Assembly: GCF_013249045.1 (NCBI RefSeq)
Contig: NZ_JABRWP010000006.1
Span: 1-64,000, forward strand
DNA: 64,000 nt
Reading direction: 5' to 3'
Origin: Winogradskyella eckloniae
GTDB taxonomy: Bacteria > Bacteroidota > Bacteroidia > Flavobacteriales > Flavobacteriaceae
The notes beneath the pieces were generated by a model that saw only the letters and a program-made list of their open reading frames with translations, was not told the DNA's origin and did not search any database. Of the stretch, positions 1-64,000 are shown one piece after another. Position numbers and translations under genes: made by a program. Every line of letters starts with the position of its first letter. Position 1 is the stretch's first letter.

Positions 1-126
1 TGCTAACTGCTAACTGCTAACTGCTAACTGCTAACTGCTAACTGCTAACTGCTAACTGCTAACTGCTAACTGCTAACTGCTAACTGCTAACTGCTAACTG
101 CTAACTGCTAACTGCTAACTGCTAAC
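1..126. repeat. Heptanucleotide tandem array (TGCTAAC), at least 18 copies
   Basis: Eighteen perfect head-to-tail copies of TGCTAAC run from the first base of the window, so the true length is unknown. Read on the minus strand the unit is GTTAGCA. The last three sense codons and the TAG stop of trpG lie inside the array. Seven is not a multiple of three and the unit contains TAG, so any reading frame entering the array stops within about 21 bases. Confidence 0.97.
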
Positions 127-693
127 TATATCATTAACCCAATTCTCTAAAATCTTTTTTCCATCTGGAGTTAACACAGATTCTGGATGATATTGAACGC
201 CTTTTACATCATATACTTTATGTCTTAATGACATAATTTGTCCGTTGTCGTCAAAAGATGTGGCTTCTAAACTATCGGGTAAATTTGCGTTAACAACCCA
301 CGAGTGGTATCTGCCAACTTCGAATGATTGTCCCAGGCCTTTAAATAAAGGTTCGTCTTCCACAGAAAGTGTAATTGTGGTAGAAACACCATGATATACA
401 TCTTCTAGGTTCTCTAATGAACCGCCAAATACTTCGCCAATGGCTTGCTGACCTAAACACACACCTAAAATACTTTTTGTGGGTGCGTAGGTAGCAATGA
501 TTTCTTTTAATAAACCTGCTTCATCAGGAATTCCTGGTCCTGGTGATAACACAATTTTATCAAAAGCATCAACTTCATCTAGGGTTAATTTGTCGTTTCG
601 CTTTACTATAACCTCACAATTTAAGTCTTCTAAATAATGGACTAAATTGTATGTGAAACTGTCGTAATTGTCTATTACTAATACTTTTTTCAT
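115..693 (-). CDS. trpG: Anthranilate synthase component II (glutamine amidotransferase)
   Basis: This subunit releases ammonia from glutamine for TrpE in the first step of tryptophan synthesis, in the cytoplasm. The 192 residues form a single class I glutamine amidotransferase domain of normal length. The nucleophile is Cys79 in GVCLGQ, with His169 and Glu171 in the VQYHPES motif; the oxyanion strand SPGPG is at 50-54. It lies downstream of trpE on the same strand, 345 bases away, which is unusually far for this pair. The gap holds a TTTC tract, two GC-rich palindromes and a heptamer array. Its last codons and stop are part of another heptamer array. A PabA role is possible, but the trpE pairing and the upstream trp attenuator favour TrpG. 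Confidence 0.93.
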   Translation of the reverse strand: MKKVLVIDNYDSFTYNLVHYLEDLNCEVIVKRNDKLTLDEVDAFDKIVLSPGPGIPDEAGLLKEIIATYAPTKSILGVCLGQQAIGEVFGGSLENLEDVYHGVSTTITLSVEDEPLFKGLGQSFEVGRYHSWVVNANLPDSLEATSFDDNGQIMSLRHKVYDVKGVQYHPESVLTPDGKKILENWVNDIVSS

Positions 694-700
694 TTTAATG

Positions 701-714
701 CCTGCTGAAGCAGG
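701..714. repeat. Perfect palindrome just upstream of trpG
   Basis: CCTGCT-GA-AGCAGG has two perfect 6-base arms and a 2-base centre. It lies 8 bases upstream of the trpG start codon on the minus strand. It could be a hairpin covering the trpG ribosome entry region or a dispersed intergenic palindrome; the window contains no second copy that I noticed. Confidence 0.6.
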
Positions 715-733
715 TATCTATTAATTAAACTAT

Positions 734-782
<49 letters not shown>

Positions 783-953
783 GTTCATTTGTAAAAGCAC
801 CATTCGCTTTCAGAACTTCGTGGTTGAGGCTGCGCCTCGCATTTTCGTTCTTTTGCTGATTATTTCTGAATTTTGATGTTTTCGACTATATCGGAATTTG
901 GGACATTAATTTTTACTAATTTTTGTTCTTTCCCAAATTGTATTTTATTTTTC

Positions 954-1037
954 ACCAACTACCAACTACCAACTACCAACTACCAACTACCAACTACCAA
1001 CTACCAACTACCAACTACCAACTACCAACTACCAACT
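954..1037. repeat. Heptanucleotide tandem array (ACCAACT), 12 copies
   Basis: Twelve perfect copies of ACCAACT; the minus-strand phase is GTTGGTA. The array begins one base after the trpE stop codon (1039-1041). In matching phase the unit differs from the array at 1-126 (GTTAGCA) by two transitions only, so the two arrays look like members of one repeat family, each attached to the 3' end of a trp gene. Confidence 0.96.
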
Positions 1038-1038
1038 A

Positions 1039-2439
1039 CTAAATATCCTTCGCCAACTCAATCGCATTTGTCAATGCACCAAGCTTATTATATACTTCTT
1101 GTAATTCACTTTCGGCATTAGATTTTGCTACCAATCCTGCGCCAGCTTGCCAAAATAATTTATGATTCTGACTTAAAAATGTTCTAATCATTATAGCATG
1201 ATTAAAATTGCCACTGAAATCCATAAAACCAATTGCTCCACCATAATAGCCTCTGCTTGTTTTTTCGTATTTCTCTATAAGTTGCATGGCTTTGTGCTTT
1301 GGTGCGCCACTTAATGTTCCTGCAGGAAATGTATCTGCTACCACTTGCATTGTATCTGTGTTTTTATGAATGGTTCCAGTTACTTTACTTACTAAATGGA
1401 TGACATGAGAGAAAAATTGAACTTCTCTATAGTTTTCTACAGTGACGTTGCTTCCGTTTCTACTTAGGTCATTTCTAGCCAAATCAACTAACATTACGTG
1501 TTCGCTGTTTTCTTTGTCGTCTTTTATTAATTTTTCAGCAAGTTCTGCATCTTTTAAGTCGTTTCCGCTACGTTTAAAAGTACCTGCAATAGGATGAATC
1601 TCGGCTTTACCTTCACTAACAACCAATTGGGCTTCTGGCGAGCTTCCAAAGATTTTAAAGTTGCCGTAATCGAAATAAAACAAATATGGCGACGGGTTTA
1701 TACTTCTTAATGCTCGGTAAACATTAAACTCGTCGCCACTAAATTTTTGCGAAAACTGTTTAGATAATACCAATTGAAAAACATCGCCTCGTCCACAATG
1801 TTTTTTCGCTAATTCTACATGCTCTTTATACTCATCGTCTGTAAGGTTAGAATCAATGTCGCCATTGGTGTTAAAATCGTAAGACGCATATTGTCTGGTT
1901 TGAATTAATTGCAGAATATCGTCAATGTTGTTTTCTGTGTCAAAACAATGCGCAAAAATATAGGCTTCGTTTTTTTGATGATTTATGGCAATAATATTTT
2001 GATAAACAGCATAATATACATCTGGTATTGTTGCCGAATTTTCCTTTTTTGAAATTTCTATATCTTCAAAATATTTTACAGCATCATATGAGGTATAGCC
2101 AAAAATTCCGTTATTGATAAATTTGAAATCTTCATTTGTATCGACTTTAAAGCGTTGTGTAAATTTGTGAATTTCTTCAACTACACCAACGGTTTCTACA
2201 AAATTAGATTTAGAACTACCATCAGGATAAGTTTGATGAATATTATTGTTTTCAACCTTAATAGAAGCTATTGGATTGCAGCAGATATAAGAAAAACTGT
2301 TATCGTTAGCATGATAGTCGCTACTTTCTAGCAAAATACTATTAGGAAATTTATCTCTAATTTTTAGATAAATACTAACAGGAGTGATAGTATCGGCTAA
2401 TATTTTTTTATAATGTGTATATAAACTAAATGTTTTCAT
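1039..2439 (-). CDS. trpE: Anthranilate synthase component I
   Basis: It converts chorismate plus ammonia to anthranilate, with TrpG as partner. At 466 residues it is in the usual range. The chorismate-binding domain occupies roughly the C-terminal 270 residues and shows HPIAGTFKRSG, LVDLARNDLSRN, PAGTLSGAPKHKAM and the terminal QAGAGLVAKSNAESE block. The N-terminal domain is more divergent, as expected for the regulatory half. The ATG at 2437-2439 lies about 15 bases after the T-run of a perfect terminator hairpin, so expression must depend on readthrough; the leader peptide upstream with three Trp codons explains this. PabB is the alternative, but the leader peptide makes TrpE the better call. 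Confidence 0.94.
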   Translation of the reverse strand: MKTFSLYTHYKKILADTITPVSIYLKIRDKFPNSILLESSDYHANDNSFSYICCNPIASIKVENNNIHQTYPDGSSKSNFVETVGVVEEIHKFTQRFKVDTNEDFKFINNGIFGYTSYDAVKYFEDIEISKKENSATIPDVYYAVYQNIIAINHQKNEAYIFAHCFDTENNIDDILQLIQTRQYASYDFNTNGDIDSNLTDDEYKEHVELAKKHCGRGDVFQLVLSKQFSQKFSGDEFNVYRALRSINPSPYLFYFDYGNFKIFGSSPEAQLVVSEGKAEIHPIAGTFKRSGNDLKDAELAEKLIKDDKENSEHVMLVDLARNDLSRNGSNVTVENYREVQFFSHVIHLVSKVTGTIHKNTDTMQVVADTFPAGTLSGAPKHKAMQLIEKYEKTSRGYYGGAIGFMDFSGNFNHAIMIRTFLSQNHKLFWQAGAGLVAKSNAESELQEVYNKLGALTNAIELAKDI

Positions 2440-2453
2440 ATCAATTTTAAATT

Positions 2454-2487
2454 AAAAAAGGCTTGTCGTGAATGACAAGCCTTTTTT
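2454..2487 (-). terminator. trp attenuator terminator hairpin
   Basis: A perfect 14-base-pair stem (2454-2467 with 2474-2487) has a 6-base loop. Read on the minus strand it is GGCTTGTC/GACAAGCC followed by TTTTTT. It stands between the leader peptide (2518-2571) and the trpE start (2439), the place of the attenuator in a translation-controlled trp operon. The symmetric A/T flanks mean it could also stop plus-strand transcription. Confidence 0.88.
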
Positions 2488-2517
2488 ATATATTTTTTCA
2501 TAACAAGGATGGTTTCA

Positions 2518-2571
2518 CTAACATGCGTTTGAGAAATTCCACCACCAAATATGATTTGTATTTATTTTCAT
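2518..2571 (-). CDS. trpL: trp leader peptide, MKINTNHIWWWNFSNAC
   Basis: A 17-codon frame upstream of trpE starts with ATG at 2569-2571 and ends with TAG at 2518-2520. Codons 9-11 are three consecutive TGG (Trp). A terminator hairpin follows about 30 bases after the stop, then trpE. This is the standard layout of ribosome-mediated attenuation: stalling at the Trp codons when charged tRNA-Trp is scarce should prevent the terminator from forming. A possible switch is visible. The segment ACCATCC just after the leader stop can pair with GGTGGT in the Trp codons through one bulged base, while the following CCTT can pair with AAGG at the foot of the terminator stem. That folding is my inference. 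No Shine-Dalgarno sequence is visible, as is common in this phylum. Confidence 0.88.
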   Translation of the reverse strand: MKINTNHIWWWNFSNAC

Positions 2572-2580
2572 AATCAAGGT

Positions 2581-2612
2581 CAAATATAGAAATGAATTTT
2601 GTTAATGTCAAA
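2581..2612 (-). promoter_or_regulatory. Predicted promoter of the trp operon (Bacteroidota type)
   Basis: On the minus strand the -7 box TATATTTG (2588 to 2581) matches TAnnTTTG exactly, and TTTG (2612 to 2609) lies 20 bases upstream, matching the -33 element and spacing of this phylum. Transcription would begin near 2574-2578, only a few bases before the leader peptide ATG, so the leader mRNA would be nearly leaderless. Confidence 0.7.
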
Positions 2613-2674
2613 CATTTAATTAATTTTTTGTTAATTATTAAGAGTTCCATTAGTTAGAGTATTAATTTTATGAC

Positions 2675-3148
2675 ATGAAGCAGTTTTTTTTATTCATTTT
2701 AATTATCGGTTTACCATTTCAAGATGTAAAATTGGAGGTGTATGATTATGATGGTTTAGAGCCTTTGTTACATCAAAAAGATGATAAGGTACATGTGGTA
2801 AATTTTTGGGCGACGTGGTGTGGTCCTTGTATAAAAGAGTTGCCTTATTTTGAAGCCGTAAATGAGAAATACAAAGAAGATCAAGTTGATGTGCTTTTAG
2901 TAAGCTTGGATTTTCCGAGTAAATATGAGACGGCATTAAAACCATATATTAAAAAGCATCAGCTAAAATCGAAAGTCGTGGCATTGAATGATACGGATCA
3001 AAATCGTTGGATTGCAGCGATTGATGAAAACTGGTCTGGAGCATTACCTGCTACTATTATTTATAAAGGCGATAAGCGTCAATTTTACGAAAAGTCTTTT
3101 ACACAAGAGGAATTAGAAACCGAAATAAAACAATTTTTAAAAAAATAA
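2675..3148 (+). CDS. TlpA-like thioredoxin-fold protein
   Basis: A 157-residue thiol-disulfide oxidoreductase of the TlpA/ResA type. A short hydrophobic N-terminus (about residues 3-14) suggests export or membrane anchoring. The thioredoxin domain follows, with the active site WCGPC (Cys49 and Cys52) inside VNFWATWCGPCIKELP. It is probably a periplasmic reductant for cytochrome maturation or for protein disulfides. It lies 4 bases upstream of the next redoxin gene and heads a same-strand group ending in DsbD, which could supply its electrons. The exact target cannot be told from sequence. Confidence 0.85.
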   Translation: MKQFFLFILIIGLPFQDVKLEVYDYDGLEPLLHQKDDKVHVVNFWATWCGPCIKELPYFEAVNEKYKEDQVDVLLVSLDFPSKYETALKPYIKKHQLKSKVVALNDTDQNRWIAAIDENWSGALPATIIYKGDKRQFYEKSFTQEELETEIKQFLKK

Positions 3149-3152
3149 AACT

Positions 3153-3764
3153 ATGAAAACTTTAAAATTATTTTCTGCAGTAGTGTTAGTTTTTGCACTA
3201 TCTGCTTTTACAATTAATACGAGTGATAAAGGGTATAATATTGGTGATAAAGCAACTGATTTTAGTCTTGAAAACATAGATGGTAAAATGGTGTCTTTAT
3301 CAGATTATAAAGATGCGAAAGGATTTATAGTAACATTTACATGTAACACTTGCCCTTATGCAGTGGCTTATGAAGATAGAATTGAAGCCTTAAATAAAAA
3401 ATACGCGTCTCAAGGTTTTCCTGTTATTGCAATTATGCCAAATAATATAGATGTAAAACCTGGTGATAACATGAAATCAATGCAAACAAGAGCTAAAGAG
3501 AAAGGGTTTACTTTTCCGTATTTAATGGATAAAGATCAAGAGATTTACCCTCAATATGGAGCGACTAAAACACCACATATTTATGTGTTAGAAAAAACAA
3601 ATGATGGAAATGTTGTCAGATATATTGGTGCAATAGATGATAATTACCAAGACGCAAAGGCCGTAAAAGTGAAATATGTTGAAGATGCAGTAGATGCTTT
3701 ATTGAAAGGTGAAACCATAAAAGTAGCAGAAACCAAAGCAATAGGTTGTTCTATTAAAGTGTAA
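3153..3764 (+). CDS. Exported redoxin (AhpC/TSA-like thioredoxin family)
   Basis: A 203-residue protein with an N-terminal signal sequence (residues 1-20) followed by a redoxin domain starting GDKATDFSLENIDG. The active site TCNTCPYA has a CxxC pair at Cys64 and Cys67. This motif and the later KTPHIYVLE segment with its cis-proline belong to a periplasmic redoxin subfamily common in Bacteroidota, whose substrates are not established. The start is 4 bases after the upstream TlpA-like gene, so the two are almost certainly cotranscribed. A thioredoxin-like reductase or peroxidase role in the envelope is likely, but I cannot decide between them. Confidence 0.82.
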   Translation: MKTLKLFSAVVLVFALSAFTINTSDKGYNIGDKATDFSLENIDGKMVSLSDYKDAKGFIVTFTCNTCPYAVAYEDRIEALNKKYASQGFPVIAIMPNNIDVKPGDNMKSMQTRAKEKGFTFPYLMDKDQEIYPQYGATKTPHIYVLEKTNDGNVVRYIGAIDDNYQDAKAVKVKYVEDAVDALLKGETIKVAETKAIGCSIKV

Positions 3765-3885
3765 CGATTTAGGTGGGTTTTCGCAAGAAATATGTTAAAA
3801 ATTGAATCTGGAGTGTAACACTTCAGATTTTTTTTCGTCTATATCACAAGGAAATGTTAATTTTACCTGAAATTTAATATATAAT

Positions 3886-4203
3886 ATGGCAGATTTATCA
3901 CAAGACGATTGGGTAAAACAATTAGAAGCAGACAATAATGCAGTAATTTTAGATGTTAGAACAGAAGCGGAAATAAACGATGGTTTTATTCCTAATGCAA
4001 TTAAAATTGACATTTACAAAGGGCAAGAATTTATAGATGAACTCGAGGCATTAGATAAATCCAAAAACTATTATGTGTATTGTAGGTCTGGTGCAAGAAG
4101 TGGTCAAGCCTGTGGTATAATGGATCAATTAGGTTTTGAAAATGCATATAATCTAGAAGGTGGATTTATGGAGTGGGAAGGTGATGTCGCTACACCAGAC
4201 TAG
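3886..4203 (+). CDS. Single-domain rhodanese (cytoplasmic)
   Basis: A 105-residue protein consisting of one rhodanese domain with no signal peptide. The catalytic cysteine is Cys66 in the loop YCRSGARSGQA, and LDVRTEAEI at 22-30 is the conserved entry motif. Such proteins carry persulfide sulfur or act as sulfurtransferases. It is followed 16 bases later by a second, exported rhodanese, which suggests paired sulfur handling on both sides of the inner membrane. The physiological sulfur donor is unknown. Confidence 0.86.
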   Translation: MADLSQDDWVKQLEADNNAVILDVRTEAEINDGFIPNAIKIDIYKGQEFIDELEALDKSKNYYVYCRSGARSGQACGIMDQLGFENAYNLEGGFMEWEGDVATPD

Positions 4204-4219
4204 CATAAAATAATACATT

Positions 4220-4630
4220 ATGAAAAAGATATATACTTTACTTTGTTTGTTATTAGTGTGCAGTAGTACATATAGTTGTTTAGAAAATAAGCAAGAGGCT
4301 ACTGAAGTAAAATTAGTGACTGCAGCAGAGATGCAATCTATCTTAGAGTTAGAAGACGTGCAATTGGTAGATGTGCGTACACCTCAAGAACATGAAGAAA
4401 TGCATATTGCAAACTCGCAAAATATTGATTTTTCGTCGGCTAATTTTGAAGAAGATATTTCTAAATTAGATAAAAAGAAACCTGTTATTGTGTATTGTAA
4501 ATCTGGAGGACGAAGCTCAAAATGCTCAAAAAAGATGAAAGATGCAGGCTTTGAGAAAGTTTACGATTTAGAAGGCGGGATTTCTAAATGGAAACATTCC
4601 GACATATTAGACATTAAAGTTAAGTCTTAA
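4220..4630 (+). CDS. Exported rhodanese, probable lipoprotein
   Basis: A 136-residue protein with a hydrophobic signal (1-19) and a possible lipidation cysteine at Cys20 (TYSC, a loose lipobox). A rhodanese domain follows, with LVDVRTPQEHEE at 49-60 and catalytic Cys93 in YCKSGGRSSK. It is the envelope counterpart of the cytoplasmic rhodanese directly upstream. The fold and active-site loop are clear; persulfide chemistry is inferred from the family. A strong terminator follows at 4639-4665. Confidence 0.83.
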   Translation: MKKIYTLLCLLLVCSSTYSCLENKQEATEVKLVTAAEMQSILELEDVQLVDVRTPQEHEEMHIANSQNIDFSSANFEEDISKLDKKKPVIVYCKSGGRSSKCSKKMKDAGFEKVYDLEGGISKWKHSDILDIKVKS

Positions 4631-4638
4631 ACATTCAC

Positions 4639-4665
4639 AACCGAACACTACGTTCGGTTTTTTTA
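4639..4665 (+). terminator. Intrinsic terminator after the rhodanese pair
   Basis: The stem AACCGAAC/GTTCGGTT (4639-4646 with 4652-4659) with a short loop is followed by a T-run. It separates the redoxin/rhodanese genes from dsbD. Confidence 0.85.
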
Positions 4666-4743
4666 TTGGTACTATTCACTTTCAAAACTCTTAAGGTTTT
4701 TATAATTTAGACGAATGTAAACAGAAGACTACAAGACTTCTAT

Positions 4744-4751
4744 TACATTTG
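4744..4751 (+). promoter_or_regulatory. Possible -7 box of dsbD
   Basis: TACATTTG matches TAnnTTTG 18 bases before the dsbD ATG. No convincing -33 TTG was found at the right distance, so this is a weak call. Confidence 0.35.
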
Positions 4752-4769
4752 TAAAATAATACGTTATTT

Positions 4770-7157
4770 ATGAACATAAAAAGAGTATTTCTACTGTGCC
4801 TATTGGCGATATCATTCAATACATTTGCTCAGGTATATGACCCAGTAAAATGGGAAACAAAAACAGAAAAAATTTCAGACACGGAGTATGATTTAATTTC
4901 TATTGCCACTATTGAAGATAATTGGCATTTGTATTCTCAGAAGGTGCCAGAAGGAGGACCAATTGCTACAAGTTTTACTTATAAAACTAATTCAGATTTT
5001 AGTGTTGTTGGGAATACTAGTGAGGAAGAAGGGCATACTATAATGGACCCTGTTTTTGAAATGAAAATTAAGTTTTTCGAAAATAAAGCGGAATTTAAGC
5101 AGCGTATCACAGTATTAAATAAAGAACTTTCTATAGTGGAAGGTGAAGTAGAATTCATGGTTTGTGATGATGAAAAATGCATGCCACCGAATTATATAGA
5201 TCTCAAATTTAATCTTAAAGAAGCGCAATTAGTAGAGGATAAGCCCGAAGCGTCAGCCATTAGTTTTGGCGCTACAGAAAAGCAGATTTTTGAGCCAGTA
5301 AAATGGACTACATCAGTTGAAAAAATTAATGATACAGAATATATTTTAGTGTCAAATGCTACAATTGATGACGGCTGGAAATTATATTCTCAAGTTGTAC
5401 CAGATGGTGGACCAATACCAACTGGTTTTGAGTATAAGCGCGATAGTAATGTGACTTTAGAAGGTGAAACTATAGAGGAAAAGGGAAAGGAAGTTTTAGA
5501 TAAGGTTTTTGAGATGAAGATTAAGTTCTTTAAAAACGCAGCCGAATTTAGACAAAAGATTAAAATTTCAGATAAGAATATATCGTCCATGTCCTCTGAA
5601 GTAAGTTTTATGGCCTGTAATGATGAGCGTTGTTTGGCACCGACTTACATAGATTTAGAATACGATTTAACTAAAAGTGTAGCTGTAAAAAAAAACGCTG
5701 ACCATTTTGAGACGCAAAAAAACGAAGATAACAAAGGGCTTTGGTCTATCTTTCTAGTCGCATTTCTTTCGGGATTTGTAGCGCTGTTAACACCCTGTGT
5801 GTTTCCTATGATTCCTATGACGGTAAGTTTCTTTATTAAACAAAGTAAATCAAAAGCTAAAGGAATTAGAAACGCTGTTATATATGGTTTATCTATTGTT
5901 ATAATTTATGTTTTATTAGGAACAATTATTACGGCAATTTTTGGTGCAGATGCATTAAATGCGTTAGCTACAAATGTTTGGTTTAACCTAATTTTCTTTG
6001 TTTTATTAATAGTATTTGCAATGTCTTTTCTGGGTGCTTTTGAAATAGTGTTACCAAATTCTTGGGCTAATAAAGCGGATAGACAGGCAGATAAAGGTGG
6101 ACTTGTAGGCATCTTCTTTATGGCATTGGCTTTGGCTATTGTTTCGTTTTCGTGTACTGGGCCAATTGTCGGAACGATTTTGGTAGAAGCGGCTTCTAAA
6201 GGTGGCTTAGCACCAGTAATAGGTATGCTTGGGTTTTCATCTGCTATTGCATTACCGTTTGCATTATTTGCGGCTTTTCCTGGTTGGTTAAATTCATTAC
6301 CAAAATCTGGAGGTTGGTTAAATACGGTAAAAGTAGTTTTAGGATTTTTAGAATTAGCATTAGCTTTTAAATTTTTATCTCAAGCGGATTTAGTTTTACA
6401 AGGACATTTGTTGGAACGCGAAGTATTTATTGCAATTTGGATAGCTGTTTTTGGTGCATTAACCTTGTATTTGTTTGGTAAAATTCAATTGCCTCACGAT
6501 TCGCCATTAAAACACATTTCAGTTGGTAGGCTAATGTTAGGATTACTTACCTTAACGTTTACAATTTATATGATTCCAGGACTTTGGGGTGCGCCTTTAA
6601 ATTTAATAAGTGCATTTCCGCCACCATTAGATTATTCCGAATCGCCTTATGGAGTTGGTTATGCTAAAGGTGGAGGGTCAGCTAGTCATTCAGATTTGCC
6701 AGAAGGTGCACATTTGTTAGCGCCTCATGATATTTTAGCTTTTAATGATTATGACAAAGGGCTGGCTTATGCAAAAACCGTTGGGAAACCAGTAATGCTA
6801 GATTTTACAGGTTGGGCATGTGTTAATTGTCGTAAAATGGAGCAAAACGTTTGGGTAAAACCAGAAATTTTGTCAAAATTAAAAAATGACGTTGTACTTA
6901 TTTCGCTTTATGTGGATGAGCAAATTGATTTTCCTGAAGGCGAAGCGCCAGATTCTAAATTGAGACCGGGAAAAAAATTGAGGAATAAAGGTCAAAAATG
7001 GAGTGAAATGCAAACCATAAAGTACAAAACCAATACGCAACCTTATTATGTGTTAATGGATCATAATGAAGAAAATCTTAATGAGCCTGTTGCGTATACG
7101 CCAAATTATGTTGAATATAACAATTGGTTAAAAGAAGGTATAGAAAATTTTAAGTAA
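4770..7157 (+). CDS. dsbD: Thiol:disulfide interchange protein DsbD with duplicated N-terminal domain
   Basis: DsbD carries electrons from cytoplasmic thioredoxin across the inner membrane to periplasmic reductases. The 795 residues show a signal peptide (1-20), two tandem copies of the periplasmic alpha-like domain (about 22-150 and 174-302), a membrane section (about 327-620) and a C-terminal thioredoxin domain. Each N-domain copy keeps its own C-x4-C pair (Cys132/137 and Cys283/288) in closely similar contexts. The membrane cysteines are Cys343 (TPCVFPMIP) and Cys462 (SCTGPIVG). The C-terminal active site is WACVNC (Cys684/687). One N-domain is usual, so the duplication is notable. The TlpA-like protein and redoxin upstream are plausible clients. 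Confidence 0.92.
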
Positions 7158-7481
7158 AATGCGCTCAGTTCCATATTGCTAGATATTAATACCTAGTAAT
7201 AATAACTTACCATGTATGTTTTATTGGTTGAAATGGTCCTGTATTTAGACTTTATAACATGATTTTTGGTGTCTTGAATATGATTGTTGCTATCAAAAAA
7301 TATAAAAGACTGTCCTCGATTTACTTCTACGCGAAATATTAATTTTAATTAAAATTTAGTGGCGCATTTTTAAAATGCACAAAATATAAAACCTCCTAGG
7401 TCTTATTTACGTATGTCTTATTGTAGCTGTCGAAGTAGTTTATGTTGACAAGCTATTTATAAGTTTACTAGTCAATTAATA
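7158..7481. other. 324-base intergenic region before the His-rich gene
   Basis: No coding frame or terminator is seen. It is AT-rich and holds the near-perfect palindrome described at 7364-7378 and a second AT-only palindrome near 7342-7357. A promoter for the His-rich gene and receptor probably lies here, but no clear TAnnTTTG box with a -33 partner was found. Confidence 0.5.
7364..7378. promoter_or_regulatory. Palindrome, possible operator
   Basis: GCATTTT-T-AAAATGC has perfect 7-base arms about 100 bases upstream of the His-rich/TonB receptor genes. The position fits a repressor site, for example of a metal-responsive regulator, but the regulator is not known. Confidence 0.4.
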
Positions 7482-7988
7482 ATGCAAACCAATCCATTAG
7501 ATAAAATAAAGATTAATTTGTTCAGAATAACCACAGTTGTTATTCTGATGGGTTATTTTTTTAGTTTGATGCCTACAAGATTACACCATATTTTACATTC
7601 TATTTCTCATTATATAGATGCTTCTAGTTTGGTGTTTCAGCAAGAAGATTTAAACACTAATGATAGCAATGGAACATTAGTGGTTTTGTCTGGTTCACGG
7701 AATATTCAACATAGTCATGAGCATAATCATGAGCATAATCATAGTCATGATCATAAGCATAATGTTATAGATTTTTTAGATTTAGTTATTAATAATACGT
7801 TTAATAAAGAAAATAAGCATCAAGGAGAATCCGTTATAGATCTCAAAATTAGTAAATATAGTATGCCATATGCTAGTGGTTTGGTTATTCAGTATTTGGA
7901 AAGGGAATCATCTGAAGTTTCTCTAGAAAAACCAACATTTTTTAAAAATCGATTTCTAGATCAAAGGTTTAAACCACCTAAAGTTTAA
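7482..7988 (+). CDS. Small membrane protein with a histidine-rich metal-binding stretch
   Basis: A 168-residue protein of unknown family. It has one hydrophobic segment (about 13-30), then a loop with alternating His, Glu, Asn and Asp between residues 77 and 93, and a basic, proline-containing C-terminus (RFKPPKV). Such stretches bind zinc, nickel or copper. It sits about 120 bases upstream of a TonB-dependent receptor on the same strand, so it may be a metal sensor, buffer or accessory for that receptor. The topology and the role are inferred; no enzymatic motif is present. Confidence 0.75.
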   Translation: MQTNPLDKIKINLFRITTVVILMGYFFSLMPTRLHHILHSISHYIDASSLVFQQEDLNTNDSNGTLVVLSGSRNIQHSHEHNHEHNHSHDHKHNVIDFLDLVINNTFNKENKHQGESVIDLKISKYSMPYASGLVIQYLERESSEVSLEKPTFFKNRFLDQRFKPPKV

Positions 7989-8106
7989 TAACGCTTTTAT
8001 ATTAGTTTTTCATTTTCCTATTTATGATAGGACAGGAATTTCTAAGCCTTGAATAACGTAGTTTATTCAATAAAAACAGATTATTTATTAAACGATTTAA
8101 ATTAAG

Positions 8107-10344
8107 ATGATAAAACAATTTTTAATATGTGCTATATGTTTAGCACTGTGCCCTACCGTTTTTGCACATGAAATAAACGGCACAATTTTTACAGAAAATA
8201 AAACACCTATAGCAGGTGTAAATATCTACAATCAAAACACAGGAAGTTATGCATATTCCAATGTTTCAGGTTATTATGAAATCGATGATGTGTCAGAAGG
8301 TGATGTGATTGTATTTAGTAGTTTGGGTTATAAAAATCAAGAGATAGTGGTTCTTGGTAGTCAATTAGATGCTACCATCAATTTAGTGATGTTAGTGTCT
8401 GAAGTATCCTTAGATCAAGTGGTTTTGGTTTCAAAACTTAATGTTTTAAGTCAGTTTGCTAATGTAGATGTGAAAACCAATCCTATAAAATCTGCTCAAG
8501 AAATTTTACGAAAAGTTCCAGGATTAATTATTGGTCAGCATGCAGGAGGAGGAAAAGCTGAACAGATATTTTTAAGAGGTTTTGATATCGATCATGGAAC
8601 AGATATAGCAATTAGTACGGACGGAATTCCTGTTAATCTTCCTTCGCATGCACATGGACAAGGTTATGCAGATTTACATTTTGTTATTCCAGAGATTATA
8701 GATAATATCGATTTTGGTAAAGGACCCTATTATGCAGACAAAGGGAATTTTAATACAGCAGGTTATATAGAATTAAACACAAAAAAATCTATTGATGATA
8801 ATCTTGTTAAAATAGAAGTAGGTGATTTTAACAGCTTAAGATCGGTTAATTTGTTTAAAATCTCAGAAGGTGAGCATAGTAGTGCTTTTATTGCCTCAGA
8901 ATTGGTGTTGACAGATGGTGTGTTTGATTCGTCTCAAAATTTTAATCGTTTAAATGTTTTAGGACGCTATAATTATAATAATTATAAAGATGAAGAATTA
9001 ACACTATCAATGTCTCATTTTCAAAGTCGGTGGGATGCATCAGGTCAGATTCCTACGAGAGCAGTTGAACAAGGAATTATTGGTCGTTTTGGTGCTATAG
9101 ATGATACCGAAGGCGGTAATACAAGTCGGTCTAACATTTGGGTAAACCATACAAAACAATTAGACGAACATCAACAAATAAAGTCTAAAGCATTTTTATC
9201 TAAATACGATTTTGAACTGTATTCTAATTTTACATTCTTTTTAGAAGATCCTGTAAATGGAGATCAAATTAAGCAAAAAGAAAACAGAACAATTATTGGT
9301 GCAGAGAGTGTTTACAAACGTACATTTCATTTAGAAAATCATGATATGCAATTTCGTTTTGATGCAGGTGTAGGTTTTAGATATGATGATGTCAATGATG
9401 TAGAATTATCACGCACAAAAAATAGAAGTGAAACTTTAGAAAGGTTAGCCTTTGGCAATATAGATGAGCTAAATGGGTATACTTTTTTAAATGGTAATTT
9501 AAAATTTAAAAAGTGGACATTAAACCCAGGAATACGTTTAGACTATTTTAAGTTTAATTATGTGGATTTTTTATCAGAAAATTATGAAACATTAGACAAA
9601 ACGGATGTTATAGTTAGTCCTAAGTTCAATACTATTTTTGCGGCTTCAAAAAAACTACAAGTGTTTGCAAAATTAGGATATGGTTTTCACTCTAATGATG
9701 CACGTGTAGTTACAGCAAGCACAGGTGAAGAAACACTTCCATATGCATTAGGAGCAGATCTAGGTTTTATATTTAAACCTGTAAATCGTTTTGTTGTAAA
9801 TACCTCATTTTGGCATTTGTTATCAGAGCAAGAATTTGTTTATGTTGGTGATGCAGGTGTTGTAGAACCTAGTGGAGCATCTAAACGTTATGGTGTGGAT
9901 TTTGGTTTTCAATATCAGATCACGGATTGGTTATTTTTAAATAGTGATGTGAATTATACAATTGCTAGAAGTACAGAAGCATTAGATGGACAAGATTATA
10001 TACCATTGGCGCCAGATTTTACGTCTACAGGTGCATTGACTGTAAATAATTTAAACGGTTTTTCAGGAAGCTTGAGCTATCGATTTATAGATGATAGGCC
10101 AGCAAATGAAGATAACTCAATTGTAGCAGATGGCTATTTTGTTACCGATTTTAATATTAATTATAATCTTTCTAAGAGTTTCGTTGTTGGGTTCGCTATA
10201 GAGAATTTATTTAATGTAGAATGGAATGAAACGCAGTTTGCTACAGAAACGAGATTGTTTAATGAATCCGAATCTGTTGAAGAAATTACATACACACCAG
10301 GAACACCGTTTTTCTTAAGAGGTAAAATTGCTTTTACCTTTTAA
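8107..10344 (+). CDS. TonB-dependent outer-membrane receptor (non-SusC), possibly for metal uptake
   Basis: A 745-residue receptor. A signal peptide (1-20) is followed by a carboxypeptidase-regulatory-like beta-sandwich (about 21-105), a plug domain (about 125-235, with VPGLIIGQHAGGGKAEQIFLRG in the usual position) and a barrel ending in aromatic FTF. The length and the lack of a SusD partner set it apart from glycan receptors. The His-rich protein upstream suggests a metal or metal-chelate substrate, but this is context only; vitamin or siderophore uptake cannot be excluded. Confidence 0.85.
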   Translation: MIKQFLICAICLALCPTVFAHEINGTIFTENKTPIAGVNIYNQNTGSYAYSNVSGYYEIDDVSEGDVIVFSSLGYKNQEIVVLGSQLDATINLVMLVSEVSLDQVVLVSKLNVLSQFANVDVKTNPIKSAQEILRKVPGLIIGQHAGGGKAEQIFLRGFDIDHGTDIAISTDGIPVNLPSHAHGQGYADLHFVIPEIIDNIDFGKGPYYADKGNFNTAGYIELNTKKSIDDNLVKIEVGDFNSLRSVNLFKISEGEHSSAFIASELVLTDGVFDSSQNFNRLNVLGRYNYNNYKDEELTLSMSHFQSRWDASGQIPTRAVEQGIIGRFGAIDDTEGGNTSRSNIWVNHTKQLDEHQQIKSKAFLSKYDFELYSNFTFFLEDPVNGDQIKQKENRTIIGAESVYKRTFHLENHDMQFRFDAGVGFRYDDVNDVELSRTKNRSETLERLAFGNIDELNGYTFLNGNLKFKKWTLNPGIRLDYFKFNYVDFLSENYETLDKTDVIVSPKFNTIFAASKKLQVFAKLGYGFHSNDARVVTASTGEETLPYALGADLGFIFKPVNRFVVNTSFWHLLSEQEFVYVGDAGVVEPSGASKRYGVDFGFQYQITDWLFLNSDVNYTIARSTEALDGQDYIPLAPDFTSTGALTVNNLNGFSGSLSYRFIDDRPANEDNSIVADGYFVTDFNINYNLSKSFVVGFAIENLFNVEWNETQFATETRLFNESESVEEITYTPGTPFFLRGKIAFTF

Positions 10345-10419
10345 GTCTTATGCTTCATTGATGTTGTATTTAACGATATGTGTGGTGCACTTTTTTTAAG
10401 AGCTTTTGAATGAAGTTAA

Positions 10420-10445
10420 GATTATCATAATTACAAGTGATAATC
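10420..10445. promoter_or_regulatory. Inverted repeat upstream of slyD
   Basis: Perfect 8-base arms GATTATCA (10420-10427) and TGATAATC (10438-10445) are separated by 10 bases. No T-run follows, so it is more likely a protein-binding site or mRNA hairpin than a terminator. A -7-like TAGTTTTG lies just downstream at 10479-10486. Confidence 0.4.
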
Positions 10446-10515
10446 AAGATTTCATTCTTTATTCTCTATTATTAATAATAGTTTTGCAACTTATTTAATT
10501 TGAAATTAAAAATAT

Positions 10516-10944
10516 ATGAGTCAAGTAAAAGAGAATGATACTGTAAAGGTTCATTACACAGGAAAATTAAAAAGCGGACAAATCTTTGATAGTTCCTTAG
10601 AGCGTGAACCTTTAGAATTTACGTTAGGGCAAGGTATGTTAATTCCTGGTTTTGAAAAGGCGGTCGTTGATATGAAGGTAAATGAAAAGAAAACAGTTGA
10701 TATTCCTATGGAGGAGGCGTATGGTGCGATAATAAAAGAACTTTTCCATAAGGTGGATAAAGCACAATTGCCACCAGAAATGGAGCCTGCAGTAGGATTA
10801 GGTCTTGCTTCGCGTGATGCACAAGGTAATGAGCATCAATTTAGAATAGTAGAGGTAAATGATGATCATGTTATTGTTGATGGTAATCATCCTTTAGCAG
10901 GACAAGAATTAGTTTTTGAGCTTGAATTAGTTGAGATAAAGTAA
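10516..10944 (+). CDS. slyD: FKBP-type peptidyl-prolyl isomerase, SlyD family
   Basis: A 142-residue cytoplasmic prolyl isomerase and chaperone. The FKBP domain (VKVHYTGKLKSGQIFDSS, then LGQGMLIPGFEKAV) is interrupted from about residue 70 to 128 by the SlyD insert-in-flap domain, which carries chaperone activity in the family. The metal-binding His/Cys-rich C-terminal tail of E. coli SlyD is missing, so a role in nickel delivery is not supported. It ends in a bidirectional terminator shared with the convergent sulfatase gene. Confidence 0.9.
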   Translation: MSQVKENDTVKVHYTGKLKSGQIFDSSLEREPLEFTLGQGMLIPGFEKAVVDMKVNEKKTVDIPMEEAYGAIIKELFHKVDKAQLPPEMEPAVGLGLASRDAQGNEHQFRIVEVNDDHVIVDGNHPLAGQELVFELELVEIK

Positions 10945-10962
10945 GCATTACATATGCGACAA

Positions 10963-10999
10963 GAAAAAAACCTGTGAAACTTAATTCACAGGTTTTTTC
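10963..10999. terminator. Bidirectional terminator between slyD and the sulfatase
   Basis: The stem AACCTGTGAA/TTCACAGGTT, flanked by A and T runs (10964-10978 with 10984-10998), serves both converging genes. Confidence 0.88.
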
Positions 11000-11036
11000 A
11001 TTTGAACAAATTGCTATTAATCAAATAAGGGTAGGA

Positions 11037-12527
11037 TTAATTCTTAATATTAGTAGCACACCAATCCTTGTATGCGTTTTCTAATTGTTCTACAATATCT
11101 GGATGTTTTTCAGAAAGGTCATTGCGTTCTCCTGGATCTGTTTCAATATTAAATAATTTAAGCGTAAGGTCATCTTTTATTGGTGGGATGTATTGAGCAG
11201 AAGGTTCGCTCTTCCAGTGGTTTTCTTTTGTGTTGGTTAGTTTCAATTGTCCTAATCTTACAGCCCAAGTTTTTTGCCATTTCCAAACGAGTAAGCGGTC
11301 GTTATCCTTAGGTTCTAATAAGTCTTTGCCATCTAAATTTTTATCCGTTAATGTTATTCCGGCAGCATGTGTTAAGGTTGGTAATATATCAGTCGCAGAC
11401 ACATATTGCGTTTCAATTTTGCCTGCCTCGACATGGCCTGGCCAGCTCATAGCTAAAGGAACACGAATGCCGCCTTCCCAAAGCGCATATTTGCCACCAG
11501 TTAAAGGTGCGTTGTTGGCGCCAGTAAGTGGAGATCCTCCATTATCTGAAATAAATACAATAAGTGTGTTTTTGTCTAATTCTGTTTCGTTTAACGCGTC
11601 TAATACGCGTCCAATATTGTCGTCTAAGCAATTTAAATTTGCTAAATAATATTGTCGTAAATCATCTGTGTTAATGGCTCCAATTCTAGAGTATTTGTCG
11701 TAATATGCTGCGTAGCTACCAGGTTTGTGATGGCTATATTCAAGATTGGTTTTGGGATCGTATTTGGGTATTTCTTTTACATTGTATTTGTCGAGATATT
11801 GTTTTGGTACTTCATGGATTAAATGATGTACTGCACTATAGGAAATTGTAAGGAAGAAAGGTTTATTGTGTTTGCGTTTTAAATAAGCAATAGATTCGTC
11901 TGTTAAAATATTAGTAAGATAACCGTCTTCATAGCTTTTTTCTCCCATGTTATGCATCAGAGGGCCTAAAGCGGCACTGGTGCCATAAGGATCTGGAGTT
12001 TTGTCTTGAATACTTTTTGAGTTTGCCCAATAATCATGTGCATGTGCCGAAAATCCTAAAAATTCATCATATCCATGATTTAAAGGATATTCTCTTACGT
12101 CGTATTTGTGAAAATTGCGACCTAAATCATTTTTGCCAATACGTGCAGTCGTATAGCCCACTTCCTTTAAATATTCCGGAAGTGTTTTTACATTTTCTGG
12201 TAAGCCTGGTCCCCAACTTGCGGGAATATCCCAACGAAATTGGTTTTTTCCGGTGATAATTCCGGCTCTTGATGGACTACATACAGGTGCCGTAACATAG
12301 GCTTGTGAATATACAGTGCCAGTATTACCTAATCTAGCAATGTTAGGTGTAGATACTGTGGTGTCAAAATTATCGAAAGGCTCAAAATCAGCATAACCTT
12401 GGTCGTCAACTACAATTAAAAGTATGTTGGGTTGGGTTGTTTCTTCAGTAGAGCTTTCCTTGTTCTTTTTGTTGGTATAGCAAGAAAAAAGAACAGCAAA
12501 AACGATTAAATATAAATATGGTTTCAT
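11037..12527 (-). CDS. Lipoprotein sulfatase of the formylglycine type, in operon with the GlpR-like regulator
   Basis: A type I sulfatase that hydrolyses a sulfate ester. I start it at the ATG at 12527 because this gives a clean lipoprotein signal (LFSC, Cys16); a start at 12551 would add eight residues and overlap the regulator gene. The catalytic motif is CSPSR with Cys83 as the residue converted to formylglycine, and metal-binding Asp41-Asp42 lie in VVDDQGY. GGKYALWEGGIRVPL is the second conserved block. The gene begins 10 bases after the regulator's stop, so the two are cotranscribed. A sulfatase tied to a glycerol regulator is unusual: the substrate may be a sulfated glycerol-containing compound rather than the fucose polymer handled at 45-60 kb. 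Substrate unknown. Confidence 0.88.
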   Translation of the reverse strand: MKPYLYLIVFAVLFSCYTNKKNKESSTEETTQPNILLIVVDDQGYADFEPFDNFDTTVSTPNIARLGNTGTVYSQAYVTAPVCSPSRAGIITGKNQFRWDIPASWGPGLPENVKTLPEYLKEVGYTTARIGKNDLGRNFHKYDVREYPLNHGYDEFLGFSAHAHDYWANSKSIQDKTPDPYGTSAALGPLMHNMGEKSYEDGYLTNILTDESIAYLKRKHNKPFFLTISYSAVHHLIHEVPKQYLDKYNVKEIPKYDPKTNLEYSHHKPGSYAAYYDKYSRIGAINTDDLRQYYLANLNCLDDNIGRVLDALNETELDKNTLIVFISDNGGSPLTGANNAPLTGGKYALWEGGIRVPLAMSWPGHVEAGKIETQYVSATDILPTLTHAAGITLTDKNLDGKDLLEPKDNDRLLVWKWQKTWAVRLGQLKLTNTKENHWKSEPSAQYIPPIKDDLTLKLFNIETDPGERNDLSEKHPDIVEQLENAYKDWCATNIKN

Positions 12528-12537
12528 GAAAATTAAT

Positions 12538-13299
12538 TTATAGTTCATCAACTATAGTGACTTTAATTTCTTTTTCTTCTAGTTTTTTTCGTTTGATACT
12601 TGAAATGCCACTATCAGTGATTATTTCGTCAACTACAGAGAGGTCACAAATTCTAGCAAAACTCTTTTTTCCAAATTTAGAAGAGTCTGCAAGTACAATG
12701 ACTTTTTGCGCTGCATGAAGCATTTTTTTGTTTAATTCGGCTTCTTCTAAATTGGTGGTAGATAGTCCGTATTCTAAATCGATACCATCTACACCTAAAA
12801 ACAATTTGCTGCACGACACATTTTTTAAAATGTATTCGGCATAATTACCAATTACAGAAGCAGAGCTATGTCTTATGTAACCACCAAGTTGTAGGATTTC
12901 AATGTTTTTATCATTGATAAGGTGTAAAACAACATGTAAGGAAGAGGTAATTACGGTTAATTTGTTCTTTGCTTTAATGTATTTAGAGAATGCTTGTACA
13001 GTAGTTCCTGAAGCAATTAGTATGGAGTCGTTTTCTACAATTCTGCTTGCGGCTAGTTGGGCAATACCGTTTTTTTCTATTACGGAAACCTTTTCCTTGT
13101 CTAGAACAGTGCGTTCGTTTATGTAAGGGTTGTCTAATGAAGCGCCACCATGAGTTCTGTATAAGAGGCCTTTTTGTTCTAATAATTTTAAATCCTTTCG
13201 TATAGTTACGGCAGAGACATTTAGTATTTCGCATAAGTCTAGCACTTCTAAGTGTTTTTCCTTAGCTAGTCTTTCTAGTATATCTTGGTGTCGCTTCAT
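12538..13299 (-). CDS. glpR: DeoR-family transcriptional regulator, GlpR-like
   Basis: A 253-residue repressor-type protein. The start at 13299 (MKRHQDILERL) gives the standard DeoR N-terminus; a longer frame to 13347 adds 16 residues with no family match. The winged-helix domain covers about 1-55 (LDLCEILNVSAVTIRKDL), followed by the sugar-phosphate-sensing domain with the usual SSLHVVLHL and ADSSKFGK motifs. It is divergent from glpD, with glpK and glpF beyond, so glycerol-3-phosphate is the likely effector. Control of the sulfatase cotranscribed with it is inferred. The symbol is assigned mainly from context. Confidence 0.8.
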   Translation of the reverse strand: MKRHQDILERLAKEKHLEVLDLCEILNVSAVTIRKDLKLLEQKGLLYRTHGGASLDNPYINERTVLDKEKVSVIEKNGIAQLAASRIVENDSILIASGTTVQAFSKYIKAKNKLTVITSSLHVVLHLINDKNIEILQLGGYIRHSSASVIGNYAEYILKNVSCSKLFLGVDGIDLEYGLSTTNLEEAELNKKMLHAAQKVIVLADSSKFGKKSFARICDLSVVDEIITDSGISSIKRKKLEEKEIKVTIVDEL

Positions 13300-13413
13300 G
13301 CGTTCTAGGTGATTTGTTATTGTCCTCGTTTTTAAAATAAAACACAAATATATTAAAACGAAAGTAAATGAAGGGTTTTGTTTCGGTATTTTTTATTTTT
13401 AAGTAAATTTTAA

Positions 13414-13433
13414 TTTCGTTTTGTTTCATTTTG
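13414..13433. promoter_or_regulatory. Tandem 10-base direct repeat, candidate GlpR operator
   Basis: TTTCGTTTTG is followed immediately by TTTCATTTTG (consensus TTTCRTTTTG). An inverted copy of the core, AAAACGAAA, lies at 13356-13364 towards the regulator gene. The repeats lie just upstream of the predicted glpD -7 box, a position that fits repression of glpD, and perhaps of glpR itself. Confidence 0.5.
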
Positions 13434-13445
13434 TATTATATTTTA

Positions 13446-13453
13446 TATATTTG
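13446..13453 (+). promoter_or_regulatory. Predicted -7 box of glpD
   Basis: TATATTTG matches TAnnTTTG exactly, 29 bases before the glpD start codon. The nearest upstream TTTG (13420-13423) is 22 bases away, slightly long for the -33 element. Confidence 0.5.
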
Positions 13454-13482
13454 AAACATAATTGAAATAAATACAATATATT

Positions 13483-15048
13483 TTGTTCAAAAGAGAAACT
13501 TTATTAGAGCAGTTAAAAGCGTCAAGTCATTGGGATGTGATAATAATTGGAGGTGGCGCAACAGGCTTAGGTGTGGCTTTAGACTGTATTACCAGAGGTT
13601 ATAAAACATTGTTATTAGAACAGGTGGATTTTGCTAAAGGGACATCAAGTAGAAGTACAAAATTGGTGCATGGTGGCGTTCGATATTTGGCGCAAGGCAA
13701 TATTGATTTGGTTCGTGAAGCGTTGTATGAGAGAGGTTTAATGTTGCAGAATGCTTCTCATTTAGTGAGTAATCAATCCTTTATTATTCCGAATTATAGA
13801 TGGTGGGATAATTTTTTCTATACTGTAGGTCTAAAGGTTTATGACTTTTTAGCTGGTAAATTGAGTTTTGGTAAATCTATTAGAATAAAGAAAAATGAAA
13901 CGATCTCTAGGCTATCTACTTTAAAAACAGATCAGTTAAAAGGAGGTGTTGTATATCAAGATGGACAATTTGATGATTCTAGATTAGCGGTAAATATCGC
14001 GCAGACATGTATAGAAAACGGAGGTACTATATTAAATCATTTTAAGGTAAAACAACTTCAAAAAAATGAATTAGGTAAAGTTAATGGCGTTATAGCTCTT
14101 GATACAGAAACTAATACGGAATATACGTTATCTGCCAATGTAGTGGTGAATGCAACAGGTGTGTTTTCGGATGAGGTTTTGCAAATGGATAATAAGCATG
14201 CTGAAAATAGTATAAGACCTAGTCAAGGAATTCATTTAGTATTCGATAAATCTTTTTTACCAGGTAATGATGCAATAATGATCCCTAAAACGGATGACGG
14301 TCGTGTTTTATTTTTAGTACCTTGGCATAATAGAGTGGTGGTTGGTACAACAGATACGTTGCTTAATAGTCATAGTTTAGAACCAAAACCATTAGATAGA
14401 GAAATTGATTTTGTATTAGAAACAGCGAACAGGTATTTAAATAAGACCGCTAATAAAAGTGACGTGTTAAGCATTTTTGCGGGCTTACGACCATTGGCTG
14501 CTCCTAAAGATAAATCCGAAAAGACTAAGGAGATTTCTAGAAGTCATAAAATTATTATTTCAGAATCTGAGCTAGTAACTATAACTGGAGGAAAATGGAC
14601 CACATATAGAAGAATGGCTCAGGATACTGTCAATAAAATTATAGAATTAAATAAGTTGCCAAAATCGGAATGTAAAACACAGAATTTAAAAATCCATGGA
14701 TCAAACGGTACTGTAGATCGTGAAAATCATTTATATATTTATGGTTCAGACCAAAAAGGTATTGAAGACTTAATACGTGAAAATCCTGCATTTGGTGAAA
14801 AATTACACAAGCGATTAGAATTTACAAAGGCCGAAGTGATTTGGGCGGCAAGATATGAGATGGCTAGAAGTATAGAAGATATATTGGCTAGAAGAGTGCG
14901 AGTATTATTCTTAGATGCTAAAGCTGCGATAGAAATTGCACCATTGGTTGGTGAATTATTAAGGGAAGAATTAAATGAAACCAATGAGTGGCGAGCTGCT
15001 CAAATTTCAAAATTTATAAAGATAGCAGATCAATATATAATAAAATAA
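13483..15048 (+). CDS. glpD: Aerobic glycerol-3-phosphate dehydrogenase (FAD)
   Basis: It oxidises sn-glycerol-3-phosphate to dihydroxyacetone phosphate at the membrane and passes electrons to quinone. The 521 residues start with an FAD-binding Rossmann segment (DVIIIGGGATGLG, 18-30). FAKGTSSRSTKLVHGGVRYL is the family signature, and the C-terminal DAO_C domain follows from about residue 385. The start codon appears to be TTG (13483); a stop codon lies at 13468-13470 in this frame and there is no ATG between. glpK follows 54 bases later and glpF after that. The divergent GlpR-like regulator is likely to control it. Confidence 0.93.
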   Translation: MFKRETLLEQLKASSHWDVIIIGGGATGLGVALDCITRGYKTLLLEQVDFAKGTSSRSTKLVHGGVRYLAQGNIDLVREALYERGLMLQNASHLVSNQSFIIPNYRWWDNFFYTVGLKVYDFLAGKLSFGKSIRIKKNETISRLSTLKTDQLKGGVVYQDGQFDDSRLAVNIAQTCIENGGTILNHFKVKQLQKNELGKVNGVIALDTETNTEYTLSANVVVNATGVFSDEVLQMDNKHAENSIRPSQGIHLVFDKSFLPGNDAIMIPKTDDGRVLFLVPWHNRVVVGTTDTLLNSHSLEPKPLDREIDFVLETANRYLNKTANKSDVLSIFAGLRPLAAPKDKSEKTKEISRSHKIIISESELVTITGGKWTTYRRMAQDTVNKIIELNKLPKSECKTQNLKIHGSNGTVDRENHLYIYGSDQKGIEDLIRENPAFGEKLHKRLEFTKAEVIWAARYEMARSIEDILARRVRVLFLDAKAAIEIAPLVGELLREELNETNEWRAAQISKFIKIADQYIIK

Positions 15049-15102
15049 ACTAATGTTTACTGAACCTCTACATTCAGCAAACTAATTAATAAACAACAAA
15101 CT

Positions 15103-16602
15103 ATGGGGAAATATATTTTATCCTTAGATCAAGGTACAACTAGTTCTAGAGCTATTGTTTTTGATAAAAAAGGCAATATTGTTTCTAGTGCTCAAAAAGA
15201 ATTCACGCAATATTTTCCAAAACCAGGTTGGGTAGAGCATGATCCCAAAGAAATTTGGTCTACACAGGCAGGAGTAGCGGCAGAGGCAATAGCTAATAAA
15301 GGGTTAGATGCGGAGCAGATTGCTGCTATTGGCATTACTAATCAGCGCGAAACCGTTGTGGTTTGGGATAGAAATACAGGAGAACCTATTTATAATGCCA
15401 TCGTTTGGCAAGATAAACGAACTTCAGGTTATTGTGATCAACTAAAAAATGAAGGAAAAGCGGCCGTCATAAAAGAAAAAACTGGGCTCGTTGTAGATTC
15501 TTATTTTTCTGGGACAAAAGTGAAGTGGATTTTAGATAATGTCAATGGTGCTAGAGCTAAGGCAGAAGCTGGAGATTTAGTTTTAGGAACGATTGATTGT
15601 TGGTTGGTTTGGAACTTTACTAAAGGTAAACAACATGTTACAGATGTCACAAATGCATCGAGAACGTTACTGTTTAATATCAATACAATGCAGTGGGATG
15701 ATGAGCTTTTAGAGTTGCTGACAATACCCAAAAGTATGTTGCCAGAAGTAAAAGCTTCAAGTGAAGTATATGGTCATACCAATTCTACGTTTTATGATAC
15801 ACATATTCCAATTTCTGGAATAGCTGGAGACCAACAGTCGGCATTATTTGGACAAATGTGTACAAAGCCAGGTATGGTTAAAAATACCTACGGAACAGGT
15901 TGTTTTATGCTTATGAATATTGGTGAACATCCAATTGCATCTAAGAATAATTTATTGACTACTGTGGCATGGAAAATTAACGGAAAAACAACATACGCTT
16001 TAGAAGGCAGTGTTTTTATCGCAGGCGCCGTAGTGCAATGGTTACGAGATAGTTTAAAAATTATCAGAAATTCTTCAGACGTGGAAGCATTGGCCTCATC
16101 CGTAAAGAGTACCGATGGTGTATATTTTGTGCCAGCATTTGCAGGTCTAGGTGCACCACATTGGAATCAACATGCACAAGGGACTATGTTTGGGTTAACA
16201 AGAGGGAGTACAGATGCGCATATCGCTAGAGCATCTCTAGAGTCTATAGCTTTTCAAACTATGGATATATTAAAGGCTATGGAAGCTGATTCTGGTTTGT
16301 CAATAAAAGAATTACGTGTTGATGGAGGAGCAACCATTAATAATATGCTTATGCAATTTCAGTCAGATGTTTTAGATACAGTAACGGTGAGACCAAAGGT
16401 GGTAGAGACTACAGCAATGGGTGCTGCATTTTTAGCAGGTCTAGCAGTTGGCTATTGGGAGAATCCTGAAGAAATACAAGATATATGGCAAACCGATAAA
16501 ATATTTAATCCTACAACGGATAGAGCGGATATTGAAGCCAATATAAAAGGCTGGTATAAGGCAATCGATGCATTAGAATATTGGACAACATTAACTCATT
16601 AA
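15103..16602 (+). CDS. glpK: Glycerol kinase
   Basis: It phosphorylates glycerol to glycerol-3-phosphate with ATP. The 499 residues match the family length. The FGGY N-domain has [13 protein letters not shown] (about 8-20), and [14 protein letters not shown] and [14 protein letters not shown] are diagnostic of glycerol kinase. The C-domain carries the nucleotide-binding [15 protein letters not shown] segment. It lies between glpD and glpF with a 10-base gap to glpF, so the three are one transcription unit. Confidence 0.96.
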
Positions 16603-16612
16603 TCCTAGACTT

Positions 16613-17341
16613 ATGACACCATTTATAGCAGAAATTATAGGTACAGCAATATTGATTTTACTTGGAGGAGGCGTTGTAGCTAATGTGGTTCTTAATAAAA
16701 CTATTGGAAATAACAGCGGTTGGATTGTTATTACTACAGGTTGGGCATTGGCCGTTTATGTAGCTGTTGTTATTGCTGGTCCTTATAGTGGAGCACATAT
16801 TAATCCGGCTGTTACAGTAGCTGTTGCTATTGCAGGTAAATTTCCTTGGGCAGATGTACCATTGTATATTGTGGCTCAAATGATAGGCGCAATGATTGGT
16901 GCATTTTTTGTGTGGGCGTTGTATAAAAATCATTTTGATGATACGGAAGATGCGGATTCAAAAAAGGCGGTTTTCTGTACGTCACCTGCGATTAGACATA
17001 CGTTTTCAAACTTTTTTAGTGAAATGTTAGGCACGTTTGTACTATTGTTTACAATATTCTTTTTTACAGATGCAAGTATTAACGACACGGAAACCGTCAT
17101 TGGTTTGGGGTCGTTAGGTGCATTGCCAGTAACCTTTTTAGTTTGGTCTATTGGTTTGTCTTTAGGAGGTACAACGGGTTATGCTATAAATCCGGCTAGA
17201 GATTTAGGGCCAAGGATAATGCATGCTATTTTGCCTATAAAAAATAAGGCAAAGAGTGATTGGGCTTATGCTTGGATTCCTGTTTTAGGGCCTTTGGTTG
17301 GTGGTGCGCTCGCTGCAATTTTAATGCTTGCATTACAATAG
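16613..17341 (+). CDS. glpF: Glycerol uptake facilitator (aquaglyceroporin)
   Basis: A 242-residue inner-membrane channel of the MIP family for passive glycerol entry. Both selectivity loops are intact: NPA at 64-66 (AHINPAVTVA) and NPA at 193-195 followed by Arg and Asp (NPARDLGPR). That Asp is typical of glycerol-conducting members rather than water channels. Six membrane segments are visible. It is the last gene of the glpDKF unit, followed by a terminator-like hairpin. Confidence 0.95.
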   Translation: MTPFIAEIIGTAILILLGGGVVANVVLNKTIGNNSGWIVITTGWALAVYVAVVIAGPYSGAHINPAVTVAVAIAGKFPWADVPLYIVAQMIGAMIGAFFVWALYKNHFDDTEDADSKKAVFCTSPAIRHTFSNFFSEMLGTFVLLFTIFFFTDASINDTETVIGLGSLGALPVTFLVWSIGLSLGGTTGYAINPARDLGPRIMHAILPIKNKAKSDWAYAWIPVLGPLVGGALAAILMLALQ

Positions 17342-17369
17342 TATACGGTTTTATTTAATTTATTTTAGA

Positions 17370-17404
17370 AATGTCAATTCGATTAGGGTTGGCATTTTGT
17401 TTGT
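17370..17404 (+). terminator. Terminator after glpF
   Basis: AATGTCAA (17370-17377) pairs with TTGGCATT (17389-17396) with one G-U pair, and the T-rich stretch TTGTTTGTT follows. The T-run is interrupted, so some readthrough into the regulator gene is possible. Confidence 0.55.
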
Positions 17405-17455
17405 TCGTATACTAAAAACTATATTTACATGAGTAGAATTATTTTAATGAGACAA

Positions 17456-20221
17456 ATGAAGACTTATTCGTTTTTTATTTTATGGTTTTTGTGTTTGATG
17501 ACTTTTGGGCAAGAATTGCCTCCAATTGATACCTTTACAACATCAGATTATAAAGGTGAGAATCAGAATTGGATGATTACACAAAATGCTGATAAGTACA
17601 TTTATGTGGCAAACAATTTAGGCTTATTAGAATATAATGGTACAGATTGGAAGCCTTATCGATCGCCAAATCACACTATTTTAAGAGCTGTTAAAGCTAT
17701 AGATAATAGAATATATTCAGGTTGTTACGAGGAATTTGGATACTGGGAACGACATGAGTTTGGTCATTTAGTGTATGAATCGCTTATACCTAAGTTAGGT
17801 GATAAGATTTTAAGTGATGATCAGATTTGGGATATCATAGATTATGAAGATTGGGTGTTGTTTCAGGCTGGTCATGCCTTGTATTTCTTTGATAAGGTGT
17901 CAGAAAAATTTAAAACTATAAGCTCAAAAAATATAATATATAAAGTCTTTAATGTAAATGATAAAATTTATTATCACGTGGCAAATGAAGGGCTTTATGT
18001 GCTTGAAGAAGGGAAGCCTAAGTTAATCATAGATCACGAAATTGTTATTGAAGACCGCGTAATTGATGTGTTTTATAAACATGAAAAACTAATTATTCTT
18101 ACTAGAAATTCAGGTTTTTTTCAATATTTAGAAGGAGAATTTAAAGTGTGGGACGTTACCTCTAATAAACGCTTAAAAGAACTTAATGTTTTTAGTAGTA
18201 TTCAATTAAGAGATGGCAGTTTTGTATTTGGTACTATTTCTAATGGTCTTATAAAAATTAAAGAGAACGGAGTTGTTGATTACGAAATAAATCAAAAGAA
18301 AGGTTTAGCAAATAATACTGTGCTTACTCTTTTTGAGGATTTTGAAAACAATGTATGGACAGGATTAGATAATGGAATTAACTGTATTAATGTTAACTCT
18401 TCAATAAAAACCTTTATAGACTATAATGGTAGTATTGGTACTGTCTACACAACCTTGATTTTTAATAATTACCTCTATGTAGGGACAAATCAAGGACTGT
18501 TTTTTAGGTCATTAGAATCAAAAAGTCAAGATTTTAAAATTGTAAAAGGTACAGCTGGCCAAGTTTGGAGTTTATATAATGATAATGATAAGAACTTATT
18601 TTGTGGTCATCACTTAGGTACATTTTTAATTGATGAGGGGAAAGCTAATAGCATAAGCTCAGTTTTAGGTGCCTGGAATTTTAAAACCGTTCCAAATCGA
18701 GAAAATCTTTTGCTTCAAGGCAATTATGATGGGTTGTATGTGCTTCAAAAAGAAGATGGAAAATGGCACTTGCGAAATAAAATAGAAGGTTTTAAGAATT
18801 CATCACGTTTTTTTGAAATTAATGACAATAATCAAATATTAGTTAATCATGAATATAAAGGGGTTTTTAGAATTCAATTAGATAACACGTTACATAAAGT
18901 AATAGATATTAAACGCCAATCAGAATTAGATTTAGGGAAGAATTCAGGGTTAATTTCTTATAAGAATAACATACTTTATACCTCAGAAGATGGTGTTTTT
19001 GATTATATCAAAACCGAAGAGAAATTTAAAAAGAACATTGATTTATCCGAGAAATTTTCGCCCTATAAATCCGTAAAAATGGTTGTGGACCAAAAAGGTA
19101 AGTTGTGGTTGTTTTCAGAAGATAATATTAGTTATGTCAGTTATGACAATTTAACGAATAAGCCAGATGTTGTGACCATATCAATACCAGCTAATTTACG
19201 AAAAGGCGTTTTAGGGTTTGAGAATATTCAGCATATTGAAAAAGGGAAATATGTATTAGGTACCTCAAATGGATACTTAACTCTAGATTTATCTCAGTTA
19301 AAACATGAGTCTAATTATTATATTCATCTAAATGCTATAACAGTATCTTCTTTAAATGATGAAACTCAAGATTTACCATTAAATGAAGAGCGAGAATTTA
19401 ACTATGATTACGGCACATTACATTTTAATTGTTCAGTGCCAGAATATGATAAATTTTTAGAAGTTAATTATCAGTATAGATTACATGGTAAAATGAATAA
19501 TTGGAGTGCTTGGGTAGAAACGCCAAATATTCAGTTCGAAAATCTAACGTTTGGAAATTATAAGTTAGAAGTAAGAGGTAAAGTTGGTAATCAACTCACC
19601 GAAAATGTAGTGGCATATCAATTTAAAGTAAATAGACCTTGGTATTTCTCTAATGTGGCCATTTTTGTATATGTATTAATGCTTTTGGTAATTGGATTGT
19701 TAATTCATAGAGCCTATAAATTTTATTACGAAAGGATTTTGAGGCTAGAGCATATAAAGAGTGAACGTGCATTTATTCAAATTAAAAACGAAAAGTTAAA
19801 TCAAGACATTGAAAGTAAAAATAGAGAGTTGGCCATTTCTACAATGAGTATCATTAAGAAGAATGAGTTACTTCGAAAAATTAAAAAAGAATTAAAGGTT
19901 ACAAAAAATAAAGAAGACATCAGTAGTGCAATTAAGTTGATAGATACCAACTTAAATAACAATAAGGACTGGAATTTCTTTAAGCAAGCTTTTAATAATG
20001 CAGATAAGGATTTTATGGATAAAATAAAAGCGGCACATCCAGACCTTACGCCAAACGATTTAAGGTTTTGTGCTTACTTAAGATTAAACCTGTCTTCAAA
20101 AGAAATGGCACCATTGCTTAACATTTCTACAAAAAGTGTCGAAACAAAACGTTATCGTTTACGCAAAAGATTACAATTACATCATGATGATAGTCTTGTT
20201 AACTATATCTTAAAATTCTAG
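17456..20221 (+). CDS. Membrane sensor/regulator: beta-propeller, Y_Y_Y domain, LuxR-like helix-turn-helix
   Basis: A 921-residue one-protein regulator. I start it at the ATG at 17456 because MKTYSFFILWFLCLMTFGQ is a good signal peptide; a longer frame from 17429 is less likely. Propeller-type repeats fill about 30-640, a Y_Y_Y domain about 645-735, one membrane helix about 745-765, then a coiled-coil-like linker and a C-terminal helix-turn-helix (NDLRFCAYLRLNLSSKEMAPLLNISTKSVETKRYRLRKRL) of the LuxR type. The periplasmic part probably senses a ligand. There is no histidine kinase domain, so unlike the hybrid two-component protein at 36.7 kb it would act directly from the membrane. Its position next to glpDKF and SusCD suggests control of this locus. 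Confidence 0.82.
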   Translation: MKTYSFFILWFLCLMTFGQELPPIDTFTTSDYKGENQNWMITQNADKYIYVANNLGLLEYNGTDWKPYRSPNHTILRAVKAIDNRIYSGCYEEFGYWERHEFGHLVYESLIPKLGDKILSDDQIWDIIDYEDWVLFQAGHALYFFDKVSEKFKTISSKNIIYKVFNVNDKIYYHVANEGLYVLEEGKPKLIIDHEIVIEDRVIDVFYKHEKLIILTRNSGFFQYLEGEFKVWDVTSNKRLKELNVFSSIQLRDGSFVFGTISNGLIKIKENGVVDYEINQKKGLANNTVLTLFEDFENNVWTGLDNGINCINVNSSIKTFIDYNGSIGTVYTTLIFNNYLYVGTNQGLFFRSLESKSQDFKIVKGTAGQVWSLYNDNDKNLFCGHHLGTFLIDEGKANSISSVLGAWNFKTVPNRENLLLQGNYDGLYVLQKEDGKWHLRNKIEGFKNSSRFFEINDNNQILVNHEYKGVFRIQLDNTLHKVIDIKRQSELDLGKNSGLISYKNNILYTSEDGVFDYIKTEEKFKKNIDLSEKFSPYKSVKMVVDQKGKLWLFSEDNISYVSYDNLTNKPDVVTISIPANLRKGVLGFENIQHIEKGKYVLGTSNGYLTLDLSQLKHESNYYIHLNAITVSSLNDETQDLPLNEEREFNYDYGTLHFNCSVPEYDKFLEVNYQYRLHGKMNNWSAWVETPNIQFENLTFGNYKLEVRGKVGNQLTENVVAYQFKVNRPWYFSNVAIFVYVLMLLVIGLLIHRAYKFYYERILRLEHIKSERAFIQIKNEKLNQDIESKNRELAISTMSIIKKNELLRKIKKELKVTKNKEDISSAIKLIDTNLNNNKDWNFFKQAFNNADKDFMDKIKAAHPDLTPNDLRFCAYLRLNLSSKEMAPLLNISTKSVETKRYRLRKRLQLHHDDSLVNYILKF

Positions 20222-20522
20222 CACCTTGACAATAACATTAAATACCTAGACTTTACCACTACAAACGTCCATTTGGGCTATAAATCAAGGTTTTATTGAA
20301 AAATTTGCAATTTTTAAAAATCCAATGTTTACAGTATGTTGACGAGGATTTTTGAAGTAAAATGTTGTTAAAATTTGCGATGTTCGTTTTTTATCGAGGT
20401 ATAAATTATCATATTAACATATTCTTAAGATTAAATTTACAATATCTTAAATTTTGAAGATCTGAATAGAGTTTCGGTATTTTCTAATTTTGGTAACTAA
20501 ATAATTAATCAAAACAATATTT
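20222..20522. other. 301-base intergenic region before susC
   Basis: No gene is seen. TAATTTTG (20485-20492) matches the -7 box 30 bases before the susC start, but no -33 element lies at the right spacing. GTTCG (20382-20386) resembles a half-site of the E. coli GlpR operator; a similar GTTCG occurs at 17403-17407 upstream of the regulator gene. These half-sites are short and may be chance. Confidence 0.45.
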
Positions 20523-23500
20523 ATGAAATTAAAATTTCAAAGATCAAGAATTGAAATATTCTTTTTTGTCTTTTTATTGTGTAGTTCATTTGCTGTTTTA
20601 GCACAGACTACAATAAAAGGAAAAGTGGTTTCTGGAGCAGATAATATGCCTTTACCAGGTGCATCTGTGATAGAAAAAGGTACGACTAACGGAACGCAAA
20701 CAGATTTTGATGGTAGATTTACTTTAGAAGTGTCTAGTGATGCTTCAGTAATAACTGTATCTTATGTTGGTTTTAAAAGTCAAGATGTTAACGTAACTGA
20801 TGGAGAAATGACAATCGCACTACAAGATGATAATTCATTATCTGAGGTGGTTGTTGTTGGTTATGGTACACAAAAGAAAAGTGATGTTGTTAACGCAGTA
20901 GCAACAACTAATTTAGAAAAAGCAATATTAACGCCCACTTCAGATGTTAATGAAATGCTACGTGGTAGAATCGCTGGTTTACAAGTAGATGTAGGAGGCG
21001 GAACATTAAGACCAGGTGGTACTTCAGATATTATCTTTAGAGGTCAAGGATCTATTGAAGGTGCGGTAAGTGCTATCTATGTTGTAGATGGTATTATTAG
21101 AGATGGTGGTATAGAAGATATTGATTCTGATGATATTGAGTCTATTGAATTCCTTAAAGATGCATCAGCACAAGCCATTTATGGATCTAGAGGAGCAAAT
21201 GGTGTCGTATTAATTACAACCAAGCGTGGTAAAGCTGGTAAAATAAGTGTGAGTTATCATGGATTTGTCTCTACTAAATCCATAGAACGTAATTTTGATG
21301 TATATAGTGGACAAGAATTTGCACAATTAAGACGTGAGGCCATTAGAACCACAAGAGCAGATGATAGTTACGCGGATGACGAGCTCGATAATGTGTTTAC
21401 GCCAATTGAATTAGATAATTTAGCGAACAATCGTTTTGTAGATTGGGAAGAAGAGTTAATGAAAACGGGTTCTGTAAATAGCCAAGCCATTAGTGTTAGT
21501 GGTGGTACAGATTTAACTAAAGTATTTGGTAGTATTAATTACTTTAAAGAAAATGGATTGATTCCAACATCAAGCTACGAAAGAAAAACATTACGTTTAA
21601 ACGTAGATCAAAAAATTAGCGATAAGTTTTCTGTAAATTTTGATATAAATATTTTAAATGATGACACAGAAAGAGCAGCCAATGTTAATGTAATTACAAC
21701 ATCACCTTTAGGTAGTGCTTATAATGAAGATGGTAGTATAATGCGTTTTCCTAGTGGTGAAGAAGGGTCTGCGGTAAATCCATTATGGAATTTAAATGAA
21801 CAAGATCACGATGAAAAAGGCAATGATTTTGTTATTAATGTTACACCTAAGTGGCAAATCACAAAAGATTTACAGTATCAATTAAAAGCCAATTTAACAA
21901 GAAGAACCTCAGAAAGAGGACAGTACCAATCTTCATTAAGTAGTGCTGGTGATGATGTTAGAGGTATTGCAAGAATAGATAATCAGTTAAGAGAGTCTTA
22001 TTTAATAGAAAACATTTTAACGTATGATAAAAATTTTGGAGATGACCATAAGTTTAATTTAACTTTAGTGCAATCGTCTCAAGAAAATGAATATTCAAGA
22101 ACGTTTACAGAAGGGCAAGGGTTTTCAAACGAAGATTTAGGCTATAATGGTATTGCTAGTGCTATTGGTAATGTTACTGTAGAGCGTGATGGAAATAAAT
22201 TTAGATATTTAGGCTATATGGCGAGAGCACGTTATACGTTATATGATAAATATAGTTTTGAAGGCACATTAAGAGCAGATGGCGCTTCATTAAATGGAGA
22301 AGGAAATAAATGGAGTTATAATCCTGCTGGTTCTTTTGCTTGGAAAATACACAGAGAAAGTTTTATGGAAGATGCTAAGGCGGTTCAAGAATTAAAGTTT
22401 AGAGCAAGTTATGGTTCTTTAGTTAACGATTTAGGACGTGCGTATACATCGCTATTTACAGCAGATGCCCAACAATATATTTTTGATAGTGAAACAGCAT
22501 CTGGGTTTTCTCCATCTACAATATTGCCAAATCCAGATTTAAAATTCGAAAGAATCACAACATTAAACTTAGGTCTAGATTTTTCTTTATTTGAGCGTGT
22601 ATTATCAGGAAATATAAACTGGTACGATGCCAGAACAAATGACTTATTGTTAAGAAGAGGTGTGCCATCTACAACAGGATATACGTCTACGTTCTTTAAT
22701 GCAGGTGAAATGCAGAATACAGGTATAGAACTTAGTTTAACCGCTAATATTATCAATAATGATGATCTAAAATGGTCGGTATCTACAAATTGGTCTAATA
22801 ACCGAAACAAAATTTTAGAACTATACAATGATGGAAATGGAGATGCTATAACAGATGATACTACGTACAATTATTATGTAGGGCAGCCTGTAGGTGTTAT
22901 ATATCAATATGCATTTGATGGTATTTGGCAAGAAGGAGATGATTTTGCTAATGCGCCACAAGCCAATCCAGATTCTGCGCTTACTCAAACAGATTTAGAG
23001 CCTGGTGATATTAAAATTAAAGATATTAACGGTGTTGATGATGAAGGAAATATTATACCTGGTCCTGATGGTAAAATTACCCAAGAAGATCGTGTGTTTA
23101 TAGATCCTAATCCAGATTTCTTCGGATCGTTATCTACCACTTTAGAGTATAAAGGTTTCGATTTACTTTTAGATTTCTATGCCGTTGAAGGCGCAACAAA
23201 AGTCAACCCGTTTTTAAATACATATAATAATGGTGGTACTTTAAGAGGTGATATAAATGGTGTAAAAGTAGATTATTATACACCAGAAAATCCTTCAAAC
23301 TCTTTTCCAAGACCAAATGCAGATTCTGCAGATCCATATTTAAATGCATTAGCAGTTAAAGATGCTTCTTATATTAGATTAAGAACTGTAAGTCTTGGGT
23401 ATTCATTATCAGAAAAAGTAACAGATAAATTAAATTTTGATCAAATAAGATTTTACGTAACTGCAACAAATGTATTTACAGATACTGATTATATTGGTTA

Positions 23501-23597
23501 TAGTCCAGAAGTAAACATTAGATCTACATTTTCTAACGCAGACACAGGTTATCCTGATGCAAGATCGTTCACATTTGGTGTTAGAGTTAAATTTTAA
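20523..23597 (+). CDS. SusC-family TonB-dependent outer-membrane transporter
   Basis: A 1024-residue SusC/RagA protein, the usual length. A signal peptide (about 1-27) precedes a carboxypeptidase-like beta-sandwich (about 30-105), then LSEVVVVGYGTQKK, the family's signature before the plug, then plug and barrel ending in FTFGVRVKF. It pairs with the SusD gene 19 bases downstream; together they form a lidded transporter for oligomers. In this locus the neighbours are glycerol genes and a glycerophosphodiesterase, with no glycoside hydrolase. A glycerol- or glycerophosphate-containing substrate is therefore the leading guess. Confidence 0.94.
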   Translation: MKLKFQRSRIEIFFFVFLLCSSFAVLAQTTIKGKVVSGADNMPLPGASVIEKGTTNGTQTDFDGRFTLEVSSDASVITVSYVGFKSQDVNVTDGEMTIALQDDNSLSEVVVVGYGTQKKSDVVNAVATTNLEKAILTPTSDVNEMLRGRIAGLQVDVGGGTLRPGGTSDIIFRGQGSIEGAVSAIYVVDGIIRDGGIEDIDSDDIESIEFLKDASAQAIYGSRGANGVVLITTKRGKAGKISVSYHGFVSTKSIERNFDVYSGQEFAQLRREAIRTTRADDSYADDELDNVFTPIELDNLANNRFVDWEEELMKTGSVNSQAISVSGGTDLTKVFGSINYFKENGLIPTSSYERKTLRLNVDQKISDKFSVNFDINILNDDTERAANVNVITTSPLGSAYNEDGSIMRFPSGEEGSAVNPLWNLNEQDHDEKGNDFVINVTPKWQITKDLQYQLKANLTRRTSERGQYQSSLSSAGDDVRGIARIDNQLRESYLIENILTYDKNFGDDHKFNLTLVQSSQENEYSRTFTEGQGFSNEDLGYNGIASAIGNVTVERDGNKFRYLGYMARARYTLYDKYSFEGTLRADGASLNGEGNKWSYNPAGSFAWKIHRESFMEDAKAVQELKFRASYGSLVNDLGRAYTSLFTADAQQYIFDSETASGFSPSTILPNPDLKFERITTLNLGLDFSLFERVLSGNINWYDARTNDLLLRRGVPSTTGYTSTFFNAGEMQNTGIELSLTANIINNDDLKWSVSTNWSNNRNKILELYNDGNGDAITDDTTYNYYVGQPVGVIYQYAFDGIWQEGDDFANAPQANPDSALTQTDLEPGDIKIKDINGVDDEGNIIPGPDGKITQEDRVFIDPNPDFFGSLSTTLEYKGFDLLLDFYAVEGATKVNPFLNTYNNGGTLRGDINGVKVDYYTPENPSNSFPRPNADSADPYLNALAVKDASYIRLRTVSLGYSLSEKVTDKLNFDQIRFYVTATNVFTDTDYIGYSPEVNIRSTFSNADTGYPDARSFTFGVRVKF

Positions 23598-23616
23598 TTA
23601 AAAAAATAATAAGATT

Positions 23617-25230
23617 ATGAAAACGAAGTTTTTTTATACAAAATTAAAGGGAAGCATATTGCTAACCATGGCGCTTATTATAAGTGTAACTTCTTGTGAA
23701 GATTACTTAGAAGAACAGCCAAGTACATTAATTGATTCTGATTATATATTTACTACAGAAGAAGGATTAAAATCTGGAGTTGTAAGTTTATATAAATTTG
23801 AACGCGATCGTTACGATAACGGAACAGAAGATTTTATGGGATCCGTTCTCATGTCATCTCGAAGTGATTTGGCCTTTTCTAGATCTGGTTATACTGGGTT
23901 AATGGGAAGATACGAAAGAGGAATATCTTCAGTAGATTATGGATCAACGTTGGCGTCTACATTGTTTTGGAAGCATTTCTATAACATGACGAATAAAGCA
24001 ACGGCAATCATTAATGCAGCAGACGCTATTGATGGTGTCGATGAAGATGTTAGAAAAAAAGTACTAGCTGAAGCCAAGTATTTTAGAGCACATTCTTATT
24101 TCTATTTATACAGAATGTATAACAATATTTTTGTAACTACAGAAACTGTTACTGTTGAAAATGCATTTGATGTTGTTAACGATAGTTCAACAGAAGAAGA
24201 AATATTTGCACTAATCAATAGTGACCTTGATTATGCAATAGAAAACTTAGATTGGATAGATACATTTGGACGTGTCACTAAAGGTACGGCAAAACACGTT
24301 AAGGCAAAAGTTGCAATGTGGCAAGGTGATTGGACAGAGGCAAAAACGCAAGCCTTAGATGTCATAGAAGGACCAGATTCTCCTCACAGTTTAGTGAGTT
24401 CTACCGCAGACGTTTTTGCTGGAGATAGAAATAATTCAGAATCTTTATTTGTAATCCAGTCGCAAGATGATGTATTAGGAGGTGGATCTACAACGATGAT
24501 GAATGCAAATTATGTCGCTCAGTTTTTCCAGATATCTGGTGTAGATTACAATAATGAGCAAGGAGGAAGAGGATTTGCTAGAATTTTACCAAATTTATAT
24601 TTATTAAATCTTTTAGCAGAAGATCCTAACGATACAAGAGATGATAATACATATTTTAGATTAAAATTTTATTACACATCTGGAGATAGAATAGGAGAGG
24701 AAGTTGATAACTATGAACCGATAACGGATTTAAATAATCCAAGTTCTACGTATGCATCTTATTACCAAAGAATGCATCCATGTTGTATAAAATTTGCGCA
24801 AGAAGATGGTAATGAAGCGTCTTATTTAATTAGAGGCAATATTACCGTATATAGATTAGCTGAGACGTATTTAATAGCGGCTGAGGCTATAATGCGATCT
24901 TCAGGAGACCCATTACCATATATTAATGCCGTACGTGAGAGAGCTGGTGCTGCACCAGTTACAAGTGTAACGCAACAAACTATTTTAGATGAGCGCGCAA
25001 GAGAACTTGCTTTTGAAGGTCAAAGATGGTTTACTTTAAAAAGAATGGGACAAGATGTTATTGATTTTCAAATCACAAATTATGCAGGTGATGGTGAATA
25101 CTTCCCTGCGAACCTTGGTTCTAAAGACCCAAGAGAAAATTGGCAATCACATTTCATTAATTGGCCAATTGCACAAAGAGATTTAGATTTATTAGGGCCA
25201 GATTACCCGCAGAATCTAGGTTATGAATAA
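23617..25230 (+). CDS. SusD/RagB-family surface lipoprotein
   Basis: A 537-residue SusD-like protein that closes over the SusC barrel and captures the substrate. The signal ends in VTSC, giving a lipidated Cys near residue 27. The N-terminal DYLEEQPSTLID segment is typical. The TPR-like helices include KYFRAHSYFYLYRMYNN, and the C-terminal region has the family's RGNITVYRLAETYLIAAEA and ERARELAFEGQRWFTLKR motifs. It is followed by a strong terminator, so the SusCD pair ends its own transcript. Confidence 0.94.
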   Translation: MKTKFFYTKLKGSILLTMALIISVTSCEDYLEEQPSTLIDSDYIFTTEEGLKSGVVSLYKFERDRYDNGTEDFMGSVLMSSRSDLAFSRSGYTGLMGRYERGISSVDYGSTLASTLFWKHFYNMTNKATAIINAADAIDGVDEDVRKKVLAEAKYFRAHSYFYLYRMYNNIFVTTETVTVENAFDVVNDSSTEEEIFALINSDLDYAIENLDWIDTFGRVTKGTAKHVKAKVAMWQGDWTEAKTQALDVIEGPDSPHSLVSSTADVFAGDRNNSESLFVIQSQDDVLGGGSTTMMNANYVAQFFQISGVDYNNEQGGRGFARILPNLYLLNLLAEDPNDTRDDNTYFRLKFYYTSGDRIGEEVDNYEPITDLNNPSSTYASYYQRMHPCCIKFAQEDGNEASYLIRGNITVYRLAETYLIAAEAIMRSSGDPLPYINAVRERAGAAPVTSVTQQTILDERARELAFEGQRWFTLKRMGQDVIDFQITNYAGDGEYFPANLGSKDPRENWQSHFINWPIAQRDLDLLGPDYPQNLGYE

Positions 25231-25249
25231 TTATTATTAGTTTTAAATT

Positions 25250-25275
25250 GGGCAAGTTCTCTTGCCCTTTTTTTT
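25250..25275 (+). terminator. Terminator after susD
   Basis: GGGCAAG-ttct-CTTGCCC (25250-25267) is followed by eight T. The downstream phosphodiesterase ATG (25322) lies beyond it, so that gene depends on readthrough or a promoter not recognised here. Confidence 0.92.
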
Positions 25276-25321
25276 CTTTTTTAAAGAGGGTTTTACTCTA
25301 TTTATTAAAACAAAATTCCAA

Positions 25322-26122
25322 ATGAAATATTTATTAATTGTGTTTATATGTATAGTTTTTTCAGCATGTAACACAGCATCTACAGAACCAGAAATTGAAT
25401 TTGCTAATAATCCTGTTATTGCCCATAGAGGTGCTTGGAAAACTAATGGCTTACCAAAAAATTCTGTAGCAGCCTTAAAGGAAGCTATTCGATTAAAATG
25501 TACAGGTTCGGAGTTTGATGTTCGTATGACCGCAGATAGTGTATTAATTGTAACCCATGATGCAGATTTCGCAGGTTTGAATATCGAAACATCTACCTAT
25601 GAAACACTAGCAAAACATAAATTACCTAATGGTGAAACGCTACCAACCTTAAAGGATTTTATAATTGCAGGAATGACAGATAATATATCAACAGGTTTGG
25701 TTTGCGAAATAAAACCGTCTAAAACTGAAGGACGAAATATCTTAATGGCAGAAAAAGCTGTGGCTTTAGTAAAAGAACTAAAGGCAGAATCTTATATCTC
25801 TTATTATATCAGTTTTAGTTATGAACTTATAAAACATATTAAACAAATTGATCCCAATTCTAAGGTGTTATATTTAGATGGATCTAAAACACCAGACGTA
25901 CTAAAAACAGATAATATTACTGGGTTAGATTATTTTGTCTACAAGCTAAAAGAAAAACCAGAATGGATTTCCGAAGCTAAAACCCTAGGTTTAAAGCTTA
26001 ATGCTTGGACAGCTAATAAACAAGAAGATATAGACTGGTTAATAACGCACAATTTCGATTACATTACAACAGATGAGCCAGAACTGGCTTTTAAAAGACT
26101 AGAAGAAGCTGCAAATCATTAA
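25322..26122 (+). CDS. Glycerophosphodiester phosphodiesterase, probable lipoprotein
   Basis: It hydrolyses glycerophosphodiesters to glycerol-3-phosphate and an alcohol. The start at 25322 is chosen because it gives a lipoprotein signal (MKYLLIVFICIVFSAC, Cys16); a longer frame begins inside the susD terminator and can be dismissed. The GDPD barrel shows the catalytic set: HRGAW, then GSEFDVRMT with the Glu/Asp pair, and VTHDADF, ending in LNAWTANKQEDIDWL and TTDEPEL. Placed behind SusCD and the glp genes, it would release glycerol-3-phosphate in the periplasm or at the surface for GlpD. Confidence 0.92.
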   Translation: MKYLLIVFICIVFSACNTASTEPEIEFANNPVIAHRGAWKTNGLPKNSVAALKEAIRLKCTGSEFDVRMTADSVLIVTHDADFAGLNIETSTYETLAKHKLPNGETLPTLKDFIIAGMTDNISTGLVCEIKPSKTEGRNILMAEKAVALVKELKAESYISYYISFSYELIKHIKQIDPNSKVLYLDGSKTPDVLKTDNITGLDYFVYKLKEKPEWISEAKTLGLKLNAWTANKQEDIDWLITHNFDYITTDEPELAFKRLEEAANH

Positions 26123-26257
26123 AACAAAGATATACCTTTTATATGGTGTATATTTAATAATCGTTCTCTTTAGGTGCTGTTAAATCAAGAAGCTGATTAA
26201 TATCATAGTTTTATAAGATAACATTAGATAATTTGGTCTAAACTAAAACGAAACGTG

Positions 26258-26725
26258 ATGTTTAGAGAACTAACAGAAAAAGAGTCTATTGCAGTATTAA
26301 TGCTTAATTATATTGGGTATTTATCTTATATCCACAGAGACCAGCCTTTTGTTGTGCCCATAACTTATTTTTTTGATTTAGAGAATAATGTTATTCTTGG
26401 TTATTCCGCAAAAGGACATAAGATAGAGGCTATGAGAAAAAATGCAAAAGTGTCACTTTGCGTTTCGGATATAGATTCTATTAATGATTGGAAATCTGTT
26501 CTTGCTCATGGTGAATATCAAGAAGTCAACGCTAGTACAGCTAAAGCCAAATTGCATCAATTTTCATTGGGTATAAAAGATTTAATTATAAATAAAGAAT
26601 TTAGAAAACTAGACTTTATAAGTGAGTTTTCTAGTAAGATCGAAGCCGATGATAAGCCAATTATTTTTCAAATTAAAGTCAACGAATTAACAGGTAGATT
26701 AAGAAATCATCAATCAGTGAAATAA
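26258..26725 (+). CDS. Pyridoxamine-phosphate-oxidase-like flavin-binding protein
   Basis: A 155-residue split-barrel flavoprotein of the NimA/PNPOx-like group. I use the ATG at 26258 rather than a GTG one codon upstream. The opening FRELTEKESIAVLMLNYIGYLSY and the GYSAKGHKIEAMRKNAKVSL segment, which contacts flavin in relatives, support the family. Members reduce nitroimidazoles or handle flavin or F420, and many have no known substrate. It stands alone between the glycerol and fucose regions with no evident functional link to either. Confidence 0.78.
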   Translation: MFRELTEKESIAVLMLNYIGYLSYIHRDQPFVVPITYFFDLENNVILGYSAKGHKIEAMRKNAKVSLCVSDIDSINDWKSVLAHGEYQEVNASTAKAKLHQFSLGIKDLIINKEFRKLDFISEFSSKIEADDKPIIFQIKVNELTGRLRNHQSVK

Positions 26726-26871
26726 ATTGAATACAGATGACTTCTAATACGTAAGAGAACGTTAATATATCGTATGATGTTTCGTGTTTTTCTAAGAGTA
26801 TAGACTTCTATTAGCGCAATTAAAATTTAGATTTCAACAATAGTTTATGAAATATAATGTTATTGTTAAAT

Positions 26872-26898
26872 AAAAAAAAAGCCACTCCCTACAGTGAC
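26872..26898 (-). terminator. Terminator of the aldA-fucP-lldD operon
   Basis: On the minus strand GTCACT...AGTGGC (one G-U pair) is followed by a long T-run (plus-strand A-run 26872-26880). It lies about 65 bases past the lldD stop. Confidence 0.75.
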
Positions 26899-26962
26899 TT
26901 TTTCTTAAAAATAATTGCGAAGAGTGCAATTACATAACTATTAACTAAATAATCTAATGAAG

Positions 26963-28114
26963 TTATTTTATAACTAAATGTTTTGGTAAATGCTCTACTT
27001 GTTCACAGCATAATTGTTCCATAACTTGTTGTAATTCTGTTTTTAAGAGCGAAATTGTATGATTTCCTCCTTTGTTTCCTAATGCGGAAACTCCATACAT
27101 AAATGAGCGTCCCATAAATGTAAATTTTGCACCACTGGCAAGAGACCTTGCGATGTCTGGTCCAGATCTAATTCCGCTATCCATCATAACATCTATTTGA
27201 TCGCCATATTTTGCGGCAATATTTACAAGCGGTTTTATTGTAGATTCTCCAGCATCAAGTTGTCTGCCGCCATGATTGGATACGATAATACCATCTAGAC
27301 CAAGACGAATAGCTTCTTTTGTGTCTTCTTCAGATGCAACACCTTTAAGTACAATTTTACCTTTCCACATATCGCGAATAGGTTTAATTTTTTCTTCGTT
27401 TAATCGTCCAGAAAATGTAGCATCCATAAATTTGCCCAATTGTTTTAAATCTAGGCCTTTAGGCATATATGGTTTTAAAGTTTCAAAGTTTGGTTGTCCG
27501 TAGCGCAGTGTATTCATTGCCCATTTAGGTTTTCCTAAAACTTGAAGAATATTATTTATAGACATTTTTGGAGGCATAGCCAACCCGTTTCTTATATCTC
27601 TAGGTCTAAAACCAAAAGTAGGCACGTCACATAGAATGACTAATACTGGGCATTCTGCTGCGGCTGCTCTTTTAATAATATCGTCTCTTAGGCGATCTTC
27701 AGTTGGATGATAGAGTTGAAACCATGCTTTGCCTTCTGTCAATTCTGCGGCGCGTTCTATGCTTGTGGTTGTTACTGTGCTTAATATAAATGGTACATTA
27801 TGTTTGTGAGCTGCTTTGGCTAATATTTCTGGCGCATTGGGCCACATTAAACCTTGAAGACCAACAGGAGCAATTCCAAATGGAGCATCGTACTCAATAC
27901 CAAATAGTTTAGTTTTTAAATTGGCACCATTAAAGTTTCTTAGATACTGCGGAATTAATTGTACATCTCTTAGTTCAGAAGTGTTTCTATGTAGGTTAAC
28001 GTCTTCGTTACAACCACCATCAAGGTATTCAAAAGCAAATTTAGGAATCATTTTTTCTGCCTTTGTTCTTAAATCATCTATTGATGGATATTTTGTGTTG
28101 AATTCTAAAGCCAT
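26963..28114 (-). CDS. lldD: FMN-dependent L-lactate dehydrogenase
   Basis: It oxidises L-lactate to pyruvate using FMN and feeds the respiratory chain. The start at 28114 (MALEFNTKYPSIDDLR) is preferred to 28153, which adds 13 polar residues. The 383-residue alpha-hydroxy-acid oxidase barrel has FEYLDGGCNED near the N-terminus, GIAPVGLQGLMWPNAPE, the active-site His in IVSNHGGRQLD, and the FMN phosphate site DSGIRSGPDIARSLASGA...MGRSFMYG. As third gene after aldA and fucP it completes lactaldehyde-to-pyruvate conversion in L-fucose breakdown. Confidence 0.9.
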   Translation of the reverse strand: MALEFNTKYPSIDDLRTKAEKMIPKFAFEYLDGGCNEDVNLHRNTSELRDVQLIPQYLRNFNGANLKTKLFGIEYDAPFGIAPVGLQGLMWPNAPEILAKAAHKHNVPFILSTVTTTSIERAAELTEGKAWFQLYHPTEDRLRDDIIKRAAAAECPVLVILCDVPTFGFRPRDIRNGLAMPPKMSINNILQVLGKPKWAMNTLRYGQPNFETLKPYMPKGLDLKQLGKFMDATFSGRLNEEKIKPIRDMWKGKIVLKGVASEEDTKEAIRLGLDGIIVSNHGGRQLDAGESTIKPLVNIAAKYGDQIDVMMDSGIRSGPDIARSLASGAKFTFMGRSFMYGVSALGNKGGNHTISLLKTELQQVMEQLCCEQVEHLPKHLVIK

Positions 28115-28189
28115 ATTAATATATGTATTGTCATTTCTGTTATTGTATCTCAAGGGTTTCTTTCTATTGAAAGGAACATCGAGATGTTT

Positions 28190-29494
28190 TTAGTGATCCT
28201 TGTATTTTTTTAATGTTCTATATCCATAAAGTGCAATAAAGCAGAAGCAAATAAAAGGCAAAATAAATGAGAAATTAACACCAGAAAATGGTCCAATTTT
28301 TTCAGTGTCTATCATCAATCCTTGTAAAATTGGCATTAAGGCTCCACCAACAATTGCCATAACTAAACCTGCTGCACCAATAGCAGTGTCATCTTCTCTA
28401 AGTCCATCTAAGGCAATACCGTAAATTGTTGGAAACATTAACGACATAAAAGCAGAAGTTGCAACTAGTAAATACAGGCCTACGATACCTTCAATAAGGA
28501 TAACGCCAGACATGGTTGCCATAGCGCATAGTGCAAAAATCATAAGTAGTTTCCTAGAATTAATATACTTCATTAAGAAGGTACTAATAAATCTACTACA
28601 TAAAAATATAGCCATTGCTACAATATTGTAATTCTGCGCGTCAGCTTTTGAAATCCCTAAATTACCTGCATATTGAATAATAAAAGTCCAACACATAATC
28701 TGAGCAGCAACATAGAATAATTGGGCTAAAACACCTTCTTTGTATTTTCCATTTTTAAACAATCTTTTGAACGAAGATGCCGCACTTGTCGGGTTCTCAT
28801 TAACCGTTCTTTTAGGCATTTTAGTGATAGAAATTACAACCAGCATGGCAATAACTACGAAACCAAGTATAACATATGGATTTCTGATTATTTCTAAGTC
28901 GTGTGTTCTAATTACGGCTTTTTTTGCTTCATCAAGCGTATTAAAAATAAGTTCACCTGCAGCATTACGTTTATCAGAATCTAATGCTACAAGAATAAAT
29001 TTTGAAGCCACAAACATGCCAAATAAAGAACCAATAGGATTGAAAGCTTGAGCCAAGTTTAAACGTTGGGTCGCAGTACGCTCGTCACCCATAGATAAAA
29101 TAAATGGATTTGCTGTAGTTTCTAAAAAGGCTAATCCAAAAGTTAAGATATATAATGAGCCTAAAAAGAATCCAAAAACTTCAAATTTAGCTGCCGGAAA
29201 AAATAATAAAGCGCCAATCGCATATAGCGTTAAACCTAGCAATATACCTTTTTTATAACTGTATTTTCTAACAAATAACGCAGCAGGAATAGCCATAGTA
29301 GCATAACCTCCATAAAAAGCTAATTGTACCAATGCCGCTTTTGCCGTAGAAATTTCCATAACTGTTGCAAATGCAGCTACCATAGGATTAGTAATGTCGT
29401 TAGCAAATCCCCAAAGTGCAAATAAAGATGTAATGAGTACAAAAGGTACTAACACTTCTTTAGAAACAACAGGTATTTTTTTTGATGTCGTCAT
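28190..29494 (-). CDS. fucP: L-fucose:proton symporter (MFS)
   Basis: A 434-residue, 12-helix major facilitator of the FucP type. Characteristic segments are LITSLFALWGFANDITNPMV near the N-terminus, GLAFLETTANPFILSMGDE and AQAFNPIGSLFG, all conserved in the fucose/glucose-galactose symporter subfamily. It lies between aldA and lldD in the fucose operon, so L-fucose is the likely substrate. A hairpin terminator separates it from aldA, so it may be expressed at a lower level or from an unrecognised promoter. Confidence 0.9.
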   Translation of the reverse strand: MTTSKKIPVVSKEVLVPFVLITSLFALWGFANDITNPMVAAFATVMEISTAKAALVQLAFYGGYATMAIPAALFVRKYSYKKGILLGLTLYAIGALLFFPAAKFEVFGFFLGSLYILTFGLAFLETTANPFILSMGDERTATQRLNLAQAFNPIGSLFGMFVASKFILVALDSDKRNAAGELIFNTLDEAKKAVIRTHDLEIIRNPYVILGFVVIAMLVVISITKMPKRTVNENPTSAASSFKRLFKNGKYKEGVLAQLFYVAAQIMCWTFIIQYAGNLGISKADAQNYNIVAMAIFLCSRFISTFLMKYINSRKLLMIFALCAMATMSGVILIEGIVGLYLLVATSAFMSLMFPTIYGIALDGLREDDTAIGAAGLVMAIVGGALMPILQGLMIDTEKIGPFSGVNFSFILPFICFCFIALYGYRTLKKYKDH

Positions 29495-29518
29495 TTGTTG
29501 GTATTTATTAGTTTAAAG

Positions 29519-29568
29519 GAAAAAAAGCACCATTCAAGTTAGAGTCTATAGATGAATAGTGCTTTTGT
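29519..29568 (-). terminator. Hairpin terminator between aldA and fucP
   Basis: On the minus strand AAAAGCACTATTCA pairs with TGAATGGTGCTTTT (29566-29553 with 29536-29523, one G-U pair), followed by T. It lies inside the operon, so it probably sets the ratio of aldA to fucP transcript. Confidence 0.7.
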
Positions 29569-29584
29569 AATGTGCTATTAATTT

Positions 29585-31024
29585 TTATCTGTACTGTGCG
29601 TAAATTACTTTAGTTTGAAGGTATTCTTCCATACCATGTTTTCCATCTGCACCTCCAATACCAGATTTTTTCCATCCAGCGTGAAACCCTTGGATCGCTT
29701 CAAAATGTTCTCTGTTGATGTATGTTTCTCCATATTGTAACTCCTCTGCGGCATGCATAACTTTATTGAAGTTTTCAGAAAAAATAGATGATGTTAAACC
29801 ATATTCAGAGTCGTTTGCTAATGCAATGGCCTCGTCTAAAGTGCTAAAAGTCATAACTGGTAAAACAGGGCCAAAAACTTCTTCTTGAATAATTTGCATG
29901 TCTTGTTTTACATTGGTTAATAATGTTGGTTGGTAGAAATATCCTTTGTCAAACTGTGTAGATTTTCCTCCACCTAATAGAACTTCTGCGCCTTCCTTTT
30001 TTGCAAATTCAACCATTTCTGCAACCTTGTCTAATTGTGCTTTAGATACCATGGCACTCATATCTGGATTATTTTCTGAGAAGGCATCTTCTACTTTTAT
30101 GGCTTTCATTTTAGCCGTAACCATTTCTAAAAATTGATCGTGTATAGATTCTTCTACATACACACGCTCTGCACAATTACAGACCTGTCCGCTATAGATA
30201 ATTCTTGAACCCACCACGGCATTTACTGCCAATTCTAAATTAGCATCAGCGCAAACAATAGCAGGTGCTTTACCACCTAATTCTAAGGATACCTTAGTAA
30301 TGTTTTCAGAAGCAGCTTCCATAACTTTCTGGCCTGCAAAAACACTACCAGTTAAACTGATAATTCCTGTAATTGGATTTTTAGATAAAGCGTTACCAAC
30401 AACTGGCCCAGAACCACAAACAAAGTTTAAAACACCAGCAGGTAATTCAATTTTTTGAATTAAATCTACCCATTCCATAATCGTATTTGGTGCAATGCAA
30501 CTTGGTTTAATAACACATGTATTACCTGTTATTAGAGATGCTGCAACTTTTCTTGCCATTACAAAAAATGGAAAGTTCCATGGTAAAATACCAACGGCAA
30601 CACCAATAGGTGCTTTATGAAGAAAGATATGTTCTTTTTTACGATCACTTTGAATAATTTCACCTTCAATACGTCTTGCGAAACCAGCATAATAATCAAA
30701 ATAATCTGCAGTAACGTCTATTTCTACTTGCGCTAATCCTATTACTTTGGCTTGCTCTGCTGCTAAAGTCTCTGCTAAAAACACACGATTCTCACGTATT
30801 ACTGTAGCCATTTTGTGTAAATAACCAGCACGCTCAATTGCAGTTAAAGATTTCCAAGCAAATTGTGAGTTTTTTGCAGCATCCAAGGCCTTATTCGCAT
30901 CTTCAACGGAACCTTTTGGTATCTCAGACAAAACTTCTTCGGTACATGGGTTAAGTACTTTTGTTGTTTCTGAAGATGTAGATTTAACAAACTTTCCGTT
31001 TATAAATTGATTAAATTCTTTCAT
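29585..31024 (-). CDS. aldA: Aldehyde dehydrogenase, lactaldehyde type
   Basis: It oxidises L-lactaldehyde, the aldolase product of fucose breakdown, to L-lactate with NAD. The 479 residues match E. coli AldA in length. The catalytic Cys is in IIYSGQVCNCAERVYVEE and the general base Glu in SLELGGKAPAIV; NAD-binding elements include GILPWNFPFFV and SLTGSVFAGQKV. The C-terminal INREHFEAIQGFHAGWKKSGIGG is typical of the lactaldehyde/glycolaldehyde subgroup. It is the first gene of the aldA-fucP-lldD unit. Substrate is inferred from context. Confidence 0.88.
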   Translation of the reverse strand: MKEFNQFINGKFVKSTSSETTKVLNPCTEEVLSEIPKGSVEDANKALDAAKNSQFAWKSLTAIERAGYLHKMATVIRENRVFLAETLAAEQAKVIGLAQVEIDVTADYFDYYAGFARRIEGEIIQSDRKKEHIFLHKAPIGVAVGILPWNFPFFVMARKVAASLITGNTCVIKPSCIAPNTIMEWVDLIQKIELPAGVLNFVCGSGPVVGNALSKNPITGIISLTGSVFAGQKVMEAASENITKVSLELGGKAPAIVCADANLELAVNAVVGSRIIYSGQVCNCAERVYVEESIHDQFLEMVTAKMKAIKVEDAFSENNPDMSAMVSKAQLDKVAEMVEFAKKEGAEVLLGGGKSTQFDKGYFYQPTLLTNVKQDMQIIQEEVFGPVLPVMTFSTLDEAIALANDSEYGLTSSIFSENFNKVMHAAEELQYGETYINREHFEAIQGFHAGWKKSGIGGADGKHGMEEYLQTKVIYAQYR

Positions 31025-31411
31025 ATTCGTTTATATTTAGTTTATGATATGTGTAAATATTTCGATGGTTTTTTTGTATATAGATAAATATTCGAAATAC
31101 TTTTTAGTAAAATGTAACACAAACTTACAATGACTTGCAGTATTTGCATTTATCCATTATAATCAATAATATGTACAATTTAAACATTGATAGATTTTCA
31201 CGTTTTAATTTACGGTAGTAAAATAGTGATGTCTTAAAATTATTGAGTTACAAATTTGTGGGCCAAACCGCAAATGCATTTGGTCTATACAAAGAATGAT
31301 AAATTAAGCTTAAGTCGATTTCTCAAATCCATCAATTAATTGCTCAAAATCTTCATTGACCTAAAAATAAACATCATTGCAGTATGTATTGTAGAATTTT
31401 GAATGGGAAGT
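31025..31411. other. 387-base region upstream of aldA
   Basis: No gene. A -7-like box on the minus strand, TAAGTTTG (31127 to 31120), lies about 95 bases before aldA without a clear -33 partner. A perfect 12-base palindrome CAAATGCATTTG is at 31271-31282. Both are candidates for control by the adjacent AraC protein. Confidence 0.45.
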
Positions 31412-32311
31412 TTAGGTGTATTTTCCTGATTTATAGGAGGCAGGTGTTAAGCCTGTTACGGATTTGAATACGCGTGAAAAATGGTAACGATCTGAAAAGC
31501 CTAAATTAAAAGCAACATTTTCTATAGATTTATTAGTGTGTTCAAAATACTCACAAGATTTTGCGATTTTTCTATTTTGAACAAATTGATGCAAGGTGAC
31601 GTTCATTTCTTCTTTAAATAATCGAGCAAATGAATTTGGCGCCATATTAACAAGTGAAGACATTTGTGTATTGCTCAATTTTTTTTCGAGATTAACTTCT
31701 ATAAACCGTATAACCTTTAGGACGCGCTCGTCAATATTAATTGTTTTCCATAATTCGGGACCAATATTAGTAAGTGCTTCTTTAATAAATGCCTGTAATT
31801 TTAGATTAAATGTAAGCTTAAAATTTTTGTTTTCAATTTTTAGTCGATGGGTTAAATAGTCTAACCGATCTTTTAAATAGTCTGTTAATTCAATTTTCAA
31901 AATGCCTGGGTAAACACTATCAAACGGTACACCTAAATTAAAATGTGCAAAAAAGTGGATGAGAAACATATTTTCTAAATCGGCTTCATTGTGCTTGATG
32001 TTTAATTGTTTCCCAGACACATGAATACCTTCATTATATGTGTGATTTTTTGTGTAACGTGAAGAAAAAGAAGTGAATGGAGGAATAATGTAAATATGAT
32101 TTGGATCCATTTCAATTACAGTATCACGATGAATTAATTCGCCGCCTGTGTTTTTATTCCAATATAATCTCCAAAACGGAAAAACCATTTCATGGCAGTC
32201 CCATAAATCTAACAACCAATACCTGCAACATAAGAGTTTGAGTTTCAGGTCAATAAAGTTTTGGTGATTTGCAGAAGGATCTCCTAATTCAATTTCTTTT
32301 ACAAACTTCAT
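31412..32311 (-). CDS. AraC-family transcriptional regulator of the fucose genes
   Basis: A 299-residue regulator. The N-terminal half (about 1-170) is a cupin-like sensor domain with VIEMDPNHIYIIPPFTSF; the C-terminal part (about 195-295) has two helix-turn-helix motifs, NTQMSSLVNMAPNSFARLFKEEMN and IENVAFNLGFSDRYHFSRVFK, ending PASYKSGKY. It is divergent from the aldolase/fucI/fucK genes and upstream of aldA on its own strand, an ideal position to control both arms. L-fucose or fuculose as effector is inferred. Confidence 0.87.
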   Translation of the reverse strand: MKFVKEIELGDPSANHQNFIDLKLKLLCCRYWLLDLWDCHEMVFPFWRLYWNKNTGGELIHRDTVIEMDPNHIYIIPPFTSFSSRYTKNHTYNEGIHVSGKQLNIKHNEADLENMFLIHFFAHFNLGVPFDSVYPGILKIELTDYLKDRLDYLTHRLKIENKNFKLTFNLKLQAFIKEALTNIGPELWKTINIDERVLKVIRFIEVNLEKKLSNTQMSSLVNMAPNSFARLFKEEMNVTLHQFVQNRKIAKSCEYFEHTNKSIENVAFNLGFSDRYHFSRVFKSVTGLTPASYKSGKYT

Positions 32312-32422
32312 AATTCACTAATGTTTGAATTAGATACAAAAATACAGATTTTGAATATTTAATATCTCTTAATGTGTGTATAATTTTGTTACATAAATTT
32401 ATTTATAACGGTATATGTCATC

Positions 32423-32475
32423 CATAACGAATACGATTTGTTATGAGTCTTTAAGACGTGTCATATGTCATATGA
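32423..32475. promoter_or_regulatory. Two inverted repeats in the araC-aldolase divergent region
   Basis: CATAAC (32423-32428) and GTTATG (32440-32445) are perfect arms 11 bases apart. Further downstream TCATATG-T-CATATGA (32461-32475) is a 15-base palindrome ending 19 bases before the aldolase ATG. Either could bind the AraC regulator or another factor. The -7-like TATTTTTG at 32344-32337 on the minus strand would serve the araC gene. Confidence 0.45.
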
Positions 32476-32494
32476 AACACAAAAACAAAAACAA

Positions 32495-33289
32495 ATGAAA
32501 ACGATAAAACTTCCAGTACAAGTAGAAGCAGAATTAAAAAAAGTATCCGAAGTTGCAGGTTATTTATGGCAACGTGAATGGGCAGAACGAAATGCAGGAA
32601 ACATTTCTATGAACCTAACATCTTACTTTAAAAAAGAAGAAGTTCAGGGCATTGGTACAGAGGTGCCTTTTGATTTTCCGAAAGGAGCAGCTGGCTTTGT
32701 TATCTACATAACTGGTACAGGTTGTTATCTTAGAGATCTTGTTAATAAACTCGAAGAAGCTTCGTGTATCTTATATATTAATGAAGATGCTACCGCTTAT
32801 TCTATTATTTGGGGCGGAAAACGAGAAAATTTTGGCCCAACTTGTGAGTTAATTTCGCATTCAAGCATTCATCTTTTTAATTCTATTCACCATCCAGAAA
32901 ACTTAGCTGTTGTGCATACTCATCCTTTAGAATTGATTTGTATGAGTCATCATGAGTTATTTAATGATGAAGAAGAATTAAACAGACAAATATGGGCCAT
33001 GTGTCCTGAGGTAAAAGTTTTTGTGCCAAAAGGTATTCACTGCACGCCTTATGCGCTTTCTAGTACTGCGGCTTTGGCAGAAGTTACAATGGAAGCTTTT
33101 AAAACAAGGAATGTTTCGTTATGGGAAAAACATGGTGCTACTGCTACAGCACCAGATGTAATGCAAGCTTGGGACTTTTTAGATGTGGCAAATAAAGGCG
33201 CTAAAATGTTAATGATGTGTTGGTCAGCTGGTTTTAAACCTGCAGGACTATCCAATGCGCAATTAACCGAATTAGAGCAATTTATATAA
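32495..33289 (+). CDS. Class II aldolase, RhaD-like; probable L-fuculose-1-phosphate aldolase
   Basis: It splits a deoxy-ketose 1-phosphate into DHAP and L-lactaldehyde using zinc. I take the ATG at 32495 (MKTIKLPVQV), since the frame to 32465 has a low-complexity start. The 264-residue sequence resembles rhamnulose-1-phosphate aldolase more than the 215-residue FucA: WQREWAERNAGNISMNLT near the N-terminus, VIYITGTGCYLRDL, then VVHTHPLELICMSHH with the zinc-binding His pair, and LWEKHGATATAPD. Being next to fucI and fucK it should act on fuculose-1-phosphate, but rhamnulose-1-phosphate, which differs in stereochemistry, cannot be excluded. Confidence 0.83.
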   Translation: MKTIKLPVQVEAELKKVSEVAGYLWQREWAERNAGNISMNLTSYFKKEEVQGIGTEVPFDFPKGAAGFVIYITGTGCYLRDLVNKLEEASCILYINEDATAYSIIWGGKRENFGPTCELISHSSIHLFNSIHHPENLAVVHTHPLELICMSHHELFNDEEELNRQIWAMCPEVKVFVPKGIHCTPYALSSTAALAEVTMEAFKTRNVSLWEKHGATATAPDVMQAWDFLDVANKGAKMLMMCWSAGFKPAGLSNAQLTELEQFI

Positions 33290-33304
33290 TATAAAAAAAT
33301 AATC

Positions 33305-35092
33305 ATGAGTAGATTAATAGGTAGATTACCAAAAGTAGGCATTCGTCCGGTGATTGATGGACGTGAGTTAGGTGTAAGAGAGTCGTTAGAAGTTCAAACC
33401 ATGGATATGGCGAAGGCTGCAGCAAAATTAATAACAGATAATTTACGTTTCCCTAGTGGCGAAAACGTTGAGGTTGTCATTGCAGATACTACAATTGGAG
33501 GTGTTGCAGATGCAGCAGCTTGCGCAGATAAATTTAAAAGAGAAGGAGTAGACGTGTCATTAACTGTAACACCTTGTTGGTGTTATGGTACTGAAGTGAT
33601 GGATACGGACCCTTTAACTCCTAAGGCTGTTTGGGGCTTTAACGGTACAGAGCGACCAGGTGCTGTTTATTTAGCAGCGGCATTAGCAGGATATTCTCAA
33701 AAAGGATTACCAGCATTCGGAATTTATGGTAAAGAGGTTCAAGATAGTGGTGACCAAACCATCCCTCAAGATGTTTCAGAAAAAATACTACGTTTTACTA
33801 AAGGCGCTTTAGCAGTTGCTCAAATGAAAGGGAAGTCGTATTTATCAATAGGCTACAGTTCTATGGGAATTGCGGGTTCTATGGTCGATGTTAACTTTTT
33901 GCAAGATTACTTAGGTGTAAGGGCAGAGTTTGTAGAGTCCGTAGAGTTATTAAGACGTATGGACGAAGGTATTTACGACCATGATGAGTTTGAAAAAGCT
34001 TTAGCTTGGACCAAAGCAAACTGTAAAGAAGGAAAAGATTATAACAGTCCTGGAGCTCAAAAATCAGCAGAAGTAAAAGATGCTGAATGGGAAAAGGTGG
34101 TAAAAATGACTTTAATCTGTAAAGATTTAATGAACGGAAATCCAAGGTTAAAAGCCATGGGATTTGGTGAAGAGTCTAAAGGCAGAAATGCCATTATGGG
34201 AGGATTTCAAGGACAACGTCAGTGGACCGATTACCAACCCAATGCAGATTTTACAGAATCAATATTAAATTCATCTTTTGATTGGAATGGAATTCGTCAA
34301 GCGTACACATTTGCAACAGAAAATGATTGTTTAAACGCTATTTCAATGTTGTTTGGACACTTGTTAACTAACAAAGCACAATTGTTCTCTGATGTTCGTA
34401 CGTATTGGAGTCCTGAGTCTGTAGAACGTGTAACGGGTAAAAAATTAACAGGAATAGCAGAAAATGGTATTATTCATTTGATCAATTCTGGTTCTACAAC
34501 ACTAGATGCCACAGCACAGCAAACGGACGCAGATGGAAATCCAACTATGAAACCATTTTGGGAAATCACAGAAGACGAAGTACAAAAATGCTTAGATAAC
34601 ACCAAATGGCCAGCAGCTATTGCTGAGTATTTTAGAGGTGGTGGTTTCTCTTCTCAATTTAAGACAAAGGGAACAATCCCTTTAACTATGTGTAGAATTA
34701 ATCTTGTAAAAGGTATAGGACCAGTACTTCAAATAGTAGAAGGTTGGAGTGTTGAATTGCCAGAGGATGTACACGAGATATTGAATGAAAGAACAAATCC
34801 AACTTGGCCAACCACCTGGTTTGTACCAAGAACTACAGGAAGTGGATGCTTTAAAGATGTATATACCGTTATGGCAAAATGGGGAGCCAATCATGGCGCA
34901 ATTTCTCATGGTCATATTGGTGCTGATTTGATTTCATTAGCAGCGATGTTACGTATTCCTGTTAATATGCATAACGTTAGTGAAGACGACGTCTTTAGAC
35001 CAAGTGCATGGTCTGCATTTGGCGAAGGCTTAGAAGGTGCTGATTATAGAGCTTGCGAAAATTATGGTCCGTTATACGGATTTAAAAACTAG
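33305..35092 (+). CDS. fucI: L-fucose isomerase
   Basis: It converts L-fucose to L-fuculose with a divalent metal. The 595 residues match the E. coli enzyme closely in length. Diagnostic stretches are [23 protein letters not shown] at the N-terminus, [35 protein letters not shown]-like [13 protein letters not shown], and [12 protein letters not shown]. The C-terminal [28 protein letters not shown] contributes metal ligands. It starts 16 bases after the aldolase stop and is followed by a hairpin terminator before fucK. Confidence 0.96.
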
Positions 35093-35105
35093 TTAGAATA
35101 ACTCC

Positions 35106-35143
35106 AAAGGGTGCTTGGCTTTAAAATCAAACACCCTTTTTTT
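35106..35143 (+). terminator. Terminator between fucI and fucK
   Basis: AAAGGGTG (35106-35113) pairs with CACCCTTT (35132-35139), followed by T. It ends only about 15 bases before the fucK start, so it may attenuate kinase expression relative to fucI. Confidence 0.75.
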
Positions 35144-35157
35144 AATGTATAATTGTG

Positions 35158-36486
35158 ATGGAAAATGTAATTGCTGTAATTGATATAGGGAAAACAAACA
35201 AAAAAATACTTCTTTTTAATGAAGATTTTGTTGTTGTATACAGAAATGCAACACGATTTGATGAAATTGTTGATGAAGATGGATACCCTTGTGATGATAT
35301 CATATCCATAGAAAATTGGATACAAAATGAGATAAAAAAGATACAAGCGGAAGGTAATTATTTAATAAAGGCTATTAATTTTTCTACACATGGCGCAAGT
35401 CTTATTTATCTTGATAAAAACGGCAATAGAATAACCCCTTTGTATAATTATCTGAAGTCTTTAAATTTAGATGAATATCATGAGTTTTATGAAGTATATG
35501 GAGGTCAAGAAGCGTTTTCTAGAAAAACTGCATCTCCTGCATATGGTATGTTAAATACTGGGCTTCAAATTTTAAAACTGCAAAAAGAAAAACCAGAATT
35601 ATGGAGTCAGGTAACAGCTATTTTGCATTATCCACAATATTTAAGTTATCTGTTTACAAAAAAAATAACTGCTGATTTTACGTCAGTAGGAGCGCATACA
35701 GCGACTTGGGATTTTGATACCATGCAGTATCATCAATGGGTTTCAGATTATAAATTAAATTTACCAATACCGCAAAATGGGAAAGCCGCTGTAATTACTA
35801 ATTTTAATGGACAAGAAATTGCAATAGGTACTGGATTGCACGATAGCTCGGCTTCAATTATTCCATTGTTAGAATCTGAAAGCGAGAATGAATTTATATT
35901 ACTGTCAACAGGAACTTGGATTATAGCTATGAATCCATTCAGTAAGGAAACCTTGACGCAACACCAATTAAAAAACAACTGTTTGTGTTTTATGACACCA
36001 CAAAAACAGCAAATAAAATCTTCAATGCAGTTTTTAGGTAAAATTCACGAAGTTTATATCACAGCATTAAGCGACTTTTTTAAAGAGGATATGGATGCGC
36101 ATCTCAGCTTAACACTCAATACAACTTTATGCCAAGAGTTAATCAAAACGGATTCTCGTGTGTTTTTAGCTGAGGGCATAGATAGTGATTTTGAAGCACA
36201 TCCTTATTTGTTAACCAATTACAGTAGTTACGAAGCTGCATATTACCAAATAGTTTTTGAAATTAGTAAAAAAGTGATTCAAGGCATCCATTTAATTTCG
36301 GATGAAAACTCAACCATAAAAGATGTTTTTATTTCTGGAGGATTTAATAAGAATTTAATCTTTATTCACTTTTTAAAACTGTTAAAAACGGATATTGAAA
36401 TACATATATCCGATTGTAAAAATGAGAGTGCGTTGGGCGCTGCCATGATGATGAAAGCTTATTTGGGTGACTTACCATCGCAGTAA
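35158..36486 (+). CDS. fucK: FGGY-family carbohydrate kinase, probable L-fuculokinase
   Basis: It should phosphorylate L-fuculose to L-fuculose-1-phosphate. The ATG at 35158 is used rather than a GTG one codon before. The 442-residue FGGY kinase begins VIAVIDIGKTNKKILLF, the phosphate-binding DIGKTN form seen in rhamnulose/fuculose kinases. GTGLHDSSASIIPLL and LSTGTWIIAMNPF mark the domain hinge, and VFISGGFNKNLIFIHFL the C-domain. It follows fucI, separated by a terminator hairpin. Confidence 0.88.
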   Translation: MENVIAVIDIGKTNKKILLFNEDFVVVYRNATRFDEIVDEDGYPCDDIISIENWIQNEIKKIQAEGNYLIKAINFSTHGASLIYLDKNGNRITPLYNYLKSLNLDEYHEFYEVYGGQEAFSRKTASPAYGMLNTGLQILKLQKEKPELWSQVTAILHYPQYLSYLFTKKITADFTSVGAHTATWDFDTMQYHQWVSDYKLNLPIPQNGKAAVITNFNGQEIAIGTGLHDSSASIIPLLESESENEFILLSTGTWIIAMNPFSKETLTQHQLKNNCLCFMTPQKQQIKSSMQFLGKIHEVYITALSDFFKEDMDAHLSLTLNTTLCQELIKTDSRVFLAEGIDSDFEAHPYLLTNYSSYEAAYYQIVFEISKKVIQGIHLISDENSTIKDVFISGGFNKNLIFIHFLKLLKTDIEIHISDCKNESALGAAMMMKAYLGDLPSQ

Positions 36487-36564
36487 GAATTCCAATTATT
36501 AAGAATAATTAATTATCGGTAATCGATGTTCAACTATAGTTTAAGGTTAATTTAGTATAGCAAT

Positions 36565-36594
36565 AGAATTGTACTAAATTGCAGTAGCAATTCT
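36565..36594 (+). promoter_or_regulatory. Inverted repeat after fucK
   Basis: AGAATTG (36565-36571) and CAATTCT (36588-36594) are perfect 7-base arms 16 bases apart. No T-run follows. It may be an mRNA 3' hairpin of fucK or a site upstream of the HTCS gene. Confidence 0.35.
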
Positions 36595-36614
36595 AATTTA
36601 AAATTAAAGACAAG

Positions 36615-36633
36615 ATATACTACTTTAGTATAT
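36615..36633. promoter_or_regulatory. 19-base palindrome upstream of the HTCS gene
   Basis: ATATACTA-CTT-TAGTATAT has perfect 8-base arms, about 120 bases before the HTCS start. A shorter palindrome GTATATAC follows at 36641-36648. The position suits autoregulation or control by the AraC protein. Confidence 0.45.
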
Positions 36634-36751
36634 TTATATTGTATATACTTTTATTAAGCGTATTGTTTTTGTGGTCTGATGTAAAAAACAATTATTTTAT
36701 TAGTCCATACATTAAAATACGCATATTTTTATATCAAACTAAATAAATAAC

Positions 36752-39700
36752 ATGCGTAGAATTATAGGCATTATTAGTGTTGTAATTATATTATGTATTC
36801 AACAAGCATACTCTCAGAATTTTGAAAGAATTTCTAATAAAGAAGGATTTAATCAAAATACGGTTAATGCAATAGAACAAGATAAATATGGTTTTTTATG
36901 GTATGCTACACCTAATGGTTTAATCCGTTATGATGGTTACGAATTTAAAACATTTAGTACACAGTCTAACAGTGAGCAAACCATATCTAGTAATAACATA
37001 ACCTATTTGTTTAATGATGAAAACGGAATTCTTTGGATCGGTACCAATGTAGGAGTTAATGTTTATGTGCCATGGTTAGAACGTTTTTTTAAAGTTCCGA
37101 TAGGACATAATATAGATGTCAAAAAAATAGCAATAAAAAATAGCTATGTGTGGATCGCATCTTCTAAAGAATTAATTCGTTGTCAATTAAAGGATGTTAA
37201 TAATGGCGTTTTTGAAGTATCAGAAAACATACTTGTTTTGGATGATGCTGATATGGATCTAAATACGTTTGCTTTTGCTGAAAACGGAACAATTATTTTA
37301 GGTACCACAAAAGGTTTGAAAAAAGTAAATTGTAAGTTAGATTCTTCGCTATTAAAGCCTGCGCTTCCAGATGTAAATGCTTTTGATTTTTTTAAAGATA
37401 AAGAGATTACTGAAATCCTAAAAGAGGATAACATTTTTTGGATAGGAACCACCCAAGGACTATATAGTTCTAATTTAGATTCTAAATCGGATTATCTGAT
37501 AAAGAAAATAAATGTTCCAAATAAAGATTCAGAGTTTTATGTTAACAGCCTTTTTAAAGATAATGATAATGCTATTTGGATTGGAACCATTGGTGATGGT
37601 CTATACAAATTTAATCCAATTCTAAATTCATTTAAACATTATAATTACGATCCAAAAGATAAAAATAGTGTTAGTAGTCATCAAATAAATGCGGTATATC
37701 AAGATGTTTTTGATGTATTATGGATTGGAACTGCGCAAGGCGGTATAAATAAGCTAGATGTTAATCAAAAGCCATTTTATTCTTATAAAAATAACCCATA
37801 CGATAAGAACTCTCTTGGAGATAATTTAATTACATCAATATTAGAAGATAATACAGGTGCAGTTTGGGTTTCTGGTTACAATAACAAATTATTTAGAAGT
37901 ATTGATGCTGTTTCTGAAAACACTATTAATAAAATTAAGTTTGAAGACTTACAAGGAAAATTGTCATTAGATCATAATGATGTTATTAGGTGCATTTATC
38001 AAGATCAAAAAAATTATATCTGGTTAGGTACTGATAAAAAAGTGTTTGTTTATCACCCACAAAAAAAACAATTTAAGGAGATTCAAATTTTATCTAAAAA
38101 CGGAAAATTATCCTTATTCTTAACGCGTAAAATTGCTCAAATTAATGAAACCGATATTGTTTTAGCAGGTAATAGAATTATAATAATTGAAAACCCATGG
38201 TTAACGGTTAATAATTCAAATCAACCAAAAGTTACAATAAAGTCGAGTGTAAGAATAGCTGCTAGCAGAGTACAATCTTATCTTAAAGATAGTAAGGGAT
38301 TTTTATGGTTTGGAACCGATAATGGTCTGTTGCAGTGTAAATATATCGGTGGAAAATTAGAAATATTAAGAACATATAATAATAAGAAAAGTGAAGGAAC
38401 TCCATTAAGCCATAATAGTATTTTTTCACTACATGAAGATGAAAATAACAATATTTGGATAGGTACTTTTGGAGGAGGAGTAAATAAACTAACTGTAGAT
38501 AAAGAAGGGAACCCGGTAGATATCAAATATTTTAGAAAGCATGATATTCTACCTGATGATGTTATTTATGGTATTTTATCTAAAAAAGGAAGTGGTAACT
38601 TATGGATGAGTACAGACATGGGCTTAGTACGTCTCAACGAAGCAACAAACAATGCTAATGTTTTTGATGTTAGTGACGGATTAAAACAAAATAATTTTAG
38701 GCAATCTGCCTATACGTTAGGAGCTTCAGGTTACATGTATTTTGGAGGCCTTAATGGTTTAACTATTTTCGATCCTCAAAAAATCACATTAAATAAACAG
38801 TCTCCGCGTGTATTAATAACCTCATTGTTACTTAACAATAAACCCGTAAAAATTGGTGAAAAATTTAACGATATCACTATTTTAGAAAAAGCAATATCAG
38901 AAACCGATACGGTAACCATTTCTAAGAGTCAACGCATCATTTCATTTAATATAGTAGCAGAGCATACTTCTGCACCTGCTAAAAATAAAATTGCATATAA
39001 ATTAGACGGTTTTAATAAAGATTGGGTAGAAACAGATGAAGGAAAATCAGCAATCACGTATACTAATTTATCCGCAGGTACATATACTCTAAAAGTAAAA
39101 TCGGCTAATGGAGATGGTATTTGGAGTGACTCAACAAAGTCTTTAACATTAATTGTATTACCACTTTGGTACCAAACATGGTGGAGCTATACGATACTTG
39201 CGTTGTTGTTTTTTGGCATTGGCGTTGGGATTGTATTTTATTTTGTTCAGCACGAAAAATTAAAACAGAGATTAATTTATGAGCAATTAGATAAAGATAG
39301 AATGGAAGTAATAAATCAAGGTAAATTTAAGTATTTTACTAATTTGTCTCATGAATTTAGAACGCCATTAACGTTAATTTCTGGTCCATTAGACAGAGTT
39401 ATTGATAACAATACTAATCCAGAAAGTGAAAAGTTTTTAGCAATTATTAAACGTAATACACATAGGCTTTTAAGTTTAATAGATCAATTAATTACGTTTA
39501 GACAAGCAGAGCAAGGTTATCTTAATTTGAACTTTACAAAATCTACTTTAGGCGATTTTTTATACCCAACCACAGAAGCTTTTGAAAATTATGCCTTAGA
39601 AAAAAATATTAATTTTTATTATAAAATTAGCTCTCCAAATGAAGAGATTGTAATTGATATAGAAAAACTAGAAAGGATTCTTTTTAACTTATTGTCTAAC

Positions 39701-40873
39701 GCATTTAAAAATACGCCAGTTCAAGGCACTATTAGCATTGAAGCTTCAATTGTGTATGAAAATGATATAAAAAATATTAGAATTGATGTTATTGACACCG
39801 GAAAAGGAATACCAAAGGAAAGTTTAAAGACCATATTTGAACGCTTTTATCAATTAGGAAACCAGGATGGTAATGTGAGTGGAGGTGGTATTGGGTTGTC
39901 TTTTTGTAAATCCTTAGTAGAGTTGTTTAATGGTCGTATTACTGTAAAAAGTAAACCTAAAAAGGAAACACGATTTACAATTGTGATTCCATCGTCAACC
40001 ATTGAGGATGTTAATTTTGAAGATAGTGATGCGAAGAAATCTTTTATAAAAAACTGGGTACCATTACAGGCTAATAAATTAGAAGACCTTGGAGCCAAAC
40101 AAAAAACTAAAAAACAGCATAATGTTTTAGTTGTAGAAAATGAAGTGGATATTCAAGATTTTCTAAAAAATGCACTTTCGGATACATACAATATTACCAT
40201 AGCGAATAATGGACTTGAAGGGCTAGAAGCCATAAAAAACACAGAATTTAGCACTGTAATAAGTGATGTTATGATGCCTGAGATGGATGGTTTTGAATTA
40301 TGTAAACTGATAAAGGCTAATCCTGAAACCTGCCAACTCCCAGTTTTATTGTTAACAGCATTGGGTGATAATGTAGATTTAATAAAAGGTTTAGAATTTG
40401 GTGCAGATGAATATATCAGTAAACCATTTTCATTAAAACATTTAGAGCTTCGACTTAAAAAATTAATTGAAAATAATGAGAAGATAAAAAACTACTTTTC
40501 AAAGAATAGTTTACCACCTAAGAATAAAAAGGAATTAGGGTTTTCTAAAAGAGACTTAGAGTTTTTAGATAAAATTACTGAGATAATTGAAAAAAACCTA
40601 TCAAACTCAAATTTTGGTGTAGAAGAGCTCTCGACAGAGGCAGGCTTAAGTTCATCTCATTTTTATAGAAAATTAAAGCAATTAACAGGGCAGGTACCAA
40701 ATGCCTATTTACGTAATTTTAGATTACAAAGAGCGGCAGAGCTATTAGATAGTAATCATGGTTATAACGTTGCTGAAGTCATGTATCAAATTGGGATTGA
40801 ATCAAATTCGTATTTTTCTACTTCATTTAAAAAATTGCATGGTGTATCGCCTTCTGAATACTCAAAAAGGTAA
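36752..40873 (+). CDS. Hybrid two-component system sensor/regulator (HTCS)
   Basis: A 1373-residue single-protein two-component system. Domains in order: signal peptide (1-21), two blocks of propeller repeats (about 25-700, recurrent xWIGT motifs), Y_Y_Y domain (about 740-805), membrane helix (about 815-835), HisKA with phospho-acceptor His867 in LSHEFRTPL, HATPase with VIDTGKGIP and GGGIGLSFCKSLVE, receiver with Asp1172 in VISDVMMPEMDG, and C-terminal AraC helix-turn-helix (about 1270-1370). In the family the periplasmic propellers bind an oligosaccharide and the AraC domain turns on the adjacent utilisation genes. A fucose-containing oligosaccharide is the likely signal. All catalytic residues are present. 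Confidence 0.95.
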   Translation: MRRIIGIISVVIILCIQQAYSQNFERISNKEGFNQNTVNAIEQDKYGFLWYATPNGLIRYDGYEFKTFSTQSNSEQTISSNNITYLFNDENGILWIGTNVGVNVYVPWLERFFKVPIGHNIDVKKIAIKNSYVWIASSKELIRCQLKDVNNGVFEVSENILVLDDADMDLNTFAFAENGTIILGTTKGLKKVNCKLDSSLLKPALPDVNAFDFFKDKEITEILKEDNIFWIGTTQGLYSSNLDSKSDYLIKKINVPNKDSEFYVNSLFKDNDNAIWIGTIGDGLYKFNPILNSFKHYNYDPKDKNSVSSHQINAVYQDVFDVLWIGTAQGGINKLDVNQKPFYSYKNNPYDKNSLGDNLITSILEDNTGAVWVSGYNNKLFRSIDAVSENTINKIKFEDLQGKLSLDHNDVIRCIYQDQKNYIWLGTDKKVFVYHPQKKQFKEIQILSKNGKLSLFLTRKIAQINETDIVLAGNRIIIIENPWLTVNNSNQPKVTIKSSVRIAASRVQSYLKDSKGFLWFGTDNGLLQCKYIGGKLEILRTYNNKKSEGTPLSHNSIFSLHEDENNNIWIGTFGGGVNKLTVDKEGNPVDIKYFRKHDILPDDVIYGILSKKGSGNLWMSTDMGLVRLNEATNNANVFDVSDGLKQNNFRQSAYTLGASGYMYFGGLNGLTIFDPQKITLNKQSPRVLITSLLLNNKPVKIGEKFNDITILEKAISETDTVTISKSQRIISFNIVAEHTSAPAKNKIAYKLDGFNKDWVETDEGKSAITYTNLSAGTYTLKVKSANGDGIWSDSTKSLTLIVLPLWYQTWWSYTILALLFFGIGVGIVFYFVQHEKLKQRLIYEQLDKDRMEVINQGKFKYFTNLSHEFRTPLTLISGPLDRVIDNNTNPESEKFLAIIKRNTHRLLSLIDQLITFRQAEQGYLNLNFTKSTLGDFLYPTTEAFENYALEKNINFYYKISSPNEEIVIDIEKLERILFNLLSNAFKNTPVQGTISIEASIVYENDIKNIRIDVIDTGKGIPKESLKTIFERFYQLGNQDGNVSGGGIGLSFCKSLVELFNGRITVKSKPKKETRFTIVIPSSTIEDVNFEDSDAKKSFIKNWVPLQANKLEDLGAKQKTKKQHNVLVVENEVDIQDFLKNALSDTYNITIANNGLEGLEAIKNTEFSTVISDVMMPEMDGFELCKLIKANPETCQLPVLLLTALGDNVDLIKGLEFGADEYISKPFSLKHLELRLKKLIENNEKIKNYFSKNSLPPKNKKELGFSKRDLEFLDKITEIIEKNLSNSNFGVEELSTEAGLSSSHFYRKLKQLTGQVPNAYLRNFRLQRAAELLDSNHGYNVAEVMYQIGIESNSYFSTSFKKLHGVSPSEYSKR

Positions 40874-40985
40874 GATGAGCGTTTTAAGCAATTAAATGGT
40901 ATAATATAGAATGAAATGACCGCAGTATTAGATTAATTTTGAGATTCAAACAAACAATTAATTAATAATTAACTATTTAAACATT

Positions 40986-41330
40986 ATGAAAAAAGCAATA
41001 TTATTATTTGTATTTAGTATCGCATTAACAAGTACGGTTTTTGCACAAAGTAAAACGGATAAAAAATTAAGTAAGAGAGTCACTTCTTATATAGAGACCG
41101 TTGAGAGTAAATTAACCCTTACTGCTGAAGAAAAGGAAACATTAATAGCGTTGAAAACAGAACACTTAAAAGAATCTTCAGAAATTAGAGCAAAGCACGA
41201 AAAAGGATCTGAAGAATTTAAGGCTGCAAGAAAAGCGAGCAATCAAGAATTTAATAAAGCCTTAGGTAAAGCGCTAGGAAAAGACCGAGCTAAAGAAATT
41301 AAAAATGCGGCAAAAAAGAAAAAAAGCTAA
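40986..41330 (+). CDS. Small exported helical protein of unknown function
   Basis: A 114-residue protein with a clear signal peptide (1-20, ending VFAQ) and a lysine/glutamate-rich helical body. The segment ESKLTLTAEEKETLIALKTEH resembles the LTxxQ-type repeats of periplasmic Spy/CpxP-like proteins, but the match is weak. It lies about 110 bases downstream of the HTCS gene and ends in a strong terminator. No function can be assigned. Confidence 0.68.
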   Translation: MKKAILLFVFSIALTSTVFAQSKTDKKLSKRVTSYIETVESKLTLTAEEKETLIALKTEHLKESSEIRAKHEKGSEEFKAARKASNQEFNKALGKALGKDRAKEIKNAAKKKKS

Positions 41331-41398
41331 GCATTAGTCTACAATTTTCAATAGAGGTATCTTATAAGTTTATATACTTAAGTACCAAAATTAATGAT

Positions 41399-41450
41399 AA
41401 GTCCTCGAAAAAAAGATTTCACAATACTTTTTTAGAGGGCTTGTTTTTTT
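41399..41450 (+). terminator. Terminator after the small exported protein
   Basis: AAGTCCTC (41399-41406) pairs with GAGGGCTT (41435-41442, one G-U pair), with an inner A7/T6 extension, followed by seven T. Confidence 0.85.
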
Positions 41451-41532
41451 ATTAATGATAACTTTTAAAAGGGGCTGATCAGCTCTTGTAGTAATATTTA
41501 GCATCAATCTCTAAAGTTTAAAAATTAGACAT

Positions 41533-42720
41533 ATGCATAAGTTAACAGTTATATTAATTTTATTAATGGTCTCCGTTCATTATGTTCATTCTCAAGAAAA
41601 AACCTTAAAAATAGAAGGTGTTGTTAAAGACGAAACTAGTTTAAGTATCCCTTTTGCTGCGATAAGTATAACCTCAAAATATTTGGGTACGTCTAGTAAT
41701 GAAGATGGCCATTTTTATCTAATGTTATCTCAAAACAATTTATTAGATACGCTAGAGGTTTCTAGTATCGGTTTTACGACGTCAAAAATTGTTGTAAAAG
41801 ATTTTATAGCACTTAAGGAAAAAGTGATTGTTTTAAAAGAAGATGTTGTTTCACTTGATGAAGTGAATATCATGAACCCAAAACAATACGTTGACCTAGC
41901 TTTTAAAAAATTAAAAGAAAATATGGTAAGTTCAGTGCACGAACTAAAAATATTAAATCGATTTTTTGCTGTAGAAGATGATATTGCTAAGTTTTATGTA
42001 GAACATTATGTAAAAGTAAAAGATGTAGGTCCACGAGGTGGAAAAGAAGTGCGAAAAATTGATGTCGTAGAGGGTAGGCAATCCGTAGATTTTAGAAGTT
42101 ATAAAAATCCAAATATGGATCGAATTTATCCTATAAATTTTATGACAAAAATAGACCCTTTAAGACGAGGGATAAACACAAGTAATTATGAGTGGACAAA
42201 AATTGGCGATACCTCCTATGATGGAGAAGATATCGTAATAATTCAAGGCATAAACCAAGTAGAAAAAAGAAAGAAATATTTAGATCCTGTGTTGTATATT
42301 GGCATTGATACCTATAAAGTTTATAAAACAAGGAACAAAGCTGCAAATGTGGTCTATATCTATAAAAAAAATAAAGATGGGAAGCTTTATTTAAGTTATC
42401 ATAACCATTACGGAAAAAAGTTTGTAGAATTATCCGAAGAGCATCAAAAAATTCTTAAAACCACCAATGATAAAATTAAAATTTCTAAACGTAATGAAGT
42501 GGTTGTTTTGGGTATTGAAACTGATACGAAGAAAATAGATGTCAACTATACTAACGTACACAAGATGAAGATGGAAGAAGTAAAAGTTAAATATAATGCC
42601 CAATTCTGGGAGGATTTTAATATGCCACCACCAACAGAATATTACAAGAAAAGTATTAAGGAATTAGAAGCTAGTTTTGGCATTAATATCCAAACCCAGT
42701 TTGAGTATGCTAACAAATAA
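41533..42720 (+). CDS. Exported protein with carboxypeptidase-regulatory-like domain
   Basis: A 395-residue protein: signal peptide (1-20), a carboxypeptidase-regulatory-like beta-sandwich (about 24-110) as found at the N-terminus of TonB receptors, then about 280 residues of unrecognised, charged, probably beta-rich sequence. It has neither plug nor barrel, so it is not a receptor. Such stand-alone proteins are common in Bacteroidota envelopes and their function is not established. A bidirectional terminator follows. Confidence 0.7.
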   Translation: MHKLTVILILLMVSVHYVHSQEKTLKIEGVVKDETSLSIPFAAISITSKYLGTSSNEDGHFYLMLSQNNLLDTLEVSSIGFTTSKIVVKDFIALKEKVIVLKEDVVSLDEVNIMNPKQYVDLAFKKLKENMVSSVHELKILNRFFAVEDDIAKFYVEHYVKVKDVGPRGGKEVRKIDVVEGRQSVDFRSYKNPNMDRIYPINFMTKIDPLRRGINTSNYEWTKIGDTSYDGEDIVIIQGINQVEKRKKYLDPVLYIGIDTYKVYKTRNKAANVVYIYKKNKDGKLYLSYHNHYGKKFVELSEEHQKILKTTNDKIKISKRNEVVVLGIETDTKKIDVNYTNVHKMKMEEVKVKYNAQFWEDFNMPPPTEYYKKSIKELEASFGINIQTQFEYANK

Positions 42721-42778
42721 TCATCTAACTACCTTTATAGATATTGTATAAAATATATGCTCAACGAGTATATATTTA

Positions 42779-42815
42779 AAAACCTCAAATGAATGTATTT
42801 TATTTGAGGTTTATT
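42779..42815. terminator. Terminator, possibly bidirectional
   Basis: AACCTCAAAT (42781-42790) pairs with ATTTGAGGTT (42802-42811), with A and T flanks. It lies 60 bases after the preceding plus-strand gene and could also serve the convergent minus-strand genes. Confidence 0.8.
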
Positions 42816-43055
42816 TTATTACTATTAATTTAGACCAAAGGATTGTCTATGTTTTATTGTAATGTGTAATTTCTAAATATTTATGCGTTTATAGATAAGT
42901 GTATCTGTTTTTCTCTTTAAAGATAGTTAAACTCAAAGATTTCTTTTTGGGTATTAAACTCTACAGAGTTGTTTTTTCTGTATTTAAACGAACTACGCCT
43001 TTAAATCTCCAAGGGTTTTAGTATTAAAATAAAAGTAATTATGAGTAAGCCTATA
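42816..43055. other. Non-coding stretch between convergent genes
   Basis: Together with the preceding terminator this makes a 335-base gap. Nothing else recognisable was seen: no coding frame, repeat or strong hairpin. Confidence 0.5.
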
Positions 43056-44522
43056 TTACCAAGTTGATAAGGCAGCCCTTACCCATGTGTTAGCAGCTGT
43101 ACAAATATAAATATAAGTTGCCGTTACTCTAATCTCACCTACAGTTCCGGTATCTGAAGCACTGGCAGGTGCCGTATTTAATGCAGATAGTTTATACTGC
43201 GTAGCTTCAGTTGTACCTTCTATTTCTAATGCATGTGTGGATGCCGTTTTAGCAATGCCAACTCTACCTGACGTAAAATCGCCATAAATTAATGGTGTTG
43301 CGCTACTTTCATTTTGAATCACTAAGGTATTAGAAACAAGATCCCAAGCACCATTGAAACCAGCTCTATTGCCAATAAAAACGTTAGAACTCCCCTTGTT
43401 ATCTCGGCCAGCTTGTCTTCCTAAAAACACGTTCAAATCGCCTTCTAAATAACGACCAGATTGTTGTCCTACCAAAACATTATTACTGCCGTCTAATTCG
43501 TTTCCAGATAAATAGCCTATTATAACATTAGATGATGATAGATTATCATTACTAGCTATTAATTCTCCTGCATAAGAACCTATTGCTGTATTATTTCCTG
43601 ATATATTTTGTTTAAGTGCGCCATAACCAAATGCCGTATTATTGCTACTATCAAAATTATTGGTTAACGCTTCGGTTCCGACAGCGGTATTATTATCTCC
43701 AGAGACATTAGTGGTCAAGGCTAAATTTCCTAAAGCTACATTTTCGTTTCCAGTGGTGTTATTACTCAAGGCAGCATTTCCTATTGCAGAGTTGGCACTT
43801 CCGCCACTATTATTAGAAACAGGATTATTATTGCCTAAGGCATCTGCACCAAATGCGGTATTGTGGTTGGCAATGGTGTTGTTTTCTAAAGCTCTTTTTC
43901 CAAATGCAGAGTTGCCTTGACCTGTGGTGTTTTCTCGCATTGCAACATAGCCAAAGGCAGAGTTGTTATTACCACTATTTCCAGAGATAGTAGTATTGTT
44001 TTCAAGTGATGCATAGCCAAAAGCAGAATTATGATCAGCGTTTGTATTGGCATTTAAAGCTCTATAGCCTATGCCTATATTTCTTCGGTCATTGCCATCA
44101 TCGTTAGCACCAGCGTCTATACCAATAAAAATAGAAGACCCGTCTTCTGACCCATCTACATCAGATTTTGCGTCCGATAGATCATTTAATTTTTCAATAC
44201 TAGACAGTCGTGTCCATCCATTCACTTGGTCCCAATGATAAAAACCTTTAGTGTTTAAACCTACTGTTGTAGTAAGGTATACCAGCATTCCATTTTGGGC
44301 TGCTGTAGGTGGTGTTGATGGAAAGTCATCAATTCTTGGGATTAATAAACCGTCTTCATTTGTTGGTGCGGCTTGATTAGATGCAGTTATATCTAATGTA
44401 GCTTGTGGTAATGTGTTTCCTATACCAATTTGAGCATACGAAAAAGTTGAAAAAAGCAATATGATATAAAATACAATATTCCTATAATACATTCCTTGTT
44501 GTTTAATTATGTTATTTTTCAT
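43056..44522 (-). CDS. Surface protein with YadA-head-like repeats
   Basis: A 488-residue exported protein. The signal peptide ends SYAQ near residue 31; an internal ATG at 44492 would give a shorter signal and is also possible. From about residue 145 to 390 it has many short repeats of the form N-x-A-[FILV]-G-x-x-A-L, for example NTAVGTEALTNN and NTAFGYGALKQN. These are the left-handed beta-roll units of YadA-type adhesin heads, here without the YadA membrane anchor. The C-terminus resembles the IEGTTEATQYKLSALN segments of phage-tail-like Bacteroidota surface proteins. It lies 13 bases downstream of the T9SS protein on the same strand. A binding or structural role at the surface is inferred. 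Confidence 0.78.
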   Translation of the reverse strand: MKNNIIKQQGMYYRNIVFYIILLFSTFSYAQIGIGNTLPQATLDITASNQAAPTNEDGLLIPRIDDFPSTPPTAAQNGMLVYLTTTVGLNTKGFYHWDQVNGWTRLSSIEKLNDLSDAKSDVDGSEDGSSIFIGIDAGANDDGNDRRNIGIGYRALNANTNADHNSAFGYASLENNTTISGNSGNNNSAFGYVAMRENTTGQGNSAFGKRALENNTIANHNTAFGADALGNNNPVSNNSGGSANSAIGNAALSNNTTGNENVALGNLALTTNVSGDNNTAVGTEALTNNFDSSNNTAFGYGALKQNISGNNTAIGSYAGELIASNDNLSSSNVIIGYLSGNELDGSNNVLVGQQSGRYLEGDLNVFLGRQAGRDNKGSSNVFIGNRAGFNGAWDLVSNTLVIQNESSATPLIYGDFTSGRVGIAKTASTHALEIEGTTEATQYKLSALNTAPASASDTGTVGEIRVTATYIYICTAANTWVRAALSTW

Positions 44523-44535
44523 ATTTAGATGATTA

Positions 44536-46461
44536 TTATTTCTTTATTATTTTAAAAGCCTGTACGTCATTATTGGATGAATATGCTTTTACAAAGTAGA
44601 CACCTTCCTTTAATGAAGACACGTTAAAATAGGGTTCGTTTTGATTAAATTTTAAAATTTGTTGCCCTTCAATATTATATATGATTGCTGAAGAAATGTT
44701 TTTTGTTAGTCTAAAGGAATCTTTTACTGGGTTAGGATATAAGACGATTTGATTAAAATCAGTTTCAGAATCTATACTTAGCGTTTCACCAACTAAATAA
44801 GCGCCTTCTGGTCGGGTATAGGGAATAAAATCTGGCTTAGGTGACTGAACCATTCTATTGTTTATTTCTTGCATTATAGCCATTTCATCAGCGGTGATAT
44901 AACCATCGGTAATGGTAGTACTCCATGTCATAGTGGCTCCTGGATCTGTAAACGTTCTTACAAAACGATATGCCTGCTCAATTTCAAATACTAAATCTGC
45001 ACTAGCTACACTCCATTGTTGTCGTATTGGAACAAAATAGTGTTTTAGCGCTTGCTTAACTCCATTATAAGAAGACCAAGGGTTTTCTGTAACTAAAGGA
45101 AAAGAGAATTCTTCGTAAGCCCATGAGTTTGGAGGCGCGCCTTGACCTAATGGAGTTGGGTGTCCGGCTGTGAAATCCGTGTAAGGGTCATTTGCTTCTA
45201 AAAAGAACACTCTATAGTCCGTTGGGTCTTCGTCTGTTGTAGAATCGGAATCAACATATATGTTATTTCCATCCTCATCTTTTATAAATGATTTAGTTAG
45301 GTTTGTAGCAATAGCGGCTTCAGGATGTACGTCCCTAATCATGGCAATAAAAGCATCTAAGTCACCGGGTAAATTTGAAACATTATCAATCCAATACCCA
45401 TCAACTAGTCCGCTAAAACGTTCAAAAAAACCTCTTGCTAAGGTTTGCCATGCTAAGCCTTCATCTCCCGCAAAATTAGTGTTATAATAATTCTCCCATC
45501 CTGTAATGATTCCAGCTTCAGTAGCATCAACATTTCCTTGAATAACCGATGGTCCAGCACCATTTACATACAGTATTACTTTTTTTCCTGCTGTTTTAAA
45601 AACATTAATGACATCTAATATTATTTGTTCATTTTCTATTGTAGGTACCATGCCTGGATGAATTTCGTTAGCAATATCTACGTAAGCATTATCTCTTAAA
45701 GTATAAAAGTAGCCGTGCGCAGGATGTGTAAAATTGGTGATTATATGTCCAACACTAGGTAAATTATCTACTATTTGTTGTGCACCAATTACCCAATCAT
45801 AGTGATCTGTATTGTCTAACCTAATACCTCCATGAAGATTAAATCGCATTCCCCAAGATCCTGACAAAAATTGAGCTTTAGGTATGGTTTGCTCAGAATA
45901 TCCAGAAATAGTGTCAAAATAATATGTTGAAGTTAACGCCGTAGTATCTTCAGAAGCTAACTCAATTTGTATTTGGTCATAGCCTCCTTCTAAAAGTACA
46001 TTCGCTGGGATGGATTCGTTGTTAAAATCAAAGGTAAAAGACGCCCAAGTCTCACCTTCTGAAAATAGTAATTCTTCAAAAATAGCATCAGAATCTCCAA
46101 GATTTGAGTTCCTTAAATATAGTCTAATAGAAGTATTGGTTGCATTAAATTCTGAAGTTGCTAAAGATGTATATGCTTTAAGTGAAATAGTATATGATGT
46201 TAAATCTGTAATGGGATTTGTGAGATCAAAACTTATTGTAGGTTCAGGATTCCCATCTCTTACAAATTTAGAAACGGTAGCGTTAGAATTAATAGTATTG
46301 ATTTCTGGATTGGTTTCATTGGTGGTAAATACGCCAGCTGAAACGCTGTTAAAACTAATATGCTCAGTACTACTTGCATTCTCATACCAAACTTGTTGCG
46401 AAGAGATGGGAATTATGTAAATAAATGTAAATAGAATTAATAAATTAATTTTTTTAACCAT
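44536..46461 (-). CDS. T9SS-exported putative TIM-barrel hydrolase, unclassified
   Basis: A 641-residue secreted protein. The start at 46461 (MVKKINLLILFTFIYI) gives a signal peptide; a frame to 46551 adds 30 unlikely residues. After a beta-sandwich of about 185 residues, which is CBM-like, comes a barrel-like domain (about 195-560) with VILYVNGAGPSV, then DGYWIDNVSNLPGD, a hydrophobic strand ending in an acidic residue as in glycosidase barrels, then AAIATNL. A C-terminal sorting domain (YPNPVKDSF...GVYFVKAYSS) directs it through the type IX system. I cannot place it in a known glycoside hydrolase family. Being beside sulfatases in a fucose locus, an endo-acting fucan hydrolase is the best guess, not a demonstrated one. 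Confidence 0.75.
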   Translation of the reverse strand: MVKKINLLILFTFIYIIPISSQQVWYENASSTEHISFNSVSAGVFTTNETNPEINTINSNATVSKFVRDGNPEPTISFDLTNPITDLTSYTISLKAYTSLATSEFNATNTSIRLYLRNSNLGDSDAIFEELLFSEGETWASFTFDFNNESIPANVLLEGGYDQIQIELASEDTTALTSTYYFDTISGYSEQTIPKAQFLSGSWGMRFNLHGGIRLDNTDHYDWVIGAQQIVDNLPSVGHIITNFTHPAHGYFYTLRDNAYVDIANEIHPGMVPTIENEQIILDVINVFKTAGKKVILYVNGAGPSVIQGNVDATEAGIITGWENYYNTNFAGDEGLAWQTLARGFFERFSGLVDGYWIDNVSNLPGDLDAFIAMIRDVHPEAAIATNLTKSFIKDEDGNNIYVDSDSTTDEDPTDYRVFFLEANDPYTDFTAGHPTPLGQGAPPNSWAYEEFSFPLVTENPWSSYNGVKQALKHYFVPIRQQWSVASADLVFEIEQAYRFVRTFTDPGATMTWSTTITDGYITADEMAIMQEINNRMVQSPKPDFIPYTRPEGAYLVGETLSIDSETDFNQIVLYPNPVKDSFRLTKNISSAIIYNIEGQQILKFNQNEPYFNVSSLKEGVYFVKAYSSNNDVQAFKIIKK

Positions 46462-46803
46462 GCCTGATATTTTTTTATAAAGATAAAGCGAATCGAAAAA
46501 CATTGTTTTCTCAAATGACCCATTCTCTTTCTGTAATCCATCTATACACATTTTTGTGCTTGGTTATTAAGGTGTTAAGGTTGTAGTGAGATTAATTTTT
46601 TGCTTAGTCATAATAAATTGAAATATTACAGACTGCATTGCTAGACTAAAATAAATTGATGGATTAAAGCAACACAAATGGCTATTTCAGATACGGTATT
46701 TCTAAATAGTTTTGTTATTTAGCAAAAGAATTTAGATCGTGTTTTATATTTAAAGATGTTGTAGAAAAACATTTGGATGGCAAGTGATTAAAAAAAAACA
46801 AAA
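46462..46803. other. Divergent region before the sulfatase operon
   Basis: About 340 bases without a gene. TAGTTTTG (46707-46714) matches the -7 box, roughly 90 bases before the plus-strand sulfatase; no -33 partner is clear. It is overlapped by an inverted repeat CTATTT (46682-46687) and AAATAG (46704-46709). Confidence 0.4.
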
Positions 46804-48714
46804 ATGAAGTACAGAAATTATGTGATAGGTTTTATAGCTTTAGCTGTGTGTTTTAATTGTAATTCCAAAAAGTTAGATGTAGTTACTCAAAGTAAAAAAG
46901 ATACAGGTAGACCAGAACCTAACGTTTTGCTTTTACTTACGGATGATTTGGGTTGGCAAGATGTTAAAGCCTATGACATTGATGAGCCTTCTCCTTATGA
47001 AACACCAAATATTGACGCCTTAGCTAAAAAAGGAATTCAGTTTTGGCAAGCTTATTCTCCAGCACCTACTTGTGCACCTAGTCGATGTGCTATTATGAGT
47101 GGCAATCATCCTGCTAGAGCACAAAAGACACATGTTGTAGGTGGTGCTCCTCCAACAGTTAGTGGTCATAAAAATGTACAACGCATTATGGATCCTTGGT
47201 ATAGTGGTCGTATGCCAGAAAATGAAATAACATTAGCAAGAGTATTACAACAAAATGGTTATACAACAGGACATGCAGGGAAATGGCATATGGCTATAAA
47301 TCATCACGCCTTTCCTCAGCCCGAAGATCAAGGATTTGATGTTACTACCTCAGATCGAGGAGCAACAAGTCCACAAAAACCACATCGTTTAACAGATTTT
47401 GCCACTACAAATGCCACAGACCCTTACCGTCTAGATGATAATGGCTTTCCTTATCATCAAAACAACCAAGATGCTTTAAATTTTTTAAAAGAAAATAAAC
47501 AAGATCCATTTTTCTTGTATTATGCAACGTTTTTAGTCCATGCGCCTATACATACTAGAAGTAAAGCACTTTTAGAAAAATATTGTAAAAAATTAGGGGT
47601 GCCATTTCCAACAGACCCAGAACATTGGGAGGTAGAAGGGCAAAATAATCCGTATTACTGTGCTATGGTAGAAATGCTAGATTACTACGTTGGGCAGGTT
47701 TTTGATTATTTAGAAGCAACCGATGATCCGCGTTGGCCAGGGCATAAGTTAATTGAAAACACGTATATTATTTTTACTTCGGATAATGGCGGTATGGAAA
47801 AGGCACATGGCGATATTGTTACTGATAATTACCCATTAGACAAAGGGAAAATTAATGCTAAAGAGGGTGGAACTAGAGTGCCTCTTATAATTTCAGGACC
47901 TGGAATTAAGTCTGGAGTAGCATCTGAGGTTGTTGTAAATGGGCTTGATTTTTACCCAACGATTCTATCCTTGTTAGGTATAGAAAAGCCAAAAGACAAA
48001 CTTTTGGATGGCGCTGATTTATCAGACCTGTTATTAATAGATCCAACCGATTCTAAGTTAGTAAAGGATAAAAATGGTAACACCCGATCTGAGATGATGT
48101 GGCATTTTCCACATGCTTCTTTTCAAAGTACTTTGCGAGTAGGGGATTATAAGTTGATAAGAAATTATGACTATAAATCGAATGCTGATACACCAGAATT
48201 TGAATTATATCAATTATACAGTACGCGTAATGGTAAAGTGAAACGTGTAGATATCGAAGAGGCTCATAATTTAGCAACAACTTATCCGGAGAAAACAAAG
48301 GAGATGAATGACCAATTAACTTCAATATTAACCGAAATGGAGGCAAGTTATCCGTATTACAATCCTTTTTATAAAAATGACTTAGAGCATAAAGAAACAG
48401 TACCTACGGTATTATCAGATTCAAAAGAAAATAATCAAGTTGTTTTTAAGTTCAAAGAAAATGGTGCTGCGGTGGTAAAGGCAGATTTAATTTATACCAC
48501 TAATGGAGGACATCGATATGAAGAATGGTTTAAGACTGATGCTACCGTAAATTCTAATGGCACCATAACTGCAATCTTACCGAAAAGTACAACGCACTAT
48601 ATTATTAACTTAGTAGATTCAAATAATTTCTTAATAAGTTATCCCGAAATTCCTGCGAATAAAACACTTAGGATGAATAAACAGAAGTACTCTGAATATG
48701 CATTGAATAATTAA
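46804..48714 (+). CDS. Lipoprotein sulfatase of the formylglycine type
   Basis: A 636-residue type I sulfatase. The signal ends near NC (Cys19), so it is probably lipidated. The modification site is CAPSR with Cys90; LTDDLGWQD holds metal-binding Asp residues, and GHAGKWHM and TSDNGG are conserved active-site blocks. After the catalytic domain (about 40-520) comes a C-terminal beta-rich module (about 540-625) with YEEWFKTDATVNSNGTI and VDSNNFLIS. The same module occurs in the secreted sulfatase at 54.9-57.4 kb, so the two are paralogues placed in different compartments. It needs a formylglycine-generating or anSME maturase, which is not in the window. Confidence 0.92.
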   Translation: MKYRNYVIGFIALAVCFNCNSKKLDVVTQSKKDTGRPEPNVLLLLTDDLGWQDVKAYDIDEPSPYETPNIDALAKKGIQFWQAYSPAPTCAPSRCAIMSGNHPARAQKTHVVGGAPPTVSGHKNVQRIMDPWYSGRMPENEITLARVLQQNGYTTGHAGKWHMAINHHAFPQPEDQGFDVTTSDRGATSPQKPHRLTDFATTNATDPYRLDDNGFPYHQNNQDALNFLKENKQDPFFLYYATFLVHAPIHTRSKALLEKYCKKLGVPFPTDPEHWEVEGQNNPYYCAMVEMLDYYVGQVFDYLEATDDPRWPGHKLIENTYIIFTSDNGGMEKAHGDIVTDNYPLDKGKINAKEGGTRVPLIISGPGIKSGVASEVVVNGLDFYPTILSLLGIEKPKDKLLDGADLSDLLLIDPTDSKLVKDKNGNTRSEMMWHFPHASFQSTLRVGDYKLIRNYDYKSNADTPEFELYQLYSTRNGKVKRVDIEEAHNLATTYPEKTKEMNDQLTSILTEMEASYPYYNPFYKNDLEHKETVPTVLSDSKENNQVVFKFKENGAAVVKADLIYTTNGGHRYEEWFKTDATVNSNGTITAILPKSTTHYIINLVDSNNFLISYPEIPANKTLRMNKQKYSEYALNN

Positions 48715-48769
48715 AGCTGAAAATATCAAAATAAGAAATAAAAAAACTTCACGTTAAGTCACAATCAGT

Positions 48770-50914
48770 ATGGGACAAAAGTTATGTAATAATTTAAAAG
48801 TGGTCGTTAACCATTTATTGTTTTTTGTTTGTTGGCTGTCATATGGTCAAGTTTCTAATTTATGGGTTGAACTCAACCCTAATGCAGGTCATTCCACTCA
48901 GTTAAATGAGGATATAAGTATTAACAACGGAACTATAATTCAAAATTTCACGTCGAGTAACGTCGGTTGCTTTGTTCTTAACGATGCTAATGAATTAGTG
49001 TATTCAGTTACCTATATCGAAGATGATTTAGACAATGATGGTGATAATGAACAAGTAGCTTTCGATGTCGTAATTAAAGCCTATACCGATGCCACGTACA
49101 CTTACAGTGCAGAACCAAACGCTTCTTCTGTTACTAATTATGGAACCCAAACTGACGTCACTAATATAGATAATTCTTGGGGAGTTATGAGCGATTTTGA
49201 TATTGACCCAGGCGAATCATTAGTTTTTGAAATCGATAATTTAATGATCAATGGATTAAACTCTAATTTTACTTATGCTATAGGTTTTTCGGCAATTGAT
49301 TTGGTAGAAACAAATGGTGGTAGAGACCATACTATGATTTTTGGCTTAGGTAACGGTTTGGAATCTCTCGAAATTGATAGTAATCAAAGTTATATGTTTT
49401 CTGAGTTAAGTAATTTATTTTCGGTTACAGGTACAGGAAGTCTTACAACGGCACCGCGCGAAATTGCTATTAAAGCTTTAAAATTAAAGTTAGAAATAAA
49501 CGGGCCAGATAATACCATTTGGGATGTAACGGATTATTCTGTTTTTGAAAAAGGCCCAGATTTTTATCATGATTACCCTGAACAAACGGTATTACTTCCA
49601 ACTTTACCCAACTTTTCTTGGAATAAAATTCCTAGATGGGTAGCCGTTAGAAGTAATAATGCACTATCAGAAGAAGCGGTTACAAGTATAGCTGAGAATT
49701 ATCAGTTAGTTATGTTAGAAAAAGCAAATTTTCAAGGTTTTGAATATATTGAAGATGGTATCGAAAATTTAGCTTCAAGGATTAAAACACAGAACCCTAA
49801 TCTAACAACTCTATTTTATTACAACACACGTATCAACTACTTTGGTTATGAAGCCAATGAAGAATATAATAGCAATGTTGCTAGTTGGAGCACATATTTA
49901 GATGGTGAGATATATCTTTTTAAAGATCTTTATTATTGGTATAATCATGATGTTGAAGCTATGCGAAATTGGTGGATTAATACTTGTGTTAATATGGCAA
50001 ATTTAGATGTTATTGATGGCGTGTTTGTAGATAAAATTACAAACCCAAATGAAAATGGGGATTTGTATAACACCAACGGAGCATTGGCAAATAATTATGT
50101 GACGATGTTAAGTGACCTTAATGATCAGTTGCCATCCGATAAGCTTATTGTAGGAAATACTTTAAGGAATGAGCGCGAAGGAGGAAATAGAGCGCTGATG
50201 GAAATTATGGATGGTTCTTATATAGAGCGTTGGGATTTTCCGAGTACAGACCAATCGCGTGCAGATGCAATAGCCGTGTCTATACAATTAATGAGGGAGG
50301 CATTACAAAAAGGGAAAATGATTAATTTTCAATCAAGTCCAAGTTATTCCGCAATTGAAGAAGAACCTGCAGATCCCGATGAATTATTGGCTTATACGAT
50401 AGATAACGTTAAATTTCCGTTGGCCGTATTTTTACTTATCGTTGAAGAAAATGCTTATTTTAGTTATAAAACAGGCGTAAATGCTGCAAGTAATAGTTCT
50501 GACTTATGGGATACTAGTTTTATAGACGAGTTTAGTTATTTTTTGGGGGAGCCACTAAGCGATCCTATTAAAAATGGATATATATACGAACGCTCTTTCG
50601 AAAATTTAGATCTATGGGTAAATATAGAAACCAAGGAAACTGTTTTTAATTGGATAGATGAGACCGCATTATCTATCAGCGATATAGATATTAAGGATAC
50701 GGTATATATTTTTCCTAATCCAGTTAGCCATACGCTTAGTATTTCAAAAAGAATAAATATGGCTACTATATATAATATGTATGGTCAAAAGGTTTTGTCG
50801 TTTTCTGAGTATAAAAAAGAATATGACGTATCTCAATTACAAGATGGTATTTATATTATTACGATCAAATTACAAAATGGCGAAAAGCATTCCATTCGTT
50901 TTGTAAAAAAATAA
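48770..50914 (+). CDS. T9SS-exported putative TIM-barrel hydrolase, second unclassified type
   Basis: A 714-residue secreted protein following the sulfatase by 55 bases. Signal peptide about 1-26. A beta-sandwich domain of about 225 residues includes DDLDNDGDNEQ, a likely calcium site. A barrel-like domain (about 270-610) has RWVAVRSN, LTTLFYYNTRINYFGY and DVIDGVFVDKITNPNENGD, with an acidic residue at the end of a beta strand, then DKLIVGNTLRN. The C-terminal sorting domain is FPNPVSHTL...DGIYIITIK. The layout parallels the protein at 44.5-46.5 kb (sandwich, barrel, sorting domain), but the sequences differ clearly. It has the look of a glycoside hydrolase without a known family; the substrate is inferred from the locus. 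Confidence 0.74.
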   Translation: MGQKLCNNLKVVVNHLLFFVCWLSYGQVSNLWVELNPNAGHSTQLNEDISINNGTIIQNFTSSNVGCFVLNDANELVYSVTYIEDDLDNDGDNEQVAFDVVIKAYTDATYTYSAEPNASSVTNYGTQTDVTNIDNSWGVMSDFDIDPGESLVFEIDNLMINGLNSNFTYAIGFSAIDLVETNGGRDHTMIFGLGNGLESLEIDSNQSYMFSELSNLFSVTGTGSLTTAPREIAIKALKLKLEINGPDNTIWDVTDYSVFEKGPDFYHDYPEQTVLLPTLPNFSWNKIPRWVAVRSNNALSEEAVTSIAENYQLVMLEKANFQGFEYIEDGIENLASRIKTQNPNLTTLFYYNTRINYFGYEANEEYNSNVASWSTYLDGEIYLFKDLYYWYNHDVEAMRNWWINTCVNMANLDVIDGVFVDKITNPNENGDLYNTNGALANNYVTMLSDLNDQLPSDKLIVGNTLRNEREGGNRALMEIMDGSYIERWDFPSTDQSRADAIAVSIQLMREALQKGKMINFQSSPSYSAIEEEPADPDELLAYTIDNVKFPLAVFLLIVEENAYFSYKTGVNAASNSSDLWDTSFIDEFSYFLGEPLSDPIKNGYIYERSFENLDLWVNIETKETVFNWIDETALSISDIDIKDTVYIFPNPVSHTLSISKRINMATIYNMYGQKVLSFSEYKKEYDVSQLQDGIYIITIKLQNGEKHSIRFVKK

Positions 50915-51115
50915 GTAGCATTTGTCTCGCTAGTTTTGTTTTTAACTACCTACTGTAGAATTTAATAAATTTTACTTTATTCTCCTATTTACAATTAAGT
51001 ACTAGATATATTCATTTTTTTTAATGTGCCTTATTTTTATAAGATTTTTAGTGGTTTTACAAGATTTGAGAACGCTTTTGGGTGAATTAAGCAAAGAAGG
51101 TTCGTTTTATGTGTC

Positions 51116-51123
51116 TAAATTTG
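51116..51123 (+). promoter_or_regulatory. Possible -7 box
   Basis: TAAATTTG matches TAnnTTTG 27 bases before the ATG of the small secreted protein. No -33 element at the right distance. Confidence 0.35.
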
Positions 51124-51150
51124 ACTAACTAATTTAAAAACATTTATATT

Positions 51151-51933
51151 ATGAGAAAACAACTACTTTTAGCATTTGCATTCTTCGCAGTAATTTGCGG
51201 CGCATCTGCACAATCGAACACATTTACATTTACTGGTACATCTTCTGACAGTGAGAATTTCTCTTTTGGATCATCTGCAGGTATATATGCACTTTCAGGT
51301 ACAGAATTTAGCCAAGGTAATAGTTTTATTAGTTATAACTCAGAGGTTGCAAGCGGTAGCCCTGTTTCAGAATCGTTTGGTATTAATACCTCAGGCAGTA
51401 CAATTGACGCAACGTTAACTTTTGCTTATAGAAAAAGAGCAGCTATGACAGGAGTAATAACCATTTCTATTCCTGGTCAAAGTGATGTGACTTATACTTT
51501 ACCTGATACGTCAGCAGACGATGGTGGAACAGATAACTTAGTAGAAAAGACATTAGAATACACTACAACTTTATCCTTATCTCCAACAACGACTAATATA
51601 ACAATTACTGTTGATGAATTAGCTCAGAATGCAGCTAATAATGTTCGATTAAGAGTTTATGATGTCACTGTAAATGGAACATTGTCGGCAAGTGATTTTG
51701 AGACTCCTGAAACAAGTGTAAAGCTTTATCCTAACCCAGTAAAAAACAGTTTTCAATTAGATTCTAATAATAATATTGAAAGCGTTGAGTTGTATAACAT
51801 TACAGGTCAGTTGGTTAAGACTTATAAAGAAGCATCTACTTATTATGATATAAGTGATCTAACAAATGGAATTTATCTTGCTACTATTAATACAGAATTT
51901 GGAACTAAAACATTCAAAGTTTTAAAAGAATAA
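51151..51933 (+). CDS. Small T9SS-exported beta-sandwich protein
   Basis: A 260-residue secreted protein: signal peptide (1-20), one beta-rich domain (about 22-185) and a sorting domain (YPNPVKNSF...GIYLATINTE). The domain ends NNVRLRVYDVTVNG, matching the end of an accessory domain in the sulfatase at 54.9-57.4 kb (SPRFRIYDLTFE); preceding strands also follow a similar pattern. It may therefore be a free-standing copy of that module, perhaps a glycan-binding protein. No enzymatic motif is seen. Confidence 0.72.
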   Translation: MRKQLLLAFAFFAVICGASAQSNTFTFTGTSSDSENFSFGSSAGIYALSGTEFSQGNSFISYNSEVASGSPVSESFGINTSGSTIDATLTFAYRKRAAMTGVITISIPGQSDVTYTLPDTSADDGGTDNLVEKTLEYTTTLSLSPTTTNITITVDELAQNAANNVRLRVYDVTVNGTLSASDFETPETSVKLYPNPVKNSFQLDSNNNIESVELYNITGQLVKTYKEASTYYDISDLTNGIYLATINTEFGTKTFKVLKE

Positions 51934-52140
51934 GTTTTGATTTCATTTTTTTTAACAAATTAAATAGTAATAACAACGTAATGAAAGGTAGTAATTTAAA
52001 TTGCTACCTTTTTTTATTCCTTAAATTGATTAAAAACTAATCTTCTTATTTTTCTATGCTTTCTTAAAAGTATTACCTATTAACTACAGTTTGAATAAAT
52101 TATAAGTGTAAACACAAAACCAAAGTTGCTCAATTAAAAT

Positions 52141-54855
52141 ATGAACTCTTTAAAAATATTGGGGTTAATCTTCTGTATTGTTACTTACGGCTTGTACAGC
52201 CAAACGACACCAGTCATAAATGGGATTGTTGTTAGTGAGTCTAAAACTCCATTAGAGTTTGTTTCTGTAGCTTTACTTAAAGAAAAAGATTCTACTTTTG
52301 TTACGTATACAATAACAGATGTAAAAGGGGAGTTTACATTTTTTGATGTTCCTAAGGATTCCCTGTTATTACAATTTTCATATTTAGGATATATAACGCA
52401 TTACAAGGAAATTCATTTCAAAAAACAACCCATACGGCTTGGGGAAGTTGTGCTTAAAGAAGACACCTTTGAATTAGATGCTGTTACATTGTCTGCTGTA
52501 GTACCTATTCAAATTAAGGAAGATACCATTGCGTTTAATGCCAATTCGTTTAAGGTTAATCCAAATGATAATCTAGAAACACTTTTAAAGAAACTTCCAG
52601 GTTTAGAAGTTGGGTCTAATGGAAAGGTGGTCGCTCAAGGCACTGAGGTTACAAAGATATTTGTAGATGGTAAGGAATTTTTTGGTGGTGATCCGGCTAT
52701 TGTTTTAAAAAATTTATCTGCAGATGCTATAGAGAAGGTTGAAATTATAGACAAAAAAAGTGATGAAGCTGAATTAACTGGAGTAGATGATGGTAATAAG
52801 CAGTTGGTCATTAATTTTACATTAAAACCGTCAAAAAAAAATCAAGGTTTTGGTAAGGCTTCTTCGGGTATAGGGTTAGATAGACGCTATTTTGCAAATC
52901 TTAATTACAACAAATTCTCGCCAAAAACACAATTGGCCGTTATTGGTAAATACAATAACATAAATATTACAGGGTCTAATATACAGGGATTTTTAGAAAA
53001 TGCTGATGGTATTTCAGACGAGTCTGATGATGATAATGCCAACACCTCCAAATCAAAAAGCCTAAGCGGTTTTTTAAAAACGGGAATTAGCGGTATTAAT
53101 ATGAGCCATGAGTTTAAAGACAAAGAAGTATTTAATGCTGACTATTTTTATAATTTTTCGGATAATCGCGGAACCACGTTCTCAAAGCGCATATCATTTG
53201 CTAATTCTAATAACTTTAATTACCTCGCTGAAAATAGTTTCAATAAAATATCTAATAATCATAATTTCAATTTTAATTATAAAAACAAATCCAATAGTAC
53301 TAACAGTCTTACCATAAGAGGCAGGTTGAATACGGATAAAATTATACAAAATTCTACGAGAACGGGCTTATATTATAATGAAGATGTTGTATTGGTAACA
53401 ACAAACAATCAAGCGTATCAAAACAATAATCTAAAAAAATTATTCAATATCAATATTAACTTTTATCAGAAGTTAGATAAGATTGGTCGTAGCTTTAGTG
53501 TTGGCTTTAGAACGAGTATTAATGGGCAAACAAAAGATAATGAACAATCTACTTTGACTGTAAGAAATGTGAATACAGATACACCATCGCCTAGAGAGAT
53601 TTTTGCAGTAAGAGATGAAACATTTGATAATGGGTTATATAATTTAAATTTTAAATACACAGAACCATTAGGAAATAATCATTATTTTAAATTGCATTCT
53701 TCTTTAAAAATTTTAAACCAAAATGAAGATATCTACCAACTTAAAACGACATTAACGGATGATAATGAGCAGGATCTTCTAACATACAAATACAACAATA
53801 GAGAAGGGAGTTACCAAAATAGAGCAGGCTATAATTACAGCACTAAGCAATGGAATGTTTATACAGGTATGGAGTTTCAACAGTTAGATAGATCTTTTGG
53901 TGTCGTTTCAGAAAATCCTTTTAACAGCACCCAATTTTATTTAAATCCGTTTTCTATCTTTCAATATAAACCAAAGAGAGGTATTAAATACCGATTAGTT
54001 TATAATAGAAGAATACGTAGTCCTCGTTCTTCAGAAAGCTCAACCGTTATCAACGATTTAAACCCGTTGTTTATTAGACAAGGTAATCCTAACTTAAAAA
54101 CTGAAAAGACGGATGATTTTACATTAACGGCTAATATTTTTAATTACAAATCATCATTAAATTTTACAGGTAGTATTAAATATCAGTTTTCAAATGATGC
54201 TATTATCCCAAATATTACCATTGATGATGATTTTGTAAAAACAAGAAGCTATATTAATAGTGGAAACCGTCAACGATTAACTACTGCCTTTAATTTTAGC
54301 AAAAAAATAAAAGGGTTGGGCATTAGGTATACATTAAAAAACAGTAATTTATATAACGCCTATACCTCATTAATTAATCAACAACTCAATGATGTGGTAT
54401 CAAAAGATTTTACTCTAGGGTTATCTGTAGAAAATGCTAATAAAAATTTAGTAGATTTAAAGTTAGGGGTTAATTACAGTTTAAATCATACCTCGTTTTC
54501 TATAGAACAAAACCTTAATCGTAGCTACAGACAACAGCATTATTTCTCGGCTATTGACTATGATTTTACTGAAAAACTGAATTTCAATACGCAATTAGAT
54601 TATTTCATTTTTTCTGATAATCAATTCGCCACTAATCTAGAACTTCCAATATGGAATATGGCTATTTCTTATTATTTAAGAAATAGCCATAATAGTTTTA
54701 AACTCATTTTTATAGATCTTTTAGATAAAAATGTAGATTTTCAAAGACGAAGCACTACTAATTATTTTGAAGAAACCACTTCAGAGAGTTTAGGACGCTA
54801 TATTATATTGAGTTATACATACCGATTAGGTAGCCGAAAGCAACAAAAAAGTTAA
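52141..54855 (+). CDS. Outer-membrane beta-barrel receptor, TonB-dependent-like (non-SusC)
   Basis: A 904-residue protein: signal peptide (1-20), carboxypeptidase-regulatory-like domain (about 25-110), a plug-like section with DNLETLLKKLPGLEV and TEVTKIFVDGKEFFGGDPAIVLKNL, and a long barrel (about 250-900). This is the layout of the outer-membrane beta-barrel receptor family typical of Bacteroidota, which lack a SusD partner. It lies between secreted hydrolases and sulfatases, so it may import released products or help surface assembly. Its ligand is unknown. Confidence 0.85.
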   Translation: MNSLKILGLIFCIVTYGLYSQTTPVINGIVVSESKTPLEFVSVALLKEKDSTFVTYTITDVKGEFTFFDVPKDSLLLQFSYLGYITHYKEIHFKKQPIRLGEVVLKEDTFELDAVTLSAVVPIQIKEDTIAFNANSFKVNPNDNLETLLKKLPGLEVGSNGKVVAQGTEVTKIFVDGKEFFGGDPAIVLKNLSADAIEKVEIIDKKSDEAELTGVDDGNKQLVINFTLKPSKKNQGFGKASSGIGLDRRYFANLNYNKFSPKTQLAVIGKYNNINITGSNIQGFLENADGISDESDDDNANTSKSKSLSGFLKTGISGINMSHEFKDKEVFNADYFYNFSDNRGTTFSKRISFANSNNFNYLAENSFNKISNNHNFNFNYKNKSNSTNSLTIRGRLNTDKIIQNSTRTGLYYNEDVVLVTTNNQAYQNNNLKKLFNININFYQKLDKIGRSFSVGFRTSINGQTKDNEQSTLTVRNVNTDTPSPREIFAVRDETFDNGLYNLNFKYTEPLGNNHYFKLHSSLKILNQNEDIYQLKTTLTDDNEQDLLTYKYNNREGSYQNRAGYNYSTKQWNVYTGMEFQQLDRSFGVVSENPFNSTQFYLNPFSIFQYKPKRGIKYRLVYNRRIRSPRSSESSTVINDLNPLFIRQGNPNLKTEKTDDFTLTANIFNYKSSLNFTGSIKYQFSNDAIIPNITIDDDFVKTRSYINSGNRQRLTTAFNFSKKIKGLGIRYTLKNSNLYNAYTSLINQQLNDVVSKDFTLGLSVENANKNLVDLKLGVNYSLNHTSFSIEQNLNRSYRQQHYFSAIDYDFTEKLNFNTQLDYFIFSDNQFATNLELPIWNMAISYYLRNSHNSFKLIFIDLLDKNVDFQRRSTTNYFEETTSESLGRYIILSYTYRLGSRKQQKS

Positions 54856-54882
54856 TCAATAAAAAGCGTATTACCTATTTAT

Positions 54883-57375
54883 TTATTCTTTTAATAATTT
54901 TAAAACAGACTGACTTCCATCTGTATTGGTAATTTGTAAAAAATACAAACCTGCTTTAAGTTCTGAGATGTCTATATCTTCATACTGATCGTTAAACTCA
55001 AAGGTCTTAGCACCTTGCAGACTATATAACACACCAGATTTTACTGCTTTAGATAAACTAAAAGTTCCTGTCACAGGATTGGGATACAACCCTAGAGGTT
55101 GCACATTTAAATGCTGGTCATCAACACTTAAAAATTCGTCTATTTCAAATGTAAGATCATAGATTCTAAATCTAGGACTCAGTCCGTTGTTATTTGTGAG
55201 CCCTGTGGTTACAATTTCTAATTCTTGGCTAGCATTGGTAAAGGTTATTGGTATGTTAAAATTAAAATCTACATCGTCTGTACTAGATAGACTAGTGTAA
55301 TTAAAACTCTGAGTGTGCTCGCCAATGGTAACATCAAAACTTACAACGTCGTCTACTTGAGACCTCACACCAAAAGTGATATTGCTGCACGTTACTGCAG
55401 TATCTGTAGTAGATTTTACAAGAAATTTTGCGCCATCTCCTCCGCCTTCTGTACGTGTTTGTAAATAACTACCATTACCGTTTATTGTTGTGCCTCCAAT
55501 GAGTTCTGAGTGATCTGTTCCTGGATTGTAAAGTTGTATAAGATCTGAATCATTTAAGGTTATATACGTTGTTTGTATTGTAGAAACTTGCTCAGAAATA
55601 ATTAAGAAGTTATTCGAATCGATTAGCGTAAAAACAATACTAGATGAAGAAATAGGAACATCAGCAGTAATACTATTGCCGTTAATAGTGGCATCTACTT
55701 CAAACCATTCTGAACCATTTTCAGTATAAAGCATGTAGGCTTTGCTAATTGTGGCTTCAGTGGGTTGAGTTGTAACCAAGGTGGTTGCCGTTTGTGTGTC
55801 TTGATCGAAGTATGTTGAGACTATCGACGGGACATTATTCTGGTTTTCTAAAGGATAGTCACTACCGGAATAATCCGAATTCCATTGCGGATATCTCGCA
55901 TTGTTTGCTGCTAAAAATGTTTCTAGCTTGTTTGTTAATTCATTAACGATTGTTGCATTAGCGGTGTTAATGATATTGGTAGTTTCTTCTAAATCGTGGT
56001 TGGAACCATCGGTATTATATAGTTGATAAAGTTCATAAGAGCCATCGATGTGATTTTTATAAAGTTTAAACTCATTACTTCTAACGGCCGATTGCATTTG
56101 GGTATCTTTATTGTGCGGGAAATGCCAATACAAATCGGTTCTTTCATTTCCGGTTGAATCTTCTATTATTGGAGACGTGCCTTTTAAAAAGGAAGATAAA
56201 TCTACACCATCTAAATTATTTGAAATACTTGGGTCTACAGTTGTACCTGTTAAACCTAAAATGGTTGGATAGAAATCTAAATGTGAAGCGAGTTCATCGT
56301 AGTCCCCAACTAAAACATCAGGCCCTGTAATTACAAGAGGAGTACGTATACCGCCTTCTTGAATGTACTTTTTTCCTTGATCTAAAGGGTAATTATCGGT
56401 AATGATTTCTCCACTGTTAGATTCTGCTCCACCATTATCTGATGCAAAAATGATATACGTGGTATCATATAATTTCATTCCTGGATGTCTTGGATCGTCA
56501 GTTTCTTTTAAATAATTAACTATTTTACCTAGACTCCAATCTAAAGAGGCTACCATGGCACCATAATATGGATTGGTTTGACCTCCAGTAGTTATATCCG
56601 TATCTGTAGTTGGTACTGGAATTTCTAATTTGTTACAATAATAGGTTAGTAAGGCTAAATCCCTTGTTTGTATTGGTGTATGTACTAACCAAGTGGCCAT
56701 ATATAAGAAGAAAGGTTCTGTTTTATTGTCTTCCATAAATTGTAAACCATTTTCAGTTACGGTATCGTAAGGTCTACCGTCTTCGTCAATTCTGTAAGGG
56801 TCATCTACAGCATCTGTAGCATAACCCGTAGTTCTATCTCCCATTCCTGATGCAATTCCTCGTCCGGTAAACTGAAAACCGAAGCCTTGATCTACTGCTT
56901 CAGGATATGTATTATGACTAAAAGCCATATGCCATTTGCCTACATGTCCTGAGGTGTAGCCATTGGTACTTAATGCTTCAGCGATTGTAGATTCTTCTGT
57001 CTTTAATCGTCCTGGGAAATAAGGATGGATCAATTTATTGGCGTTATTACTACTATTTACTGAAGGTATACGACCACCACCAACATGTGTCATCTTTGTT
57101 TGCATCGTATGGCGACCGCTCATCATTGCACTTCGAGATGGTGCACACGTTGGTGCAGGAGAATAAGCTTGAGAGAAGTTAGCGCCTTCTGCAGCTAAGC
57201 TTAACATATTTGGAGTTTCCCATGGTACAATGGCACCTTCATCATTCAATTCGGTGTCTTGCCAACCTAAATCATCTGCATAAAAAATTATAACATTGGG
57301 TCTGTCAATGGTTTGTCCATGTGTTTGACCGATAAAAAATAAACTAAGGATACAAAGGAGTGTAGTGGTTTTCAT
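54883..57375 (-). CDS. T9SS-exported multidomain sulfatase
   Basis: An 830-residue secreted sulfatase with signal peptide (1-20, ending THGQ). The modification site is CAPSR with Cys77; YADDLGWQD and HVGKWHM are conserved. After the catalytic domain (to about 510) comes the same C-terminal module as in the lipoprotein sulfatase at 46.8-48.7 kb (GSEWFEVDATINGNSI and IDSNNFLI, about 540-605), then a second beta-sandwich (about 610-755) resembling the small secreted protein at 51.2-51.9 kb, and a sorting domain (YPNPVTGTF...AGLYFLQIT). It is thus the extracellular partner of a paralogous membrane-anchored enzyme. Probably cotranscribed with the next two upstream minus-strand genes. Confidence 0.92.
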   Translation of the reverse strand: MKTTTLLCILSLFFIGQTHGQTIDRPNVIIFYADDLGWQDTELNDEGAIVPWETPNMLSLAAEGANFSQAYSPAPTCAPSRSAMMSGRHTMQTKMTHVGGGRIPSVNSSNNANKLIHPYFPGRLKTEESTIAEALSTNGYTSGHVGKWHMAFSHNTYPEAVDQGFGFQFTGRGIASGMGDRTTGYATDAVDDPYRIDEDGRPYDTVTENGLQFMEDNKTEPFFLYMATWLVHTPIQTRDLALLTYYCNKLEIPVPTTDTDITTGGQTNPYYGAMVASLDWSLGKIVNYLKETDDPRHPGMKLYDTTYIIFASDNGGAESNSGEIITDNYPLDQGKKYIQEGGIRTPLVITGPDVLVGDYDELASHLDFYPTILGLTGTTVDPSISNNLDGVDLSSFLKGTSPIIEDSTGNERTDLYWHFPHNKDTQMQSAVRSNEFKLYKNHIDGSYELYQLYNTDGSNHDLEETTNIINTANATIVNELTNKLETFLAANNARYPQWNSDYSGSDYPLENQNNVPSIVSTYFDQDTQTATTLVTTQPTEATISKAYMLYTENGSEWFEVDATINGNSITADVPISSSSIVFTLIDSNNFLIISEQVSTIQTTYITLNDSDLIQLYNPGTDHSELIGGTTINGNGSYLQTRTEGGGDGAKFLVKSTTDTAVTCSNITFGVRSQVDDVVSFDVTIGEHTQSFNYTSLSSTDDVDFNFNIPITFTNASQELEIVTTGLTNNNGLSPRFRIYDLTFEIDEFLSVDDQHLNVQPLGLYPNPVTGTFSLSKAVKSGVLYSLQGAKTFEFNDQYEDIDISELKAGLYFLQITNTDGSQSVLKLLKE

Positions 57376-57555
57376 TTTGAAATTATTTTGAGTAAAGGTA
57401 TAAGGCTTTCAATCCTACATTATGCTTTAAACCACCAAAATGTTACTCGAATCAACCATTTGTTTTATAATATTATTAGTTGTAAAAGGACTTTGGTTAT
57501 TTTGATAAATAATGTAATATTTTAATTGAATCATTAAATTCTTTCCATCACTGTT

Positions 57556-59076
57556 TTAGAATAGTTCTTTAACCAATTTGTTACATCTGTGTCTATAATG
57601 AATGAGTTGCTCTTGGTATAAGGGATTCGTTGCTAAGTTGTTCTGTTCTGTTGGATCGTTAATAATATCAAACAACTCTTCATAGATAGGTTGTTCATTT
57701 GTTTCAATGGTTTGTTCTGGAATGTATTTATTTCGGTCGTTCGCTTTACTAAACGAACGAATGTATTTAAACTTTTTACTGCGTACACCTTCTTGTCTAG
57801 GATACCCTTGATCTGTAAATAGGTTTTCTAAAAAAATGTCTTCACGCCAATTTTCATTTTTTCCCTCTATTAAGGGTAACATACTTTTTCCTTGATAGGT
57901 TTCTGGTACATCTAAACCACACATCTCTATAATAGTAGCCGGAATATCTTGCCCTACAACCAATTCATTTACCACTTTTCCTTTTGTTTTATCCTTAAAA
58001 AATGGGGAATAGACAATCATTGGTACATGTACAGATTCATCATATAAAATGGTTTTACCGCCTAAGCCGTGTTCACCTAAAAACAAACCATTGTCGGAAC
58101 AAAAGACAATAATAGTATTCTCTGCTTCACCAATTTCTTTTAAAAAGTTACGTAATTCTCCAATCATTAAGTCAATGGCGTAAACCGCACGGTCCATTTT
58201 TAGTTTGTCGTTTAACAATTTTCCTTTATTAGACGTTACATAATACTTCATTAAATCCTTTGTAGCATAAACCTCTTCAGGGAGACTAATAGCTTGTGGG
58301 TAGCCAACAGGTAATACTATTTTATGTTTAACATCGTTATATTTTGTTTTGTAATAGTCTGGATCTTCTGGTTTACTACCCATTCCACCAATACTAGATG
58401 CATGTGGAAGGTTTAAATTTATCCAAGCAGAAAAAGGCTTGTTTGGGTCTCTTTTAGTGAGTTGGTTTTTGATGGAAGGATCTGCATTTTCAAAGAAGTA
58501 TTCGTAAGCATTATCTTGAGACAGAAAAGCTTTTGTAGCTTCTAATAAGCCTTCCACTTGCGTCTTATTTTTTAGATTATTAAATTGTTTGTGCTTTTTG
58601 GCAGGATAAAAGCCTAAATGGCCATTACCATAATAACTGAAATCAGTATTTTCTACTAATGGAGTGTCTTTTTTATCGCCAATTTTGGTGTGATGTTTTC
58701 CAATAAAAGCTGTAGAATATCCCGCTTTTTTTAATTGGGCTTGCCAACTGTTTTGGTAAGTTTCATCAGAAATAACATGTTTAGAAATATTGGTAAATCC
58801 TATTTTATTTCTACGTTCCCATTGTGCTGTAAAAATATTGGCTCTACTTGGTCCGCAAATAGGACTTGTAATATATGCGTTATTAAAAAAAACACCTTCT
58901 TTGGCTAACTGATCAATGTTTGGGGTTTCGGTTACCGTATCGCCTGTCATGCTTAACGAATTGAAACGTTGATCGTCTGAAAATACAAAAATGATATTCG
59001 GTTTCTTGGGTTGCTTTTGTGCAGTACATGACACGAATGAAGCGAGTATAAATAGACAATATAATAATGTTTTCAT
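57556..59076 (-). CDS. Lipoprotein sulfatase of the formylglycine type, second subfamily
   Basis: A 506-residue sulfatase with a lipoprotein signal (FVSC, Cys17). The modification site is CGPSR with Cys74; FSDDQRFNSLSMTG holds the metal-binding Asp pair, and GKHHTKIGD and CSDNGLFLGEHG are conserved. It belongs to the single-domain group resembling choline- or iduronate-sulfatase-like enzymes rather than the two-module paralogues nearby, so a different sulfate position is probably attacked. It lies between the GH95-like gene and the T9SS sulfatase, all on the minus strand. Confidence 0.91.
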   Translation of the reverse strand: MKTLLYCLFILASFVSCTAQKQPKKPNIIFVFSDDQRFNSLSMTGDTVTETPNIDQLAKEGVFFNNAYITSPICGPSRANIFTAQWERRNKIGFTNISKHVISDETYQNSWQAQLKKAGYSTAFIGKHHTKIGDKKDTPLVENTDFSYYGNGHLGFYPAKKHKQFNNLKNKTQVEGLLEATKAFLSQDNAYEYFFENADPSIKNQLTKRDPNKPFSAWINLNLPHASSIGGMGSKPEDPDYYKTKYNDVKHKIVLPVGYPQAISLPEEVYATKDLMKYYVTSNKGKLLNDKLKMDRAVYAIDLMIGELRNFLKEIGEAENTIIVFCSDNGLFLGEHGLGGKTILYDESVHVPMIVYSPFFKDKTKGKVVNELVVGQDIPATIIEMCGLDVPETYQGKSMLPLIEGKNENWREDIFLENLFTDQGYPRQEGVRSKKFKYIRSFSKANDRNKYIPEQTIETNEQPIYEELFDIINDPTEQNNLATNPLYQEQLIHYRHRCNKLVKELF

Positions 59077-59171
59077 GTATCTGTTATATTTAATTTTTAT
59101 TGGTCAAATGTTGCTTTTACTTAGTCAATCTCTTTGGTCATGAACCTCTAGTAAGGAAGGTTCACAATAAT

Positions 59172-61556
59172 TTAATAAGAACTGTAATAGTCGTGTCCTG
59201 GTAGTCGTTTTGTTTTCTCCCCATAACCGAATAGATTTTGCTCTGTTTCCGATTTTGGTAACTCTATGATGCTTAAATCTGTATTTTTTAATGACTTGGA
59301 CGTGATGATAACCGATTCGTCTTTCTTTAAATTTATGTTATAAAAATCATCTCCGCCCTTTTTTACAGAAATTGACTTTCCGTTGATATAAAATTGAGGG
59401 TTTTCAAAATCAACTTGAACAATACATTCATTGCCTTTTAAACTTTTTACGGTAACAAATTCTGTGTGTCCATCTATCTTTTTAGCGCTTACTAAAAAGG
59501 CGCCTTGCGTTCTGAAATTGTGAAATGCCACGTCTTTCCATTTCTTTGGACTTGCAGGAAAAACACGAATTTTTCCGCCCCAACTTTGCAACATCATATC
59601 ATGTAAGCTGGTAGCAAAGGATAGGGGACTTTCAATCACAGGATTGCTTTTTCCTTCGGAATACATGGTGGTTGATGAAATATTCTTATGCTTTATGAGA
59701 AAATCTAAATAATAATACGCCTTTTCGGCATCGCCTAAATGCGCATACATGGATGAGGCTCCGGTTGCTGTATAACCTGTTACTGGCATGGCTTTAACTT
59801 TTTTACCACTATTAAACGTTACATCTAACCAATGGTCTAAGGACGTGCGTAACAATTTTTTATCCGCCTCGTTTTCTGGGGTAATTACCATTAATGGATA
59901 AAAAGCGAGTAGGTGCGAATAATGTCTATGTGGATTCGCAAAAGGTCTGTCTTTACCAACCATAAGACCATTGTCATCAATTTGAAAATCCACTAAATTA
60001 TCTAATAAATGTTGCCATTCTTTTTTAAGTGGGTCGTTTATGTGATGCTGTTTATCAATAGCGATGAGTGTTTGGCAGCTCCAACGAATTAACGCTAAGG
60101 TGAAATTTATATCTTGGCCACGACCAGGTTTATATTCTGGTGACCAACTGTATTTGATATGAATTTTGCCATCTTCAGCATGTACAGGATTTTCTTTGAT
60201 ATAATTTAAGTAACTATTTACGGTCTTTTTTAAAATCGGAAATAATTTATCTCGCATACGACTATCATCGCCTTCAAACTGGCAATGCAACCAATAATTA
60301 TTTAAAATCCATGCTAACATATCTGGTACTTTTGAACCATTGTAGGCGATGAGGTCTTGTGGCATTAAAGCAGCAACTGCAGCACTGTTTTGCCAATGAT
60401 TAGGCACATTGTCTTCTAGATGTTTTGCGTATTTATCAATGTTATTGGGTAAGGATTCGCCAATAGACATTCTATTTGCAGTTAAATGGGTCCAATAGAT
60501 GAGTTGCACATTTAAATCGCCCCAAACCATTGGCCAAAAGGTTCTGTTATACCAAGGTCCCATTAAATCTAAAATTGGTCCGTTTCCTCTAGACGCTGAG
60601 CCTAGTTTATACATTTGTATCCAATAGAAGGATTCTTTTTCGGCATCATTAAGGGTTAAGAAACTTAACGGGTAATAGTCATGCCACCATTTTTGATGTG
60701 TAGAAATAAAGTTATTGTCTTTAAATAGCACTTCAGCTGCTTCTAAATTTTTAGTGACAATGTCTAAAGAGTTGTGCTCTGGGAAGCTATGATGTACACT
60801 GGCTATTAATTGTTGTTTTTTGGATGCGTTGCCTGTTATTTTCCAACCTGTAGTGGTCTCTCCTCGATTATTATATAAGGGTTGGTAACAAAAATTATAA
60901 CTGTGTTTTGTACTATATGTAGGTTGAGGTGCCATTTCTAAAGTTACGGCTCTCATTTTATCCCAAGTACCACCTTTTGGGCCACCACCTTTTTGTAAGA
61001 CTTCGTAAACTGGAGGAATAGGCGCTTCGGCATGCCAAGTTATTTCTATAGATTCGTTTTTAGCATCTGTTTCAAAATAGATAATATCGTTAGTGCTGTG
61101 TGTAAGCGCTTTAATGTTATAATTACCTTTAGATGTCTTTATTGTACCCGTTAACTCAGCGTTCCATAAATTTAAACGCATGTTTACACTAATTATATTT
61201 CCTGTGGATTTTAACTTAAAATGACCCAATGGTAATCGACTTCGTTTAATCCAAAGCATTTCATCTGCTTTCGTTTCTGCCTCTCTATGGTCGTAATAAT
61301 CGTGTCTTCCTATATGAAGAGAAATAACATTGTCCTTTTCTTCTGGACTTTGATATAATAAAAATCCAATATTTCCATTGCCAGAATATGGCGCGGTTTG
61401 CCATTTGTCTGGAACCATATCCCAAAGCATATCATGTTTTGATAAAAAAGTTTCGTATTCTACTTTGAAATCGAAAGTTTTATTCTGTGAAAATGAGTTG
61501 CTAGCAAAACAAATAAATAAATATATAAGAGTATTTTTTAGTTGTAATCTATACAT
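59172..61556 (-). CDS. GH95-like glycoside hydrolase, probable exo-alpha-L-fucosidase
   Basis: A 794-residue exported enzyme (signal peptide 1-23, ending SFSQ). It has the order of GH95: an N-terminal beta domain with APYSGNGNIGFLLYQ, an (alpha/alpha)6 barrel in the middle containing GPILDLMGPWYNRTFWPMVWGDLNVQ, then NPHRHYSHLLAFYPL, and ATSLHDMMLQSWGGKIRVFPASP in the C-terminal part. The first gene of a probable minus-strand operon with two sulfatases. Members cut alpha-L-fucose (some alpha-L-galactose) from the non-reducing end. It is divergent from typical GH95, so the exact family and substrate are not certain. Confidence 0.8.
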   Translation of the reverse strand: MYRLQLKNTLIYLFICFASNSFSQNKTFDFKVEYETFLSKHDMLWDMVPDKWQTAPYSGNGNIGFLLYQSPEEKDNVISLHIGRHDYYDHREAETKADEMLWIKRSRLPLGHFKLKSTGNIISVNMRLNLWNAELTGTIKTSKGNYNIKALTHSTNDIIYFETDAKNESIEITWHAEAPIPPVYEVLQKGGGPKGGTWDKMRAVTLEMAPQPTYSTKHSYNFCYQPLYNNRGETTTGWKITGNASKKQQLIASVHHSFPEHNSLDIVTKNLEAAEVLFKDNNFISTHQKWWHDYYPLSFLTLNDAEKESFYWIQMYKLGSASRGNGPILDLMGPWYNRTFWPMVWGDLNVQLIYWTHLTANRMSIGESLPNNIDKYAKHLEDNVPNHWQNSAAVAALMPQDLIAYNGSKVPDMLAWILNNYWLHCQFEGDDSRMRDKLFPILKKTVNSYLNYIKENPVHAEDGKIHIKYSWSPEYKPGRGQDINFTLALIRWSCQTLIAIDKQHHINDPLKKEWQHLLDNLVDFQIDDNGLMVGKDRPFANPHRHYSHLLAFYPLMVITPENEADKKLLRTSLDHWLDVTFNSGKKVKAMPVTGYTATGASSMYAHLGDAEKAYYYLDFLIKHKNISSTTMYSEGKSNPVIESPLSFATSLHDMMLQSWGGKIRVFPASPKKWKDVAFHNFRTQGAFLVSAKKIDGHTEFVTVKSLKGNECIVQVDFENPQFYINGKSISVKKGGDDFYNINLKKDESVIITSKSLKNTDLSIIELPKSETEQNLFGYGEKTKRLPGHDYYSSY

Positions 61557-61918
61557 TAGTTTTTAAATATGGATTTTAGGTTTATCGGAAATCTATAACA
61601 AAGATAATTTTAATGGTATAGAGACAGGTGCTCTAATCCTTCAAATTTTATCTGTAATTTTCCATTCAGACAAAAAAGCGTCCCATAATCTTAATATTCT
61701 ATAGATTTTGCGGCATCTTATGAAACGAACAGATTTGAAACAAATTTTAATTAGTTGAGTTTTTTTAGTAAATGATTTGAAAATCATCTCTTAATGAAAC
61801 TCATATGTTTTTTAGTGTTTACTCTTTTTTTTGCAAAAAATGTATGAAATTTGAACGGGTTTAAGCTTTAGAGTTGAGCTTCTATGCTCCAATTTGTAAC
61901 TAATAATTATAACTAAGA
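61557..61918. other. Divergent promoter region, 362 bases
   Basis: No gene. On the minus strand TATCTTTG (61606 to 61599) matches the -7 box about 43 bases before the GH95-like start, without a clear -33 partner. Nothing convincing was found for the plus-strand gene. Confidence 0.45.
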
Positions 61919-63070
61919 ATGAGTAAAAAGGTATTTGTTTCAGGGTGTTTTGACATGCTTCATAGTGGGCACGTGGCTTTCTTTAAAGAAGCGGCAACGT
62001 ATGGTGAACTTTACGTTGGTATCGGTTCTGATGCTACTATTGAGAATTTAAAAGGTCGTAAAACTATTACTTCAGAACAAGAAAGACTTTATATGATTAA
62101 CTCAATTAAATATGTTAAAGAGGTATTTGTTAATCGTGGGTCTGGTATTTTAGATTTTAAAGAAGAACTTAAGAAATTAAGTCCAGATGTATTTGTTGTT
62201 AATGAAGATGGATATTCGTCTATGAAAGAAGAATATTGTAATTCTTTAGGTATTGAATTAAAAATTTTAAGGCGTGTACCAGATGCTGATTTACCTCCAC
62301 GATCTACAACGGCTATTAGAACGTCTGGTAATTGTTCGCTGCCGTACAGAATAGATTTAGCTGGTACATGGATAGATCAACCTTATGTTTCTAAGTTCTT
62401 ACCAGGATGGGCAATAACCTTATCTTTAGAACCTATTATAGAGTATAATGAACGTTGTGGGATGTCTACTTCCACTAGAAATGCAGCAAAAAAAATATGG
62501 CCACATTATTTGCCATTTGATAAACCTGAAAAATTAGCAGAAATACTATTTAAATTTGAAAACACACCAGGTTCAACACTGATTTCTGGTGCGCAAGATG
62601 CAATAGGTATATGCATGCCTGGACTCGTTAGGCACTATTATGATAATGGTTATTGGCCAACGAAATTTGAGTCTATTCATTCGGAATCAGTCCTTTCGTG
62701 GTTAGAAGATCATCTACACATGGTCTTACTTTGGCCAAGAGATGAAGGATTAGATCTTCTGGAAGAAACTTATATTAATGAAGCTAATGTAAAATCACTC
62801 ACAGATGCTGCAGACGCCGTATGGGAAGCCGTTTTACAAAAAGATATTAAAAAATTTGCTGAAGGGATTTTAAATTCTTTCAATGCACAGGTTAAAATGT
62901 TTCCAGCGATGGTCAACCCAAAAATTAATACTGAGATTGCAAAATACAAAGATAAAGCCTTAGCGTGGAAATTAGCTGGAGCAGGTGGTGGAGGTTACTT
63001 AATTTTAGTTTCTGAAGCACCAATTGAAGGTACAATGCGCATTAAAATTCGAAGAAAAGAAATTTTATAA
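61919..63070 (+). CDS. Nucleotidyltransferase fused to a GHMP-kinase-like domain
   Basis: A 383-residue cytoplasmic protein. The N-terminal domain (about 1-145) is a cytidylyltransferase-like fold: HSGH (His15, His18) is the nucleotide-binding HxGH motif, EQERLYMINSIKYV and PRSTTAIR are the later conserved elements. The C-terminal domain (about 145-383) has GHMP kinase marks: PYRIDLAGTWIDQP at its start and KLAGAGGGGYLIL near its end. The central phosphate-binding loop is not recognisable (TPGSTLISGAQDAIGI in its place) and the domain is short. It may phosphorylate and activate a sugar, or the kinase half may be only regulatory. It is not the classical fucokinase/GDP-fucose pyrophosphorylase fusion. 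Confidence 0.75.
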   Translation: MSKKVFVSGCFDMLHSGHVAFFKEAATYGELYVGIGSDATIENLKGRKTITSEQERLYMINSIKYVKEVFVNRGSGILDFKEELKKLSPDVFVVNEDGYSSMKEEYCNSLGIELKILRRVPDADLPPRSTTAIRTSGNCSLPYRIDLAGTWIDQPYVSKFLPGWAITLSLEPIIEYNERCGMSTSTRNAAKKIWPHYLPFDKPEKLAEILFKFENTPGSTLISGAQDAIGICMPGLVRHYYDNGYWPTKFESIHSESVLSWLEDHLHMVLLWPRDEGLDLLEETYINEANVKSLTDAADAVWEAVLQKDIKKFAEGILNSFNAQVKMFPAMVNPKINTEIAKYKDKALAWKLAGAGGGGYLILVSEAPIEGTMRIKIRRKEIL

Positions 63071-63086
63071 CTTTTTATAATACCGT

Positions 63087-63950
63087 TTAGTCTATAGTCT
63101 GAAAATTTAATTTTTCAAGAAACTCAAAAGATAAATTCATAGTTCGGTTAAAGATTTTATCGTTTCCTCGTTTGCGAAAATAAGACCCATTAAAAAAACC
63201 ATGTCTTTTTCCATCAAAAGGTACTAATTGGCATATGTTGCCTGCTTCTGTCATTAATTTGGTAAAGCGTTCTACATTTTCAAAAGGAACGGTTGTGTCT
63301 GCTGTTCCATGAAATATAAGTGTTGGTGGTATACCTTTTACTACATGATGGTTTGGGGAAATTTCTGTTTTTCTATTTTCGCCCACTTTATCCATACCAT
63401 ATCCTTTTTCTGTTGTATCCGTAACAGGATTAAATAGAATTAATGCATTGGGTATAGAACTAATTTTTAAATTTTCATCTGCTTCTTCAAAATTGTTAAT
63501 TATACCAGTGCATGCAGCAACATGTCCACCTGCAGAGGCACCAGAAGCTATTATTTTATTAGGATCAATTCCTAAATTGTCGGCATGTGTTCTTAAATAA
63601 CGTATGGCGGATTTACCATCTGTAACACATTCAAAAGGCGAAGTTTTGTGTTTACCACGAACACGATATTCTGCTGAAATAGCCACATAACCACTATCTG
63701 CAAATACACGTGCTTGTTGATAAAATTGTTTGGTGTTGCCACCTGACCAACCACCACCAAAAAAGAAAATAATTGCAGGACGATGGTCCGTAATGAAATG
63801 ACTAGAAGGTTTAAATACCTTCATTTTTAAGTCCCCTTGTACCGTTGTTTTGTAAATTAAGGTGGAATCTGGTTCAAAATTGGTTTGTGCATTTGCCGTA
63901 CCAAATAACAAAATTAATACTGATATGAGTTGTATTTTTGTTGGTTTCAT
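63087..63950 (-). CDS. Exported alpha/beta hydrolase, carbohydrate esterase-like
   Basis: A 287-residue periplasmic esterase (signal peptide 1-21, ending ANAQ). The oxyanion motif FFGGGWSGGN is at 63-72. The catalytic triad is Ser139 in GASAGG, Asp218 in HGTADTTVP and His250 in GKRHGF. This is the acetyl-xylan-esterase-like/BD-FAE type. In a fucan locus it probably removes acetyl groups from the glycan before desulfation or hydrolysis. Substrate inferred from context. Confidence 0.87.
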   Translation of the reverse strand: MKPTKIQLISVLILLFGTANAQTNFEPDSTLIYKTTVQGDLKMKVFKPSSHFITDHRPAIIFFFGGGWSGGNTKQFYQQARVFADSGYVAISAEYRVRGKHKTSPFECVTDGKSAIRYLRTHADNLGIDPNKIIASGASAGGHVAACTGIINNFEEADENLKISSIPNALILFNPVTDTTEKGYGMDKVGENRKTEISPNHHVVKGIPPTLIFHGTADTTVPFENVERFTKLMTEAGNICQLVPFDGKRHGFFNGSYFRKRGNDKIFNRTMNLSFEFLEKLNFQTID

Positions 63951-64000
63951 AGTGTTTTTAGTGATTGGCTTTATTCTTTTTGGTGCTAGATTTCCATAAA

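Follow-up and report, generated by a model that had tools for sequence, protein, structure and literature searches.

The window analyzed here is a stretch of 64,000 nucleotides from Winogradskyella eckloniae, and it carries the gene for protein A together with the genes and domains listed in Table 1. On the minus strand, an open frame of 641 codons begins with the ATG at 46461. The list of open reading frames puts the start of protein A at an upstream ATG, 46551; the alignment of a homologue from W. vidalii begins at the methionine of 46461. Relatives of protein A are present in 46 loci, which rules out a chance frame. A search of protein A against its own genome gave 12 matches, one of which was full-length and was protein A itself, while the other 11 were to the sorting tail.

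Table 1. Features of the window and of related loci, with the evidence for each
Feature	Position	Strand	Basis or remark
Fourth sulfatase	11037		Edge of glycerol-type cluster
SusC/SusD pair	20523, 23617		Within glycerol-type cluster
MFS transporter	28190		Pfam
Aldehyde dehydrogenase	29585		Pfam
Class II aldolase	32465		Pfam
Fucose isomerase	33305		Pfam
FGGY kinase	35155		Pfam
Hybrid two-component sensor	36752		Pfam
Protein A gene, predicted GH107 endo-fucanase	44536..46461	-	641 aa; ORF list, sequence and fold matches
T9SS type A sorting domain, residues 574-641	44539..44742	-	Pfam PF18962 and TIGR04183
GH107 catalytic (beta/alpha)8 barrel, residues 195-560	44782..45879	-	PDB sequence search, profile, model, Foldseek
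H434, equivalent of Mef1 H270 and P5AFcnA H276 (acid/base)	45160..45162	-	Alignment and available text of PMC10619423
D359, equivalent of Mef1 D187 and the P5AFcnA nucleophile Asp	45385..45387	-	Alignment and available text of PMC10619423
N-terminal CBM-like beta-sandwich module (N-module), residues 20-194	45880..46404	-	Homologous copies, profile search, own model, Foldseek
Probable Sec signal peptide, residues 1-21	46399..46461	-	By eye; pLDDT low at residues 1-22
Sulfatase next to protein A	46804..48714	+	Pfam; homologues 76-83% identical in 12/46 relative loci
GHL15/GH168-type protein, second putative endo-fucanase	48770..50914	+	Pfam, PDB search
Further sulfatases	54883, 57556		Pfam
GH95	59172		Pfam
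Protein with divergent N-module copy	L011:4237-5655		
Protein with divergent N-module copy	L012:4176-5594		
Protein with divergent N-module copy	L038:3194-4552		

The AlphaFold model of protein A, built from 44 sequences, had a mean pLDDT of 84.1 and a pTM of 0.64, and comprised a beta-sandwich (residues ~23-187), a barrel (~203-537), and a small C-terminal beta domain. The initial annotation, made from the sequence alone, had described a beta-sandwich, a barrel-like domain with DGYWIDN at the end of a strand, and a T9SS sorting domain, and had named a model lacking the barrel as a reason to abandon its proposal. Both the beta-sandwich and the barrel were present in the model, the strand at residues 355-359 terminated at D359 of DGYWIDN, and the sorting tail was matched by PF18962 (Pfam, E 1e-10, residues 574-638) and TIGR04183 (NCBIfam, E 1.2e-9).

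Protein A had also been placed among fucan sulfatases; sulfatases do lie near it, three of them close by and a fourth further off (Table 1), and fucan is their candidate substrate. The fourth sulfatase and the SusC/SusD pair, being among glycerol-type genes, need not belong to the fucoidan region. The glycerol-type cluster spans 11037-26122 and holds a DeoR regulator, an FAD oxidoreductase, an FGGY kinase, an MIP channel, the SusC/SusD pair, and a GDPD, with the sulfatase at its edge. The protein at 48770-50914 matched GHL15 (PF14885, E 3.6e-27) and also PDB entries of endo-1,3-fucanases, among them 9joc (E 1.5e-36), a type placed under GH168 in the available part of PMC11943901. It is of the secreted type with a predicted T9SS tail, and the earlier remark that it was the other endo-acting candidate in the window fits this assignment. 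A homologue of it (E 1e-20, half coverage) was seen in only 1 of the 46 relative loci with flanks of up to 8 kb (L042, 67% identity), so this gene lies outside the conserved neighborhood seen in those loci. Directly downstream of protein A, the minus strand at 43056-44522 encodes a 488-amino-acid protein with NSAFG/NTAFG-type repeats; it has homologues in 9 of the 46 loci, and neither Pfam nor NCBIfam matched it at E up to 1.

Protein A is a member of GH107 by sequence, fold, and catalytic residues. A phmmer search of PDB sequences returned P5AFcnA of Psychromonas (6m8n, E 9.4e-136) and Mef1 of Muricauda eckloniae (8bpd, E 4.6e-134), both of which are GH107 according to papers or PDB titles. 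The barrel was 55% identical to P5AFcnA over 365 columns and 53% identical to Mef1 over 381 columns, and a 44-row profile searched against the PDB gave E values of 2.4e-201 for 8bpd and 3.9e-177 for 6m8n. Foldseek aligned the protein A model to 6m8n with a TM of 0.95 by target length (rmsd 1.6) and to 8bpd with a TM of 0.93. Among the best 50 matches listed, the first five were all GH107, namely these two structures and three entries of the founder MfFcnA (E 4.5e-14 to 1.9e-13), and GH29-like fucosidases followed; the comparison with GH29 and GH107 folds suggested in the initial annotation thus ranks GH107 first. MfFcnA was not found in the PDB by sequence, either with the single sequence (E up to 10) or with the 44-row profile (E up to 1), and its structural match to the model at ranks 3-5 was a multi-domain alignment with a TM of 0.42/0.39 and an rmsd of 19.5. 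The link to the founder is therefore based on fold rank and motifs, and GH107 membership is based on P5AFcnA, Mef1, and the motifs.

According to the available text of PMC10619423, GH107 enzymes possess a nucleophile Asp, an acid/base His, Tyr, Asn, and Trp in the -1 subsite, and a conserved Pro; the equivalents in protein A are D359, H434, Y298, N387, W483, and P478, respectively. Relatives were aligned in 44 rows, a selection from those found, since catalytic-domain matches were more numerous. D359, H434, Y298, P478, and W483 were invariant (44/44), and N387 was Asn in 35 rows and Q, S, or T in 9. Position 300, an Asn in protein A, was Asn in 27 of the 44 rows. The Ca1 motif VDSD was also present, with D406 in all 44 rows and D404 in 41. 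Both GH107 motifs quoted in the accessible passages of PMC9147238 were found in protein A, RxxxxxDxxxxD as R348-D354-D359 and DxxxGH as D429-H434.

The initial annotation could match protein A to no named family and had proposed a new glycoside hydrolase family with endo-fucanase activity as a hypothesis. Its observation was confirmed, and the endo-fucanase part is supported by the GH107-like sequence, the modeled fold, and the aligned catalytic residues; the family part was wrong. The barrel looked nameless because Pfam and NCBIfam give it no match at E up to 1, with only the sorting-tail models matching protein A, and a GH107 family was likewise absent from the Pfam results for four GH107 relatives scanned. 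This silence speaks for a new family; however, it is consistent with a statement in the available text of PMC9147238 (2022) that the GH107 D1 domain was not yet included in domain prediction programs. Moreover, the PDB search did return named enzymes, and these two solved GH107 structures are 53-55% identical to the barrel, superpose on it nearly completely, and have the same catalytic and -1 subsite residues. A new family was rejected on these PDB sequence and fold matches, and we regard its probability as negligible. The same silence means that GH107 genes look unknown wherever those libraries alone are used. Protein A could alternatively be a GH29-like exo-fucosidase with a barrel resembling that of endo-fucanases, given that GH29 and GH29-like structures come next after GH107 in the fold list. 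Their best E value was 7.6e-12, however, compared to 6.6e-50 for the closest GH107 structures; the Pfam search of protein A at E up to 1 gave no hit to PF01120 (Alpha_L_fucos, GH29), and the GH107 histidine occupies the acid/base position, making an exo-acting enzyme of this kind highly improbable. The fucose-catabolism genes, sulfatases, and GH95 of the region were counted as context for the GH107 endo-fucanase explanation.

The linkage cleaved by such an enzyme was at first expected to be alpha-1,4, since Mef1 is reported to be specific for that linkage. Two results favor a Mef1-like GH107 endo-fucanase specific for alpha-1,4 links: Mef1 is 53% identical to protein A, and the protein A clade joined the Mef1 clade (SH-aLRT 94) in a quick, midpoint-rooted tree without bootstrap (56 rows, including two PDB rows), with P5AFcnA placed outside and flagged as a long branch. 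This expectation was given up for alpha-1,3 on the basis of PMC11240576, the available part of which reports cleavage of a synthetic alpha-1,3 sulfated fucan both by P5AFcnA and by a GH107 enzyme of W. vidalii (WP_179351272, 59% identical to P5AFcnA). A search of the W. vidalii genome with protein A found two full-length GH107 genes, one product being 59.2% identical to P5AFcnA (locus L038) and the other 43.4%, and from the matching identity of 59% we infer that the L038 protein is the tested one. Over its full length, the L038 protein shares 66% identity with protein A (34% of residues differ), with values of 72% for the barrel and 60% for the N-module, and it has the same domain order, including the N-module and the T9SS tail. 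Homologues of window proteins near its gene include the sulfatase (80%), the HTCS (80%), an outer-membrane protein (75%), the repeat protein (55%), and a small T9SS protein (39%). In contrast to the window, its flanks as fetched lack a homologue of the GH168-type gene and carry a 453-amino-acid protein with a divergent copy of the N-module. P5AFcnA, a single catalytic domain without an N-module, shares the catalytic and -1 residues with protein A, including the Asn at position 300; Mef1, also a single domain, shares the catalytic pair but has Ala where protein A has N300. Taken together, the presumed identity of the L038 protein with the tested enzyme, the shared neighborhood, and the 66% identity indicate that protein A is probably an alpha-1,3 endo-fucanase. 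With both the W. vidalii homologue and P5AFcnA (55%) reported as alpha-1,3 cutters, alpha-1,4 specificity is unlikely.

Protein A is thus very probably a secreted, T9SS-sorted GH107 endo-fucanase, most likely cleaving alpha-1,3 links within sulfated fucan chains, and with the new-family claim removed the gene gains a predicted name, mechanism, and linkage preference. The protein would be exported and sorted through T9SS. By analogy with its homologues, it would then act within sulfated fucan chains, breaking alpha-1,3 links by a retaining mechanism, with D359 as the putative nucleophile and H434 as the putative acid/base, and this endo-cleavage would release sulfated oligosaccharides. The N-module, if it acts as a carbohydrate-binding module, might keep the enzyme on the polysaccharide, which is a weaker inference. 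The sulfatases, GH95, and fucose pathway encoded in the window could complete the breakdown.

The N-module on its own (residues 20-194) had no PDB sequence match at E up to 10 in a single-sequence search, and neither Pfam nor NCBIfam assigned the window copy to a family. Of 38 copies of the module, 7 gave a match to Pfam CBM_4_9 (best E 0.0018), and 17 other Pfam families matched 1-3 copies each, which looks like chance. A profile of the 38 copies found 8qx6 in the PDB over part of the module (E 1.2e-5), and the view that the module was unrelated to anything was dropped on this match. When the module was modeled separately (mean pLDDT 92.5), the best 50 Foldseek matches listed included CBM4, 8qx6 (rank 4, "Novel laminarin-binding CBM X584," E 5.2e-6), CBM16, CBM29, CBM11, and other CBMs, with E values of 3e-6 to 9e-5. 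The same list contained the EphA7 ligand-binding domain, agarase domains, a phage tailspike, and a flagellar sheath protein; because these are not CBMs, the fold by itself is no proof of sugar binding. The profile and model matches suggest that the N-module is distantly related to 8qx6. Both are beta-sandwiches, but they are 22% identical with a TM of 0.61/0.64, and 8qx6 is a laminarin binder whereas close copies of the N-module are mainly on GH107 enzymes. In open-licence PMC literature on 8QX6, laminarin-binding CBMs, and N-terminal CBMs in GH107, we recognized no description of the module; the available text of PMC11345257 describes laminarin-binding domains and does not give the N-module by name.

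Apart from the two PDB rows, the 56 rows of the tree were 54 catalytic domains encoded in the window or the loci, some in frames cut by contig ends. The N-module was present on 30 of these and absent from 24, in a scattered pattern that needs 11 state changes on the GH107 tree, and in four enzymes (L029, L032, L041, and L043) it flanks the barrel on both sides. It was also found on two AXE1-like esterase proteins (L054:1501-4134 and L039:3236-5887), and a protein at L039:2115-2951 consists of the module and a sorting tail with no other strong Pfam match. Proteins of 451-473 amino acids with one or two divergent copies lie near the GH107 gene in seven loci (L011, L012, L013, L014, L016, L038, and L042); the one in L011 has a sorting tail, and these proteins are possible candidates for secreted binding proteins. 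In a wide search, 123 of 397 family genomes had a match at E 1e-5. Among the matches listed, copies with E <1e-40 were found in six genomes, including that of the window, and the others were weaker and distant. Among 35 scanned proteins that carry a divergent or distant copy, Pfam found GH16 in 4, PKD in 3, SGBP_B_XBD in 2, and a sorting tail in 12. With such far copies present, some of them in proteins of the GH16 or PKD type, it is harder to argue that the fold superfamily as a whole is specific for fucan.

The partner proteins, the CBM-like fold, and the copies on other proteins make a predicted carbohydrate-binding role of the N-module likely; fucoidan as its ligand is a guess from those partners. 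We tentatively suggest, at somewhat less than even chances, that the N-module founds an as yet unassigned family of fucoidan-binding modules whose members are exchanged between GH107 enzymes and the esterase-like proteins encoded in fucoidan loci, and are also secreted as binding proteins lacking a recognized catalytic domain. Fucoidan, a polysaccharide of brown seaweeds, is a slowly degraded carbon store, and the N-module offers a lead on how bacteria may hold on to it.

Fucoidan loci in some Winogradskyella are mentioned in the available part of PMC9723794, and GH107 is not mentioned in that part. The genome of W. eckloniae had three matches to PF14885, one of them in the window, and three to PF01120. 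The other five matches (three to GH29, two to GHL15) are on the contig of the window, at ~90-106 kb, in a stretch (L089, ~88-107 kb) ~25-42 kb past the window, and the fucoidan region may therefore extend further.
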